From an archaeon (GTDB taxonomy: Archaea > Thermoproteota > Nitrososphaeria > Nitrososphaerales > Gagatemarchaeaceae): 43,611 bases of DNA. Shown here piece by piece: positions 1-43,611 of the stretch (its first letter is position 1; each line of letters opens with the position of its first letter). Position numbers and translations under genes: made by a program. The DNA lies in assembly GCA_021848045.1 (NCBI GenBank), contig JAJZNC010000023.1, forward strand, positions 45,984 through 89,594. The letters run 5' to 3'. The notes below the pieces were generated by a model that was given only the letters and a program-made list of their open reading frames with translations, was not told the origin of the DNA and made no database searches.

Positions 1-67
1 TGGAAGGTTTGTAGGATGGCCCGTATATTTTTGGGTTGGGGCCACGGGTTTTCCCGGGGGGCCGGCG

Positions 68-88
68 CCCCCCCCCCCCCCCCCCCCC
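68..88. repeat. Homopolymer of 21 C
   Basis: Twenty-one consecutive C residues follow GGCCGGCG. Runs this long are unstable in cells and hard for sequencers, so the length may not be exact. It could be a slipped-strand variable tract or an assembly artefact near a contig end. No gene can be shown to depend on it. Confidence 0.9.
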
Positions 89-332
89 GATTGCCCTCCT
101 GTAAGTTTCGGTGGACGCAAGCAATCGTTCAGCCTCTTGGAGTCTCGCGACATTCTGGGGCCCTGCCTTTGAGCCAGAGGATTCGCCCATCAAGCGTGTA
201 GGCGCAGGTGGTCTTGCTTCCGTCTTTCTATTCTGTCTCGCATGCGATGCCGATTATGACTTTGGCTCATTCCTTGGGACCATCCTCCTCGGCTTTGCTT
301 GTGCTCCAGCCGAGGCCGCCGTGATAGGTCAG

Positions 333-368
333 GGGGAGAACCGATGGCTGACAATCATCCAGAATGCG
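333..368 (+). pseudogene. Short coding remnant, copy A (G-E-N-R-WLTIIQNA)
   Basis: Twelve codons read GENRWLTIIQNA. A second segment at 34987-35022 (minus) reads GQNPWLTLIQNA. The two share 9 of 12 residues and about 27 of 36 bases, and differences within conserved codons fall mainly at third positions (ACA/ACT, ATC/ATT, GCG/GCC). That is what two diverged copies of a once-translated sequence look like. The parent family is not recognised; the end of a transposase or integrase is a guess. Confidence 0.35.
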
Positions 369-488
369 CCGAAGGAAGGTCCACCGAGGAATCGAGAACC
401 CGGCCATGAGGGATCCACGACCGGCGGCGGCGCGGGAGGTGCGGGTCTGCGGCCAACCAGGGTTGCCGAAGCAAACGCACCATGACGG

Positions 489-1010
489 ATGGTCTTGGAA
501 TTCAGAATCCCTATATCGTCGAAGCCCGTCCTGTCCTCCACGACAGAGACCGCGCCCGACCGGAAGAGCGGGAAGAAGATACTCGTCGACCTCGACTACC
601 TCGTGATGCTCCACGACTTCCTGCGGCTTAACCTGGACAAGATGAAGGAGATGATCGGAGGCTCACCGAGCGCGGCCCTCTACGCCTACAGCACGGACAA
701 CCTCATTGGCGCCCTCGGCGAGAGGGGGCGCGCGCCGGACGGCGTCGACGGCTTTTGCGAGCTGCTGAAGGGATGGGGTATGGGCTCCAGGGTCCAGCAG
801 GACGGTGCGACCGTGAAGCTGAAGCTCGAGCGCCCCTACGCGGACAGGGTGCACCCGCGTCTCTCACCCAGCGAATCTGGCTGCCCGCTCGGCGAGCTCG
901 CCCTGGGCGCGGTGCGGAAGACGCACCCACTGGCGCAGATGGTCTCGAACGGTCTCAGCGGGTCTGGGGCGAGCATAGAGATATCGAGGGGCACGGGCAG
1001 GAGAGAATGA
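489..1010 (+). CDS. Uncharacterised protein, 173 aa
   Basis: I do not recognise this protein. Codon use is typical of the window (G/C at nearly all third positions) from the first codons on, which supports translation. It is soluble-looking: an N-terminal tail of about 30 residues, a Leu-rich helical stretch (LDYLVMLHDFLRLNLDKMKE), and a C-terminal part with alternating beta-like segments. No clear TATA box precedes the ATG. Its TGA overlaps the ATG of the next gene as ATGA at 1007-1010, so the two are translationally coupled and probably work together. Another ATG at 482 lies in a different frame with poorer codons and was not chosen. Confidence 0.6.
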   Translation: MVLEFRIPISSKPVLSSTTETAPDRKSGKKILVDLDYLVMLHDFLRLNLDKMKEMIGGSPSAALYAYSTDNLIGALGERGRAPDGVDGFCELLKGWGMGSRVQQDGATVKLKLERPYADRVHPRLSPSESGCPLGELALGAVRKTHPLAQMVSNGLSGSGASIEISRGTGRRE

Positions 1011-1381
1011 ACCTCAGGTCGGGCTCCTCCCAGGCTCTCGCCGACGCGCTCTGCGCGGCAGACGAGGACATCATGTTCTGTGCAGTGGTGAGCAGCGGGG
1101 CAGAGATACTCGCCACATCGGCGAAGAAGGGCGCGGACACGTTCATCCCTGAGAGCAAGGTTCGCCTCTTCGTGAGGCGTTGGGACCTGGTAAGGAAGAT
1201 CGACGACACGGCCGACGAGTTCATGGGGCCGACGGAGAGCGTCGCGGTATTCAGAAGCAAGATGACGCTGGTCAGCGTGAACCTCTCGAACGGAGGCTGT
1301 GCCCTGACGGGCGCACGACCTAGCTTCGACCCCACCAGGGTCAAGGCTCTCGAGAGGGTCGCGCGGTCGTCCCTCGGCTAG
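1007..1381 (+). CDS. Small alpha/beta protein, possibly roadblock/DUF6659-like, 124 aa
   Basis: It starts inside the stop of the preceding gene (ATGA). The 124 residues have the rhythm of a profilin- or roadblock-like fold: an N-terminal helix, a hydrophobic strand (IMFCAVVSSGAEILAT), a charged middle helix, then two strands (SVAVFRSKMTLVSVNL) and a last helix. Small proteins of this look, such as DUF6659, occur in Nitrososphaeria, where roadblock domains often serve small GTPases. The family link is from memory of pattern only. No catalytic residues stand out. The ATGA overlap implies co-regulation with the upstream protein of unknown function. Confidence 0.6.
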   Translation: MNLRSGSSQALADALCAADEDIMFCAVVSSGAEILATSAKKGADTFIPESKVRLFVRRWDLVRKIDDTADEFMGPTESVAVFRSKMTLVSVNLSNGGCALTGARPSFDPTRVKALERVARSSLG

Positions 1382-1392
1382 CCCCGGACTTG

Positions 1393-1400
1393 CTTTAATC
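1393..1400 (+). promoter_or_regulatory. TATA box of the Nudix gene
   Basis: CTTTAATC lies 23-30 bases ahead of the ATG at 1423, which places transcription start at or very near the start codon. It is a good example of the leaderless promoters used throughout this window. Confidence 0.7.
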
Positions 1401-1422
1401 CCCGCAAGGCCTACGGCCTGCC

Positions 1423-2019
1423 ATGGTCGGACCCGCCCCCGAGGACGGGGAGAAGGTCATCTCGTCCCGGGTTGTAGCGCGAGGGAAGGTGGTCACCGTC
1501 CGGAGGGTGGCCGTGAGGATGCCATCCGGCAGGCGGAGCTCGAGGCTGCTCGTCGAGCACTCAGGCTCCGTGGCCATCGTCCCGCTCCTCGACGACGGGA
1601 GGCTCGTCCTCATCAGGCAGTTCAGGCTCGCGGCGGGCGGGACGATATGGGAGATCCCGGCGGGGCACATGGAGAGCGGCGAGGACCCGGTTGGATGCGC
1701 GAAGAGGGAGCTGGAGGAGGAGACGGGGTACCGCGCCGGAAAGGTCGAGCCCTTGTTCGAGGCCTACCTCTCCCCTGGGTCGAGCACAGAGCTGATGAGG
1801 TTCTTCCTGGCGACCGGGCTCGAGAGGCGGGACCAGATGCCGGAGGCCGACGAGATAATCGCCGTCCACGCCGTCGACGCCCTGGAGGTCGATAGGATGC
1901 TCGCTACGAACGAGATAAGGGACGCGAAGACGATCGCAGCCGTGGCCAGCCTCCAGGCCAGGGGGACGCTCCCCGTCAGGAGGGGGACCGCAACGAGACC
2001 ATCGACCCCGCGCTCGTAG
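1423..2019 (+). CDS. Nudix hydrolase, ADP-ribose pyrophosphatase-like
   Basis: This 198-residue protein carries a complete Nudix box at residues 81-103: GHMESGE, then REL, then EEETGY, fitting G-x5-E-x7-R-E-U-x-E-E-x-G-U. The preceding EIPAG and the later LSPGSSTE are typical of the ADP-ribose pyrophosphatase branch, which splits ADP-ribose into AMP and ribose 5-phosphate using Mg2+ held by the box glutamates. It is cytoplasmic with no signal or membrane segment. The last 15 or so residues (RRGTATRPSTPRS) are a basic disordered tail. It is convergent with the luciferase-like gene, 16 bases away. Substrate assignment rests on motif style. Confidence 0.88.
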   Translation: MVGPAPEDGEKVISSRVVARGKVVTVRRVAVRMPSGRRSSRLLVEHSGSVAIVPLLDDGRLVLIRQFRLAAGGTIWEIPAGHMESGEDPVGCAKRELEEETGYRAGKVEPLFEAYLSPGSSTELMRFFLATGLERRDQMPEADEIIAVHAVDALEVDRMLATNEIRDAKTIAAVASLQARGTLPVRRGTATRPSTPRS

Positions 2020-2035
2020 GCCGCCGGGCTCCTCG

Positions 2036-2893
2036 TCAGCCAGTCGGCGCTGCGAGCCCCGAAAGCCTCTCCAGGACCCCGACCTGGTAGGCTCTCCCTC
2101 CCGAGACGTAGGGGTAGACCACCGGGACGTCCACGCCGGCCCTTGAGAACGCCTCCAGGAGGTCTTCGAGCTCCCGCTGCGACGGATTGGCCCGTACGAA
2201 CTCCAGGATCGGGTCGGGGAGGTCGCGCGCCCCGGGCTCGAGCAGTGCGATGGGCCCGGCGAGCCCCGCCTCCTTGAACATCGCGTGATAGCCCGGGTAC
2301 CGGTCGTATGAGGAGACCTCCTCGACGAGCGCCCTCCTGGCGTCGGCGTCGCCTCGCTCTGAGAAGAAGACCTTGACGTAGCAAGCGACGGTGAAGCCCC
2401 GCGGCCTCTCGCCCGGCAGGATCCTCGAGACGTAGGAGGGCGGGCAGAAGTTCAGTATGGCGCCGTCCGCCCCCAGGACCGCCTCGCGCAGCATCGCCTC
2501 GCGCAGAGCGGCGAAGAAGACGGGCGGATGGCCTGTGCCGTAGGCGCGTCTGAAGTCCGCGGCCAGGTCGGCGACGGCTTTCACCGCAGATGGCCCGCGC
2601 GCGCTCCCCGCACCCAGCCCGAGCACGAACCTGCCTCCCGAGGACTCTGCAAGGGTGCGCGCGCGGACTGCGAGACGGGCTGCGTCCTGCTCCCCGGCCC
2701 TGATGACCCCCGTCCCGAAGCGGGCTCTGCGGGTGGCCCCCAGCGCCACGGCGCAGAGGTCGAGCGCGTCGAAAGAACCCCCGACGTCCGGGAACCAGAC
2801 CTCATCGACGCCCGCCCGGTCTAGCAGTGCCGCCGCCTCAGGGATGAGCGACGGATGGAAGACGGTGGACCGGAGCGCGAACCCGAGCCTCAT
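2036..2893 (-). CDS. Luciferase-like, probably F420-dependent oxidoreductase
   Basis: About 285 residues form the TIM-barrel fold of the bacterial luciferase-like superfamily. The start MRLGFALRST is followed by GVDEVWFPD, a stretch with RARFGTGVI, and a GGRFVLGLGAGS loop, all landmarks of archaeal F420-dependent members (Mer, alcohol dehydrogenases and relatives). These transfer hydride between F420 and a substrate; the substrate here cannot be read from sequence. I chose the ATG at 2893 rather than one 45 bases upstream because a TATA box (2919-2925) sits the right distance away and homology begins there. FMN use instead of F420 is possible. Confidence 0.82.
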   Translation of the reverse strand: MRLGFALRSTVFHPSLIPEAAALLDRAGVDEVWFPDVGGSFDALDLCAVALGATRRARFGTGVIRAGEQDAARLAVRARTLAESSGGRFVLGLGAGSARGPSAVKAVADLAADFRRAYGTGHPPVFFAALREAMLREAVLGADGAILNFCPPSYVSRILPGERPRGFTVACYVKVFFSERGDADARRALVEEVSSYDRYPGYHAMFKEAGLAGPIALLEPGARDLPDPILEFVRANPSQRELEDLLEAFSRAGVDVPVVYPYVSGGRAYQVGVLERLSGLAAPTG

Positions 2894-2918
2894 CCGCAGC
2901 GGAGGCCCAGGACCGCAC

Positions 2919-2925
2919 GTATAAC
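2919..2925 (-). promoter_or_regulatory. TATA box of the luciferase-like gene
   Basis: On the minus strand GTTATACG lies 26-32 bases ahead of the ATG at 2893. It decides between two in-frame ATGs, because the upstream one would fall too close to this box. Confidence 0.6.
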
Positions 2926-2982
2926 CGCTGCTGGCCACCGGCCGAAAGACAATTTAGCCTTCCGATCTCCTCCCAAGCCGAC

Positions 2983-3303
2983 TTGGCCGAGACGCCGAGG
3001 ACCACCTCAATAAGGTACAGCAGGCTAGACGACCTCGTCAAGTTCGTCAGCATGTCCCCCGCCCCGTTCCTCAACCACATGCAGCGCGGGGCAAAGCACC
3101 TCTACTTCTTCGTACTCCCGTTCTCCGGGGGGCTGATTCTCCCCTACTACTCGTCGGAGAGCAAGATCGAGGGCGAGTACGTGACGCTCAACCGGATGAC
3201 AGGGCGCTCGTCGTCCTCGTCCAAGCCCTCCTTCGACGCGCAGTCGCTCGACATCCCGATCCTCGAGGTGGCCTCGACAGACCTCGTCGGGGCCATGGAT
3301 TGA
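2983..3303 (+). CDS. Uncharacterised small protein, 106 aa
   Basis: I do not recognise this family. The start is a TTG, with a TATA-like AATTTAGC at 2950-2957 at leaderless distance. The protein has a helical N-terminus (RLDDLVKFVSMSPAPFLNHM), a hydrophobic strand pair (LYFFVLPFSGGLILPYY) and a Ser-rich linker near residue 76 (SSSSSKPS). It has no secretion signal and no Cys. The hydrophobic stretch is too broken to be a sure membrane helix. Codon use matches the window. It is divergent from the luciferase-like gene and convergent with the next membrane protein. Confidence 0.6.
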   Translation: MAETPRTTSIRYSRLDDLVKFVSMSPAPFLNHMQRGAKHLYFFVLPFSGGLILPYYSSESKIEGEYVTLNRMTGRSSSSSKPSFDAQSLDIPILEVASTDLVGAMD

Positions 3304-3316
3304 GCGGCGGGCGTCC

Positions 3317-3700
3317 CTAGCCGTTCGTGGCCTTGAAGTACTCGACCACGTGCCTGCGCGTGAAGTAGTACAGGAGGATCGCCCCCCAGACGATCCCGAC
3401 TATGCTGAGTATGTCGAGGACCGCCCCCACCAGCATGAGGATCCTCGCCCAGTTGCGCCCCGAGAGCAGCGCGAGTGCGAAGACAAGAGACAGGGCCCCG
3501 AGGATGAGGAGGGCGCTCCCGAAGATACCGAACGCGAGGCCCACGCCTATCTCTATCAGCGAGCCGAGTATCTGGAGGGCTGCGAGGAGGGTAACGCCGA
3601 GGGGCCGCTCCGGACGGCCTGGAGAGGGCGCACGCTGCGCCGCAGCGGGGGCGGAAGCGAGGCCGCGCGCCTTCGGCGCCCCGCGAGAGGCTGACCCCAA
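3317..3700 (-). CDS. Small integral membrane protein, 127 aa
   Basis: After a 35-residue Ala/Arg/Pro-rich cytoplasmic tail come three or four hydrophobic helices (GVTLLAALQILGSLIEIGVG, then ILGALSLVFALALLSG, then ILMLVGAVLDILSIVGIVWG) and a basic C-terminus, TRRHVVEYFKATNG. Small archaeal membrane proteins ending in 'YLxRPHVKxYF' look like this; their function is unknown. Start is TTG, set by a TATA box at 3727-3734. It converges on the preceding gene with 13 bases between stops. Confidence 0.7.
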   Translation of the reverse strand: MGSASRGAPKARGLASAPAAAQRAPSPGRPERPLGVTLLAALQILGSLIEIGVGLAFGIFGSALLILGALSLVFALALLSGRNWARILMLVGAVLDILSIVGIVWGAILLYYFTRRHVVEYFKATNG

Positions 3701-3726
3701 CCCGCCTTCAGGAGGACCGCCCCGGC

Positions 3727-3734
3727 AGATAACC
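3727..3734 (-). promoter_or_regulatory. TATA box of the small membrane protein gene
   Basis: Minus-strand GGTTATCT lies 27-34 bases ahead of the TTG start at 3700, supporting a leaderless TTG start. Confidence 0.55.
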
Positions 3735-3780
3735 GCATCGGCTCGCCCCGCGCTGGTCCTCTTAAATCGAGCGCCCCCGA

Positions 3781-4386
3781 ATGGAGGCCGTGCCAGGCGT
3801 CAAGGTGGGTTACGGCAGGACGTTCCTTGCGCTCGCGGGGTTCATGGTCGCCTTCTTCGGGGCGCGGGCGTTCGCGACCGCCTACCCGGACACCGTGGTC
3901 GTCAACCAGGGGATACACTTCCACCACTTCTGGTACGGCCTGGGCATGGTCGTGGTCGCGGGGTGGCTCGGGATTGCGTCCTTCCACCCCTCGCTGAACA
4001 GGCTCTACGCCACGGTCTTCGGGCTGGGCGGTGGGCTCGTCGGCGACGAGGTGGGGCTCCTGCTCACCCTCGGGGACTACCACTCCGAGCTGACCTACGT
4101 CTTCTTCGTCGGCCTCGTCTGCGTCGTCGTTGCCCTCGTCCTCGTCTTTAGGTTCGGCGGGGAGCTGAAGGCGGACCTCGAGGGCGTCGGGCGCGGGGAG
4201 GGGGTCGCCCACCTGGGCATTGTAGTGGGCGGCCTCTCCGCGCTCCCGTTCTCGGTAGGGGCCTACCCCTACGGCGTGACCCTGGCGGCGGCGGCAGGGA
4301 TGGCGATCGTGGCTGTCGGCCTCCAGGTGCACCGCAGGTCGAGCCCGGCGGCCGTTCTCGATGATGAGAATCACCCCGCGTCCTAA
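3781..4386 (+). CDS. Multi-pass membrane protein with an IHFHHFWYG motif
   Basis: The 201-residue protein has about five or six membrane helices. Between the first two sits GIHFHHFWYGLG, a His-rich motif common to a family of archaeal and bacterial membrane proteins of unknown role that could bind metal. A short acidic loop (ELKADLEGVGRGEG) separates the N- and C-terminal helix groups. Upstream CTTAAATC (3761-3768) is only 13-20 bases from the ATG at 3781, so the in-frame GTG at 3790 (MPGVKVGYGRTFL) may be the true start. It runs towards the MFS gene, 33 bases on. Confidence 0.7.
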   Translation: MEAVPGVKVGYGRTFLALAGFMVAFFGARAFATAYPDTVVVNQGIHFHHFWYGLGMVVVAGWLGIASFHPSLNRLYATVFGLGGGLVGDEVGLLLTLGDYHSELTYVFFVGLVCVVVALVLVFRFGGELKADLEGVGRGEGVAHLGIVVGGLSALPFSVGAYPYGVTLAAAAGMAIVAVGLQVHRRSSPAAVLDDENHPAS

Positions 4387-4419
4387 ATACGCCCCGCGCT
4401 CCGCCCCCCTCGACCTGCC

Positions 4420-6111
4420 GTGGTCCAGTACAAGTGGATAGTCCTCTCCAACACCACGATGGGCGTCCTGATGTCGTCGATTGACAGCACGATCGTGCTG
4501 ATCTCGATGCCCGCGATCTTCAGGGGCATCGACCTCGACCCCATGACCTCGTTCCAGTACCTCATATGGATCCTCTTCGGTTACATGATAGTCACGGCCA
4601 CCCTCCTCGTCACATTCGGCCGCATCTCCGACATGTACGGCAGGGTCAGGCTCTACAACCTCGGGTTCGCGATATTCGCCGCGGGGTCGGTGCTGGTCTA
4701 CCTGACTCCGAGCACCGGCGACCTGGGGGCGGTCGAGATAATCTCGTTCAGGATGGTGCAGGCAGTGGGGGCCGCGTTCCTCTTCGCCAACAGCTCGGCG
4801 CTGATCACCGACGCCTTCCCAGAGAAGGAGCTCGGGAGGGCGCTCGGCATCAACCAGATCGCGAGCCTGGCAGGCTCGTTCATCGGGCTGGTCGTCGGCG
4901 GGACCCTCGCGACGATATTCTGGAGGGACGTCTTCCTGGTCAGCGTCCCCGTGGGCGTCGTCGGGGCGGTCTGGTCCTACTGGAAGCTTAAGGAGGTGGG
5001 CGTCATCACCAGGGGACAGAGGCTGGACATCTGGGGCAACGTGACGTTCGCCGCGGGGCTGACCGTGATCCTGGTGGCCCTCACCTACGGCCTCCTCCCG
5101 TTCGGGGGGTCGTCGATGGGGTGGGGCGACCCGTACGTGGTGGGCGGGATAGCGGCGGGAGCGGCCCTCCTCGTCGCCTTCCCTTTCATAGAGCGGAGGG
5201 TCAGGTACCCCATGTTCAGGCTCAGCCTCTTCAGGATCAGGACGTTCTCAACGGGCGCGTTCGCGGGGCTGCTCGCCTCCTCGGCAAGAGGAGGGGTCAT
5301 GATAATGCTGAGCATCCTCCTCCAGGGAATCTGGCTCCCCCTGCACGGGGTGAGCTTCTCCGACACCCCGTTCTGGGCTGGCATCTACCTCCTCCCGCTC
5401 TCGGCCGGGTTCATCACGATGGGACCCGTCAGCGGCTGGCTCTCTGACAGGTACGGGGCGAGGGGGCTGGCCACCCTGGGGATGCTCATCACAGCGGGCA
5501 CGTTCATCATGCTGGCCCAGCTCCCCTACGACTTCTACTATCCCGAGTTCGCCGTCCTGATCTACGCCCAGGGACTGGGGATGGGGATGTTCGCATCCCC
5601 CAACACTGCCTCGATCATGGACTCGGTGCCGAGGGAGCACAGGGGCGTCGCCGCTGGGATGAGGAGCACCCTGCAGAACACCGGGATGATGGCCAGCATA
5701 TCCATGTTCTTCGCGGTGATGGTGGTCGCGCTCTCCGCCGGCCTCCCCCAGGCGATGTCGTCGTCCCTGGCCCAGGCGGGCGCCCCTCCGCAGGTGGCCG
5801 AGTACTTCGCCTCCATCTCGCCCACGCAGTCGATGTTCTCGGCATTCCTCGGGTACAACCCCGTATCCGGGATGCTGGCATCGCTACCCGCAAGCATCTC
5901 GTCGTCGATGAGCCCGCAGACGGTCGCCACGCTGACCGGGCTGACATGGTTCCCCACGACCATCGCCGAGGCCTTCATGTCGTCTCTCAGGGACGCATTC
6001 TACGTCAGCGCCGGCCTCTCGGTCGTGGCAGCCCTCGCATCTTCGCTCCGCGGGAAGGAGCTCTCGAGGACGGGGGAGCCGCGGGCCGGGCGCTCAGAGC
6101 CCAACTCCTAG
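4420..6111 (+). CDS. MFS drug/metabolite exporter, 14-helix (DHA2) type
   Basis: The protein has 563 residues with about 14 membrane helices, the size and layout of the EmrB/QacA (DHA2) branch of the major facilitator superfamily. The first helix carries the family pattern ([15 protein letters not shown]), the loop between helices 2 and 3 has [10 protein letters not shown] (motif A), and helix 5 has a Gly-rich motif C region ([13 protein letters not shown]). Such proteins export drugs or metabolites in exchange for protons. Start is GTG, with TATA-like CTAAATAC at 4383-4390. No regulator or partner is adjacent, so the substrate is open. Confidence 0.88.
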
Positions 6112-6120
6112 AGGGACGCC

Positions 6121-6385
6121 TCACCTGGCCTCCACCACGAAGAGGGAGACCGCCAACGCAGGGTAGGATGTCCCGCCCTCTGCGAGGGTAGGCGGCCAGG
6201 GGAGGTCCACGTGGGTGGCCTCCTTCAGCGGCCTCCTCTTCGTCTCCCTCCGCCTCGGTAGGCTCGGCGTGCCTGCTCAGCTCGGCATAGGGAGCGGCGG
6301 CCGCGGGCCCAGAGCCGGGGTCGCTCGTCGAACAGGAGCTGGTCGAGACCAGCCCAGGGTAGCGGCGTGGACCAGTCGTCGACAT
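6121..6385 (-). pseudogene. Broken or frame-shifted small gene
   Basis: The last 40 or so codons before the TGA at 6121 have excellent codon use and read ETKRRPLKEATHVDLPWPP, continuing to SLFVVEAR. That frame is closed by a TGA at 6277-6279 with no start codon in between. Upstream, another frame from about 6385 reads VDDWSTPLPWAGLDQLLFDE with equally good codons. The G of an ATG at 6385 is the first base of that frame. Joining the two needs one frame change, giving a protein of about 90 residues of unknown family. A TATA box at 6413-6420 sits at leaderless distance from 6385. It is either a decaying gene or the site of assembly indels. Confidence 0.4.
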
Positions 6386-6388
6386 CTC

Positions 6389-6408
6389 TGATTCAGACCA
6401 GTGAATCA
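6389..6408. promoter_or_regulatory. 20-bp dyad between TATA box and start of the broken gene
   Basis: TGATTCAGACCAGTGAATCA is a perfect inverted repeat with 7-bp arms and a 6-bp spacer. It lies just downstream of minus-strand TATAATCG (6413-6420) and ahead of the ATG at 6385. That is where a dimeric repressor would block polymerase. The regulator is unknown. Confidence 0.5.
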
Positions 6409-6584
6409 CAATCGATTATAGCTCGGCCCGCCGGTTCTTGCTCACCAAATTCCTTCGTCATGCAAGGGAAGATGGTCGGCGGAAGGCGGGCGGGCTGAAC
6501 GCCCCCCGTCGTCCGCCCCTCCGAAGAAATCGCAACCCCCGCGGGCCGGGCGGGACCGGCCAGCCGGCCGCCCCTCGCGGGGAG

Positions 6585-7253
6585 TCAGATCGAGATGTAG
6601 CGCTCTCCCGACAGGAGGCTCTTGGCGGCGATGAAGAGGCTCATGTAGTAGGAGTCCATCTTGGGGACGAAGCTCCTCCTGCTGAGGCGCACGGTCGCTT
6701 CCTTCCAGCCCCGCCGCGCCTCGTCCCACTCCGCCCCGCGGGCGGCTATGCTCTTCGTGCCCCCGGAGAAGAGCTTCAGCCCGTCCTCGATCCTGACCTC
6801 GATCAGGGCGCGCACCTCCTCCTGGTAAAGCCTGTACCCGGTCAGGGGGCGGTCGCTCCTCAGGAGGAAGACCTGCGCCACCTCCCGCTTGGAGACCCCG
6901 TCGTAGTGGGCCACGTCTACGCGGCTCCCGATCGGGACGAGCTCCTCGAGGTCCGGCCTCACCCCGATCTCCTCCTCGATCTCCCGCGAGACCTCCCTGA
7001 GGCGCTCCCCCGCCGAGTAGTGCCCTCCGACGGTGCTGTCGAGGAGGCCCGGGAAGGACGGCTTGGCCTCGCTCCTAAGCTGGAAGAGCAGGGAGCCGCC
7101 GTGCCTGCGGGTCACGATCCAGCAGTGGAAGTTGTAGTGCCAGAGGCCCTTCTTGTGAGCCTCCAGCCTCGTCGAGACCCCCACCTTCTTGCCGCTGTCG
7201 TCGTAGACGTCGACGGGCTCGTCCTCGGTCGACGCGCCCTCTCTGCCGATCAA
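6585..7253 (-). CDS. Nudix hydrolase, isopentenyl-diphosphate-isomerase/YfcD-like
   Basis: The 222-residue protein opens with DVYDDSGKKVGVSTRLEAHK and LWHYNFHCWIV, the N-terminal signature of the IDI/YfcD-type Nudix branch. The Nudix box is at residues 77-99: GGHYSAGE, then REIEEEIGV. Members isomerise isopentenyl diphosphate or hydrolyse diphosphates; sequence alone cannot separate these. The C-terminal 70 residues are helical. The TTG start lies 43 bases after the P450 stop with no TATA box between, so it is probably co-transcribed with the P450. A hairpin at 7294-7313 sits in the junction. Confidence 0.8.
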   Translation of the reverse strand: MIGREGASTEDEPVDVYDDSGKKVGVSTRLEAHKKGLWHYNFHCWIVTRRHGGSLLFQLRSEAKPSFPGLLDSTVGGHYSAGERLREVSREIEEEIGVRPDLEELVPIGSRVDVAHYDGVSKREVAQVFLLRSDRPLTGYRLYQEEVRALIEVRIEDGLKLFSGGTKSIAARGAEWDEARRGWKEATVRLSRRSFVPKMDSYYMSLFIAAKSLLSGERYISI

Positions 7254-7293
7254 CCCGGAACCCCCTTCCCGGGGCGCCAGGAGCGGATCAGGT

Positions 7294-7313
7294 GGCTCAC
7301 CTTCGGGTGAGCC
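7294..7313. terminator. Perfect 8-bp hairpin at the P450 stop codon
   Basis: GGCTCACCTTCGGGTGAGCC has 8-bp arms and a 4-base loop. On the plus strand it makes the very stable C(UUCG)G tetraloop; on the coding (minus) strand the loop is CGAA. It covers the P450 stop codon (7297-7299). It could stabilise a 3' end or lower expression of the downstream Nudix gene. No T tract follows on the minus strand, so full termination is doubtful. Confidence 0.5.
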
Positions 7314-8676
7314 TCATCTGGAGGCCGCCTTTCGGCCTGAGCGTTATCCTCGGGAGCATCTCCACCTTGCGCCCGCCGAGGCGGGCCATGCTCCACTTCC
7401 GCGAGATGGAAGCGAGCAGCAGGACGCCCTCCATCCAGGCGAAAGGCTCGCCTATGCAGCTCCTGGCCCCCCCGCCGAACGGGAAGTAGGCGAACCTCGG
7501 GAGGGCCGCCCTCATAGCGTCGGTCCACCGGTCCGGCTCGAACGCCTCGGGGTCAGCGAAGAGCCGCGGGTCGTGGTGTGCGACGTACTGGCTGACCACG
7601 AGGCTGGAGCCCCTGGGGACGAGGTAGCCCCCCAGCGACACGTCGTTGACCGCCTGCCGGACGAGAATCCAGGCTGGAGGATACAAGCGCATCGACTCCG
7701 TGAGGACCCTGGTCGCGTACCCGAGCCTCGGGACGTCGTCGGGGGCTGGCCGCCCGTCCCCGAGCACGGCGTCGACCTCCTCGTGCAGCTTGGCCTCCAC
7801 GGCAGGGTTCTGGGAGAGGAGGTACCACGTCCAGGAGAGCGCGTTCGAGGTCGTCTCGTGCCCGGCCGCGAACGTTATGAGGACCTCGTCCCTCACCTGC
7901 GAGTCGGCCATCGCGGAGCCGTCGCGGTCCCTCGCGGCGAGGAGCGTGGACATGAGGTCGCCCGCGTCGGCAGGCATCGCTCGCCTCTCCTCGATCATCC
8001 GGTAGACGAACTCGTCGACCCGCGCCACCGAGCGGTGGTACTTCCTCGCGCTAGGCAGAGCCTCGAGCAGCCTTGCGACGGGGCTCGAGAGGACCTCGAA
8101 GTACTCTATCACGTTCGTGAGGTCCTCCGACATGGTCCTCGCGGAGGACCAGACGTCCCTGTCGAAGAGGCACTTCGCGATTATCGACATCGTCAGCCTC
8201 GTCATCTCCTCGTGGACGTCGACCACGAGCCCGTCTGTCCACGAGCCCGTGACCCGCTCCTCGTTCTCCATCATCGTCTCGGCGTAGGCCGATATCCGCT
8301 CGTGGTTGAACGCCGGCTGGATCAGGCGCCTCTGCCTGTGGTGGAAGTCTGCCTCGCTGGTGAGGAGACCCTCTCCGAAGACCTTCTTGGTGTTCTGGAG
8401 GAACCTCCCCTTGACGAAGTCCCGCTGCTTCGTCACGAGCACCTCTTGGATGAGCGCCGGGCTTGTGACCAGGAGGACGGTGTCTAGCCCCATCCTGAGC
8501 TTCACGATATCCTCGTACTCCTGGAGGCGCCTGAGGTTCCTGATCAGGAAGCCTCCGACGGGCAATATCACCATCGACGGGACGCGCTTCCCCTCCGGTG
8601 GCGCCGGGCAACGGGCGTGGAGCTCGGGCCCCTGGGCGGTCGCGGTCAGGCCTCTGCCGCCGGCCTCGACTATCAA
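7297..8676 (-). CDS. Cytochrome P450
   Basis: From the TTG at 8676 the protein has 459 residues, the usual size for a soluble prokaryotic P450. It has the proline-rich entry (CPAPPEGKRVPS), the I-helix AGHETT oxygen-activation motif, the ExxR pair (ESMR, followed by LYPPAW), a PERF-like FEPDRW, and the heme loop FPFGGGARSCIGEP with axial Cys at about residue 407. It inserts one oxygen atom from O2 into an organic substrate. No ferredoxin or reductase gene is near. The open frame extends far upstream, but a TATA box at 8703-8709 fixes the TTG; an ATG at 8574 is the alternative. The downstream Nudix gene may share its transcript. Confidence 0.92.
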   Translation of the reverse strand: MIVEAGGRGLTATAQGPELHARCPAPPEGKRVPSMVILPVGGFLIRNLRRLQEYEDIVKLRMGLDTVLLVTSPALIQEVLVTKQRDFVKGRFLQNTKKVFGEGLLTSEADFHHRQRRLIQPAFNHERISAYAETMMENEERVTGSWTDGLVVDVHEEMTRLTMSIIAKCLFDRDVWSSARTMSEDLTNVIEYFEVLSSPVARLLEALPSARKYHRSVARVDEFVYRMIEERRAMPADAGDLMSTLLAARDRDGSAMADSQVRDEVLITFAAGHETTSNALSWTWYLLSQNPAVEAKLHEEVDAVLGDGRPAPDDVPRLGYATRVLTESMRLYPPAWILVRQAVNDVSLGGYLVPRGSSLVVSQYVAHHDPRLFADPEAFEPDRWTDAMRAALPRFAYFPFGGGARSCIGEPFAWMEGVLLLASISRKWSMARLGGRKVEMLPRITLRPKGGLQMRLTRR

Positions 8677-8702
8677 CGGGAGCGTCTTCCTGGCCAGGCG
8701 GC

Positions 8703-8709
8703 CTATAAG
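8703..8709 (-). promoter_or_regulatory. TATA box of the P450 gene
   Basis: Minus-strand CCTTATAGG lies 27-33 bases ahead of the TTG at 8676. It marks the P450 start within a much longer open frame. Confidence 0.65.
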
Positions 8710-8732
8710 GTGACCGCCCGGCGCGGGTTCGG

Positions 8733-9569
8733 CTAGGCCGCCGCGGAGTCCGCCTTCTTGGCCTCCGCCTGGGCGTCCTGCCCGGACGCCGCGGCCAACC
8801 CCTGCGACGCCTGCGCGTCTCGTTCGGCCGATGCGGCCGCCTCGTTCGCCGCCTGGGCGATGGGCGCCGGAGCCTCGCCGACCAGGGCCGCGAGCTGCGT
8901 CGCGACCGCCCCCACGTCGGCGGTGGAGTCGGCGATCGCGCCGGTGGAGGCCTGCACGTACCCCTCGGCCTGGGCTTCGCTCCACATCTCCCTGATCTGG
9001 TCTACGACGTCCGGAGGGTATCCTGACCCTTCCGCCTGCGTCTGGGCGAGGGCGGACTGCCCCTGGCTCTGGCCGGGAGCCGAGACCATCGGAACCTGGC
9101 AGTACTGGTCGGAGAGCTTGGTGAACTCGTCCATCGCCCCCTGGAGCCTGTCGTTTGCCTCCGCCACCGCTGCCGGGTCGTTGTAGAGCGCTGCGAGGGC
9201 GAGGTCTGCGCTCGCGCGCCCCATCGCGTTTCCGAAGGCGTAGCCGTCGTCGTATCCCCAGCGGAGGTTGATGACGAATCCGAGGTTGAACGGCGGCTTT
9301 GGAGCGAAGGGCTGCGAGCCCGAGGCGTCCAGCCGGTCCATGAAGAATCGCGGATAGTTGGGGTCGGCGTGCGCACTGCTCGTGTTTCGGCCGTCGGCCT
9401 CGCCGACCATCCTGCCCGCGTTCAGTCCCTGGCAGTATCCCGCCATTGCTCCGTTCTTGTAGTCGGCGGCTTGGGCTGCCGTGAAGCTCGCGTTCGCCGG
9501 CGGCTTCGTGTCTGGGCCCACGAGCGGGAGGGCAGGCGGCGCGTACTGGACTGGCCCGCCTGACGACAT
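8733..9569 (-). CDS. Ala-rich protein of unknown function, 278 aa
   Basis: I do not recognise this protein. The first 50 residues are Pro/Ala-rich, followed by a part with several aromatic and Gly residues (NLGFVINLRWGYDDGYAFGN). The last 90 residues are an Ala/Gln/Glu-rich, probably coiled-coil region (AAASAERDAQAS and similar) ending KKADSAAA. There is no clear signal peptide or membrane span. The TATA box at 9593-9600 supports the ATG. Its stop is 24 bases from the P450 promoter, so the P450 has its own promoter although both genes run the same way. Confidence 0.65.
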   Translation of the reverse strand: MSSGGPVQYAPPALPLVGPDTKPPANASFTAAQAADYKNGAMAGYCQGLNAGRMVGEADGRNTSSAHADPNYPRFFMDRLDASGSQPFAPKPPFNLGFVINLRWGYDDGYAFGNAMGRASADLALAALYNDPAAVAEANDRLQGAMDEFTKLSDQYCQVPMVSAPGQSQGQSALAQTQAEGSGYPPDVVDQIREMWSEAQAEGYVQASTGAIADSTADVGAVATQLAALVGEAPAPIAQAANEAAASAERDAQASQGLAAASGQDAQAEAKKADSAAA

Positions 9570-9592
9570 CGAGCGGGGAGGCCCGGCCTTTC

Positions 9593-9600
9593 ATTTTAGC
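9593..9600 (-). promoter_or_regulatory. TATA box of the Ala-rich protein gene
   Basis: Minus-strand GCTAAAAT lies 24-31 bases ahead of the ATG at 9569. Confidence 0.6.
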
Positions 9601-9627
9601 TCTATCGCCGGGCTGCGACGCGGGAGT

Positions 9628-10803
9628 CTACGCGCGTCTCGCCCTCGCAGGCGGGTCCCTGTACGCGGCCAGCACGACAGAGAGGAAGACCACGTATGGG
9701 ACGACCGTGGTGGCGAGCAGCGCGGGAGAGGTCGCGCCTCCGAGGAGGCCCGCGACCCCCGGGCCCAGGAACGCCCCTACGAACCCCGCGGTCTGCACCA
9801 CGCTCGTGGCGGAGGTGACCTGCTCGGGCGGGACGCTGACCTGCGCCATCGCTGTGAAGAGCGGCCAGAAGGTGTTGGCGAAGAACCCTGCGAAGAGCAC
9901 GATCACCAGTGCTATCGCGAGCGGCCGCGAGAGGTAGAGCGCTACGAACGAGGCGGCCGACAGCCCCCCGCAGGCGAGGATGCTCTTCCTACCGCCGAGC
10001 CTGTCGAACATCCCCCCTGCGGCGAGTGCCCCGAACCCGCCGAGCCCGACCCCGACCCCGAAGACCGTGTCGAGGGTGGCCGCCGCCCCTCCGGCGGCGG
10101 CGAACGAGGATATCAGGTACTTGGGGGTCCACGAGACGAACACGAGGAACCCAAGGTCCGCGAAGAAGTCTGCGATGGCGAGGACCAGGATTGGCCTCCT
10201 CCTGACCGCCGCCGCGAAGGAGACCGGGACGGCAGCCGCCCCGGAGCCCCCAGAGCCCCGGTTCGTAACCGCGAAGAACGCCGTGAACGCCGCTCCGATG
10301 AGGGAGAGGGCGAGGAACGTGGCGCCCCACCCGTGGTAGACCGCGAGGTAGCCTGCCAGGGAGGGGCCCACGAACCCGCCCGAGCTGTAGGCTGCGCTCA
10401 CGAGGCTCACCGCCAGCCCCCGCCTCTCCGGGAGGAGGCGGGCGATCACCCCGTAGCTCGGGGTGATCACAAGGCCTATGCCGAAGGACGCGCCGAAGAA
10501 GACCGCGCAGAACTCCCAGAGAGCGGGCGCGGCGAGGACCAGCGCCTCGGACACCGTGAAGGCGACAAGGCCGGCCGAGACGGTCCTCGCGTCACCCAGC
10601 CGCTGCGCAAGGACTCCCCCTGCGAAGACCCCGAGGGCGACCAGCCCGACCGAGGCGGAGACGATCTCTCCGACCACGGCGTCGCCGATCGAGTAGGTGG
10701 CCTCGAATGAAGGCACCAGAGCCCCGATGGAGAAGCGGTAGAACGAGTAGAGGAGGGCGGGGAGAAGGACCGCGACCAGAGCCGCCGCCCTCCGCGCCTC
10801 CAT
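9628..10803 (-). CDS. MFS transporter, 12-helix
   Basis: The 391-residue protein has about 12 membrane helices. GGVLAQRLGDAR in the first half and GGMFDRLGGRKS in the second half are the two copies of the MFS loop motif, as expected from the internal duplication of the family. The sequence resembles oxalate/formate- or cyanate-type MFS carriers, but the substrate cannot be told. The ATG at 10803 lies 18 bases from a 16-bp palindrome that covers the likely TATA box, so expression is probably repressor-controlled. The convergent side ends near the Ala-rich gene promoter. Confidence 0.85.
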   Translation of the reverse strand: MEARRAAALVAVLLPALLYSFYRFSIGALVPSFEATYSIGDAVVGEIVSASVGLVALGVFAGGVLAQRLGDARTVSAGLVAFTVSEALVLAAPALWEFCAVFFGASFGIGLVITPSYGVIARLLPERRGLAVSLVSAAYSSGGFVGPSLAGYLAVYHGWGATFLALSLIGAAFTAFFAVTNRGSGGSGAAAVPVSFAAAVRRRPILVLAIADFFADLGFLVFVSWTPKYLISSFAAAGGAAATLDTVFGVGVGLGGFGALAAGGMFDRLGGRKSILACGGLSAASFVALYLSRPLAIALVIVLFAGFFANTFWPLFTAMAQVSVPPEQVTSATSVVQTAGFVGAFLGPGVAGLLGGATSPALLATTVVPYVVFLSVVLAAYRDPPARARRA

Positions 10804-10821
10804 GGTAATGGCATCGCTTTA

Positions 10822-10837
10822 CCAGCTAATTAGCTGG
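10822..10837. promoter_or_regulatory. 16-bp perfect palindrome over the MFS promoter
   Basis: CCAGCTAATTAGCTGG is perfectly self-complementary. Its core CTAATTAG serves as the TATA element, 23-30 bases ahead of the MFS ATG. It also covers the TAG stop of the next gene upstream (10826-10828). A dimeric regulator bound here would directly block TBP. As RNA it could also fold into a short hairpin. Confidence 0.55.
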
Positions 10838-11527
10838 ACCGGAGCCGAGGCGGGCGAGAAGCGCGCGGGCGGCCCCCGACACCATGGCCAGGAACCCCCG
10901 GAAGGCTGCGAACGAGATGGCCATGTAGAGCCCGAACCAGAAGAGTATGTCCAGCAGCCCGCCGCCTCCCCAGACAGCGGCGGCACCCGGGGCGCGCGCG
11001 AGGCCCGCGAGCGTCCTGATCAGGTCGCTCCCGAAGACCGCGACCGTCCCCATGACGTAGCACTCCGCGGTCCCGGCGACGAGCCCCAGCAGCCTCCCTC
11101 TGAGCCCCCAGTAGCCGACCCCCGCCACGCACCCGAACAGGACGAGCCAGAACGCCCACGTCTTGGAGAGCCCCAGCCCGCCGTACAGCGCGTGCGAGGC
11201 GCTGAAGAAGGCCGTGATTCCCAGGGCGACCGCGGCAACGCCGAGCCAGTACCACCGGCTCCGGAACGGGGAGACGCCGGCCCATCCGTCGCGCCGCCCG
11301 GCCCACACCGCCACGATCGCCAGCGAGACGAGGAGGGGGACCACCCCGCCGGTGAGCCCTATCGCCACGAGCTCGTCCCCGTAGGGGAAGAGGGCGTACG
11401 CTGGGCCCGGGGCAGACGGGACGACGTCCTGGAGAAGGACGCACGCGGCCGCGCTGGACAGGATCGCCAGCGACGCCGAGAGCGAGATGAGCACCGCCCT
11501 GCCTGGGTCGAGCTCAGCCGCCCTCAA
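10826..11527 (-). CDS. Multi-pass membrane protein, possibly Yip1-like
   Basis: The 233-residue protein has about six membrane helices separated by short loops, and no soluble domain. The spacing and the late GLLDILFWFGLYMAISFAAF segment recall Yip1/YIF1-type archaeal membrane proteins, but the match is loose. The in-frame TTG at 11527 is used here. A GTG at 11559, inside the TGA of the preceding DUF1684 gene (GTGA), lies one base out of frame with it. The region between reads DRVRQQGPEV in the gene's frame, so the true start may be there. It is likely coupled to the DUF1684 gene. Confidence 0.65.
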   Translation of the reverse strand: MRAAELDPGRAVLISLSASLAILSSAAACVLLQDVVPSAPGPAYALFPYGDELVAIGLTGGVVPLLVSLAIVAVWAGRRDGWAGVSPFRSRWYWLGVAAVALGITAFFSASHALYGGLGLSKTWAFWLVLFGCVAGVGYWGLRGRLLGLVAGTAECYVMGTVAVFGSDLIRTLAGLARAPGAAAVWGGGGLLDILFWFGLYMAISFAAFRGFLAMVSGAARALLARLGSGPAN

Positions 11528-11555
11528 GACCTCTGGCCCCTGCTGGCGGACTCGG

Positions 11556-12098
11556 TCACTCGCGGTAACTCTTCTCTCCAGCCCTTATCGAGACCTTGAG
11601 CCAGTTCTCCTGCGGTGGGAGCGGGCACGTGTAGCCCTCGTCGTAGGCGCAGTAGGGCGAGTACGCGTAGTTGAAGTCCACGATGTAGCGGTCGTCGTGC
11701 GTGACCTCCAGCTCAAGGTATCGCCCGGCGCCGTAGGTCTCCTTCCCCGACGTGGCGTCCCTGAAGGGCATGAAGAGGCTCCGGTCCTCCCTCTCGGCAG
11801 ACTGGTACGCCTGCAGCTTGACCGCCTCCCCGCCCACCTCCAGGTCGAACCGACCCACCCGGTTGTAGAGCTGCCGCGCCCCGTCGCTCGCGGCCATCAC
11901 GACGCTCGTCTCGGACGGATACCTCAGAAGGACCGCGTAGAAGTGAAAGCCCGGGTCGGGGTCGAAGTACTTCAGGCCGTCGAAGCGGAGGCCTGAACGT
12001 ACGAACGGAGATTCGGGGCTCGCGCTGAGGAACCTGTCCTTCTCGGACCTGAACCTGAGCAGGGCGCGCCTCCAGGTCTCCGCCTGGTCGGGCTCCAT
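11556..12098 (-). CDS. DUF1684 family protein
   Basis: The 180 residues match the DUF1684 pattern: an N-terminal helix (WRRALLRFRSEKDRFL), GLRFDGLKYFDPD, a beta-rich core, FMPFRDATSGKETYGAGRYL, and the C-terminal signature DFNYAYSPYCAYDEGYTCPL with PQENWLKVSIRAGEK. The family is widespread in bacteria and haloarchaea and its reaction is not established. It carries two conserved Cys in that signature. The protein is soluble with no signal peptide. Its stop overlaps a GTG near the downstream membrane protein, which suggests a two-gene unit. Confidence 0.88.
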   Translation of the reverse strand: MEPDQAETWRRALLRFRSEKDRFLSASPESPFVRSGLRFDGLKYFDPDPGFHFYAVLLRYPSETSVVMAASDGARQLYNRVGRFDLEVGGEAVKLQAYQSAEREDRSLFMPFRDATSGKETYGAGRYLELEVTHDDRYIVDFNYAYSPYCAYDEGYTCPLPPQENWLKVSIRAGEKSYRE

Positions 12099-12174
12099 CG
12101 TGGGGTTGGCCGCCGCGGCTCAACATGAACCTTTCCAAGGGGCGGCGCGGCGCCGTGCGCGCCTCCATCCTTGA

Positions 12175-12182
12175 CTTTATCT
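12175..12182 (+). promoter_or_regulatory. TATA box of the 254-aa membrane protein gene
   Basis: CTTTATCT lies 21-28 bases ahead of the GTG/ATG pair at 12203-12208. Confidence 0.6.
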
Positions 12183-12202
12183 GAAGGCGACCCCCGGCCG
12201 GT

Positions 12203-12967
12203 GTGATGGAATGGGGACCGGACGCCCGCCGCTTCATCCCTGGCATCTTGCTGCTCCTCGCTGGCGCCGCCCTCTTCGTCCTTTGGGTCCTGCTGGTCTT
12301 CGTATCGTTCTTTGCGTTCTTCTTGCCAGGGCTGAGGGGCGTATTCTACCTCTCCCTGGACATCCTGGTCGCGTCGGTGGTGCTCTTGGCGTCCGGAGTC
12401 CTCCTGGTGCTGGCCGGGCTGGCCGGGTGGTGGCGGTCGGGGGAGGACTGGGGGTGGATAGGAGGGGTGGTGACGGTCCAGGCCGAGGGAGACCGCTTGG
12501 GGCTGTTAGAGAGGTCCTGGGAGGTTGCCGGGGCGGCCGTCTCGGTGCTCGTCCTCGCCTTCTTCGCAGAGAACGGGGTGAAGGGGACGGGGTTCTTCAC
12601 ACGGGGGTTCGGGCCGTCGGAGGCGGCGCTCTTCTACGGGACGTGGGCTTTCGCGGTCGCCGTCCCCCTGGCCAGGGCGGTCTACGGGAGGCGGAACGCC
12701 CTCAGGCCGTTCGCCGCCCTCGAGGGGGCTCTGGTGGGGGCAGTGGCGCTGTGGTTCCTGGAAGGGTTCCCGTTCGACTTCTCGCGTCTCCCGGCGATGG
12801 TCCCGGCCTCCTTGAGGCTCGCGATGTTCTGGTCGAACGACCTTGTCGGGAGGTTGATCGTCGTCCTGGTGGCCTTCGGCGGCCTCGCCAGCATGGTCTA
12901 CAACCTCGTGGTGTACCTTGCGGTGAGGTCCCGTCAGCGCTACGGCGGGACCCAGAATTCGCTTTGA
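12203..12967 (+). CDS. Multi-pass membrane protein of unknown function, 254 aa
   Basis: Six or seven hydrophobic helices are visible: FIPGILLLLAGAALFVLWVL, an aromatic-rich second helix, LDILVASVVLLASGVLLVLA, and more in the second half. A conserved-looking Trp/Asp loop (WWRSGEDWGW) joins the halves. I do not recognise the family. Start GTG at 12203 is immediately followed by ATG; either could be used. A basic C-terminus (RSRQRYGGTQNSL) is likely cytoplasmic. The gene stands alone between a divergent DUF1684 gene and the next membrane protein gene, 62 bases on. Confidence 0.65.
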   Translation: MMEWGPDARRFIPGILLLLAGAALFVLWVLLVFVSFFAFFLPGLRGVFYLSLDILVASVVLLASGVLLVLAGLAGWWRSGEDWGWIGGVVTVQAEGDRLGLLERSWEVAGAAVSVLVLAFFAENGVKGTGFFTRGFGPSEAALFYGTWAFAVAVPLARAVYGRRNALRPFAALEGALVGAVALWFLEGFPFDFSRLPAMVPASLRLAMFWSNDLVGRLIVVLVAFGGLASMVYNLVVYLAVRSRQRYGGTQNSL

Positions 12968-12996
12968 CGCAGCCATGCCGGGGCGGCCGGCGCAGG

Positions 12997-13005
12997 ACTT
13001 AGATT
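12997..13005 (+). promoter_or_regulatory. TATA-like box of the 149-aa membrane protein gene
   Basis: ACTTAGATT lies 25-33 bases ahead of the TTG at 13030. Confidence 0.5.
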
Positions 13006-13029
13006 CAGGCACGCGGTGACGCCCTCGGA

Positions 13030-13479
13030 TTGTGGAGATCCGTCAACATCGCGGGCGCGGGGGCGGCCGTCCTGGGCCTGAGCGCCTACCTGATGGCCGT
13101 CCTCCCTAGGACGACGCCGCTCCAGGTGCAGCACTGCCTCCCCGCGGCTCCTCCCGGGTCAGAGTTCCAGGCGTCCTGCTTCAGCAGCGTCAACCCCGTC
13201 TACCCGCTCCTCTTCGTGGCCTCCGTGGCCGGGACGGTCCTGGTCTTCTACGGGGCGTTCGGGAGGAGCCTCGTCTTCAGCCCGGTCTTCGTCGCCGGGA
13301 TGATAGCGCTCGAGTACGGCCTCTCCGGGGTGGTCTCCAGGGCTGTCGACCCCCTGGCGGTGACCGAGGGGCCCGGGTTCTTCGCGCCCCTCGTAGTCAT
13401 CGGGACGGTGGCCGTGGTCTTCCAGGTCTACCGCCGCCTCCTGGCGGGGCGCTCGCCCCGCGCCCCGCGTCACGTTTAA
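13030..13479 (+). CDS. Membrane protein of unknown function, 149 aa
   Basis: The protein has four hydrophobic segments. Between the first two is an outside loop with two Cys (HCLPAAPPGSEF, then SCFSS) that could form a disulfide. The C-terminus is basic (YRRLLAGRSPRAPRHV) and probably cytoplasmic. I do not recognise the family. Start is TTG with a TATA-like box at 12997-13005. Its stop lies just ahead of the methyltransferase promoter, so that gene has its own promoter. Confidence 0.6.
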   Translation: MWRSVNIAGAGAAVLGLSAYLMAVLPRTTPLQVQHCLPAAPPGSEFQASCFSSVNPVYPLLFVASVAGTVLVFYGAFGRSLVFSPVFVAGMIALEYGLSGVVSRAVDPLAVTEGPGFFAPLVVIGTVAVVFQVYRRLLAGRSPRAPRHV

Positions 13480-13489
13480 TAGAAAAACC
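13474..13489 (+). promoter_or_regulatory. Promoter of the DNA methyltransferase gene
   Basis: GTTTAATAGAAAAACC holds two overlapping TATA-like elements, 24-39 bases ahead of the TTG at 13513. It begins inside the last codons of the preceding gene. Confidence 0.55.
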
Positions 13490-13512
13490 AGGTCCGAGCG
13501 GAAGGTCGCGCT

Positions 13513-14919
13513 TTGGCGAAGAGACCGACCCGAGGAGGTCAGCGTGGGGAGGAGGAGTTCATCTCGCTCCAGGACGCCGCGGCCCTGGTCGGGAAGACGC
13601 AGAGCAACATCTCATACCTTGTCCAGTACAACAGGCTCAAGAGGTACGACTCCAGCGGCAGGGAGGTCGAGAGGGCGGCCGCAGGGGGCCTTAGGGTATC
13701 CAGGTCTGAGCTGCTCGGGTACGTCGACGGGTGGAACAGGAGGCTCAGGTCGCGGCTGGAGGAGCTGAAGATAGGAGACACCCCCATAGCGTTCCTTGAC
13801 GTACCGGAGCGGGAGAGGACCAAGCACGTCCACAGGCTCCACCCCTACCTCGGGAAGTTCATCCCCCAGCTGGTCGGCTACTTCCTCGCAAGGCACTTCA
13901 GGCCAGGGCAGGTCGTCCTCGACCCGTTCGCCGGGTCGGGGACCACGCTTGTCGAGGCGTGCGAGGCCGGCCTCCACTCGGTGGGGGTCGACGTCTCGGA
14001 GTTCAACGTGATGATCTCCCGAGTGAAGCTCGCCGAGTACGACGCCGAGGCGCTCGAGAGGGAGCTGACCGACGCGGCCGGCAGGACTGCGGCGTTCAGC
14101 GCGGAGAGGTTCCCCGGGAGGAGCGGCGAGGGTCTCGGCGACGGCCGAGGCGGCTACCTCGAGGCCTGGTTCGCGCCCAGGAGCCTGGCGGAGATGCTCT
14201 ACTACCGCAGCATAATCCCCGAGTACGAGCATCAAGACCTCATGAAGGTCCTCCTGTCGAGGACGGCGCGGTCGTGCAGGCTGGTCCACCACTACGACCT
14301 GGCCACCCCGAGGGAGCCGGTGAGGGAGCCCTACGAGTGCTACAAGCACAGGGGCAAGACCTGCACCCCCGTGACCACGGTGGTCCCGCGCCTGAGGTCC
14401 TACTCCCGGGACACGGTCCGGCGGGTCGCGGAGTTCGGGAGGCTAAGGAAGCCCGTCGCGTCGGTGGTCCTGGAGGGAGACTCGAGGACGGTCGCACTCG
14501 AGGAGAGGCTGGGGTCGACCGGGAGCCTCCGCGGCAGGCGCTTGGACGGCATCTTCACCTCGCCCCCGTACCTCGGGCAGATCGACTATCACGAGCAGCA
14601 CGGGTACGCGTACGAGCTCTACGGGATGCAGCGGCGGGACTCCCTCGAGATAGGGCGCAGGTCGAGGGGTAAGGGAGAGAATGCGAAGGCGGAGTACTCG
14701 AAGGCGATGGCGGAGTCGCTCTGGAACGTCAGTCGCGGGATGCGCGCAGGCTCGCCGGTCCTCCTTGTCGCGAACGACAGGCTGGGGCTGTATCCCGGGA
14801 TCTTCAACGAGGCCGGGATGAAGGTAGAGAGGATGTTCGAGAGGCCGGTGGAGGACAGGACTGAGCGGGACAAGAGGCCGTACTCAGAGACGGTCTTCCT
14901 GGCGCGGGTCGAGGGCTAG
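13513..14919 (+). CDS. Solitary DNA methyltransferase (N4-cytosine/N6-adenine type)
   Basis: The 468-residue protein begins with a helix-turn-helix-like part (ISLQDAAALVGKTQSNISYL, about residues 17-75). It is followed by a motif X region (HRLHPYLGKFIPQLVGYFL), the SAM-binding motif I (VLDPFAGSGTTLVEA, near 138) and, after a variable target region of about 200 residues, the catalytic motif IV FTSPPYLGQIDY (near 350). The order X-I-target-IV is alpha-like. SPPY suits N4-cytosine methylation, but N6-adenine is possible. No restriction endonuclease lies within several kilobases. The N-terminal domain suggests an orphan enzyme with its own DNA reader. Target site unknown. Start is TTG. Confidence 0.88.
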   Translation: MAKRPTRGGQRGEEEFISLQDAAALVGKTQSNISYLVQYNRLKRYDSSGREVERAAAGGLRVSRSELLGYVDGWNRRLRSRLEELKIGDTPIAFLDVPERERTKHVHRLHPYLGKFIPQLVGYFLARHFRPGQVVLDPFAGSGTTLVEACEAGLHSVGVDVSEFNVMISRVKLAEYDAEALERELTDAAGRTAAFSAERFPGRSGEGLGDGRGGYLEAWFAPRSLAEMLYYRSIIPEYEHQDLMKVLLSRTARSCRLVHHYDLATPREPVREPYECYKHRGKTCTPVTTVVPRLRSYSRDTVRRVAEFGRLRKPVASVVLEGDSRTVALEERLGSTGSLRGRRLDGIFTSPPYLGQIDYHEQHGYAYELYGMQRRDSLEIGRRSRGKGENAKAEYSKAMAESLWNVSRGMRAGSPVLLVANDRLGLYPGIFNEAGMKVERMFERPVEDRTERDKRPYSETVFLARVEG

Positions 14920-14932
14920 GCCGACCGATACC

Positions 14933-14940
14933 CTAAACTA
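14933..14940 (+). promoter_or_regulatory. TATA box of the nitroreductase gene
   Basis: CTAAACTA lies 23-30 bases ahead of the ATG/GTG pair at 14961-14965. Confidence 0.55.
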
Positions 14941-14962
14941 AGACGCGGCCGGGTCGCTCCAT

Positions 14963-15484
14963 GTGGACGCGTTCGAGGCCATAGCCACGAAGTTGGACGT
15001 GCGCGAGTTCGCCTCCAAGAAGGTCCCCGGGGAGGTCAAGAGGAAGGTCCTCGAGGCCGCCCGGCTGACCGCCTCCTCGAGGAACAGCCAGCACTGGCGG
15101 TTCATCCTGGTCCAGGACAGGGCGAACCTGAAGCGGCTCGCGGCGGACAGCACGAGCGGCAAGTGGGTGGAGGGGGCGGACTTTGCCGTGATGATACTCA
15201 CCGACCCGACGGTGAACGGGAACATGATCGACGCCGGGCGCGCTCTCCAGGACATGGAGCTGGCAGCCTGGGACTCGGGGGTGGCCTCCGGCATCTACGT
15301 GGGGGTGGTGGAGGACGCCGTCCGGAGGGACTACGCGATCCCCGACGGCCTGAGGGTCTCGGCCATCCTAGGGTTCGGCTACCCGAAGAGGAGGATAGTC
15401 GGCAGGAAGAACAGAAAGCCCCTTGAGGAGCTGGTCTTCCCCGAGAGGTACGGGGAGAGGCTACAGCCCTCGAACCTTGCCTGA
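14963..15484 (+). CDS. Nitroreductase-family flavoprotein
   Basis: The 173 residues show the FMN-dependent nitroreductase fold in short form: an N-terminal VREFASKKVP, then LTASSRNSQHWRFILVQD (the S-R-N-x-Q-x-W phosphate/flavin loop), a mid helix (DAGRALQDMELAAWDSGVAS) and the C-terminal GFGYPKRRIVGRKNRKPLEE. Such enzymes reduce nitro groups, quinones or enones with NAD(P)H as dimers. The GTG start overlaps an ATG (ATGTG) whose frame is one base off. It is cytoplasmic, and the physiological substrate is unknown. Confidence 0.87.
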   Translation: MDAFEAIATKLDVREFASKKVPGEVKRKVLEAARLTASSRNSQHWRFILVQDRANLKRLAADSTSGKWVEGADFAVMILTDPTVNGNMIDAGRALQDMELAAWDSGVASGIYVGVVEDAVRRDYAIPDGLRVSAILGFGYPKRRIVGRKNRKPLEELVFPERYGERLQPSNLA

Positions 15485-15523
15485 CACGAAAAGGCGAAAA
15501 ACAGGCACGGCAGGCGGCCGGGC

Positions 15524-15862
15524 ATGCTTTCAAAGGAGTTCACGGTTGCGGTGATGGTGTCAGACGCGAAGAAGTCCGCGTCCTGGTACGCGGACAAGCT
15601 GGGCTTCGAGACCTCGGTCGAGGGCCACTGGGTCACGGCTGCGCCCAAGGGGGCTAACTGCAGGCTCCACCTTTGCGAGGGCAAGCTCGAGCCCGGGAAC
15701 ACCGGGATAGGCTTCTACAGCCCCGACTTGAAGAAGACCATCTCGGACCTCAAGAAGAGAGGGGTGAAGTTCGCGATGGACTACACCAAGACCGAGTGGG
15801 GCGAGATCGCCCAGCTCGAGGACCCGGACGGCAACGTCATCTGGATCTCCGCCGCCCCCTAG
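15524..15862 (+). CDS. VOC (glyoxalase/bleomycin-resistance) family protein
   Basis: The 112-residue protein is a single VOC module: MVSDAKKSASWYADKLGFE, a beta-rich middle (RLHLCEGKLEPGNTGIGFY), DLKKTISDLKKRGVKF and the closing LEDPDGNVIWIS. Such proteins usually dimerise and bind a divalent metal through His/Glu residues; candidate ligands here are H in RLHLC and E in QLEDPD. The function may be lactoylglutathione-type chemistry, methylmalonyl epimerisation or ligand binding, and cannot be specified. Its 3' end overlaps the convergent 53-codon gene by 26 bases. Confidence 0.88.
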   Translation: MLSKEFTVAVMVSDAKKSASWYADKLGFETSVEGHWVTAAPKGANCRLHLCEGKLEPGNTGIGFYSPDLKKTISDLKKRGVKFAMDYTKTEWGEIAQLEDPDGNVIWISAAP

Positions 15863-15998
15863 CCCCGGAAGCCCTCCGCTTCGCCTTCTCCCCGGCAGCG
15901 CCCTCCTTCGAGGGCCGCCGCGGGATGAAGTGCGTTATCCCCAGGCCGTCGACGATCACTATCTGGTCGTCATACAGCTTCTGTTCTGAGTCCGACAA
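15837..15998 (-). CDS. Basic mini-protein, 53 aa
   Basis: A TTG at 15998 opens a 53-codon frame with strongly biased codons: MSDSEQKLYDDQIVIVDG, then LGITHFIPRRPSKEGAAGEK and an Arg/Lys-rich tail ending RRRSR. A textbook TATA box (16022-16028, GGTTTAAAGC on the minus strand) sits 24-30 bases upstream. The first half could form a small beta/alpha unit; the tail could bind RNA or DNA. The family is not recognised. The stop lies inside the 3' end of the convergent VOC gene. Promoter, codon bias and protein-like sequence together make it likely real despite its size. Confidence 0.55.
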   Translation of the reverse strand: MSDSEQKLYDDQIVIVDGLGITHFIPRRPSKEGAAGEKAKRRASGARGRRRSR

Positions 15999-16021
15999 CG
16001 CCGGCGATTCCTCGGGGCGGG

Positions 16022-16028
16022 CTTTAAA
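16022..16028 (-). promoter_or_regulatory. TATA box of the 53-aa protein gene
   Basis: Minus-strand GTTTAAAG lies 24-30 bases ahead of the TTG at 15998. It is among the best TATA matches in the window and supports this short gene. Confidence 0.6.
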
Positions 16029-16059
16029 CCCTCGAGGCGTCGGAGCTGCCCGGGGAGGC

Positions 16060-16067
16060 GTTAATAT
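16060..16067 (+). promoter_or_regulatory. TATA box of the DUF1294 gene
   Basis: GTTAATAT lies 31-38 bases ahead of the TTG at 16098. Confidence 0.5.
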
Positions 16068-16097
16068 CCCCCGGCCGCGTCTCCCGGGCTGGGACCT

Positions 16098-16379
16098 TTG
16101 ATCCTGGTGCCTCCGCTGCTCCTCGTGGGCTGGCTCGGCTCGCTCACCCTGGTGGGCTTCGCCACGATGGGGGTGGACAAGCTGCTCGCGGTGGGAGGCA
16201 GGGGAAGGATCAGAGAGAGGACGCTCTGGCTGACAGCCCTCCTCGGCGGCTTCCTCGGAATAATAGCGGGCGGGATGGTCTTCCACCACAAGACGTCGAA
16301 GACCGCCTTCTGGCCCCCCGTCGCGGTATGCACCGTCCTCTGGCTGGTCGCTCTCTCGACCCTGATCAAGGCCGGATGA
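16098..16379 (+). CDS. DUF1294 family membrane protein
   Basis: The 93 residues carry the DUF1294 pattern: a hydrophobic first helix, FATMGVDKLLAVGGRGRIRE, then TLWLTALLGGFLGIIAGGMV, and the motif HHKTSKTAFWPPV ahead of a last helix. The family is a small three-helix membrane protein widespread in bacteria and archaea, sometimes fused to cold-shock domains. Its job is unknown. Start TTG is fixed by the promoter at 16060-16067. The family match is strong although the protein is short. Confidence 0.85.
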   Translation: MILVPPLLLVGWLGSLTLVGFATMGVDKLLAVGGRGRIRERTLWLTALLGGFLGIIAGGMVFHHKTSKTAFWPPVAVCTVLWLVALSTLIKAG

Positions 16380-16453
16380 GGCCGGCGGGGGCGCGCGCCC
16401 CAGGATGGAGAAAGCCGTATTAACTCAGCGGTCTCAGACGCAAAAGATAGACA

Positions 16454-16840
16454 ATGGTTTCAGAGAGGGTCGTGAGATTCCAGAACAAGAACCGTGACCT
16501 GGACCAGCTTGCGTCGCAGATCCAGTCGCAGCTGAGCTCGGAGGGATACAAGACCCAGTCCGCCAGCCCTCCGCTGGGGCGCGTGATACAGGCGCAAAAG
16601 GCAGGCGTCCTCCGCGACATCGTCACCGCCGACAGGGCGTTCACCATCATGATCACGGGGGAGCCCAACGACTTCTCGGTCCACATCGGGATAGGCAAGT
16701 GGGTGCAGAACCTGGCGGTCGCGGCGGTCGAGGTGCTGCTCGTCTCGATCCTATTCATAGCGGTAGACGTCCCCGAGATGCTCTGGACCCGCCACGTCGA
16801 GGGCGAGATCATCTCCAAGATCAGCAGGATAGTCGGCTGA
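16454..16840 (+). CDS. Uncharacterised protein with C-terminal membrane helix, 128 aa
   Basis: The first 90 residues are soluble and mixed alpha/beta (DLDQLASQIQSQLSSEGYKT, then GRVIQAQKAGVLRDIVTADRA and FTIMITGEPNDFSVHIGIGK). A membrane helix near residue 95 (LAVAAVEVLLVSILFIAV) is followed by a short tail ending ISKISRIVG. I have seen similar arrangements in archaeal proteins without an assigned role. A TATA-like GTATTAAC lies about 36-43 bases upstream, so a short leader is likely. It precedes the secreted Ser/Thr-rich protein gene. Confidence 0.65.
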   Translation: MVSERVVRFQNKNRDLDQLASQIQSQLSSEGYKTQSASPPLGRVIQAQKAGVLRDIVTADRAFTIMITGEPNDFSVHIGIGKWVQNLAVAAVEVLLVSILFIAVDVPEMLWTRHVEGEIISKISRIVG

Positions 16841-16885
16841 GCGGATAGCCAGGGGGCGGAGGATGGTACCCGCCTCTCTAACACA

Positions 16886-16892
16886 CTTATAC
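16886..16892 (+). promoter_or_regulatory. TATA box of the Ser/Thr-rich surface protein gene
   Basis: CTTATAC lies 31-37 bases ahead of the ATG at 16923. It argues against the in-frame ATG at 16863, which would be upstream of the promoter. Confidence 0.6.
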
Positions 16893-16922
16893 ACCCGGAT
16901 GGGTACTTGCCGGATTGAGAGA

Positions 16923-17633
16923 ATGATAATGAGAAACTCGTTGCTGAAGGCGACCGTCCTGATGTCGGTCCTCTTCGCGCTGGGCTCGTTCACGCCTGCT
17001 CTCGCAGCGACCTACGCGGTGACGGTCCAGACGAGCGCGACCAGCTACAGCGGCAGCGCACAGATACTGGTCAGCGGCACGGTCTCCCCGGCCCCGGGGA
17101 CGCAGACCGCGGTAATCGTCACGATAATGAACCCGAACAGCTCCACCGTGGACATCCAGGAGGATACGGTCAACCCCACGACGGGGGCGTACAACGGGAG
17201 CACGGTGGCTGGAGGGCCGATGACATGCGGCGGCAGCCTCTGCTGGGTGCAGGGCGCCTACACGGTCAACGCGACGTGGGGAGGCCCGAGCGGGACCGCG
17301 ACGGCCGTAACCACCTTCACGTACTCCCCGAACACGATCTCTACGTCGACCTCGACGTCCACGAGCACCTCCACCAGCTCCAGCACCACCTCGAGCACCA
17401 GCTCGAACACGAGCTCCTCTTCGACCACCACCAGCACGGTCTCCTCTTCGACCTTGATCCTGCCCACCACGAGCACGAGCTCGAGCAGCTCCGTGAGCTC
17501 GGTCACCGCGCCGGCTGGGTCTTCGACGGGCCTTTACCTTGGGATAGCCGCGGTCGTGATCGTGGTGGCGGTCCTCGGGGTCTTCATGTGGCGCAGGAGC
17601 GTCGCGAGGTCCTACTCAACGCAGGCCAAGTGA
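16923..17633 (+). CDS. Exported surface protein with Ser/Thr-rich stalk and C-terminal anchor
   Basis: The 236-residue protein has a signal peptide (residues 1-28, LLKATVLMSVLFALGSFTPA then LAA). A beta-sandwich-like domain follows to about 140, with a CGGSLCW Cys pair. Next is a stalk of about 60 residues almost entirely Ser and Thr, and a C-terminal membrane helix (GIAAVVIVVAVLGVFMW) ending in a basic tail. This is the layout of archaeal S-layer-associated proteins: the domain is held above the membrane on an O-glycosylated stalk. Sequons such as NSS and NAT suggest N-glycosylation too. Partner unknown. Confidence 0.8.
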   Translation: MIMRNSLLKATVLMSVLFALGSFTPALAATYAVTVQTSATSYSGSAQILVSGTVSPAPGTQTAVIVTIMNPNSSTVDIQEDTVNPTTGAYNGSTVAGGPMTCGGSLCWVQGAYTVNATWGGPSGTATAVTTFTYSPNTISTSTSTSTSTSTSSSTTSSTSSNTSSSSTTTSTVSSSTLILPTTSTSSSSSVSSVTAPAGSSTGLYLGIAAVVIVVAVLGVFMWRRSVARSYSTQAK

Positions 17634-17634
17634 G

Positions 17635-17844
17635 GTACCCACAGCCCGGGACGCCGTCGGGCAGCCGGAGTTCCGCTCCTGCTACCCGGGGATCGGGGTA
17701 CGCGACCTCGAGAGGTCAGTCGGATCCTGCACGGACACGCTGGGGACGAGGGTAGTGAGCCAGGGGACGGTGCCTCAATGCGGGAGGTTCGTCCGGCTCA
17801 GGGGCAGAGTTGTACGCGAAGGACCCCCGAGGGCATCAGGATAA
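17635..17844 (+). pseudogene. Truncated VOC/glyoxalase-like fragment
   Basis: Between the surface protein gene and the DUF836 gene, one frame reads CYPGIGVRDLERSVGSCTDT, then LGTRVVSQGTVPQCGRFVRL, and ends at a TAA at 17842. This matches the first half of a VOC protein, where V-R-D-L-x-R-S, D-x-L-G and G-G-R-F-V are expected. There is no start codon at its head and the C-terminal half is missing. Cys residues replace usual Phe/Tyr or Gly positions, as in decay. An intact VOC gene lies 2 kb upstream, but the two are too unlike to be a recent duplication. Confidence 0.45.
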
Positions 17845-17846
17845 GA

Positions 17847-17865
17847 GCTCCTCAGGCCGAGGAGC
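17847..17865. terminator. 7-bp hairpin at the DUF836 stop codon
   Basis: GCTCCTC and GAGGAGC pair around a 5-base loop (AGGCC). The element contains the TGA stop of the minus-strand DUF836 gene (17852-17854) and is followed on that strand by TCTTATCC. It may end or protect the transcript; the T tract is weak. Confidence 0.4.
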
Positions 17866-18145
17866 GTCGGCCGAACAAGGCCTCCAGCTTCTTCACGTAG
17901 CCGCCGCGCAGGTCCATGTCACGGGCGTCGAAGACGTCCCTCCCCTCGACCTGTACGACCGGGATCTCCAGCCAGTACCTTTCGTGAAGGCGCGGGTCCT
18001 TGTCGATGTCGACGACCCTGAGCTCGAACCCGCTGCCCGGGGCGAGGCCCTGCAGCGCGGCGATAACCTTCTCGCACAGGTGGCAGCCCGGCCTCGACAT
18101 CACGGTGACCACCCCCCTCGCGTCATCCCGGTCCCCGCCTTCCAT
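17852..18145 (-). CDS. DUF836 glutaredoxin/thioredoxin-like protein
   Basis: From the ATG at 18145 the product has 97 residues. After a short lead comes VVTVMSRPGCHLCEKVIAAL, a thioredoxin-fold strand with a C-H-L-C redox site at the head of helix 1. The core then continues with RVVDIDKDPRLHERYWLEIP and cis-Pro at IPVV. This is the DUF836 (NrdH/glutaredoxin-like) pattern: a small cytoplasmic thiol-disulfide protein. The open frame continues upstream, but the TATA box at 18166-18171 sits 21-26 bases from this ATG. The divergent side faces the VOC fragment and the surface protein. Confidence 0.82.
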   Translation of the reverse strand: MEGGDRDDARGVVTVMSRPGCHLCEKVIAALQGLAPGSGFELRVVDIDKDPRLHERYWLEIPVVQVEGRDVFDARDMDLRGGYVKKLEALFGRRSSA

Positions 18146-18165
18146 GGCCTGGCATGGGTGCCGGG

Positions 18166-18171
18166 GTATAC
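18166..18171 (-). promoter_or_regulatory. TATA box of the DUF836 gene
   Basis: GTATAC lies 21-26 bases ahead of the ATG at 18145 on the minus strand. Confidence 0.55.
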
Positions 18172-18180
18172 GAAGGCTTT

Positions 18181-18537
18181 CTAGCCCAGGGGGCCAGCGG
18201 CGCGCTCGGCCGCCTCTTCCTGGAGCTTCCGCTTCGCGATCAGGACCCTGACCCTCTGCTGGCACGCGATTGCCCTGTCGCTGTAGGTCTTCCAGGGGGT
18301 GTACTCCTGCGTGTTCTTCGCGAGGAGGAGCAGGAGGTCCGCGGCCTGGAGGTAGTCTACGACCGCGTCTCCCAGGCGCCCAGCCTTCTCCTTCGAGACA
18401 GCCTCGTTGACCAGGTGGGTCGCGTACGCCTCTATCTTCTTGAGCTTCGAGACCGATCCGGACTGAGCGGCCTGCGGCCTCGGTATCGCCTGCGACTCTG
18501 GCATGGCATGAGGGGCCGCTCGCCCCCCCATAGGCAT
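18181..18537 (-). CDS. MIT-domain-like protein
   Basis: Up to 118 residues: a Pro/Gln-rich tail of about 30, then three helices that fit the MIT fold. These are IEAYATHLVNEAVSKEKAGR, LGDAVVDYLQAADLLLLLAK, and YSDRAIACQQRVRVLIAKRK. The A-V-x-x-x-(D/E)-x-x-G-x-x-x-x-A-(V/I)-x-x-Y pattern is the MIT hallmark. MIT domains bind C-terminal tails of ESCRT-III proteins and normally precede a Vps4-type ATPase; here the domain stands alone with a short basic C-terminus. It may be an adaptor for the archaeal Cdv/ESCRT machinery. ATGs at 18537 and 18504 are both possible starts. No other cdv gene is in view. Confidence 0.65.
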   Translation of the reverse strand: MPMGGRAAPHAMPESQAIPRPQAAQSGSVSKLKKIEAYATHLVNEAVSKEKAGRLGDAVVDYLQAADLLLLLAKNTQEYTPWKTYSDRAIACQQRVRVLIAKRKLQEEAAERAAGPLG

Positions 18538-18616
18538 CTGTGTCAGGTTTCCTCAACAAGAGGGCGAAGTTCTGGTGGAGTCTCGCGGGAGACCCGCCCC
18601 CCTCCGGGCCCTCTCA

Positions 18617-18626
18617 GGAATATTAA
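18617..18626 (+). promoter_or_regulatory. TATA-like box ahead of the 179-aa exported protein
   Basis: AATATTAATC lies 38-47 bases ahead of the ATG at 18664, implying a short leader of 10-20 bases. Confidence 0.45.
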
Positions 18627-18663
18627 TCAGGTAGCGGCTTTGGGGCAGGAAAACGTTCGAGCG

Positions 18664-19203
18664 ATGGCCCCTGCGAAGTCGATGGACGGCAAGCTGCTCC
18701 TGGTGCTGTCCATCGGGGCCATCATATTCGCGCTCGCATTCGTAGGCGTCGCCTTCGTGGCCCTCTCGCCCTCGCAGGACGGCACCCTTTACGGCACGCT
18801 CTTCGTCAACGAGGGCGGGTACTCGAACGCGACCGCCAGCATAACGGCCTCTTACAACGCTACCCTCGTGGCCAGGGGCGGCAACGGGACGATCCTGTTC
18901 ACGTTCCTCTCGGGCACGGACGTCATCCAGCAGCACCTGCTCACGATGACGAACTACACGATAAGCGTCAACCAGGTCTCGATGACGCTGGGCGGGCAGC
19001 AGGTCATCCTCCCGTGGGAGATCAACGACACCGTCTGGGCAGGGCAGTTCGACAACAACTACATAGCCTCGTGGGGACCGTCCGCCCCAGCTTACGAGGT
19101 GCGGGGGACGGTGAGCCCATCCGTCTTCGGGCTGCCGTCGCACGACTACGTCGAGTTCAGGTTCGAGGCGCTCGGCGGCGAGGCCTCCGCGAACTGCTGC
19201 TAG
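18664..19203 (+). CDS. N-anchored exported protein, 179 aa
   Basis: A short basic start (MAPAKSMDGK) precedes one long hydrophobic helix (residues 11-34, LLLVLSIGAIIFALAFVGVA), which acts as signal anchor. The rest is an outside beta-rich domain with many N-glycosylation sequons (NAT, NAT, NGT, NYT, NDT). It has a Trp/Pro-rich late part (YIASWGPSAPAYEV) and ends with two Cys (SANCC). I do not recognise the family. A TATA-like element lies 38-47 bases upstream. It is one of three exported-protein genes within 3 kb, which suggests a cell-envelope locus. Confidence 0.68.
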   Translation: MAPAKSMDGKLLLVLSIGAIIFALAFVGVAFVALSPSQDGTLYGTLFVNEGGYSNATASITASYNATLVARGGNGTILFTFLSGTDVIQQHLLTMTNYTISVNQVSMTLGGQQVILPWEINDTVWAGQFDNNYIASWGPSAPAYEVRGTVSPSVFGLPSHDYVEFRFEALGGEASANCC

Positions 19204-19208
19204 GGAGC

Positions 19209-19266
19209 ATTCTGGAAAGAATCGCGAGCCGGACGCCGGAGTCCTGCATTTCTTCTGGAATTCCAG
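19209..19266 (+). promoter_or_regulatory. Paired TTCTGGAA elements and palindromes upstream of an exported-protein gene
   Basis: Two copies of TTCTGGAA (19210-19217 and 19253-19260) lie 43 bp apart. Each sits inside a perfect inverted repeat: ATTCTGGAAAGAAT at 19209-19222 and CTGGAATTCCAG at 19255-19266. The second ends 17 bases before the TATA box at 19283. This spacing suits cooperative binding of a dimeric regulator upstream of the promoter. Confidence 0.4.
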
Positions 19267-19282
19267 TTCCTGGATGCGGTGG

Positions 19283-19290
19283 ATTATATC
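19283..19290 (+). promoter_or_regulatory. TATA box of the 221-aa secreted protein gene
   Basis: ATTATATC lies 31-38 bases ahead of the ATG at 19321. An upstream in-frame ATG at 19279 overlaps the box and is excluded. Confidence 0.65.
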
Positions 19291-19320
19291 GGTTCGGGGA
19301 CAGAGGATGGCCGAACCAAC

Positions 19321-19986
19321 ATGCAAGTGAACGCAGGAAAGCTACAGATACTTACGGTCGCGGCGATGCTCGTCCTTATCTCGGGCGGGATCGCTGCGTA
19401 CGCGCAGAACCAGACGTCGAGCAGCTCGAGCTCCTCGACAACCTCTAGCTCGGCTTCGAGCAGCGCTTCGTCGACGTCAGCCACGGCGAACTACACCCTT
19501 TGCCAGTCGGGCTCCGCTGGCCGAGTCGGAAGGCTCGAGCTCCCGATCACGGCCGTGGGGCAGGCCGCCAACGGCGGCGCGGTCTTCTCAGAGGGGAGAG
19601 GTTGCGTAGCCTCGATAACGGCGACGGGAGGTGTCTTCAGCGTGCAGGTCGCCCTCCGTTCCGCGAAGCCCCTGACCCAGTACAACGTGGTCCTCGTCGC
19701 AAACGGGACGAGCCACACCCTGGGGAACATGGTCACAGGCCAGACCGGGAACGGGCAGATGGACAACCAGGTGCTCCTGACGAACGGCACGTACGTCGTG
19801 TCGATACAGATCTACGACACCTCCTCGAGCCCAGGCCAGAGCACGCTGGTGCTCCAGACCGGCCAGGGGACAATAACCTCGCAGCCGTTCTCCACGACCG
19901 CCGCCGGACAGCAACCGCAGCCACCGGCCCAGGGCGGGCACGGAGACCAGCACGACCAGGGCCAGTGGCCCTCCGGGCACTGGTAG
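19321..19986 (+). CDS. Secreted protein with Ser/Thr-rich linker, 221 aa
   Basis: A signal peptide (LQILTVAAMLVLISGGIAAY, cleavage near AQNQ) leads into about 25 Ser/Thr/Ala residues, then a beta-sandwich-like domain from residue 57. That domain holds two Cys (LCQSG and RGCVAS) that could pair, and repeated NGT sequons. The C-terminus is Gln/Pro/Gly/His-rich (QPQPPAQGGHGDQHDQ) with no membrane anchor, so the protein is released or bound to the wall by its ends. Domain family unknown. It is followed by the best terminator in the window, marking it as a single-gene transcript. Confidence 0.72.
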   Translation: MQVNAGKLQILTVAAMLVLISGGIAAYAQNQTSSSSSSSTTSSSASSSASSTSATANYTLCQSGSAGRVGRLELPITAVGQAANGGAVFSEGRGCVASITATGGVFSVQVALRSAKPLTQYNVVLVANGTSHTLGNMVTGQTGNGQMDNQVLLTNGTYVVSIQIYDTSSSPGQSTLVLQTGQGTITSQPFSTTAAGQQPQPPAQGGHGDQHDQGQWPSGHW

Positions 19987-19994
19987 AGCCGGGC

Positions 19995-20029
19995 GGCACG
20001 GCCAGAGGGGCCGTGCCTTCACCCTTTTT
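19995..20029 (+). terminator. Stem-loop with T tract
   Basis: Perfect 9-bp arms (19995-20003 GGCACGGCC, 20009-20017 GGCCGTGCC) around AGAGG are followed by a T5 run at 20025-20029. It lies 8 bases after the secreted protein stop. Archaea mainly rely on the T run; the stem resembles an intrinsic terminator. Confidence 0.65.
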
Positions 20030-20115
20030 CTCTAGCGTATTGCTAGCCCGGGCGGGGAAAGGCGCAAACGAGACCCGCGACCGGGCATGAGTTCTCAGAG
20101 TACCACGACGCCCTG

Positions 20116-21456
20116 ATGGAGGGCAGGACGTCTTGCGAGCGGACGGTGAGGCAGGAGCTCGCGAACGTCTCGAGCTACGACAAGAGGCTGGCCGCCTTCG
20201 TCACCGTCTTCGGAGGGGAGCACGGAGCGGCGCTCGCGCGCGCCCGGGAGCTCGACGCGGGGCTCAGGGCGGGGAGGGCGGGGAGGGCGTCAGGCCTCTT
20301 CGGGGTTCCCCTCGCGATAAAGGACAACATCTTCCTGGGGGGGTTCCGGACGACCGCGGCGACCTCCTACTTCAAGGACTTCGTCCCGGCGTTCAACGCC
20401 GACGTCGTGGACGCCGCCCTCGCCGCAGGCGGAGTCCCCCTCGGTAAGACCAACATGCACGAGCTCGCGCTGGGAGGGACCTCCGCAGCGTCGCTCTTCG
20501 GGCCCGTCAGGAACCCCTACGACTCGGACAGGGTGGCAGGGGGCTCCAGCGGAGGGTCGGCGGTCGCCGTCGCGCTCTCGAGGGGACCCGTACTGGGCAT
20601 AGGGACGGACACCGGCGGGTCGATCAGGGTCCCAGCCGCGTTGTGCGGGGTCGTCGGGTTCAAGCCTACGATAGGCGTGCTGTCGCTGGGAGGCACGCTC
20701 CCCCTCAGCGGCACCCTCGACCACCTCGGCCTCCTCACGAGGACCGTCCCCGACATGGTCGCCTCGTTCGAGGCTCTCGCGGGGAGGGGAGCCCCGAGAA
20801 GGGCTGTCGGCAGGAAGGTGAAGGTCGGCGCCCTGACAGGGTACTATCTGGAGGAGACCGAGGAGAGGGTGGCCAGGGACTACTGGAGGGCACTCGGGCG
20901 GATGGAGGCGTCCGGCAGGTTCTCGGTGGAGGAGGTCCCGACAGGTAGGGACTACGAGAGGTTCATGAGGGCGAGGGGGGTCATCCAGCTCAAGGAGGCC
21001 TCGTGGTTCTACAAGGAGCTGGTGAGGTCGAAGGCGGCATCGTCCAAGATGAACCCCGACGTGGTGACCCTGCTCAGGAGGGGGCTAGGGCTCGGCGACC
21101 TCCGCTACATGGAGGCAGACCTCGTGAGGCTGGAGTCAATACGAGTCTTCGGCGGCCTCCTCGAAGGGCTGGACGTGCTCGCGACCCCGACGACCAGCGT
21201 CACCGCCCCCAGGATCGAGGACGTCATCGGGAAGGAGGCGGGGCGGCTCAGGCGCCTCCTGCTCAGGAACCTCGAGGTCTTCAACCTCTGCGGCTTCCCA
21301 GCGCTGAGCATCCCGGCGAACCCCGGATCGGGCGGGCTGCCTTCAGGGATCCAGCTGGTGGGGCGGCTACGGGAGGACTCGAGCGTCCTGCGGGCGGGGC
21401 GGCTCGCGGCGGAGGCGATATCGGGGCTGAAGGTAGGGGCTACCGCAGGCGCCTGA
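20116..21456 (+). CDS. Amidase signature family hydrolase
   Basis: The 446-residue protein has the amidase core: GVPLAIKDN (Lys69), the Gly/Ser box AGGSSGGSAVAVA (Ser145) and TDTGGSIRVPA (Ser169), forming the Lys-Ser-Ser triad, then GTLDHLGLLTRT. It hydrolyses a carboxamide; GatA lacks this context here (no GatB or GatC), so a free amidase is likelier. Coding appears to extend upstream of the ATG at 20116: codons 20089-20115 read EFSEYHDAL, a typical family first helix. No ATG, GTG or TTG is in frame there. An ATG at 20087 is one base out of frame. It overlaps the convergent hydrolase by 17 bases. Confidence 0.88.
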   Translation: MEGRTSCERTVRQELANVSSYDKRLAAFVTVFGGEHGAALARARELDAGLRAGRAGRASGLFGVPLAIKDNIFLGGFRTTAATSYFKDFVPAFNADVVDAALAAGGVPLGKTNMHELALGGTSAASLFGPVRNPYDSDRVAGGSSGGSAVAVALSRGPVLGIGTDTGGSIRVPAALCGVVGFKPTIGVLSLGGTLPLSGTLDHLGLLTRTVPDMVASFEALAGRGAPRRAVGRKVKVGALTGYYLEETEERVARDYWRALGRMEASGRFSVEEVPTGRDYERFMRARGVIQLKEASWFYKELVRSKAASSKMNPDVVTLLRRGLGLGDLRYMEADLVRLESIRVFGGLLEGLDVLATPTTSVTAPRIEDVIGKEAGRLRRLLLRNLEVFNLCGFPALSIPANPGSGGLPSGIQLVGRLREDSSVLRAGRLAAEAISGLKVGATAGA

Positions 21457-22105
21457 CGAGGTCCCTCGAGCCGGTCACTCCGCAGAGGTACCAGTAGCGT
21501 ACGTACTGGAGGCCCACCCGGTGCTGGACCTCGCTGAAGGCCTCAACCCCGTCCTCCACGACCTCTGTCTCGTACCTCCTGAAGAACGCGTCCGCAGCCG
21601 TGTGCCTGACGCAGCAGTCGGTGGTCACCCCTGCGATGACGAGGGTGTTCGCCCCCCTCCCTCCGTAGAGCCCCCGGAGGACGTCGTCGAGCTCCGTCGC
21701 CTGGAAGCTGCTGTAGGTCGACTTTGGCACGACGTGGTCCCCCTTCCTGGGCGCGAGCTCGGGTATCACCTGCGCGCCCTTCGTGCCCCTCATCGCGTGG
21801 GCCTCCCACCGGTTGAGCTCAAAGTCGGAGGGCTTGTGCGAGTCGTTGCAGTATACCACTGGGACACCGCTCGCCCTCGAGGCGTCGAGGACAGCTGCGA
21901 CGTTGGGGATCTTCGGGACCATCCTCTCGCACCTCAGCACGCCGTAGACGAAGTCCTCGACCATGTCGACCACGAGCACCGCCCGACGGCGGTCCTTCTC
22001 GTAGACCTTCGGGGGCTTGAAGGAAGAGGGAGGGTAGACCGCGGCCGCGGCTTCCAGCTCGGCCGTGGCTCTCCCTTCCTTGCCGTGCCCGTGTGCAGAG
22101 GGCAT
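21440..22105 (-). CDS. Cysteine hydrolase, isochorismatase/nicotinamidase superfamily
   Basis: The 221-residue protein has the catalytic triad of the superfamily: Asp47 (VVDMVEDF), Lys128 (VPKSTYSSF) and Cys165 (TTDCCVRHTA). YCNDSH at 86-90 is a likely metal-binding part. These enzymes hydrolyse nicotinamide, N-carbamoyl compounds or isochorismate. Position and motifs favour a nicotinamidase/carbamoylase-like reaction over isochorismatase. The first 35 residues are an extra disordered tail. The TATA box at 22128-22136 supports the ATG. It is convergent with the amidase, so any joint pathway is only a suggestion. Confidence 0.85.
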   Translation of the reverse strand: MPSAHGHGKEGRATAELEAAAAVYPPSSFKPPKVYEKDRRRAVLVVDMVEDFVYGVLRCERMVPKIPNVAAVLDASRASGVPVVYCNDSHKPSDFELNRWEAHAMRGTKGAQVIPELAPRKGDHVVPKSTYSSFQATELDDVLRGLYGGRGANTLVIAGVTTDCCVRHTAADAFFRRYETEVVEDGVEAFSEVQHRVGLQYVRYWYLCGVTGSRDLVRRLR

Positions 22106-22127
22106 CGGGGATGAGCTCAGGCAGCCC

Positions 22128-22136
22128 CTTAAAATC
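22128..22136 (-). promoter_or_regulatory. TATA box of the cysteine hydrolase gene
   Basis: Minus-strand ATTTTAAGG lies 23-31 bases ahead of the ATG at 22105. Confidence 0.6.
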
Positions 22137-22170
22137 GATTCGCCGGACCGGGCCGACGGTCGAGGCTCGC

Positions 22171-22359
22171 TTAGCTTCTCGTGGCATCCGGCTCCGAGGG
22201 TGGGTTGACCGTCGGGACATCAGCCGCCTCCCAGCAACAGCACTCTTCCCAGGTGCAGTTCGGGCAGCCTCGGGGAGATGGACTCGCGCGGCACTCGGAG
22301 GGATAGCAACCGCAGTCGGCGCACTTGATCTCGAACACCAAGTGCCCACCGCAGGCCAT
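22171..22359 (-). CDS. Cys-rich mini-protein, probably metal-binding, 62 aa
   Basis: Ten of 62 residues are Cys: C3, then CADCGCYPSEC at 13-23, and CPNCTWEECCC at 32-42. Two C-x2-C pairs plus extra Cys resemble zinc-ribbon or metallothionein-like proteins. The tail (PTVNPPSEPDATRS) is disordered. A weak TATA-like element TTTCAAAAC lies about 30 bases upstream. The family is not recognised. The dense Cys pattern is unlikely by chance in a spurious frame, but codon bias is weaker than in other genes. It is divergent from the HxlR-type regulator and may share its intergenic control region. Confidence 0.45.
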   Translation of the reverse strand: MACGGHLVFEIKCADCGCYPSECRASPSPRGCPNCTWEECCCWEAADVPTVNPPSEPDATRS

Positions 22360-22409
22360 CTACCCGCTATTATCCTTCTCTGACGCGTTTTGAAACGGGG
22401 TCAATCACT

Positions 22410-22418
22410 CTTATATAC
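22410..22418 (+). promoter_or_regulatory. TATA box of the HxlR-type regulator
   Basis: CTTATATAC is one of the strongest TATA boxes here. Leaderless transcription would begin near 22440-22444, far upstream of the first canonical in-frame start (22551). Confidence 0.7.
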
Positions 22419-22439
22419 TAAGTCGTCTTTCCTTACTAC

Positions 22440-22805
22440 ATAGGTGAAGTTGAGCTGAGCGAGACCAAGCAGATCACCCAGGACGTCCTCGACGAGTGCA
22501 AGATAGTCCACGGCACATGGAACCAGCTGACCAAGGTCTGGACTCTTCCCGTGATACACAGCCTCGGGCTGAAGGAGCCCGCAAGGTTCAACGAGCTGAA
22601 GAGGAGGACCGGAGGGATAAGCGCGACCAGCCTCACCGAGAGGCTCAGCGAGCTCGAGCGCCAGGAGATCGTCGAGCGCAGGGTCTTCCCCGACTCGCCG
22701 CCCAGGGTGGAGTACTCGCTTACGAAGAAGGGCTGGGAGCTCCACGCCATCCTCGCGGAGTTCGCGGGATGGGCGGTCAGGTGGGAAAAGTCCCAGCCGC
22801 GGTAG
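22440..22805 (+). CDS. HxlR-family winged-helix regulator with an unusual start
   Basis: The core is an HxlR winged helix: KVWTLPVIHSLGLKEPARFN, then GISATSLTERLSELERQEIV and VEYSLTKKGWELHAIL. The first canonical start (GTG 22551) would remove the first helix, including the family's C-x-x-x-x-(W/x)...W-T-L-P part, so translation must begin upstream. The frame is open back to a TAA at 22419-22421 and has no ATG, GTG or TTG. Candidates are ATA at 22440 (right at leaderless distance), CTG at 22455, or the GTG at 22444, which is one base out of frame. The true start is unresolved. HxlR proteins are dimeric DNA-binding sensors, often next to redox enzymes; a PPOX-class flavoprotein follows directly. 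Confidence 0.82.
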   Translation: MGEVELSETKQITQDVLDECKIVHGTWNQLTKVWTLPVIHSLGLKEPARFNELKRRTGGISATSLTERLSELERQEIVERRVFPDSPPRVEYSLTKKGWELHAILAEFAGWAVRWEKSQPR

Positions 22806-23242
22806 CACAGACCTCACCAACTCACGCCGCGCGTACTGCCGGAGATAATAGCAACCCTGCCCTCCGCGGACCCGGTGAGGGCGAGACGGCCAGAGGTCGT
22901 AGGGTCTCCTTCAGCGAGGAGGAGTTCAGGTTCCTCTCCCAGGCAAGGCTTGCCAGGGTCGCCACGGCCGCGTCCGACGGGCAGCCGCACGTGGTGCCCG
23001 TGGCGTACGAGTTCGACGGGACGTCGTTCTACTTCGCTGGGAGGGGGCTGGAGAGGACCTTGAAGTTCAGGAACCTCCGGGAGAACAAGAAGGTCGCCCT
23101 CGTCGTCGACGACCTGCTGACGGTCTGCCCGTGGAGGCCGCGAGGGATAGAGGTCAGGGGAGAGGCCCAGCTCTGCGTCGAAGGCGGGCGGGCTTACGTT
23201 AGGGTCGCCCCGTCGTTGAAGCGGAGCTGGGGCTTCCTCTAG
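22769..23242 (+). CDS. PPOX-class flavin/F420-binding protein
   Basis: The conserved part begins near 22901: FSEEEFRFLSQARLARVATA, then DGQPHVVPVAYEFDGTSFYF, KFRNLRENKKVALVVDD, and a C-terminal YVRVAPSLKRSWGF. This is the split-barrel fold of pyridoxamine-phosphate-oxidase-like, Rv1155-type proteins, many of which use F420H2 or flavin. The listed start is an ATG inside the HxlR gene. A TATA box at 22844-22851 instead points to about 22875, where a GTG lies one base out of frame; in the gene's frame the next codons read EGETARGRR. So the mature protein is probably near 121-122 residues. It is convergent with aguA, overlapping by 4 bases. Confidence 0.8.
   Translation: MGGQVGKVPAAVAQTSPTHAARTAGDNSNPALRGPGEGETARGRRVSFSEEEFRFLSQARLARVATAASDGQPHVVPVAYEFDGTSFYFAGRGLERTLKFRNLRENKKVALVVDDLLTVCPWRPRGIEVRGEAQLCVEGGRAYVRVAPSLKRSWGFL
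22844..22851 (+). promoter_or_regulatory. TATA box of the PPOX-class gene
   Basis: GATAATAG lies 24-31 bases ahead of the GTG at 22875, which is one base out of frame with the gene. Confidence 0.55.
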
Positions 23243-24288
23243 GCCGCCGGCTGCTGCTGGGTCACGCAGTGGATCCCGCCGAACCCATACACGAGCTCCC
23301 TCGACGGGACGGGGACCACCTTCCGCCCAGGGAGAAGGTCGGCGAGCGTCTCGAGGGCGGCGCTGTCCCTCCTGGCGTCTCCGAAGACCGGGACGAGGAC
23401 CGCCGAGTTACCGATGTAGAAGTTGGCGTAGCTCGCAGGGAGCCTTCCGTCCTCCGCTTCCACCTTCCCCGGCATAGAGATCTTGACGACCTCGAGCCTC
23501 CTGCCCTCATCGTCCCTGTGGCCGGATAGGATCGAAGCGTCGCGCGCCAGCGCCCCGTGGTTGGGGTCCCGCACGTCCCCCTCAGCCATGCAGACGACGG
23601 TGTCCTCGTTGACGAAACGCGCGATGTCGTCGACGTGGCCGTCGGTGTCGTCCCCCTCGACCCCCTGCCCGAGCCAGACCACGCTGGTCGCACCGAGGTA
23701 GTCGCGCAGCAACGCCTCGAGCTGGCGCTTGCCGAGCCGCGGGTTCCTGTTCTTGTTCAGGAGGCACTGCTCGGTGGTGAGGAGCGAACCTCTGCCGTTG
23801 GCGTCTATCGAGCCTCCCTCCAACACCACCCCGGGCTCGAACGTGCGCAGGCCGGCCGCCCTCGCGACCTCGAGCCCAGCGCCGTTGTCCAACAGGAGGT
23901 CGTCGTACTTGCGCCCCCAGGCGTTGAACTCCCACTTGGTCGCGCCCACCTCCCAGCCCTTCCCCCGGGCGCGCCTCACGAAGATGGGCCCGTAGTCGCG
24001 GATCCAGACGTCCGCGCTGCGGATCCTGTGGAACTCGACGTTCTTTGCGGAGAGCATGGAGCGCACGCGGTCCTCGGCGCGCTCGTCGTCGACGAGGAGG
24101 TCGACCCGCTCCCCTCGAGCGAGAGCCTCCACCATGGTGACGTAGGCCTCCTCGACCTTGGGGAGGACTCCCTCGGGGAAGGTGAGCGGGTTCTTGGGCC
24201 AGGAGAGCCAGGTCGACTCGTGCCTCGCCCACTCGGGCGGCATGGAGAAGCCCAGCCTAAACGGGGTCTTCGTCTCGTCCCTGGCCAT
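23239..24288 (-). CDS. aguA: Agmatine deiminase
   Basis: The 349-residue protein is a peptidyl-arginine-deiminase-family agmatine deiminase, converting agmatine to N-carbamoylputrescine and ammonia. Landmarks are PPEWARHESTWLSWP at the N-terminus, WIRDYGPIFV, ATKWEFNAWG, LEGGSID, GDDTDGHVDDIARFV (catalytic His/Asp) and the C-terminal FGGIHCVTQQ with nucleophile Cys341. Length and motifs match AguA throughout. Its ATG follows the aguB stop by 8 bases, so the two are co-transcribed and form the two-step agmatine-to-putrescine route. The 3' end overlaps the PPOX-class gene stop by 4 bases. Confidence 0.94.
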   Translation of the reverse strand: MARDETKTPFRLGFSMPPEWARHESTWLSWPKNPLTFPEGVLPKVEEAYVTMVEALARGERVDLLVDDERAEDRVRSMLSAKNVEFHRIRSADVWIRDYGPIFVRRARGKGWEVGATKWEFNAWGRKYDDLLLDNGAGLEVARAAGLRTFEPGVVLEGGSIDANGRGSLLTTEQCLLNKNRNPRLGKRQLEALLRDYLGATSVVWLGQGVEGDDTDGHVDDIARFVNEDTVVCMAEGDVRDPNHGALARDASILSGHRDDEGRRLEVVKISMPGKVEAEDGRLPASYANFYIGNSAVLVPVFGDARRDSAALETLADLLPGRKVVPVPSRELVYGFGGIHCVTQQQPAA

Positions 24289-24296
24289 CGGGAACC

Positions 24297-25160
24297 CTAC
24301 TTCGCGATCCTACCGTAGGTCGAGGGGACGCGGTTCCTCAGGAAGCCCCACCCGGCCTCGACCTGACGCCCCAGCTCGAGGTCGCAGGTCGCGATCAGGA
24401 CCTGCTCCCTCTCGTCAGCCCTCGCAAGTACGGTCCCGAACTGGTCGCATACGAACGAGCCCCCCCAGAAGCCCGTCCTCCCCTCGCGGCCCACGCGGTT
24501 GACCGCGGCCACCACCATGCTGTTGGCGATGGCGTGCCCCCGCTGGACAGCCTCCCACGCCTCCTTCCAGTCCCCCTCCGCCTCGTCTATCCCGTCGACC
24601 CTCCCGATGGCCGTGGGGTAGAACAGCACCTCGGCGCCCATCAGCCTGTTCACCCTGGCGGGCTCGGGGAACCACTGGTCGAAGCATATCAGGACCCCGA
24701 CCCTCGCCCGCGAGGTCCTGAACACCCTGTAGGCCTTGCCGCTCGAGAAGTAGTCCTTCTCGTAGAACGCCTCGTCCTGGGGGACCTGGACCTTCCTGTA
24801 CCTCCCGAGCATCCTCCCTTTCTCGTCGAAGACCGCGGAGGTGTTGTAGAGCGCCCCGCCCGGCGCCCTCTCGTAGACCGACCCGCCCACCAGCGTCACG
24901 TTCGCTTCCCGCGCCGCCTGGGAGAGGCGCTTGGTCGTCGGCCCGGGGACGGGCTCGGGCTCGACATCCGCGCCCTCCGCCTGTGGGAAGTACCTGTAAG
25001 TGAAGAGCTCGGGGAGGCAGACTATGGAGGCCCCCCTCTGCGCGGCCGCGGCGACCATGGAGAGCGCCTTCGAGAGGTTCGCCTCCCTGTCGTCGCCCAT
25101 GGCCATCTGTACGAGGCCCAGGGTGACCTGGCGACCAGCCGCTCCTGACCCGTTCTTCAT
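24297..25160 (-). CDS. aguB: N-carbamoylputrescine amidase
   Basis: The 287-residue protein belongs to the nitrilase/CN-hydrolase superfamily, with the Glu51-Lys123-Cys159 triad (LPELF, YRKVQVPQDEAFYEKDYF, LICFDQWFPE). WFPE after the Cys and the GAEVLFYPTAIG stretch are typical of AguB, which splits N-carbamoylputrescine into putrescine, CO2 and ammonia. Linkage to aguA makes the call firm. Its ATG lies one base after the ppcA stop and its stop is 8 bases before aguA, so all three genes form one transcript. It is cytoplasmic and probably multimeric. Confidence 0.93.
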   Translation of the reverse strand: MKNGSGAAGRQVTLGLVQMAMGDDREANLSKALSMVAAAAQRGASIVCLPELFTYRYFPQAEGADVEPEPVPGPTTKRLSQAAREANVTLVGGSVYERAPGGALYNTSAVFDEKGRMLGRYRKVQVPQDEAFYEKDYFSSGKAYRVFRTSRARVGVLICFDQWFPEPARVNRLMGAEVLFYPTAIGRVDGIDEAEGDWKEAWEAVQRGHAIANSMVVAAVNRVGREGRTGFWGGSFVCDQFGTVLARADEREQVLIATCDLELGRQVEAGWGFLRNRVPSTYGRIAK

Positions 25161-25161
25161 C

Positions 25162-26748
25162 CTAACCCAGGCATCTTCTGAGCTTGGCCGCCTCTATGAA
25201 AGCGTTTGAGGCGCTGGACCGCTCGCCGTCCATCGCGGACATCATGAACGTGTTCACGAAGTTCTCGTGCTTCTTCGACCTGTTGTCGGAGGGGCCCAGG
25301 GGCAGCGAGAGCGTCTCCTCTATCGTCGATAGGTCCGCCATCACGTACCGGAGCGCGGTCTTGAGCTTCTCCCTGTTCATCTGGGTGATCTTTGCCATCA
25401 CGTCGTACTTGTCGACGAGGAGGTGGACCGTCTCCCACGAGACCAGAGACCCGGCCATGCGGTAGTCGTACTGGATGCACTTGTACGAGCGCTTGACCGC
25501 GTCGAACTCCCTGTCGGTCAGCGACCGGAGCGCCTGCGCCCCGATGAACTCTGGAGGGATCCCCACCGAGTAGAACGCCGCGGCGAAGGGTATCGCCCTC
25601 GGCATCGTGACCCCCTTGACCCTCCTGCTGTAGCCGAAGAGCCCTATGTGCAGCTTGCGGGCCCTCCTCGTGGGTATGAACGAGGCCACGTAGTTGATGA
25701 AGGGGGCGAGTATCTCGACCCTCGACTGGAAGACCGGGATCAGCTTCTTCATCGCCCCGTCGACCAGCGCGACGTCCTCCTCCGCTATCTCCTGGAGCTC
25801 GCCGTTGGGCAGCTCCTGGTTGAGCCTGGCGATCCCCCTCTCCGCCGCGTCGGCAGGGTAGTCGTAGCGGAAGGCCGACTGGATCGTGACCGTAGAGAGT
25901 CCCTTGTACTCGCTCAGGAAGTTGTCCAGGTTCTCTGGGTTGAGGTGCCCCCTGAAGGGCATCGTGCCCACACCCAGTATGGGGTTCATCTTCACCCCCG
26001 TCTGCTTCTGGATGCTGAGGAGCTTCCCGAGAGCTACCTTTGACAGGAGCACGGCGGTGATCAGGCCGTAGTTGAGCGCCGGGTCTGACCTCGCGATGAA
26101 CACCCTCATCACCTGCGGCTTCACCGCCTTCACGTACTCGTGGACTATCCTGTCTATCGACATCAGGCTCACCGCGTCCTCGACGAGCGGGATCGCGTCC
26201 ACCTTCTTCGGCATGAAGGAGCCCACCCAGTCCTTCACCTTCATCGTCCCGCCCAGGGAGACGTCCTCTATCCCCGCTATCGCCTTCCCGTAGCAACGGT
26301 CGAGCCACAGGAGCTCGGCCCCCTTGGTCGTGAAAGGCAGGATCACCGACGACACGGGGACGGTCTCCTTCTGGTAGAAGGCGCTGGCGACGTCGGCCTG
26401 GAGGGGGATCGACTGGAGCGTCTGCGTCACGATCTTGCGCTCCGCCTTCTCTACGAGCGGGTTGGGGATGCGGTACGTGAGGAAGATCCGGTCCCCGAAG
26501 ACGTTCTCCACGAAGTAGTCGGAGTACTTGCTCAGCAGCTTCCTCACGACGTTGGTGTCGACGTCCTTGCCCTCCGAGTCCCACATGACCTCGGTGCAAG
26601 CGAGCTTGCTGAAGGCGATGTACGCCTCGTCGAGCTCCGTCTCTCCTTCGATCACCCCGTTGGTCGAAGACGCCCAGGGCGGCGTGTTCGCGTTGTCTGG
26701 GTGCTGCGTCGTCATCGTCTTGGGAATGAATCTCTTCTCGTCTGCCAA
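25162..26748 (-). CDS. ppcA: Archaeal-type phosphoenolpyruvate carboxylase
   Basis: The 528-residue protein is the short archaeal PEPC, about half the size of the bacterial enzyme. Signatures include PKTMTTQHPDNANTPPW at the N-terminus, EVMWDSEGKDVD, FLTYRIPNP, VGTMPFRGHLNPEN, SAFRYDYP and the late SRRVKGVTMPRAIPFAAAFY. It makes oxaloacetate from PEP and bicarbonate, feeding the TCA cycle and amino acid synthesis. The C-terminus ends KLRRCLG, close to the usual N-G/L-G end. Start is TTG; a TATA box at 26781-26790 gives a short leader. It is the first gene of an operon with aguB and aguA. Confidence 0.95.
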   Translation of the reverse strand: MADEKRFIPKTMTTQHPDNANTPPWASSTNGVIEGETELDEAYIAFSKLACTEVMWDSEGKDVDTNVVRKLLSKYSDYFVENVFGDRIFLTYRIPNPLVEKAERKIVTQTLQSIPLQADVASAFYQKETVPVSSVILPFTTKGAELLWLDRCYGKAIAGIEDVSLGGTMKVKDWVGSFMPKKVDAIPLVEDAVSLMSIDRIVHEYVKAVKPQVMRVFIARSDPALNYGLITAVLLSKVALGKLLSIQKQTGVKMNPILGVGTMPFRGHLNPENLDNFLSEYKGLSTVTIQSAFRYDYPADAAERGIARLNQELPNGELQEIAEEDVALVDGAMKKLIPVFQSRVEILAPFINYVASFIPTRRARKLHIGLFGYSRRVKGVTMPRAIPFAAAFYSVGIPPEFIGAQALRSLTDREFDAVKRSYKCIQYDYRMAGSLVSWETVHLLVDKYDVMAKITQMNREKLKTALRYVMADLSTIEETLSLPLGPSDNRSKKHENFVNTFMMSAMDGERSSASNAFIEAAKLRRCLG

Positions 26749-26780
26749 GTTGTGCTAAGCGGGAGGGCTTCTCAACGAGA

Positions 26781-26790
26781 GATTATTATG
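26781..26790 (-). promoter_or_regulatory. TATA box of the ppcA-aguB-aguA operon
   Basis: Minus-strand CATAATAATC lies 33-42 bases ahead of the TTG at 26748, leaving a leader of roughly 10 bases. Confidence 0.55.
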
Positions 26791-26821
26791 TTAGACGCCG
26801 CCCCCCGGGGTCACTCGGACT

Positions 26822-26829
26822 CTTTATAT
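26822..26829 (+). promoter_or_regulatory. TATA box of the SRPBCC gene
   Basis: CTTTATAT lies 24-31 bases ahead of the ATG at 26853; one of the strongest TATA boxes here. Confidence 0.7.
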
Positions 26830-26852
26830 GCCGCGGCGGCCCCGCGAGCGAC

Positions 26853-27278
26853 ATGCCCACGAACTTCGAGGTCACGAAGCAGACGAAGGCACCCCTCGCG
26901 AAGGCGATGGACTACTACTTCCATCCGGAGAACCTCCCGAAGTTCCATCCGGGATTCGGGAAGGACGTCAAGGTGGTCAGCTCGGAGGGCGACACGATCG
27001 TCCTCGAGCAGCAGATGGAGATGATGGGCAGGAAGCTCCACGCGAAGAACAAGCTCACCAGGGACGTGGCAGGGCGCAAGTTCGAGGTCGACACGCTGGA
27101 AGGCGACGGCAGGGGCAGCAAGATATGGATCTCGCTCAAGGAGACCCCCTCAGGGACCGAGATCACGACCAAGGCGTCGATGGAGTTCGGCGCCCTGGGG
27201 TTCTTCATCAAGGGTCCCGCCAAGTCGAACTTCGAGAAGGTCGCCGACGAGGACGCAAAGGCCCTCGACACGCTCTGA
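26853..27278 (+). CDS. SRPBCC (START/polyketide-cyclase-like) ligand-binding protein
   Basis: The 141-residue protein shows the helix-grip order: an N-terminal strand FEVTKQTKAPLAKAMDYYFH, ENLPKFHPGF, a run of strands (VVSSEGDTIVLEQQM and later GTEITTKASMEFGALGF) and a long C-terminal helix (KSNFEKVADEDAKALDTL). Such proteins bind hydrophobic ligands in a deep pocket. No catalytic residue can be named. A strong TATA box at 26822-26829 suggests good expression. It converges on menA with 5 bases between stops; a role in quinone or lipid handling is only a guess from position. Confidence 0.75.
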   Translation: MPTNFEVTKQTKAPLAKAMDYYFHPENLPKFHPGFGKDVKVVSSEGDTIVLEQQMEMMGRKLHAKNKLTRDVAGRKFEVDTLEGDGRGSKIWISLKETPSGTEITTKASMEFGALGFFIKGPAKSNFEKVADEDAKALDTL

Positions 27279-27283
27279 GCGGC

Positions 27284-28150
27284 TCACATGAGAAGGACCG
27301 AGAGCGCCAGGAGCAGACCCACCAGCACGTGCATCCTCGCCGCCAACGGCACGGACCTGGCCCACGCCTCGCCTGATGCAAGCGTCCTGTAGGTTCGCAC
27401 CGCACCCGGCAGCGCCAGCCAGACGAGGAGCACCCAGGTCGACCCGGTGATCAGGGACGCGGGGACCGACCAGAGAAGAGCAGCGAGGAACAGCGCCAGG
27501 AGGAGGCCGGTCCCCCTCGCTCTGCCGATGAGGACTGCGAGCGTCCGCCTGCCGGCGGCGCGGTCCTTCTCGACGTCCCGCAGGTTGTTCGCGAGGAGTA
27601 TCGAGGTCACCATCAACCCGACGGGTATGGAGAAGAGGGCTGCCGGCCAGGACACCCGCCCTGATGCGGCCAGGGTGGTCGCGACGACCTCCACCGGGCC
27701 CATGAGCGCGCCGACAAGCACCTCGCCGAAGGGGGTGAACGACACGGGGCGAGGGCCCTCGGAGTAGGCCACCCCGGCCGCTATCGCAGCCAGCCCGAGG
27801 ACGAGCAGGACGAGCCCCCGCTCAAGCACCAGGAGGGTCCCCAGGAGGAACGCAGCCGCGTAGCACGCGACAGCGACCGCGAGGACGTCCCTTGGCTTGG
27901 TCTCCCCCGAGACGATCACACCGGCGATCCCTGGCGAGGGAGCCGTGTCCACTGCCCGGACGTAGTCCCCGTACTCGTTGAGCGTGTTGGTCGCGACCTG
28001 CATGAGGAAGGCCACGGCGAGGATGTCCATCCAGCTCAGGAGGCTGAAGCCCCCGACCCGGACCGCTATCGCCCCTCCGACGATGATCGGGACGGCGGTG
28101 GCAGCGAGGGTCGGGACCCGTGCGAGCCTCAGAAGCTGCCCCGCGTTCAT
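27284..28150 (-). CDS. menA: DHNA polyprenyltransferase (UbiA family)
   Basis: The 288-residue protein has eight or nine membrane helices and the two Asp-rich motifs of UbiA prenyltransferases: NTLNEYGDYVRAVD near residue 55 and NNLRDVEKDRAAGRRTL near 190. The N-E-x-x-D-Y form of the first motif suits MenA, which joins a polyprenyl diphosphate to 1,4-dihydroxy-2-naphthoate to give demethylmenaquinone in the membrane. Its ATG overlaps the menE stop (ATGA), placing it last in the men operon. Context makes MenA far likelier than heme O or tetraether-lipid UbiA enzymes. Confidence 0.93.
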   Translation of the reverse strand: MNAGQLLRLARVPTLAATAVPIIVGGAIAVRVGGFSLLSWMDILAVAFLMQVATNTLNEYGDYVRAVDTAPSPGIAGVIVSGETKPRDVLAVAVACYAAAFLLGTLLVLERGLVLLVLGLAAIAAGVAYSEGPRPVSFTPFGEVLVGALMGPVEVVATTLAASGRVSWPAALFSIPVGLMVTSILLANNLRDVEKDRAAGRRTLAVLIGRARGTGLLLALFLAALLWSVPASLITGSTWVLLVWLALPGAVRTYRTLASGEAWARSVPLAARMHVLVGLLLALSVLLM

Positions 28151-29631
28151 GGCCGCGCTGCCTCCTCGAAGAGCGCGCGGACGTCCCGCCTCCTGACCTT
28201 CCCCGTCGCGGTCCTCGGGAGGACGTCGAGGAAGAGGTAGCGCTTGGGGACCTTGTAGCGCGCGATCCGCTCCCTCAGGAACGAGGAGAGCTCGGAGTCC
28301 GAGGGCGCACGCCCTCCGGAGACCCCCTTGGCCTCAAGCGCCGCCGCCACAGCCTGCCCCCACCTCTCGTCCTCGACCCCCACCACCGCGGCGTCCTTCA
28401 CGGCGGGGTGCTCGCGCAGCGCGGCCTCGACCTCGGCAGGGAAGACCTTCTCGCCTCCGCTCACAATGACCTCCTCCTTCCTCCCGAGCACCAGCACACC
28501 GCCCTCGGCTCCGGGCTGTAGGACGCCCAGGTCACCCGTGAGGAGCCACCCGTCCCGGAACCGCGCCCTCGTGGGCCCGGGCCTGCGCCAGAGCCCCTTG
28601 AACACGGTCGGGCCCCGAACGACTATCTCCCCGGGCTCGCCGGGCGGCGCGAAGGCGAGCCGCCGCGTCGACCCGCTGGCGACGGCGACCTCGCTCGGGA
28701 GCAGCGGCGAGTAGGCGTCCCCCGACGCGTCGCAGAGGGCGACCTGCGAGCAGGTCTCGGTCATCCCGTAGGTCAGCAGGACGGGCAGGCGCTTGCGTCT
28801 GATAGCGGCGACGAGGGCGGCGGGGGGCTTGCCGCCGCCCAGGAAGATCGCCCTGAGGCTTGAGGGCGCCGGCGCCTCCCCCCGCGCTGCCACGACGTCC
28901 GTAAGCATGGTCGGCACGAAGGACACCAGGGTGACGCGGTCGTCGTCCAGCGAGGCGGAAACGCGGGCCGGGTCGAAGCTCTCGTGGATGACCAGCCCCG
29001 AGCCGTAGAGGAGGCTCCGGAATATTATGCTGTATCCGCCGACATGGAAGAGCGGCATGCAGAGAAGCCACCTGTCTTCGCAGGAGGCGCCGACCCTGAG
29101 CCCCACGGAGACCGCGTTCCACATCAGGTTGGAGAGCGTGAGCTCTGCGCCCTTGGGGGCGCCGCTCGAGCCCGAGGTGTAGACGATCGCGTGGGTCGCC
29201 GATAACCTCAGGCGCCCCCCCGCGACCGGCTCGACCCCCCTGGCGGCCGAGCGCTCGACGAGCGCCGAGGCGTCCTCGATGTCTGCCCCGCTCCCCTCGG
29301 GCACCGCGGCCGCGTCGTGCACCACGAGGGCGGGGCGCGAGTCCTTGATCTGCGCGACGAGCTCGGGCCCCGACTGGAGGTGGTTGAGCGGGACGGCGAC
29401 CGCGCCGAGCCTGGCGACCGCGTGGACGAGAGCGACGTAGGTGGAGCAGGGCCTCATCAGCAGGGCAAGCCTGTCGCCCCTCCTGAGGCCGCGCGAAGCC
29501 AGGACGCCGGCCAGCCGGCTCACCGTCCCCTGGAGCTCCCCGTAGGACGTCTCCTCGCCGCCCTCCTTGAGCGCGAGCGCCCTTGGCGAGGCCCTGGAGC
29601 GCCACAGGAGCCAGTCGGGGACCTCGCTCAA
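28147..29631 (-). CDS. menE: o-Succinylbenzoate-CoA ligase
   Basis: From the TTG at 29631 the protein has 494 residues, an adenylate-forming enzyme: the P-loop [40 protein letters not shown] (ATP-ribose binding Asp), [20 protein letters not shown] and the C-terminal [13 protein letters not shown] with the catalytic Lys. It turns o-succinylbenzoate, CoA and ATP into OSB-CoA. The start codon shares bases with the menB stop (TTGA), and its stop overlaps the menA start (ATGA). The open frame continues upstream inside menB, but homology begins at the TTG ([15 protein letters not shown]). Confidence 0.93.
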
Positions 29632-30476
29632 GGCATCCACGGGTACTTCTTGAAGTCGGGCTTCCTCTTCTCCAGGAAGGCGTCCCTTCCCTCCTTCGCC
29701 TCCTCGGTCATGTAGTAGAGCATGGTCGCGTCGCCCGCGAGCTCCTGGAGCCCCGAGAGCCCGTCGGTGTCTGCGTTGAAGGCGGCCTTGAGGAACCGTA
29801 TCGCGGTGGGGCTCTTCTCGAGGATCTCCTCCGCCCATTTCAGCGTCTCCGCCTCGAGCCGCGCGAGGGGGACCACCGCGTTCACGAGGCCCATCCGGAG
29901 GGCGTCCTTCGCGTCGTACCTCCTGCAGAGGAACCACACCTCCTTGGCCTTCTTGGTGCCCACCGCGCGAGCCAGGAGCCCCACCCCGAATCCCGCGTCG
30001 AAGCTCCCCACCCGCGGCCCGGTCTGCCCGAAGACGGCGTTGTCCGCGGCGATGGTGAGGTCGCAGACCAGGTGGAGGACGTGGCCGCCGCCTATCGCGT
30101 ACCCTGCCACCATGGCTATCACCGGCTTCGGGAGGCTACGTATCTGCTTCTGGAGGTCCAGGACGTTGAGCCGCGCCACCCCCGCCTTGTCGATGTAGCC
30201 CGCGTGCCCCCTCACGCTCTGGTCTCCCCCGGAGCAGAACGCCTTCTCGCCCGCCCCCGTCAGGATGGCCACCCCGATGCTCGGGTCGTTCCTCACGGTG
30301 GCGAGCGCCTCCGAGAGCTCGAAGAGCGTCTCCGGCCTGAAGGCGTTCCTCACCCTGGGCCGGTTGATTGTGAGCTTCGCGACGCCACCCCTCCGCTCGA
30401 AGAGGATGTCCTCGTAGTCCTTGACGGACCGCCAGCCGTCCTGCCCGTCCTTGTCAGCGCGTTGTGCTTTGTTCAT
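29628..30476 (-). CDS. menB: 1,4-Dihydroxy-2-naphthoyl-CoA synthase
   Basis: From the ATG at 30476 the product has 282 residues, the usual MenB size. Crotonase-fold markers fit Men[50 protein letters not shown] (oxyanion hole and a MenB-specific segment), [20 protein letters not shown] and the late [14 protein letters not shown]. It closes the second ring of the naphthoquinone from OSB-CoA. It starts within the menH stop (ATGA) and ends within the menE start (TTGA), so coupling is tight on both sides. Confidence 0.96.
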
Positions 30477-31348
30477 CGTGACCTTCCCCGTCGTGGCGTC
30501 GAGGACGCCCTGAGAGGAGGGGAGCCGCCCCCGACGAACTCCTCGACCAGGTCGACGAACTCTGCGGGCTTGTCGAGGTGGACGCAGTGGCCGGCGCCGT
30601 CGACCTCGGCGAGGGAGCTGCCGGGTATCCGCGCCCACATATCCATCCCGACCTCGGCGTACTTGCGGTCCGCGCTCCCGACCACGACCAGCACGCGCGT
30701 GGCGATCCCCCCGAGCTCGTCCCAGAGGGGGGCCATCTCTCCCGTCCCCGCGGCGCGCAGGCTCATCGCCAGTCCCCTCGCTGTGTTGGAGAGGCGGTCG
30801 CGCCTGATCGCATCGAAGGCCTCTGGAGGGAGGAGCCGCTGGTGGGCGAAGAGAGGCGTGTCCTGCCAGTAGTCCACGAACCACTCCAGGCCCCTGAGCT
30901 CGATATCGTGGGCGAGTGCGCGGTCTGCCCTCCGCCTCTCCTCCCTCTCCTCTGGCAGTCGGAGCCCCGGAGATGCGCCCTCCAGCACGAGGCACGAGAG
31001 GCGCCCAGGGTGCCTGGCCGCGAGGTCGAGCGCCACCCTCCCGCCCAGGGAGTATCCGACGAGCGCGACCCTCCGTCCGCGACAGACCGCGTCCATGAGC
31101 CTGAGGACGGCGTCGGCGGTCGCTCTGACGCTCATGGAAGCCGAGGAGCGCTGTGTCGCTGACCTTCCGTGACCCGGGAGGTCCGGCATTATGAGGAAGC
31201 AGGTCTTGCCGAGGCGGTCGGCCAACGCGTCCCAGGTCCGGTGCGTCCCGGTGAAACCGTGGAGCAGGACCATCGGGGGGCGCGACCTGCCCCCCCTCGT
31301 CTCGAACCAGACGCGCGGGGTCGCCCCGCGTCCCTTCAGGGTGGGCAA
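30473..31348 (-). CDS. menH: SHCHC synthase-like alpha/beta hydrolase
   Basis: The 291-residue protein has the alpha/beta hydrolase fold with [13 protein letters not shown] (oxyanion loop), nucleophile elbow [11 protein letters not shown] (Ser), a late GSADRKY acid region and [11 protein letters not shown] with the catalytic His. Position between menD and menB fits MenH, which eliminates pyruvate from SEPHCHC to give SHCHC. The G-F-T-G and S-L-G-G-R details are as in MenH. Start is TTG one base after the menD stop; its own stop overlaps menB (ATGA). The C-terminal 20 residues are an extra basic tail. Confidence 0.9.
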
Positions 31349-31349
31349 G

Positions 31350-33107
31350 TCAGGCCGGCGCCTCCTCGCTCCCCGGGGGAGCCGCCAGGGCCTTGAAGGC
31401 CGCCCTGTGGAGCTCGACGTTGCGCTCCCTGTCCTCGGCCATCAGCTCGATGACCCTGAGACCCTTCGCGCCCGCCGACGAACCCAGGGCGCGCTCTAGG
31501 CCGGCCCAGTCGGAGACGCGGTGGAACTTCCCGCCGTAGAGCGTGCTCACGCCGGAGAAGTCGATGTCGTGCGCCTCCCCGAAGAGCCTCTCGAAGACCT
31601 CCTTCGGGAGAGAGTGCTGCGGGAGGAAGGAGAAGATCCCACCCCCCCTGTTGTTCACGACTATCACCGTCGCGTTAAGATGGTGGAGCCTGGAGGCGAG
31701 CAGCCCGTTCGTGTCGTGGTAGAACGACACGTCCCCGAGGACGAGGAGGACGTCGCCCTCCGCAGCCGCGACCCCCATCGCGGTGGAAACCACCCCGTCT
31801 ATGCCGTTTGCACCCCTGTTTGCCACCAGCCGCACGTTCTTGCTCCCGCGGAGGAAGAAGTAGTCAAGGTCCCGGACAGGCATGCTGCTTCCGACCACGA
31901 CCGTGAGCGGGGCCGCTGGCCTCAGCATCTTCGAGAGGAGGTGGAACAGCTTCCCCTCGAACAGCTCCGCGACCGCCCCCATCATCGAGTCCATCCTCGC
32001 CTCGGCGTCGGCTGAGGCAGACTCCCAGACGCGCCGCCATCCCGGGTCGGGCCCGGGTCCTGCCCCGACCGCCCTCTGCAAGGAGCGGACGGAGTGCTCG
32101 AGGTCCCCGAAGACGAAGGCCGAGGCGGCGAAGTCAGGGTCGCGCCACCCTTCGGCGTCGTCGAGGATGACGGTGGTCGCCCCCTGGCAGAAGAGGTTCA
32201 ACTCCTTCGAGGTGGGCACCCCGCCTATCCTGAGGACGCAGTCAGGCTTGCGCGCCTGGAAGGCCTCGCTGCGGACAAGCGGCTCGTAGCACCGCACGAC
32301 CCCGCCGTTGACGGCCCCGTCTTGCCGCAGGTTGGAGAGCGCGTCCGCGAGCAGGGGCCAGCCGAGCCGCTCGGAGAGCGCCGATAGCGCACCCCGCAGC
32401 CCCACGGGGTACTCCCCCGGACCAGCCACAATCAGGCCCTTTGCGTGGGAGCCCAGCTCGGCGGCGACCCCGTTCAGGCTCGCCTCGTCTGCGAAGGCCC
32501 TCGCGCCCACGACCACGACCGCCCGCGTGCCTCCCCGTGAGTATGCGCCGGGAGAGGGCGAGTCCGGCAGGAGCGGCTCCCTGAACGAGAAATTGACGTG
32601 GACAGGGCCGCGAGGCTGGGACAGGGCGGTGTGCGATGCTCTCGCCCCCACAATCCGCGAGTAGCGGGCGAGCAGCCCCGGGTCGGCCGCCAGCGGAAGG
32701 TCCTGGAACCACTTCGCGTGCGAGCCGAAGAGGCCCACCTGGTCGATCGTCTGGGCTCCCCCGAAGTCCCTCGACTCTGGCGGCCGGTCTGCGGTGACCG
32801 CCACCAGGGGGACGCGCCCCAGCCTGGCCTCGGCCACGGCAGGCAGCAGGTTGGCGGCGGCCGTCCCTGACGTGGAGACCACGGCCACCGGCGAGCCCGA
32901 GCTCTTCGCCACCCCCAGGGCGAAGAAGGCGGCCGACCGCTCGTCGAAGAGGACCCACTGCCGCACATCCCCCGCCCGCCTCGCGAGCGCGAGCGCGATC
33001 GGCGTCGACCTGGACCCTGGGCAGATCACCGCATCCCTGCAGCCGCCGTCGATCAGGCCGTCGACGAAGGCCTGGACGTACTCCCCGAGGGCGTCCGTGC
33101 CTGTCAG
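31350..33107 (-). CDS. menD: SEPHCHC synthase, with an apparent CTG start
   Basis: The 585-residue thiamine-diphosphate enzyme adds 2-oxoglutarate-derived succinic semialdehyde to isochorismate. Motifs are ICPGSRSTPIALAL, FDERSAAFFALG (ThDP-activating Glu), STSGTAAANLLPAV, ADRPPESRD, and the ThDP-binding LGDVSFYHDTNGLL with NNRGGGIFSFLP. The N-terminus LTGTDALGEYVQAFVDGL is the expected family start. No ATG, GTG or TTG lies in frame at that point. A CTG at 33107 overlaps the menF stop as CTGA, just as ATGA and TTGA overlaps join other genes of this operon. CTG initiation coupled to menF is the simplest reading. Confidence 0.93.
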   Translation of the reverse strand: MTGTDALGEYVQAFVDGLIDGGCRDAVICPGSRSTPIALALARRAGDVRQWVLFDERSAAFFALGVAKSSGSPVAVVSTSGTAAANLLPAVAEARLGRVPLVAVTADRPPESRDFGGAQTIDQVGLFGSHAKWFQDLPLAADPGLLARYSRIVGARASHTALSQPRGPVHVNFSFREPLLPDSPSPGAYSRGGTRAVVVVGARAFADEASLNGVAAELGSHAKGLIVAGPGEYPVGLRGALSALSERLGWPLLADALSNLRQDGAVNGGVVRCYEPLVRSEAFQARKPDCVLRIGGVPTSKELNLFCQGATTVILDDAEGWRDPDFAASAFVFGDLEHSVRSLQRAVGAGPGPDPGWRRVWESASADAEARMDSMMGAVAELFEGKLFHLLSKMLRPAAPLTVVVGSSMPVRDLDYFFLRGSKNVRLVANRGANGIDGVVSTAMGVAAAEGDVLLVLGDVSFYHDTNGLLASRLHHLNATVIVVNNRGGGIFSFLPQHSLPKEVFERLFGEAHDIDFSGVSTLYGGKFHRVSDWAGLERALGSSAGAKGLRVIELMAEDRERNVELHRAAFKALAAPPGSEEAPA

Positions 33108-34576
33108 CCTCCCTCGAGGCCGAGCGCCCGCCTCATCACGGCGAGCTTCCAGCCGGTCTCTTCGAGCTCGAGCCTCGGCTCCGAGCCCTCGACCACCCCC
33201 ACCCCCGCGTAGATCGTCGCGTCCCTCCCTCTGACTATCCCAGACCTTATCCCCACGGCGAGGGAGGCCTCGCCGCCGTACGCGTCCACGACCCCCACCA
33301 CCCCCGAGAACCACCCCCTGTCGAGCTCCTCGGAACTCTGTATCCAGCGGACGGCGCCCTCCCTGGGCTCCCCCGCTATCGCCGGGTTCGGCCAGAGGGC
33401 GCGCGCGACGGCCCACGCGTCGACCCCCTTGAGGAGGGTGGCCCTCAGCGGCGTGTAGAGGTGCTGGATGGTGGCCAGCTTCTTCAGGACAGGAGACCGG
33501 GGGGCCTCGAGCGTCGAGCTCATTGGGGAGAGAGCGGCCACGGCCGCCTGGACGACCAGCCTGTGCTCCGTGCCCGACTTTCGGTCGCCCAGGAGCTGCT
33601 CTCCCAGGAGGTCGTCGGAGGCTGCGTCGTCGCTCCTCGACGAGGAGGCTGCGAGGCAGTCGACCTCGACCCGCCCGCCCTTCGCCGTGAAGAGGCTCTC
33701 CGGGGTCGCACCCAGGAAGACGGCACCCCTCCTCTTGACCGCGAAGGTCGTGGCGCCCGGGTTGAGCGAGGCGAGCCTCTCGACGACCGCGGAGGGCGGG
33801 ACGACGCCGGCGAACCTGAGGGCCACAGACCGGGAGAGCACGACCTTCTTCAGGTCGCCGCGGGAGATCGACCGTACTAGCCTCTCGGCCAGAGAGAGCC
33901 ACCGCGCCTCAGAGGGGAGGCTCCTCGACGATGCGAGGCGAGGGAGCGAGCGCGATGGCGCCCCCCTGGCGTCGAGCACCCCCAGGAGCCTCCTGTAGCG
34001 GGCGGCCAGGGCGGCCGCGTTCGAGGACGGCGCTGCGGGGACCACGAGCGCGACCCTGGCGCCGCCGCCCTGCGACGTCAGGGCGACTGCAGGGACGACC
34101 CATCGGGAGGGCGGAAAGTCCCGCCAGATCCCCGCCCGGCTCCGACCCGCGGGGGCGGGAAAGCCCCACCCACCCACGACCCTGACCGCATGCGCGTCTC
34201 CCGTGAGGTGGTAGCCGCGCAAGGACGGCACCTCGGTCTCGAGAGAGCAGGCGGCGCCCACTCCCAGGAACGTAGTCCCTCCCTGCCCGAAGAAGAACGC
34301 GTCCTCCACGGAAGAGTCGAGGACGTCGACGGAGGGCTCCCAATCGAGGGGCCTCGAACCGGCGTGGAGGACCGGGCCGCCCCTCTCCTCGGCCTTGGAG
34401 ACCGCCTCGGACGCGAGGCCGTCTGCCCATAGTCCCAGCTCCGCCCACCTCCCACGCGGCTCCTCGAGCGACTGGGGTGAGGCTCTTCGCTGGTTCGTCG
34501 TAGGGGTCCTCTCCTGGTCATTACCACTGACAAGTGGTATTAAGCGTTTTTCGGTTCTCCTAACTCTTCGGGACAT
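33104..34576 (-). CDS. menF: Isochorismate synthase
   Basis: A chorismate-binding enzyme: DLKKVVLSRSVAL, FLGATPESLF, HLYTPLRATLL, LWPNPAIAGEP, the W-F-S-G-V-V-G-V-V-D region, and GRDATIYAGVGVVEGSEP with a Mg2+-binding Glu. It isomerises chorismate, the first committed step. The in-frame ATG at 34576 is listed, but its first 19 codons (RRTEKRLIPLVSGN) are AT-rich and unlike coding DNA. They contain a TATA-like CTTAATA and the dyad at 34522-34539. Good codons begin at GAC just after an ATG at 34521 whose G is the first base of that GAC. So the natural start is probably 34521 with a one-base frame problem. The result would be about 472 residues. Confidence 0.92.
   Translation of the reverse strand: MSRRVRRTEKRLIPLVSGNDQERTPTTNQRRASPQSLEEPRGRWAELGLWADGLASEAVSKAEERGGPVLHAGSRPLDWEPSVDVLDSSVEDAFFFGQGGTTFLGVGAACSLETEVPSLRGYHLTGDAHAVRVVGGWGFPAPAGRSRAGIWRDFPPSRWVVPAVALTSQGGGARVALVVPAAPSSNAAALAARYRRLLGVLDARGAPSRSLPRLASSRSLPSEARWLSLAERLVRSISRGDLKKVVLSRSVALRFAGVVPPSAVVERLASLNPGATTFAVKRRGAVFLGATPESLFTAKGGRVEVDCLAASSSRSDDAASDDLLGEQLLGDRKSGTEHRLVVQAAVAALSPMSSTLEAPRSPVLKKLATIQHLYTPLRATLLKGVDAWAVARALWPNPAIAGEPREGAVRWIQSSEELDRGWFSGVVGVVDAYGGEASLAVGIRSGIVRGRDATIYAGVGVVEGSEPRLELEETGWKLAVMRRALGLEGG
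34522..34544. promoter_or_regulatory. menF promoter with an 18-bp dyad operator
   Basis: TACCACTGACAAGTGGTA (34522-34539) is a perfect inverted repeat with 7-bp arms and a 4-bp spacer. It directly abuts the ATG at 34521 and overlaps the minus-strand TATA-like CTTAATA (34538-34544). A dimer bound here would cover the transcription start of the whole menF-D-H-B-E-A operon, so it is a strong candidate operator. The regulator is unknown. Confidence 0.6.
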
Positions 34577-34631
34577 GGGCGCGTCTTAGAGCGGCATTAA
34601 CTGTCGGGACATCGCGCTAATCCAGTGTAGC

Positions 34632-34638
34632 CTTAATT
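34632..34638 (+). promoter_or_regulatory. TATA box of the AT-richer 107-aa gene
   Basis: CTTAATT lies 24-30 bases ahead of the ATG at 34662. Confidence 0.55.
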
Positions 34639-34661
34639 CCAAGCTGGGGCGTCCCAATTTC

Positions 34662-34985
34662 ATGGGACGCATAATAACAAACCTGCCAAAAGATGCAAGC
34701 TATACCTATCCTGATGGGTTCAAGAGGAAAGGCAAGGTGTTGAAGGCGACAGAGCCTTCCTACATCTCTTCGCCACATGGGGATTACGCCTGTCGAATCG
34801 AATTGATGTCATTTGAGGACGGCCCTGACAAATTCGTTCGCTTTGCCTATTACAGAAGACCCCCAGAAAAGAGAAGGGATGAGAATGGTTGGAATTGGGC
34901 AGCTCAATGGACTTGGAGTTTCGACGTGAAGACAACGAGGGAGCAAGTCGAAAGAGCTACGGCGATGGGTCTTCTTGACGCCTAG
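34662..34985 (+). CDS. Uncharacterised protein, 107 aa, atypical base composition
   Basis: The 107 residues look like a compact beta-rich protein: TNLPKDASYTYPDGFKRKGK, a middle ACRIELMSFEDG, YYRRPPEKRRDENGWNWAAQ and WTWSFDVKTTREQVERATAM. Four Trp lie within about 15 residues. I do not recognise the family. Codons such as ATA, ACA, AAA, TAT and TTG are frequent, while the rest of the window is G/C-ended, so the gene was probably acquired recently from a lower-GC source. It sits between the divergent menF and menC genes with its own TATA box. Nothing ties it functionally to menaquinone. Confidence 0.6.
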   Translation: MGRIITNLPKDASYTYPDGFKRKGKVLKATEPSYISSPHGDYACRIELMSFEDGPDKFVRFAYYRRPPEKRRDENGWNWAAQWTWSFDVKTTREQVERATAMGLLDA

Positions 34986-34986
34986 A

Positions 34987-35022
34987 GGCATTCTGAATCA
35001 GAGTCAGCCAAGGGTTCTGTCC
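34987..35022 (-). pseudogene. Short coding remnant, copy B (G-Q-N-P-WLTLIQNA)
   Basis: On the minus strand twelve codons read GQNPWLTLIQNA, close to GENRWLTIIQNA at 333-368. The frame continues to a TAG near 34957. It lies at the 3' edge of the AT-richer islet between menF and menC, so it may be the end of the element that brought the islet. The original gene is unknown. Confidence 0.35.
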
Positions 35023-35049
35023 CTCGACCTTAATTCCCGCCGCCCAAAC

Positions 35050-35056
35050 GTTAAAG
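35050..35056 (+). promoter_or_regulatory. TATA box of menC
   Basis: GTTAAAG lies 25-31 bases ahead of the TTG at 35081. Confidence 0.6.
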
Positions 35057-35080
35057 GCGGCGCCACGGCCTCGGAGCTCG

Positions 35081-36169
35081 TTGCACCTCCGCGTCAGGCA
35101 CGTCAAGACGCCACTCCGGTCGCCCTTCTCCAACAGCGCGGGGTCGACGGTCGCGCGGAGCGCCCTCATCCTGGAGCTGGAGCACGGAGGGGTGACGGCT
35201 CTCTCCGAGTGCGTCGCAGGGGACACCCCCTCGTTCACAGGCGAGGACAACGCGACCGCGCTCCGGGACATCAGGGGGTTCGCGGGGCACCTCAGGGACG
35301 GGCCGACGAGTCCGGACGAGTTCCTCGAGAGGACGGAACGGGTCGAGGGTCGCCAGATGGCCAAGGCGGCGGTCGAGATGGTGCTCTGGGACTACTTGGC
35401 GAAGCGGGCGGGCCGCCCGCTGGACCGGGCGCTGGGGCGCTCCAGGGGGTACGCCGAAACGGGGATCGCGATAGGCCTGGAGGACCCCTCCAGGATGGTC
35501 TCGGAGGCGAAGGAGGCCGTGGCGCGCGGCTACAAGAGGGTCAAGGTGAAGGTGGCGAGGAAGGGCGGGGTCGAGGCCCTCAGGCGCCTCCGGGAGGCCC
35601 TCCCGGAATTCCCGCTGAGCGCGGACGCGAACGGCTGCTTCTCCTTCCCGGGGGACCTGCCCGCCCTCAAGGAGATCGACAGGTTCGGGCTCGTCTACCT
35701 CGAGCAGCCCCTGGGGTTCGGCGACCTGGAAGGGCACGCCAGGCTCGCGAAGGAGGTCTCAACCCCGATCTGCCTAGACGAGACCGTCTTGACCCTGGAG
35801 GGGGCTGAGGACGCCCTCCGGATCGGGGCGGCCGAGGTGATCAACGTCAAACCAGGGAGGGTCGGCGGGCTCTCGGTCGCCATGGAGATCGCCAGGATGG
35901 CGAGAGGGCGCCGCGCGCACGCCTGGGTGGGCGGGATGCTCGAGACCGGGGTCGGCAGGGCGTCCAACGTCGCCCTGGCCTCGCAGCCGGAGTTCGACTA
36001 TCCCGGGGACACATCTCCCAACGACCGGTACTTTGAGAGGGACATCGTGAGAAACCCGTTCGAGATGCGCGCCGGGAGGCTGGCCCCTGGCGAGGGACCT
36101 GGGATCGGCGTCGTGGTAGACGCCCCGGCGCTCGAAGCCTTCACGGTCGGGACCTGGGAGCTGCTCTAG
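35081..36169 (+). CDS. menC: o-Succinylbenzoate synthase (enolase superfamily)
   Basis: The 362-residue protein has the enolase-superfamily catalytic set: Lys155/Lys157 in YKRVKVKVAR, metal ligands Asp182 (SADANG), Glu208 (VYLEQPL) and Asp233 (CLDET), and the general-base Lys257 in INVKPGRVGG. The N-terminal capping domain begins MHLRVRHVKTPLRSPFSNS. It dehydrates SHCHC to o-succinylbenzoate. Related N-acylamino-acid racemases look alike, but the men genes next door decide for MenC. Start is TTG with a TATA box at 35050-35056. It is transcribed away from the menF operon and is the only men gene here on the plus strand. Confidence 0.93.
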   Translation: MHLRVRHVKTPLRSPFSNSAGSTVARSALILELEHGGVTALSECVAGDTPSFTGEDNATALRDIRGFAGHLRDGPTSPDEFLERTERVEGRQMAKAAVEMVLWDYLAKRAGRPLDRALGRSRGYAETGIAIGLEDPSRMVSEAKEAVARGYKRVKVKVARKGGVEALRRLREALPEFPLSADANGCFSFPGDLPALKEIDRFGLVYLEQPLGFGDLEGHARLAKEVSTPICLDETVLTLEGAEDALRIGAAEVINVKPGRVGGLSVAMEIARMARGRRAHAWVGGMLETGVGRASNVALASQPEFDYPGDTSPNDRYFERDIVRNPFEMRAGRLAPGEGPGIGVVVDAPALEAFTVGTWELL

Positions 36170-36171
36170 GG

Positions 36172-37029
36172 TCAGCGCCTCTTCGCCAGGAAGCCAATCA
36201 CGGTCGAGTTGAACTCCTGAGGGTTCTCCACCTGGGGGAAGTGCCTCGACCTGCCGATCGAGGCGGCGTCTGCCTCCGGGATCGCCTTCATGGCGAGCTC
36301 GCCCACCCGCAGGAGCCAGACCGCGGTGTTGGCGCCGTTTATCACGAGGGTCCTGCGGCCCACCCTGGCGGCGGCCTCCTTGAACTGTGGCATCCTGGTC
36401 CTGAGCTCTGCTATGGTCATCGCGTTGTCCAGCATCACCTGCTGCGTCGGCGCCGGAAGCTCCGCGAACGCCCCGACCCGGTTCTGTATCCCGTCGACGA
36501 AGAGCTGCACGGCCTTCTTCGCCTGCCCCCTGTCGAGGGCGGCAAGGGACGGGCCGAGCGACCCGGCCTGGAACCGCCTCGCGGAGAGCGCGATCCCCGG
36601 GTGCCCGAGGAGGAGCGAGAACATCTGGCCGGTGCTGTCCGGGTCCTCGACGAGGAGGGTCGGGATGGCAGGCTCTACGAGGACGAGCGTCCTTACGAGG
36701 TCTGGTCGCTCCGCCGCGAGGTGCGCCGCCACGAACCCCCCGTACGAGTGCCCCACCAGGTGGACGGGCGCGACGCCAAGCTTCTCGATCAGCCCCCGCA
36801 GGTCGGCCGCGTTGGCCTCCACGGTGCTGTCTGCGAGGTCTCCGGCCCGCCTGTTCGGGTAGGCGTACCTCCTGCTGTAGGTTATAGTAGAGTAGGCCTT
36901 GGAGAACGCCTCGACCTGCGCAGACCAGGCTCGATGGTCCATCGGGACGCCGTGGGAGAGGACGACCGGGTCGCCGCTCCCGGCCCGCTCGTAGTAGAGC
37001 GAGACCCCTTCCACCTCCAGGGTCGGCAT
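36172..37029 (-). CDS. Alpha/beta hydrolase
   Basis: About 285 residues fold as an alpha/beta hydrolase: LSHGVPMDHRAW (oxyanion loop), the nucleophile elbow VHLVGHSYGGFVAAHL (Ser), an acid region near NGANTAVW and a late GRSRHFPQVENP with His. The strands and spacing match epoxide-hydrolase/haloperoxidase-like members. The substrate is unknown. The ATG at 37029 was chosen over one 21 bases upstream because the TATA box at 37053-37060 fits it and homology starts at MPTLEVEGVSLYY. It is convergent with menC, 2 bases between stops; a second menaquinone role is unlikely since menH is already present. Confidence 0.85.
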   Translation of the reverse strand: MPTLEVEGVSLYYERAGSGDPVVLSHGVPMDHRAWSAQVEAFSKAYSTITYSRRYAYPNRRAGDLADSTVEANAADLRGLIEKLGVAPVHLVGHSYGGFVAAHLAAERPDLVRTLVLVEPAIPTLLVEDPDSTGQMFSLLLGHPGIALSARRFQAGSLGPSLAALDRGQAKKAVQLFVDGIQNRVGAFAELPAPTQQVMLDNAMTIAELRTRMPQFKEAAARVGRRTLVINGANTAVWLLRVGELAMKAIPEADAASIGRSRHFPQVENPQEFNSTVIGFLAKRR

Positions 37030-37052
37030 CAGGCGAAAGCCGCCCCGCACGT

Positions 37053-37060
37053 CCTATAAG
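37053..37060 (-). promoter_or_regulatory. TATA box of the alpha/beta hydrolase gene
   Basis: Minus-strand CTTATAGG lies 24-31 bases ahead of the ATG at 37029. Confidence 0.6.
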
Positions 37061-37158
37061 TCTTGGAGGTCGCCGCCAGGCGGGCGCGCGGGGGGCCCCC
37101 GGGGAAGCGCCGAGCATCGCCGCTTCAGGGGAGAGAGCCGAGTCCGCCGGCGCAACCC

Positions 37159-37166
37159 AGATAAGG
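37159..37166 (+). promoter_or_regulatory. TATA-like box of the 98-aa membrane protein gene
   Basis: AGATAAGG lies 22-29 bases ahead of the GTG at 37188. Confidence 0.5.
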
Positions 37167-37187
37167 GCGAGGGCCGCCGCGCCAGTC

Positions 37188-37484
37188 GTGGCGGAGCTGT
37201 TCCTGATATGGTACTTCCTGACAGGCTTCTTCCTGGGGAACGGCGTCCCTCACTTCGCATTCGGGGCGGCGGGGAAGACGTTCAGGAGCCCGTTCGGCCA
37301 GAGGTCGGCCCCTAGGACCAACGTGCTCTGGGGCATCTCGAACTTCGTCGCTGCCACGGCCATCGTGGGGAGCATGATAGCCCTCGACCTCTACAGCAGC
37401 TACGCGCTGGTCGCGCTCCTCATAGGGTTCTGGCTGATGATGCTGATGTTCGGTACGGGGATCAAGCGCTTCCTGAACGACTAG
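37188..37484 (+). CDS. Small membrane protein with a GNGVPHF motif, 98 aa
   Basis: Three hydrophobic helices with a conserved-looking first loop, FFLGNGVPHFAFGAAGKTFR, followed by SPFGQRSAPRTNVLWGISNF. Small bacterial and archaeal membrane proteins with G-N-G-V-P-H-F and N-V-L-W-G are known to me without a function. The C-terminus is GTGIKRFLND. Start is GTG with a TATA-like box at 37159-37166. Its stop is 2 bases from the convergent cdc48 stop. Confidence 0.7.
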   Translation: MAELFLIWYFLTGFFLGNGVPHFAFGAAGKTFRSPFGQRSAPRTNVLWGISNFVAATAIVGSMIALDLYSSYALVALLIGFWLMMLMFGTGIKRFLND

Positions 37485-37486
37485 GG

Positions 37487-39649
37487 CTACCTTATCTCTA
37501 GCCTGTCGCGTGCGGGCTCCCTCGCGGCCTTCCGCTTGGTCTCCTTGACCGCCTCCTCAAAGTCCTTCATGGTCAGGGTTAGCTCCTCGGCGTCCGCCTC
37601 CGCGTCCGTCCCGTGCGCCTTCACGAACTGCCTTATCGCCGCGACCGACGCGGTGTTCGCGACCGCGGCCAGCTCGGCCCCTGTGTAGCCGTCGGTCGAG
37701 TCGGCGAGCTTCGTGAGGTCTACGTCCGTCGCGAGCGGCTTCCTCTTCGTGTGGATCTTGAGTATCTCCAGCCTCCCCTCCTTGTCGGGCGGTGGCACGC
37801 GCAGGATCTTGTCGAAGCGGCCTGGCCTGAGGAGCGCCTCGTCGATGATGTCTGGGCGGTTCGTAGCGCCAAGGACCACCACCCCCTTGAGCTCCTCCAG
37901 CCCGTCCATCTCAGTAAGGAGCTGGCTCACGACTCGCTCCGTGACCTGGCTGTCGACCTCCCCCGACTTGCGCCGCGGCGCTATCGCGTCGACCTCGTCG
38001 AAGAAGACCACGCAAGGAGCCGCCGCCCTCGCCTTCCTGAAGACCTCCCTCACCCCCTTCTCTGACTCGCCCACCCACTTCGAGATGAGCTCGGGCCCCT
38101 TGATGCTGATGAAATTGGCCTCGCTCTCGTTCGCAACCGCCTTTGCTATCAGCGTCTTCCCGGTCCCTGGGGGGCCGTAGAGCAGTATCCCCCGGGGCGG
38201 CTTGACGTCCCCCTTTCGGAAGAGGGTGCCGTACTTCAACGGCCACTCGACCGCCTCGGATAGCTCCTCCTTCACCAACGCGAGGCCTCCGATGTCCTCC
38301 CACTTCACGTTGGGCACCTGGACGAGGATCTCCCTCATCGCGGACGGCTGGACCTCGCGGAGCGCGTCCTGCAGGTCCTGCATCCTCACCTTGATCTTGT
38401 TGAGGGTCTTCGCGGGGACCTTCGTCTCGTCCAGGCTTATCTCAGGGAGTACCCTCCTCACGGCGAGCAGGGCCGCCTCCTTGACCAGCGCCTGGAGGTC
38501 GGCTCCCACGAAGCCGTGGGCCACGCGGGCTATCTCGTCGAGCTTGACGTCTGGCTCCATGGGCATCCCCCTGGAGTGTATCTGGAGAATCTCCATCCTG
38601 CTCTTCTCGTCGGGTATCCCTATCTCGATCTCCCTGTCGAACCTGCCGGGGCGCCTGAGAGCCGGGTCGATGGCGTCCGGGCGGTTGGTCGCCGCTATGA
38701 CGACCACCTTTCCCCTCGACTCGAGCCCGTCCATGAGCGTGAGCAGCTGGGAGACTATCCGCTTCTCGAGCTCGCCGGAGACCTCCTCCCTCTTTGGGGC
38801 TATCGAATCGATCTCGTCGATGAAGATGATGCTCGGCGCGTTCCCCTGCGCCTCCTTGAATATCTGCCTGAGCCTCTCCTCCGACTCGCCGTAGAACTTG
38901 CCCATTATCTCGGGGCCTGCGACCGAGTAGAAGTTTGCGTTGGTCTCGTTGGCGACCGCCTTCGCGAGGAGCGTCTTCCCGGTGCCGGGCGGGCCGTAGA
39001 GGAGCACCCCCTTGGGCGCCTCGACGCCCACGCGCTCGAATATCTCGGGGTGCCTCAGCGGGAGCTCTATCATCTCTCGGATCTTCTGGATCTCCTTTGA
39101 GAGCCCGCCCAGGTCTTCGTACGTGATGCGCGGCACGCCGGTGTTCAGGGGCTTGTGCGTCGTGCCGAGGCGGAAGGACGTCTCGAGGGTGACGAAGGCA
39201 GGGCCGGGAGGGGCGGTCGACTCCACGACGAAGTCTATCTTCTTCCCCATGATGCTGAGGGGGAAGGAGTCTCCCTTGGTCATCACCTGGTCCTCGAGGA
39301 CCTCCGGGAAGTACTCCTCGAGCCCCTCGATGCTGAGCTGCTCCGTGGGCGCGAGCACGATGACCTCGGCAGCCTTTGCTTCGGCTGCCGCTATGCTCAC
39401 CGTGTCGTCCACCCCCACGCCGACGTTGTTCCTCGTGTAGCCGTCGATCCTGATGAGCCCCCTGCCGTAGTCCTCCGGGAAGCTCGCCCAGAGCACCGCG
39501 TGGCTCTTCTTCCCCTTGCCGGCGATCTCGATGACGTCCCCCTCCGCGAGGTCCATCGCGTCCATCACTGCCTGGTCGATCATGGCGATCCCGCGGCCGA
39601 CGAACCTCGAGCTCGTCTCGGCCACGCGGAGGCGGGGGCTCTTCTCCAT
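37487..39649 (-). CDS. cdc48: CDC48/VAT-type AAA+ ATPase
   Basis: The 720-residue protein has the full CDC48 layout. An N-domain (to about residue 180) with double-psi barrel LRVAETSSRFVGRGIAMID is followed by D1 with Walker A GPPGTGKTLLAKAVANET and Walker B IIFIDEIDSIAP. D2 has Walker A GPPGTGKTLIAKAVANES, Walker B CVVFFDEVDAIAP and arginine fingers in RRPGRFD/LRPGRFD. It forms a hexamer that unfolds proteins for the proteasome and remodels complexes. No C-terminal HbYX motif is present; the tail is basic (REPARDRLEIR). The ATG is fixed by a TATA box shared with the divergent phosphoesterase gene. Confidence 0.97.
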   Translation of the reverse strand: MEKSPRLRVAETSSRFVGRGIAMIDQAVMDAMDLAEGDVIEIAGKGKKSHAVLWASFPEDYGRGLIRIDGYTRNNVGVGVDDTVSIAAAEAKAAEVIVLAPTEQLSIEGLEEYFPEVLEDQVMTKGDSFPLSIMGKKIDFVVESTAPPGPAFVTLETSFRLGTTHKPLNTGVPRITYEDLGGLSKEIQKIREMIELPLRHPEIFERVGVEAPKGVLLYGPPGTGKTLLAKAVANETNANFYSVAGPEIMGKFYGESEERLRQIFKEAQGNAPSIIFIDEIDSIAPKREEVSGELEKRIVSQLLTLMDGLESRGKVVVIAATNRPDAIDPALRRPGRFDREIEIGIPDEKSRMEILQIHSRGMPMEPDVKLDEIARVAHGFVGADLQALVKEAALLAVRRVLPEISLDETKVPAKTLNKIKVRMQDLQDALREVQPSAMREILVQVPNVKWEDIGGLALVKEELSEAVEWPLKYGTLFRKGDVKPPRGILLYGPPGTGKTLIAKAVANESEANFISIKGPELISKWVGESEKGVREVFRKARAAAPCVVFFDEVDAIAPRRKSGEVDSQVTERVVSQLLTEMDGLEELKGVVVLGATNRPDIIDEALLRPGRFDKILRVPPPDKEGRLEILKIHTKRKPLATDVDLTKLADSTDGYTGAELAAVANTASVAAIRQFVKAHGTDAEADAEELTLTMKDFEEAVKETKRKAAREPARDRLEIR

Positions 39650-39672
39650 CGAACCGCAGACCCCTCCAGATA

Positions 39673-39680
39673 GATAAAAA
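39673..39680. promoter_or_regulatory. Shared divergent TATA element between cdc48 and the LigD-PE gene
   Basis: GATAAAAA (plus) reads TTTTTATC on the minus strand. It is centred about 28 bases from the cdc48 ATG (39649) and about 30 bases from the phosphoesterase ATG (39707). Only 57 bases separate the two starts and no second AT-rich element is present, so one TBP site may serve both directions. Confidence 0.55.
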
Positions 39681-39706
39681 CGCTACCCGGAGGGAGGAGG
39701 CTGCCC

Positions 39707-40282
39707 ATGTCGCGAGCCGCCGGCGGCACCCCAAAGGCGAAGGGGGCGGGGCTGCTCGCGTTCGTGGTGCAGAAGCACAAGGCGACCTCCCTGCACTACG
39801 ACCTGAGGCTCGAGGCGGGCGGGGTGATGCCCTCGTGGTCTGTGCCCAAGGGACCGTCCCTGGACAGCGGCGTGAAGCGCCTCGCGATGCCAACGTCCGA
39901 CCACCTGATGGAGTACAGGCGCTTCGAGGGCGTGCTGGGGGGCGGCTACGGGGCGGGGGCCGTGATGATCTGGGACGAGGGGACGTACGACCCGGAGGAC
40001 GAGGTAGCCGGGGGCGAGAGGAGGCAGGCCGCGAGCAGGGAGGAGGCCGAGGGCATGGCCGCAAAGGGCCTCAGGGAAGGGAACCTGAAGTTCTTCTTGT
40101 ACGGGAAGAAGCTGCGCGGGTCGTTCGCCCTGGTCAGGACCGCGGGGCTGGGAGGCTCGAGAGAGGCGTGGCTGCTCATCAAGCACCGCGACGAGTACTC
40201 CCAGCCAGGGTGGGACGCCAAAGAGCACGACCTCTCGGCGGTTAGCGGGAGGACCCTCGGGCAGATAGCAGGTCAGGCCTAG
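39707..40282 (+). CDS. Stand-alone LigD-type 3'-phosphoesterase domain
   Basis: The 191-residue protein is the phosphoesterase (PE) domain of the DNA-repair ligase LigD on its own. FVVQKHKATSLHYDLRLEAG holds the catalytic His/Asp. It continues with SWSVPKGPS, FEGVLGGGYGAGAVMIWDEG and NLKFFLYGKKLRGSFALVR. PE trims 3'-phosphate and 3'-ribonucleotide ends so that breaks can be joined. No Ku, primase or ligase gene is adjacent. Archaeal single-domain PEs are known. It is divergent from cdc48 and shares its promoter element. Context suggests a housekeeping 3'-end cleaner rather than a dedicated NHEJ operon. Confidence 0.9.
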   Translation: MSRAAGGTPKAKGAGLLAFVVQKHKATSLHYDLRLEAGGVMPSWSVPKGPSLDSGVKRLAMPTSDHLMEYRRFEGVLGGGYGAGAVMIWDEGTYDPEDEVAGGERRQAASREEAEGMAAKGLREGNLKFFLYGKKLRGSFALVRTAGLGGSREAWLLIKHRDEYSQPGWDAKEHDLSAVSGRTLGQIAGQA

Positions 40283-40415
40283 CTCGGGTCGCTCCACGAT
40301 GAGGCACCGCCAGGGAGGGGCAAGCGCCCGGGCGACCACGGGAAGCGGGGGGTCGGCGAGGGGCAGAGCCAGCCGCCCGTGAAGGGACCGCGCGCTCGGC
40401 CCTGACCCCCGTCTC

Positions 40416-40425
40416 TTTGATATAG
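40416..40425 (+). promoter_or_regulatory. TATA box of the YHS-SDR transcript
   Basis: TTTGATATAG lies 22-31 bases ahead of the ATG at 40447. Confidence 0.6.
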
Positions 40426-40446
40426 AGGGGCCTCCCGTCACGGCGC

Positions 40447-40593
40447 ATGTCAAAGGACCCGGTCTGCGGAATGACCGTCGACGAGAGGAAGTCCAAGCTA
40501 AAGTCCGAGCACGACGGCAAGGAGTTCTACTTCTGTTCCCCCGGATGCAAGTCTGCATTCGACAGGGACCCGCACCGCTACGGCCACTCCTAG
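40447..40593 (+). CDS. YHS-domain mini-protein, 48 aa
   Basis: The 48 codons read as one YHS domain: DPVCGMTVDERKSKLKSEHD, then GKEFYFCSPGCKSAFDRDPH and RYGHS. Cys7, Cys30 and Cys34 are in the family's metal-binding positions; the domain is found at the N-terminus of copper ATPases and in small heavy-metal proteins. Its own TATA box and near-perfect family match make this short gene convincing. It ends 13 bases before the SDR gene, so they are probably co-transcribed. A role in metal (copper) binding is inferred from the family. Confidence 0.85.
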   Translation: MSKDPVCGMTVDERKSKLKSEHDGKEFYFCSPGCKSAFDRDPHRYGHS

Positions 40594-40606
40594 CGCGGGG
40601 AAGCCG

Positions 40607-41428
40607 ATGCCCGAAGGCAGGTCGTGCGTCGTCACAGGGGCGAGCTCGGGGATCGGGAAGGAGACCGCTCTGGCCCTTGCGAGGACTGGCGCCCGCGTGC
40701 TGATGGTCTGCCGGAGCAAGGAGAAGGGCGAGGCGGCGAAGGAGGAGGTGGCCAGGAAGACCGGGAGCACTGACGTGGAACTTCTCCTTTGCGACCTCTC
40801 CTCGCTGGCTCAGGTGCGGAGGCTAGCGGCGGAGCTCGCGGACGGATACGGGAAGATCCACGTCCTCGTCAACAACGCGGGGGTCTTCAGATTCTCGGGC
40901 AAGACCGCGGACGGGTTCGAGACGACCCTCGCCGTCGACTATCTCGCGCCTTTCCTCCTCACCAACCTGCTCTTAGAGGTCATGAAGTCGAGCGCACCGT
41001 CGAGGATCGTCAACGTAGCGTCCACAGCCCACTTCGGTGGGCACGTCGACCTGGACGCCATCCGGAAGGGAGGAGGCGCGACCGGGTGGCGCGCCTACTC
41101 CAACTCGAAGCTCGCCCTCGTCATGTTCACCTACGAGCTCGCCAGGAGGCTGAAGGGCACCGGCGTGACCGCGAACTGCCTCCACCCGGGCGCGGTCGCC
41201 ACCCACATCTGGCGCATCCCCCCGGCGGTCGTGCGGCCGTTCCTCCGGAGCGCGAAGAGCGGGGCCGAGACGTCGGTCTACCTCGCTTCGGCACCCGAGG
41301 TCGAGGGGGTCACGGGCGGATACTTCGTGAAGATGGTCCAGAGGCACTCCTCCAAGGAGTCGTACGACGAGGACAAGGCAGCCGCGCTCTGGGACGTCAC
41401 GGCCAGGATGGTGGGCCTCGCTCCCTGA
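40607..41428 (+). CDS. Short-chain dehydrogenase/reductase, retinol-dehydrogenase-like
   Basis: The 273-residue Rossmann enzyme has TGASSGIGKETALALA (NAD(P) binding), CRSKEKGE, CDLSSLAQV, NNAGVFRF and the catalytic YSNSK with upstream Ser (VNVASTAHFG). Arg in CRS suggests NADP. The best likeness is to retinol/WW-domain-type dehydrogenases with broad carbonyl substrates. The ATG lies 13 bases after the YHS gene stop, and no TATA box lies in that gap, so a shared transcript is likely. The real substrate is unknown. Confidence 0.9.
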   Translation: MPEGRSCVVTGASSGIGKETALALARTGARVLMVCRSKEKGEAAKEEVARKTGSTDVELLLCDLSSLAQVRRLAAELADGYGKIHVLVNNAGVFRFSGKTADGFETTLAVDYLAPFLLTNLLLEVMKSSAPSRIVNVASTAHFGGHVDLDAIRKGGGATGWRAYSNSKLALVMFTYELARRLKGTGVTANCLHPGAVATHIWRIPPAVVRPFLRSAKSGAETSVYLASAPEVEGVTGGYFVKMVQRHSSKESYDEDKAAALWDVTARMVGLAP

Positions 41429-41451
41429 GCGCGGCGTCGCACGGGCGGGGC

Positions 41452-41958
41452 CTAGCTGCTGGCCTTCCCTGGCGGGGTCGAGAGGCCGTAGCGCCCGACG
41501 AGCCCCCTCAGCTGGTCCCTCGTAACTGAAGGGAGCGAGTCGGAGACCGACTCGAGGAGAAGGTTCTGCTGGGCGAGTATCAGTCGGAAGACGTCCCTCT
41601 CCGTGAGTATCCCGACCAGCGCCCCCTTCTCCACCACCGGAAGGTGCCTTATGTCTGCCCTCGCCATCAGCGTCACGGCGTCCCATACGGTGGCGCTCGG
41701 CGAGATCACCGTCAGCGGCTTGCTCATTACGCGCGCGATAGGCGAGCCGAGTATCGCGCCTCCCCTGTCGGCGACCCTCCTGACAAGGTCGCGTTCGGTG
41801 AATATGCCCACGGGCTTCTCGTCCTTGCCGAGCACCACCGCGCACCCCACCTTCGCGTCTGCCATCATCTTCACAGCGTCCCCTACCGTCCTCGTGGCCT
41901 CGACAGTCCTCACGCGCGCGGTCATCGTCCCCCTAACCTGTGCGTCAATCAGCGACAA
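41452..41958 (-). CDS. Tandem CBS-domain protein
   Basis: From the TTG at 41958 the protein has 168 residues with two CBS domains. The first is TVEATRTVGDAVKMMADAKV to GIFTERDLVRRVADRG; the second is VISPSATVWDAVTLMARADI to LVGILTERDVFRLIL. A helical tail of about 40 residues ends GLSTPPGKASS. CBS pairs bind adenosine nucleotides and usually regulate a partner. The T-E-R-D motif is the usual phosphate-binding part. A TATA-like T6AG at 41987-41994 supports this TTG; the frame is open to an ATG at 42012, whose extra residues lie on the promoter. Confidence 0.85.
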   Translation of the reverse strand: MSLIDAQVRGTMTARVRTVEATRTVGDAVKMMADAKVGCAVVLGKDEKPVGIFTERDLVRRVADRGGAILGSPIARVMSKPLTVISPSATVWDAVTLMARADIRHLPVVEKGALVGILTERDVFRLILAQQNLLLESVSDSLPSVTRDQLRGLVGRYGLSTPPGKASS

Positions 41959-41986
41959 GGGCGTCCTGGTGCGACGGAGGCCTCCC

Positions 41987-41994
41987 CTAAAAAA
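41987..41994 (-). promoter_or_regulatory. TATA-like box of the CBS protein gene
   Basis: Minus-strand TTTTTTAG lies 29-36 bases ahead of the TTG at 41958. Confidence 0.5.
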
Positions 41995-42073
41995 GACCTC
42001 CACGATTCTCATCTCTGGCAATCGGGGCGGGCAGTCGGGTGCGCCGGTTCCAAACTTGAGAATCGCTTGCGGC

Positions 42074-42082
42074 GATTAAATA
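42074..42082 (+). promoter_or_regulatory. TATA box of the UspA gene
   Basis: GATTAAATA is a strong TATA box. It predicts transcription start near 42105-42115, not at the GTG at 42147; an ATG at 42115 falls there, one base out of frame. Confidence 0.6.
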
Positions 42083-42146
42083 CCCCGCAGGCGCCTCCGC
42101 ACACCGAGAAGGCTATGGCACCCCCGAGGTCCAGGAGGAGGGCCTT

Positions 42147-42587
42147 GTGACGAAGGGCATCTTCGAGCGGATACTCGTGGGCTACGACGGCTCGGAGAAT
42201 GGTGCAAGGGCCCTCAGGAAGGGGATCGAGCTTGCGAAGCAGTCCAGGGGGGAGCTCAGGATAGTAGTGGTGGCCGACACGGTGGCGTACGAGGCATATG
42301 GGAGCGGAGGGATGCACAAGACGTACAACGCGCAGGCAAAGACGAACGCCGCCAGCCTCGCGAGCGCAGCGCTCGAGACGGCGAAGGCCGCGGGCGTCGC
42401 GGACTCCTACGCCTCGGGCGAGGAGGGGCAGCCGGCCGACCTGATCCTCACGCTGGCGACGGAGTACAAGAGCGACCTGATAGTCGTTGGCCGCAGGGGG
42501 ATGAGGGGCCTCGTGAGGTTCCTCATGGGAAGCGTGTCCACGGCGGTCATCAACCACGCAAAGTGCGACGTCCTGATCGTGAAGTGA
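42147..42587 (+). CDS. Universal stress protein (UspA family)
   Basis: The 146-residue protein is an ATP-binding UspA: ILVGYDGSENGARALRKGIE at the N-terminus and the C-terminal phosphate loop VVGRRGMRGLVRFLMGSVS (G-x2-G-x9-G-S). It forms dimers and responds to stress or nucleotide state. The GTG start has a Shine-Dalgarno-like GGAGGAGG 5-12 bases upstream. The frame continues upstream with good codons (GTPEVQEEGL) back to an out-of-frame ATG at 42115; a mini-frame from that ATG ends in TGA overlapping the GTG (GTGA). Confidence 0.9.
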   Translation: MTKGIFERILVGYDGSENGARALRKGIELAKQSRGELRIVVVADTVAYEAYGSGGMHKTYNAQAKTNAASLASAALETAKAAGVADSYASGEEGQPADLILTLATEYKSDLIVVGRRGMRGLVRFLMGSVSTAVINHAKCDVLIVK

Positions 42588-42599
42588 GCGCGGGCGAGC

Positions 42600-43256
42600 T
42601 CAGCGCCCCCGCGCCAGGAACCTGGCGAACCAGTCCCTGGCCTCGCCGGCCACCGTCTCGAGGGCACCGGCCTCCTCGAACAGGTGCGTCGCGCCAGGGA
42701 CCACCACGAGCTTCTTCTCACCCTCCCCCAGGCTGAGCCGGCCGAGGGCCCGTCTGTTGAGCTCGAGGACGTCTTCGTCCCTCCCACCAACTATCAGTAG
42801 GGTGGGGGCTGTGACCTCGCCCAGATAGCCCCATGCGAGGTCCGGCCTTCCGCCCCTCGAGACCACCGCCGCGACCTCCGGGAGGCGGGTGGAGGCCTGG
42901 AGGGCCGCCGCGGCACCAGTGCTCGCACCGAAGAAGCCCATCCTCATCTGGCGTGGGGCGTGGCTCTGGACCCACCGCGTGGCGCCCGTCAGGCGCTCGG
43001 CGAGGAGGTCGATGTCGAAGCGGTTGTCGTAGACCTGGTCCTCCTTCTCGGTGAGGAGGTCGAAGAGCAGGGTGCCGATCCGCGCGTCGTGGAGGACCCT
43101 GGCCACCTCCGCATTCCTGGGGCTGAGCCTGCTGCTCCCGCTACCGTGCGCGAAGATGACCAGGTCGTTCGCGCCCTCTGGTACAGCGAGCTCCCCCGGG
43201 AGGTAAGCGGAATAGGAGTCGATCTCGACCCGTCCTTGGAGGGTGTTGGACTCCGT
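42600..43256 (-). CDS. Dienelactone-hydrolase-like protein with an apparent ACG start
   Basis: The conserved N-terminal half continues upstream of the first canonical start (GTG 43106): ELAVPEGANDLVIFAHGSGS with SRLSPRNAEVA is diagnostic of the family. The rest has FDLLTEKE, the nucleophile loop GFFGASTGAAAAL (Ser), GGRDEDV (Asp) and GATHLFEE (His). In the upstream frame there is no ATG, GTG or TTG before a TGA at 43263-43265. An ACG at 43256 sits six bases after GGTGA, a good match to the 16S 3' end, and is the best start; it gives 218 residues. The enzyme is a serine hydrolase of unknown substrate. Confidence 0.85.
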   Translation of the reverse strand, partial: TESNTLQGRVEIDSYSAYLPGELAVPEGANDLVIFAHGSGSSRLSPRNAEVARVLHDARIGTLLFDLLTEKEDQVYDNRFDIDLLAERLTGATRWVQSHAPRQMRMGFFGASTGAAAALQASTRLPEVAAVVSRGGRPDLAWGYLGEVTAPTLLIVGGRDEDVLELNRRALGRLSLGEGEKKLVVVPGATHLFEEAGALETVAGEARDWFARFLARGR

Positions 43257-43312
43257 GCTAGCTCACCCGGGCCGCGCCCTGGCCGCGACCCGCCCACGTG
43301 GTCGCCCAGGGC

Positions 43313-43611
43313 TCAGAAGACCGTCCATCCGCCGTCCGCCACAACGGCCGACCCGTTGACGTACCCTGACAGCGGGGACGCGAGGAACAGCGCCAGCTCG
43401 GCGATCTCCGCCGGCTCGGCGAGCCTCGGCATCAACCCGGAGACCTTGCCTAGGTGCTCCATGCCTCCTGCGTCGGGCTGCCCTGCCCCGACCCCTATGT
43501 TCGTGTTTACCCCGCCGAGGACCATGGCGTTGCACCGTATCCCCTTCGACCCATAGAAGGACGCGATGCTCCGGGTGAGCCCGATCAGCCCGTGCTTGGA
43601 GCCGGTCGAGG
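43313..43611 (-). CDS. Short-chain dehydrogenase, 3' part (runs off the window)
   Basis: The window ends inside this gene; about 98 C-terminal codons are present. The visible part has SKHGLIGLTR (catalytic Lys; the Tyr lies beyond the edge), GIRCNAMVLGGVNTN (usually N-x-x-x-P-G, here G-G), then AEPAEIAELALFLASPLSGY and VNGSAVVADGGWTVF, the standard SDR end. It is an NAD(P)-dependent oxidoreductase of unknown substrate. The dienelactone-hydrolase-like gene follows after about 56 bases with no TATA box, so the two may be one transcript. Confidence 0.88.
   Translation of the reverse strand, partial: STGSKHGLIGLTRSIASFYGSKGIRCNAMVLGGVNTNIGVGAGQPDAGGMEHLGKVSGLMPRLAEPAEIAELALFLASPLSGYVNGSAVVADGGWTVF

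Follow-up and report, generated by a model that had tools for sequence, protein, structure and literature searches.

Organization of the ppcA–aguB–aguA cluster

The window, meaning the whole 43,611-nucleotide stretch of DNA that was analyzed, belongs to a 1.6-Mb archaeal bin (G000) that is 88% complete. It contains a cluster of three genes, ppcA, aguB, and aguA, which are encoded as three separate open reading frames with no fusion between them (Table 1). The original prediction had given their spacing as 1 and 8 bases, which is borne out by the open reading frame coordinates, and its gene names are upheld by the family profile matches described below. Two congeners, G004 and G007, also carry ppcA in front of aguB, and together with the window's genome they are referred to as the linked trio. 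The genes are co-directional, the gaps are very short (1, 2, and 0 bases in the trio at the first junction, and 8 and 7 bases at the second), and the arrangement is kept in relatives, which is the pattern expected of an operon. Most likely, then, the sequence of ppcA, aguB, and aguA is read as one transcript.

Table 1. Features of the cluster and its upstream region, in window coordinates
Feature	Position	Strand	Description
aguA	23239-24288	minus	agmatine deiminase-like pentein, 349 aa
aguB/aguA junction	24289-24296	minus	8 bases; 7 bases in G004
aguB	24297-25160	minus	N-carbamoylputrescine amidase-like CN hydrolase, 287 aa
ppcA/aguB junction	25161-25161	minus	1 base (TAG G ATG); 2 bases in G004, 0 in G007
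ppcA	25162-26748	minus	archaeal-type PEP carboxylase, 528 aa, TTG start
15-base block TAACATAATAATCTC	26779-26793	minus	identical upstream of ppcA in the linked trio; candidate promoter/operator
AT-rich, TATA-like box	26819-26832		between divergent gene 26853-27278 and ppcA; by eye

The encoded enzymes

PpcA matches TIGR02751 with 553 bits against a cut-off of 146, covering profile positions 1 to 506 of 506, and PF14010 is also matched. By this full-length match PpcA is an archaeal-type PEP carboxylase (PEPC), a family with a solved relative in 3odm, and would carry out the ordinary reaction of PEP and bicarbonate to oxaloacetate. When aligned with 77 other homologue rows, it keeps 103 of the 105 columns whose conservation is 95% or higher, while the other rows tested deviate at 0 to 8 of these positions. 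The two deviations are E134S and Y340F, the first of which stands out in that residue 134 is Glu in 77 of 77 other rows and Ser in all three linked genomes. PpcA therefore shares the full-length match and the near-invariant columns of its family, but it is unlike other archaeal-type PEP carboxylases in the loss of Glu134 in the linked trio and in having a gene that adjoins aguBA. Its nearest homologues are found in the Thaumarchaeota bins AcS1-13 (89% identity) and palsa_1368 (88%), followed by bins at 57 to 60% identity that include "Candidatus Gagatemarchaeum stordalenia", whose ppcA is identical to that of the unlinked congener G001. These matches put the bin in or near Gagatemarchaeaceae, a family of soil archaea.

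AguB is a CN hydrolase with a score of 198 bits to PF00795. Its best NCBIfam match, the top of 11 families, is TIGR03381 at 242 bits, below the equivalog cut-off of 410. The nitrilase-superfamily Glu-Lys-Cys triad is present, as Glu51, Lys123, and Cys159 align with those of the best PDB match, the plant N-carbamoylputrescine amidohydrolase 5h8i. AguA is a PF04371 pentein (387 bits) that likewise scores below the cut-offs of its curated families, with 297 bits to NF010070 (cut-off 483) and 281 bits to TIGR03380 (cut-off 382), and it is therefore filed as agmatine-deiminase-like with a predicted function. Its His218, Asp220, and Cys341 align with His224, Asp226, and Cys366 of the Medicago agmatine iminohydrolase, which form the triad of that enzyme according to the accessible portion of PMC6447857. 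The best PDB matches of the two proteins include agmatine deiminases and N-carbamoylputrescine amidohydrolase. AguA and AguB thus appear to be recognizable but divergent forms of agmatine deiminase and N-carbamoylputrescine amidase, in which case AguA would convert agmatine to N-carbamoylputrescine and AguB would convert N-carbamoylputrescine to putrescine, CO2, and NH3.

The probable putrescine pathway in the genus

Seven of the eight genus genomes encode the pyruvoyl arginine decarboxylase family PF01862, among them the window's genome, where the gene lies on contig G000:C11 and the window on C32. PF04371 is also found in seven of eight, and the agmatinase/arginase family PF00491 is found in none of the eight. 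Because an arginine decarboxylase and PF04371 are each so widely held and the agmatinase family is missing from these eight genomes, aguBA is probably the agmatine-to-putrescine route of the genus. The N-carbamoylputrescine route is thus probable in a genus that lacks the agmatinase family, whereas most other genomes in the order have it, with PF00491 present in 46 of the 61 relatives surveyed. Across these same genomes the two families tend to exclude one another, as PF00491 accompanies PF04371 in 13 of 26 cases and occurs in 33 of the 35 genomes without it (Fisher p = 1.4e-4, which is indicative only as the 61 genomes are related and non-independent). PF02784 matches, which may be arginine or diaminopimelate decarboxylases, were present in 12 of 13 genomes, with none in G000, and AdoMet_dc (PF02675) is absent from all eight genus genomes.

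In Pseudomonas aeruginosa, whose aguBA operon is the subject of a reference in PMC10135574, aguBA is tied to agmatine use, and ppcA is not known to stand in front of it there. The role in the window's genus is probably biosynthetic instead. The bacterial operon otherwise resembles the archaeal one, with aguB directly upstream of aguA, and the same two reactions would be expected of both. PMC10135574 describes the route from arginine through agmatine and N-carbamoylputrescine to putrescine in Bacteroides thetaiotaomicron and Campylobacter jejuni, the same N-carbamoylputrescine route as is proposed here, except that the arginine decarboxylase of these bacteria is SpeA and that of the window's genus is of the pyruvoyl type (PF01862). 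Ammonia-oxidizing archaea are described as carrying speB, mostly in 2 to 3 copies, and aguAB is reported for some nitrifying bacteria (both from the accessible part of PMC10753782).

Distribution of the linkage

Among 61 relatives, ppcA is present in 13, PF04371 in 26, and both in 8. Three of these eight (G000, G004, and G007) have ppcA linked to aguB, and the other five do not; in G001, G002, G003, and G006 the genes lie on different contigs with different neighbors, and in G049 they are about 340 kb apart. Since the junction is also present in two other congeners, it is no assembly accident of one genome, nor is the linkage confined to the window in the way that would have told against the original prediction, namely by being found in no relative. 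In G007, ppcA directly precedes aguB; the third member is presumed in this genome, because its contig stops partway through aguB and a second contig carries aguA at its end, with an NN gap inside. A wider sample of 398 genomes from the phylum contains ppcA in 171, PF04371 above cut-off in 31, and both in 25, of which only G000 shows linkage. Of the remaining 24, five hold both genes on one contig at a distance of at least 48 kb and 19 hold them on different contigs (contig ends checked in part). Linkage is therefore not kept wherever both enzymes occur, as it would be in a module for CO2 recapture.

The second junction has a different distribution. The genes aguB and aguA are adjacent in 24 of the 26 PF04371-bearing genomes among the 61 relatives, and both exceptions, G007 and G034, are fragmentary. 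Judged by this distribution, the aguB–aguA pair is an older unit than the ppcA–aguB junction.

We also considered the linkage as a widespread archaeal feature, and this was rejected. Among 80 ppcA-homologue loci taken from genome_contigs, with flanks of up to 6 kb that were in many cases shortened by contig ends, AguB and AguA adjoin ppcA only in the congeners L014 and L015. A CN hydrolase near ppcA in the Thermoprotei genome B40_G2 (L064) is 26% identical, ends 565 bases upstream of ppcA, and was judged to be a different enzyme. In the literature, no title on ppcA–aguBA linkage was found among the papers with both PEPC and agmatine terms, which were judged by title, and the main text of a paper on the family Gagatemarchaeaceae (PMC10640624) contains none of six terms on PEPC, polyamines, and menaquinone.

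Age, synteny, and phylogeny

Within the linked trio, four-fold synonymous identity in ppcA is 49, 49, and 59%, which lies within the 38 to 65% seen for neighboring genes. The ppcA–aguB junction is old and has persisted, since four-fold sites are near saturation and the gaps are still 1, 2, and 0 bases. That ppcA was recently passed horizontally among the three genomes, at which its high amino-acid identity hints, is unsupported, as its four-fold sites are as diverged as those of the neighbors. The junction has also stayed intact through nearby changes on different sides of the cluster, with about 5 kb inserted between ppcA and an SRPBCC gene in G004 and additional genes separating isochorismatase from HxlR in G007.

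Conservation extends well beyond the cluster. Of the 31 genes called by a simple gene caller between positions 13030 and 43609, 30 have matches on contig G004:C49 with their order preserved, one match being no more than 32% identical. Because the whole neighborhood is collinear with G004, retention of the linkage across the trio is at best weak, and not independent, evidence of joint function, and its persistence may be mere inertia. Shared synteny around ppcA between linked and unlinked congeners was also sought and set aside, as the short-chain dehydrogenase and Usp genes concerned are only 28 to 35% identical.

In the ppcA tree, the linked trio forms a clade (100/100) inside an 11-row family clade (100/100), and groups weakly (90/70) with four unlinked congeners. 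An alternative topology, in which the trio's ppcA falls outside its family relatives, survives the AU test (p = 0.177). The linked gene may therefore be either the genus's own ppcA in a new position or one acquired from a close relative, and the ppcA tree is compatible with either. The unusually long ppcA branch was considered as a sign of foreign origin, which is weakened by EF-2, where the trio's representative is 82 to 83% identical to unlinked congeners and 80 to 83% identical to other genera of the family. The AguA tree also places the linked trio together (99/97).

Upstream elements

In the linked trio, the 15-base block that precedes ppcA is followed by a short repeat, TCTC-N3 to N5-GAGA. 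The 14-base core of the block is found in 8 of 264 loci, every one a copy of the same place in the linked trio, and it has one match in the window at up to 2 mismatches and none in 100 shuffles. The AT-rich box in Table 1, to which a similar box upstream of ppcA in G004 and G007 corresponds, may act as TATA box either for ppcA or for the divergent gene.

In the four unlinked congeners that were read (G001, G002, G003, and G006), the aguB start is closely preceded by a TATA-like box (TTTAAATTT or ATTTAAGCC). In the linked trio this position is taken by the last codons of ppcA, and the 3' end of ppcA showed no clear TATA box. Within ppcA, about 40 to 50 bases before the aguB start, is an AT-rich stretch, CTTTCATAGA, that by eye is conserved though coding; an internal promoter at this end of ppcA, serving aguBA, is a lesser possibility.

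Probable origin of the cluster

The observed gene order, gaps, protein families, catalytic residues, distribution, and upstream block are, we think, fairly well explained by a rearrangement. It is likely that ppcA came to sit directly before aguB, that aguBA now reads from the promoter of ppcA, and that the resulting cluster is restricted to one branch of a genus of non-ammonia-oxidizing soil Nitrososphaerales. The starting point would be the older aguB–aguA pair, which would take agmatine from a pyruvoyl arginine decarboxylase encoded elsewhere to putrescine. Placement of ppcA, along with its upstream promoter region, directly in front of aguB would have cost aguBA the site where the promoter of the congeners' aguB sits, and transcription would then come from the ppcA promoter instead. 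The expected consequence is that two biosynthetic functions are expressed jointly. Co-transcription, promoter dependence, the direction of the rearrangement, and the enzyme activities are in each case predictions from sequence. The genes are ordinary ones, and their clustering in this small group of soil archaea seems to reflect a local change of gene order. On a small scale, the case illustrates clearly how unrelated enzymes come to share an archaeal operon, in that an old aguBA pair has its own promoter-like box in congeners and another housekeeping gene occupies exactly that place in one lineage.

Alternative explanations

There is an outside chance that the genes are joined for a common supply of arginine and polyamines, where oxaloacetate from PpcA leads to aspartate and arginine, the precursor of agmatine, and ppcA and aguBA are co-expressed as the two ends of a branch when polyamines are needed for growth. 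A PEPC/arginine neighborhood does exist elsewhere, as ppc of Escherichia coli K-12 adjoins argE-argCBH at a distance of 597 bases. The likeness is that of a PEPC gene adjoining arginine-pathway genes, but the E. coli enzyme is a bacterial-type PEPC beside genes for arginine synthesis, while the window has an archaeal-type enzyme beside genes for agmatine use, and the E. coli genes do not form a comparable operon. Joint supply would also be consistent with the conservation of PpcA, which is 88 to 89% identical within the linked trio and 71 to 80% identical among unlinked congeners at about equal divergence of EF-2 (89% between G000 and G007, over part of EF-2, versus 88 to 92% among unlinked congeners). 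AguA has no such extra conservation (74 to 76% versus 70 to 82%). No arginine biosynthesis gene is found in the cluster, the linkage is limited to one lineage, and co-regulation is putative.

A stronger version of joint expression, which we regard as improbable, is that oxaloacetate supply and putrescine synthesis have been wired under one conserved promoter with an operator-like repeat, as a deliberate control point for carbon/nitrogen balance or growth rate. The greater conservation of PpcA after the join and the loss of its universal Glu would then perhaps mark a change in enzyme regulation.

It is quite improbable that the substrate of AguA and AguB is some other guanidino or carbamoyl compound, in which case the cluster would not be about putrescine. 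Both proteins do fall well below the curated equivalog cut-offs, but their catalytic residues are kept, their best PDB matches include enzymes of the agmatine route, and the genus has arginine decarboxylase without the agmatinase family. In addition, the AguB fragment of G007 turns nearer, after about 59 residues, to the AguBs of other families.

Very unlikely, too, is that ppcA and aguBA are chance neighbors, separately transcribed or regulated, with an aguBA promoter inside ppcA. Collinearity of the whole window with G004, genes of unrelated function included, and the AT-rich stretch within ppcA would fit such an arrangement, but gaps of 0 to 2 bases have been kept over near-saturated synonymous divergence, and the 3' end of ppcA lacks a clear TATA box of the kind that lies upstream of aguB in congeners.

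Compared with oxaloacetate supply, the flux into putrescine would be expected to be small. This counts against the purpose put forward in the original prediction, that PpcA refixes the CO2 released by AguB as bicarbonate or that ammonia release is coupled to the supply of carbon skeletons, which is hardly credible and gained no positive support: three genomes do share a tight, old junction, and AguB-type enzymes release CO2 and ammonia while PEPC fixes bicarbonate (PMC10135574 and PMC8100219, in the portions available), but linkage is limited to three of eight relatives and 1 of 25 phylum genomes holding both genes, the other CO2 releaser of the pathway, pyruvoyl arginine decarboxylase, is encoded on another contig, CO2 needs prior hydration before PEPC can take it, and the three proteins are not fused.

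One further element was noted in the region before ppcA. The 15-base block of the trio was likened by eye to a TTAATCTA-like element, a weak resemblance that was set aside; the element itself lies before ppcA in unlinked relatives, where it is exact in four of the eight read and present as variants in four.

Variation among the linked genomes

The PpcA of the three linked genomes, members of one genus in which ppcA lies directly before aguB, carries a serine at residue 134, a position occupied by glutamate in all 77 of the other aligned archaeal-type PEP carboxylase homologues. Upstream of ppcA, a 15-base block shows no differences among these same three genomes, and behind it is a TCTC...GAGA repeat.

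The isochorismatase-family gene is 65% identical to its counterpart in G007, one of the linked genomes, but only 32% identical to the gene in the equivalent position of G004, another of them, as if the G004 version had been exchanged. The G007 aguB is a fragment at a contig end, and by sequence comparison the first ~59 residues of its product resemble the AguB of the linked genomes. Beyond this point, it is nearest (54%) to the AguB of G049, a relative in which ppcA is unlinked, and to AguBs from other families. This switch may reflect either genuine recombination or an assembly error where the contig stops.

Neighboring and distant loci

The genes adjoining the cluster have the appearance, judging from their domains, of a menaquinone synthesis cluster. 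Elsewhere in the window, a stand-alone LigD 3'-phosphoesterase domain protein adjoins a Cdc48-type AAA ATPase. In Thermoprotei archaeon B40_G2, a distant CN hydrolase, 26% identical to AguB, is encoded 565 bases upstream of ppcA on the same strand.

Coordinates of the features discussed (window positions unless a locus is named)
Feature	Position	Strand	Domains
Isochorismatase-family gene	21440-22105		
ppcA	25162-26748	minus	
15-base block	26779-26793	minus	
Genes adjoining cluster	27284-36169		UbiA/MenA, enoyl-CoA hydratase, alpha/beta hydrolase, chorismate-binding, enolase-like (MR_MLE)
AAA ATPase	37487-39649		
LigD-domain protein	39707-40282		
G007 aguB fragment	L160:1-407 (G007:C75)		
B40_G2 CN hydrolase	L064:4708-5436
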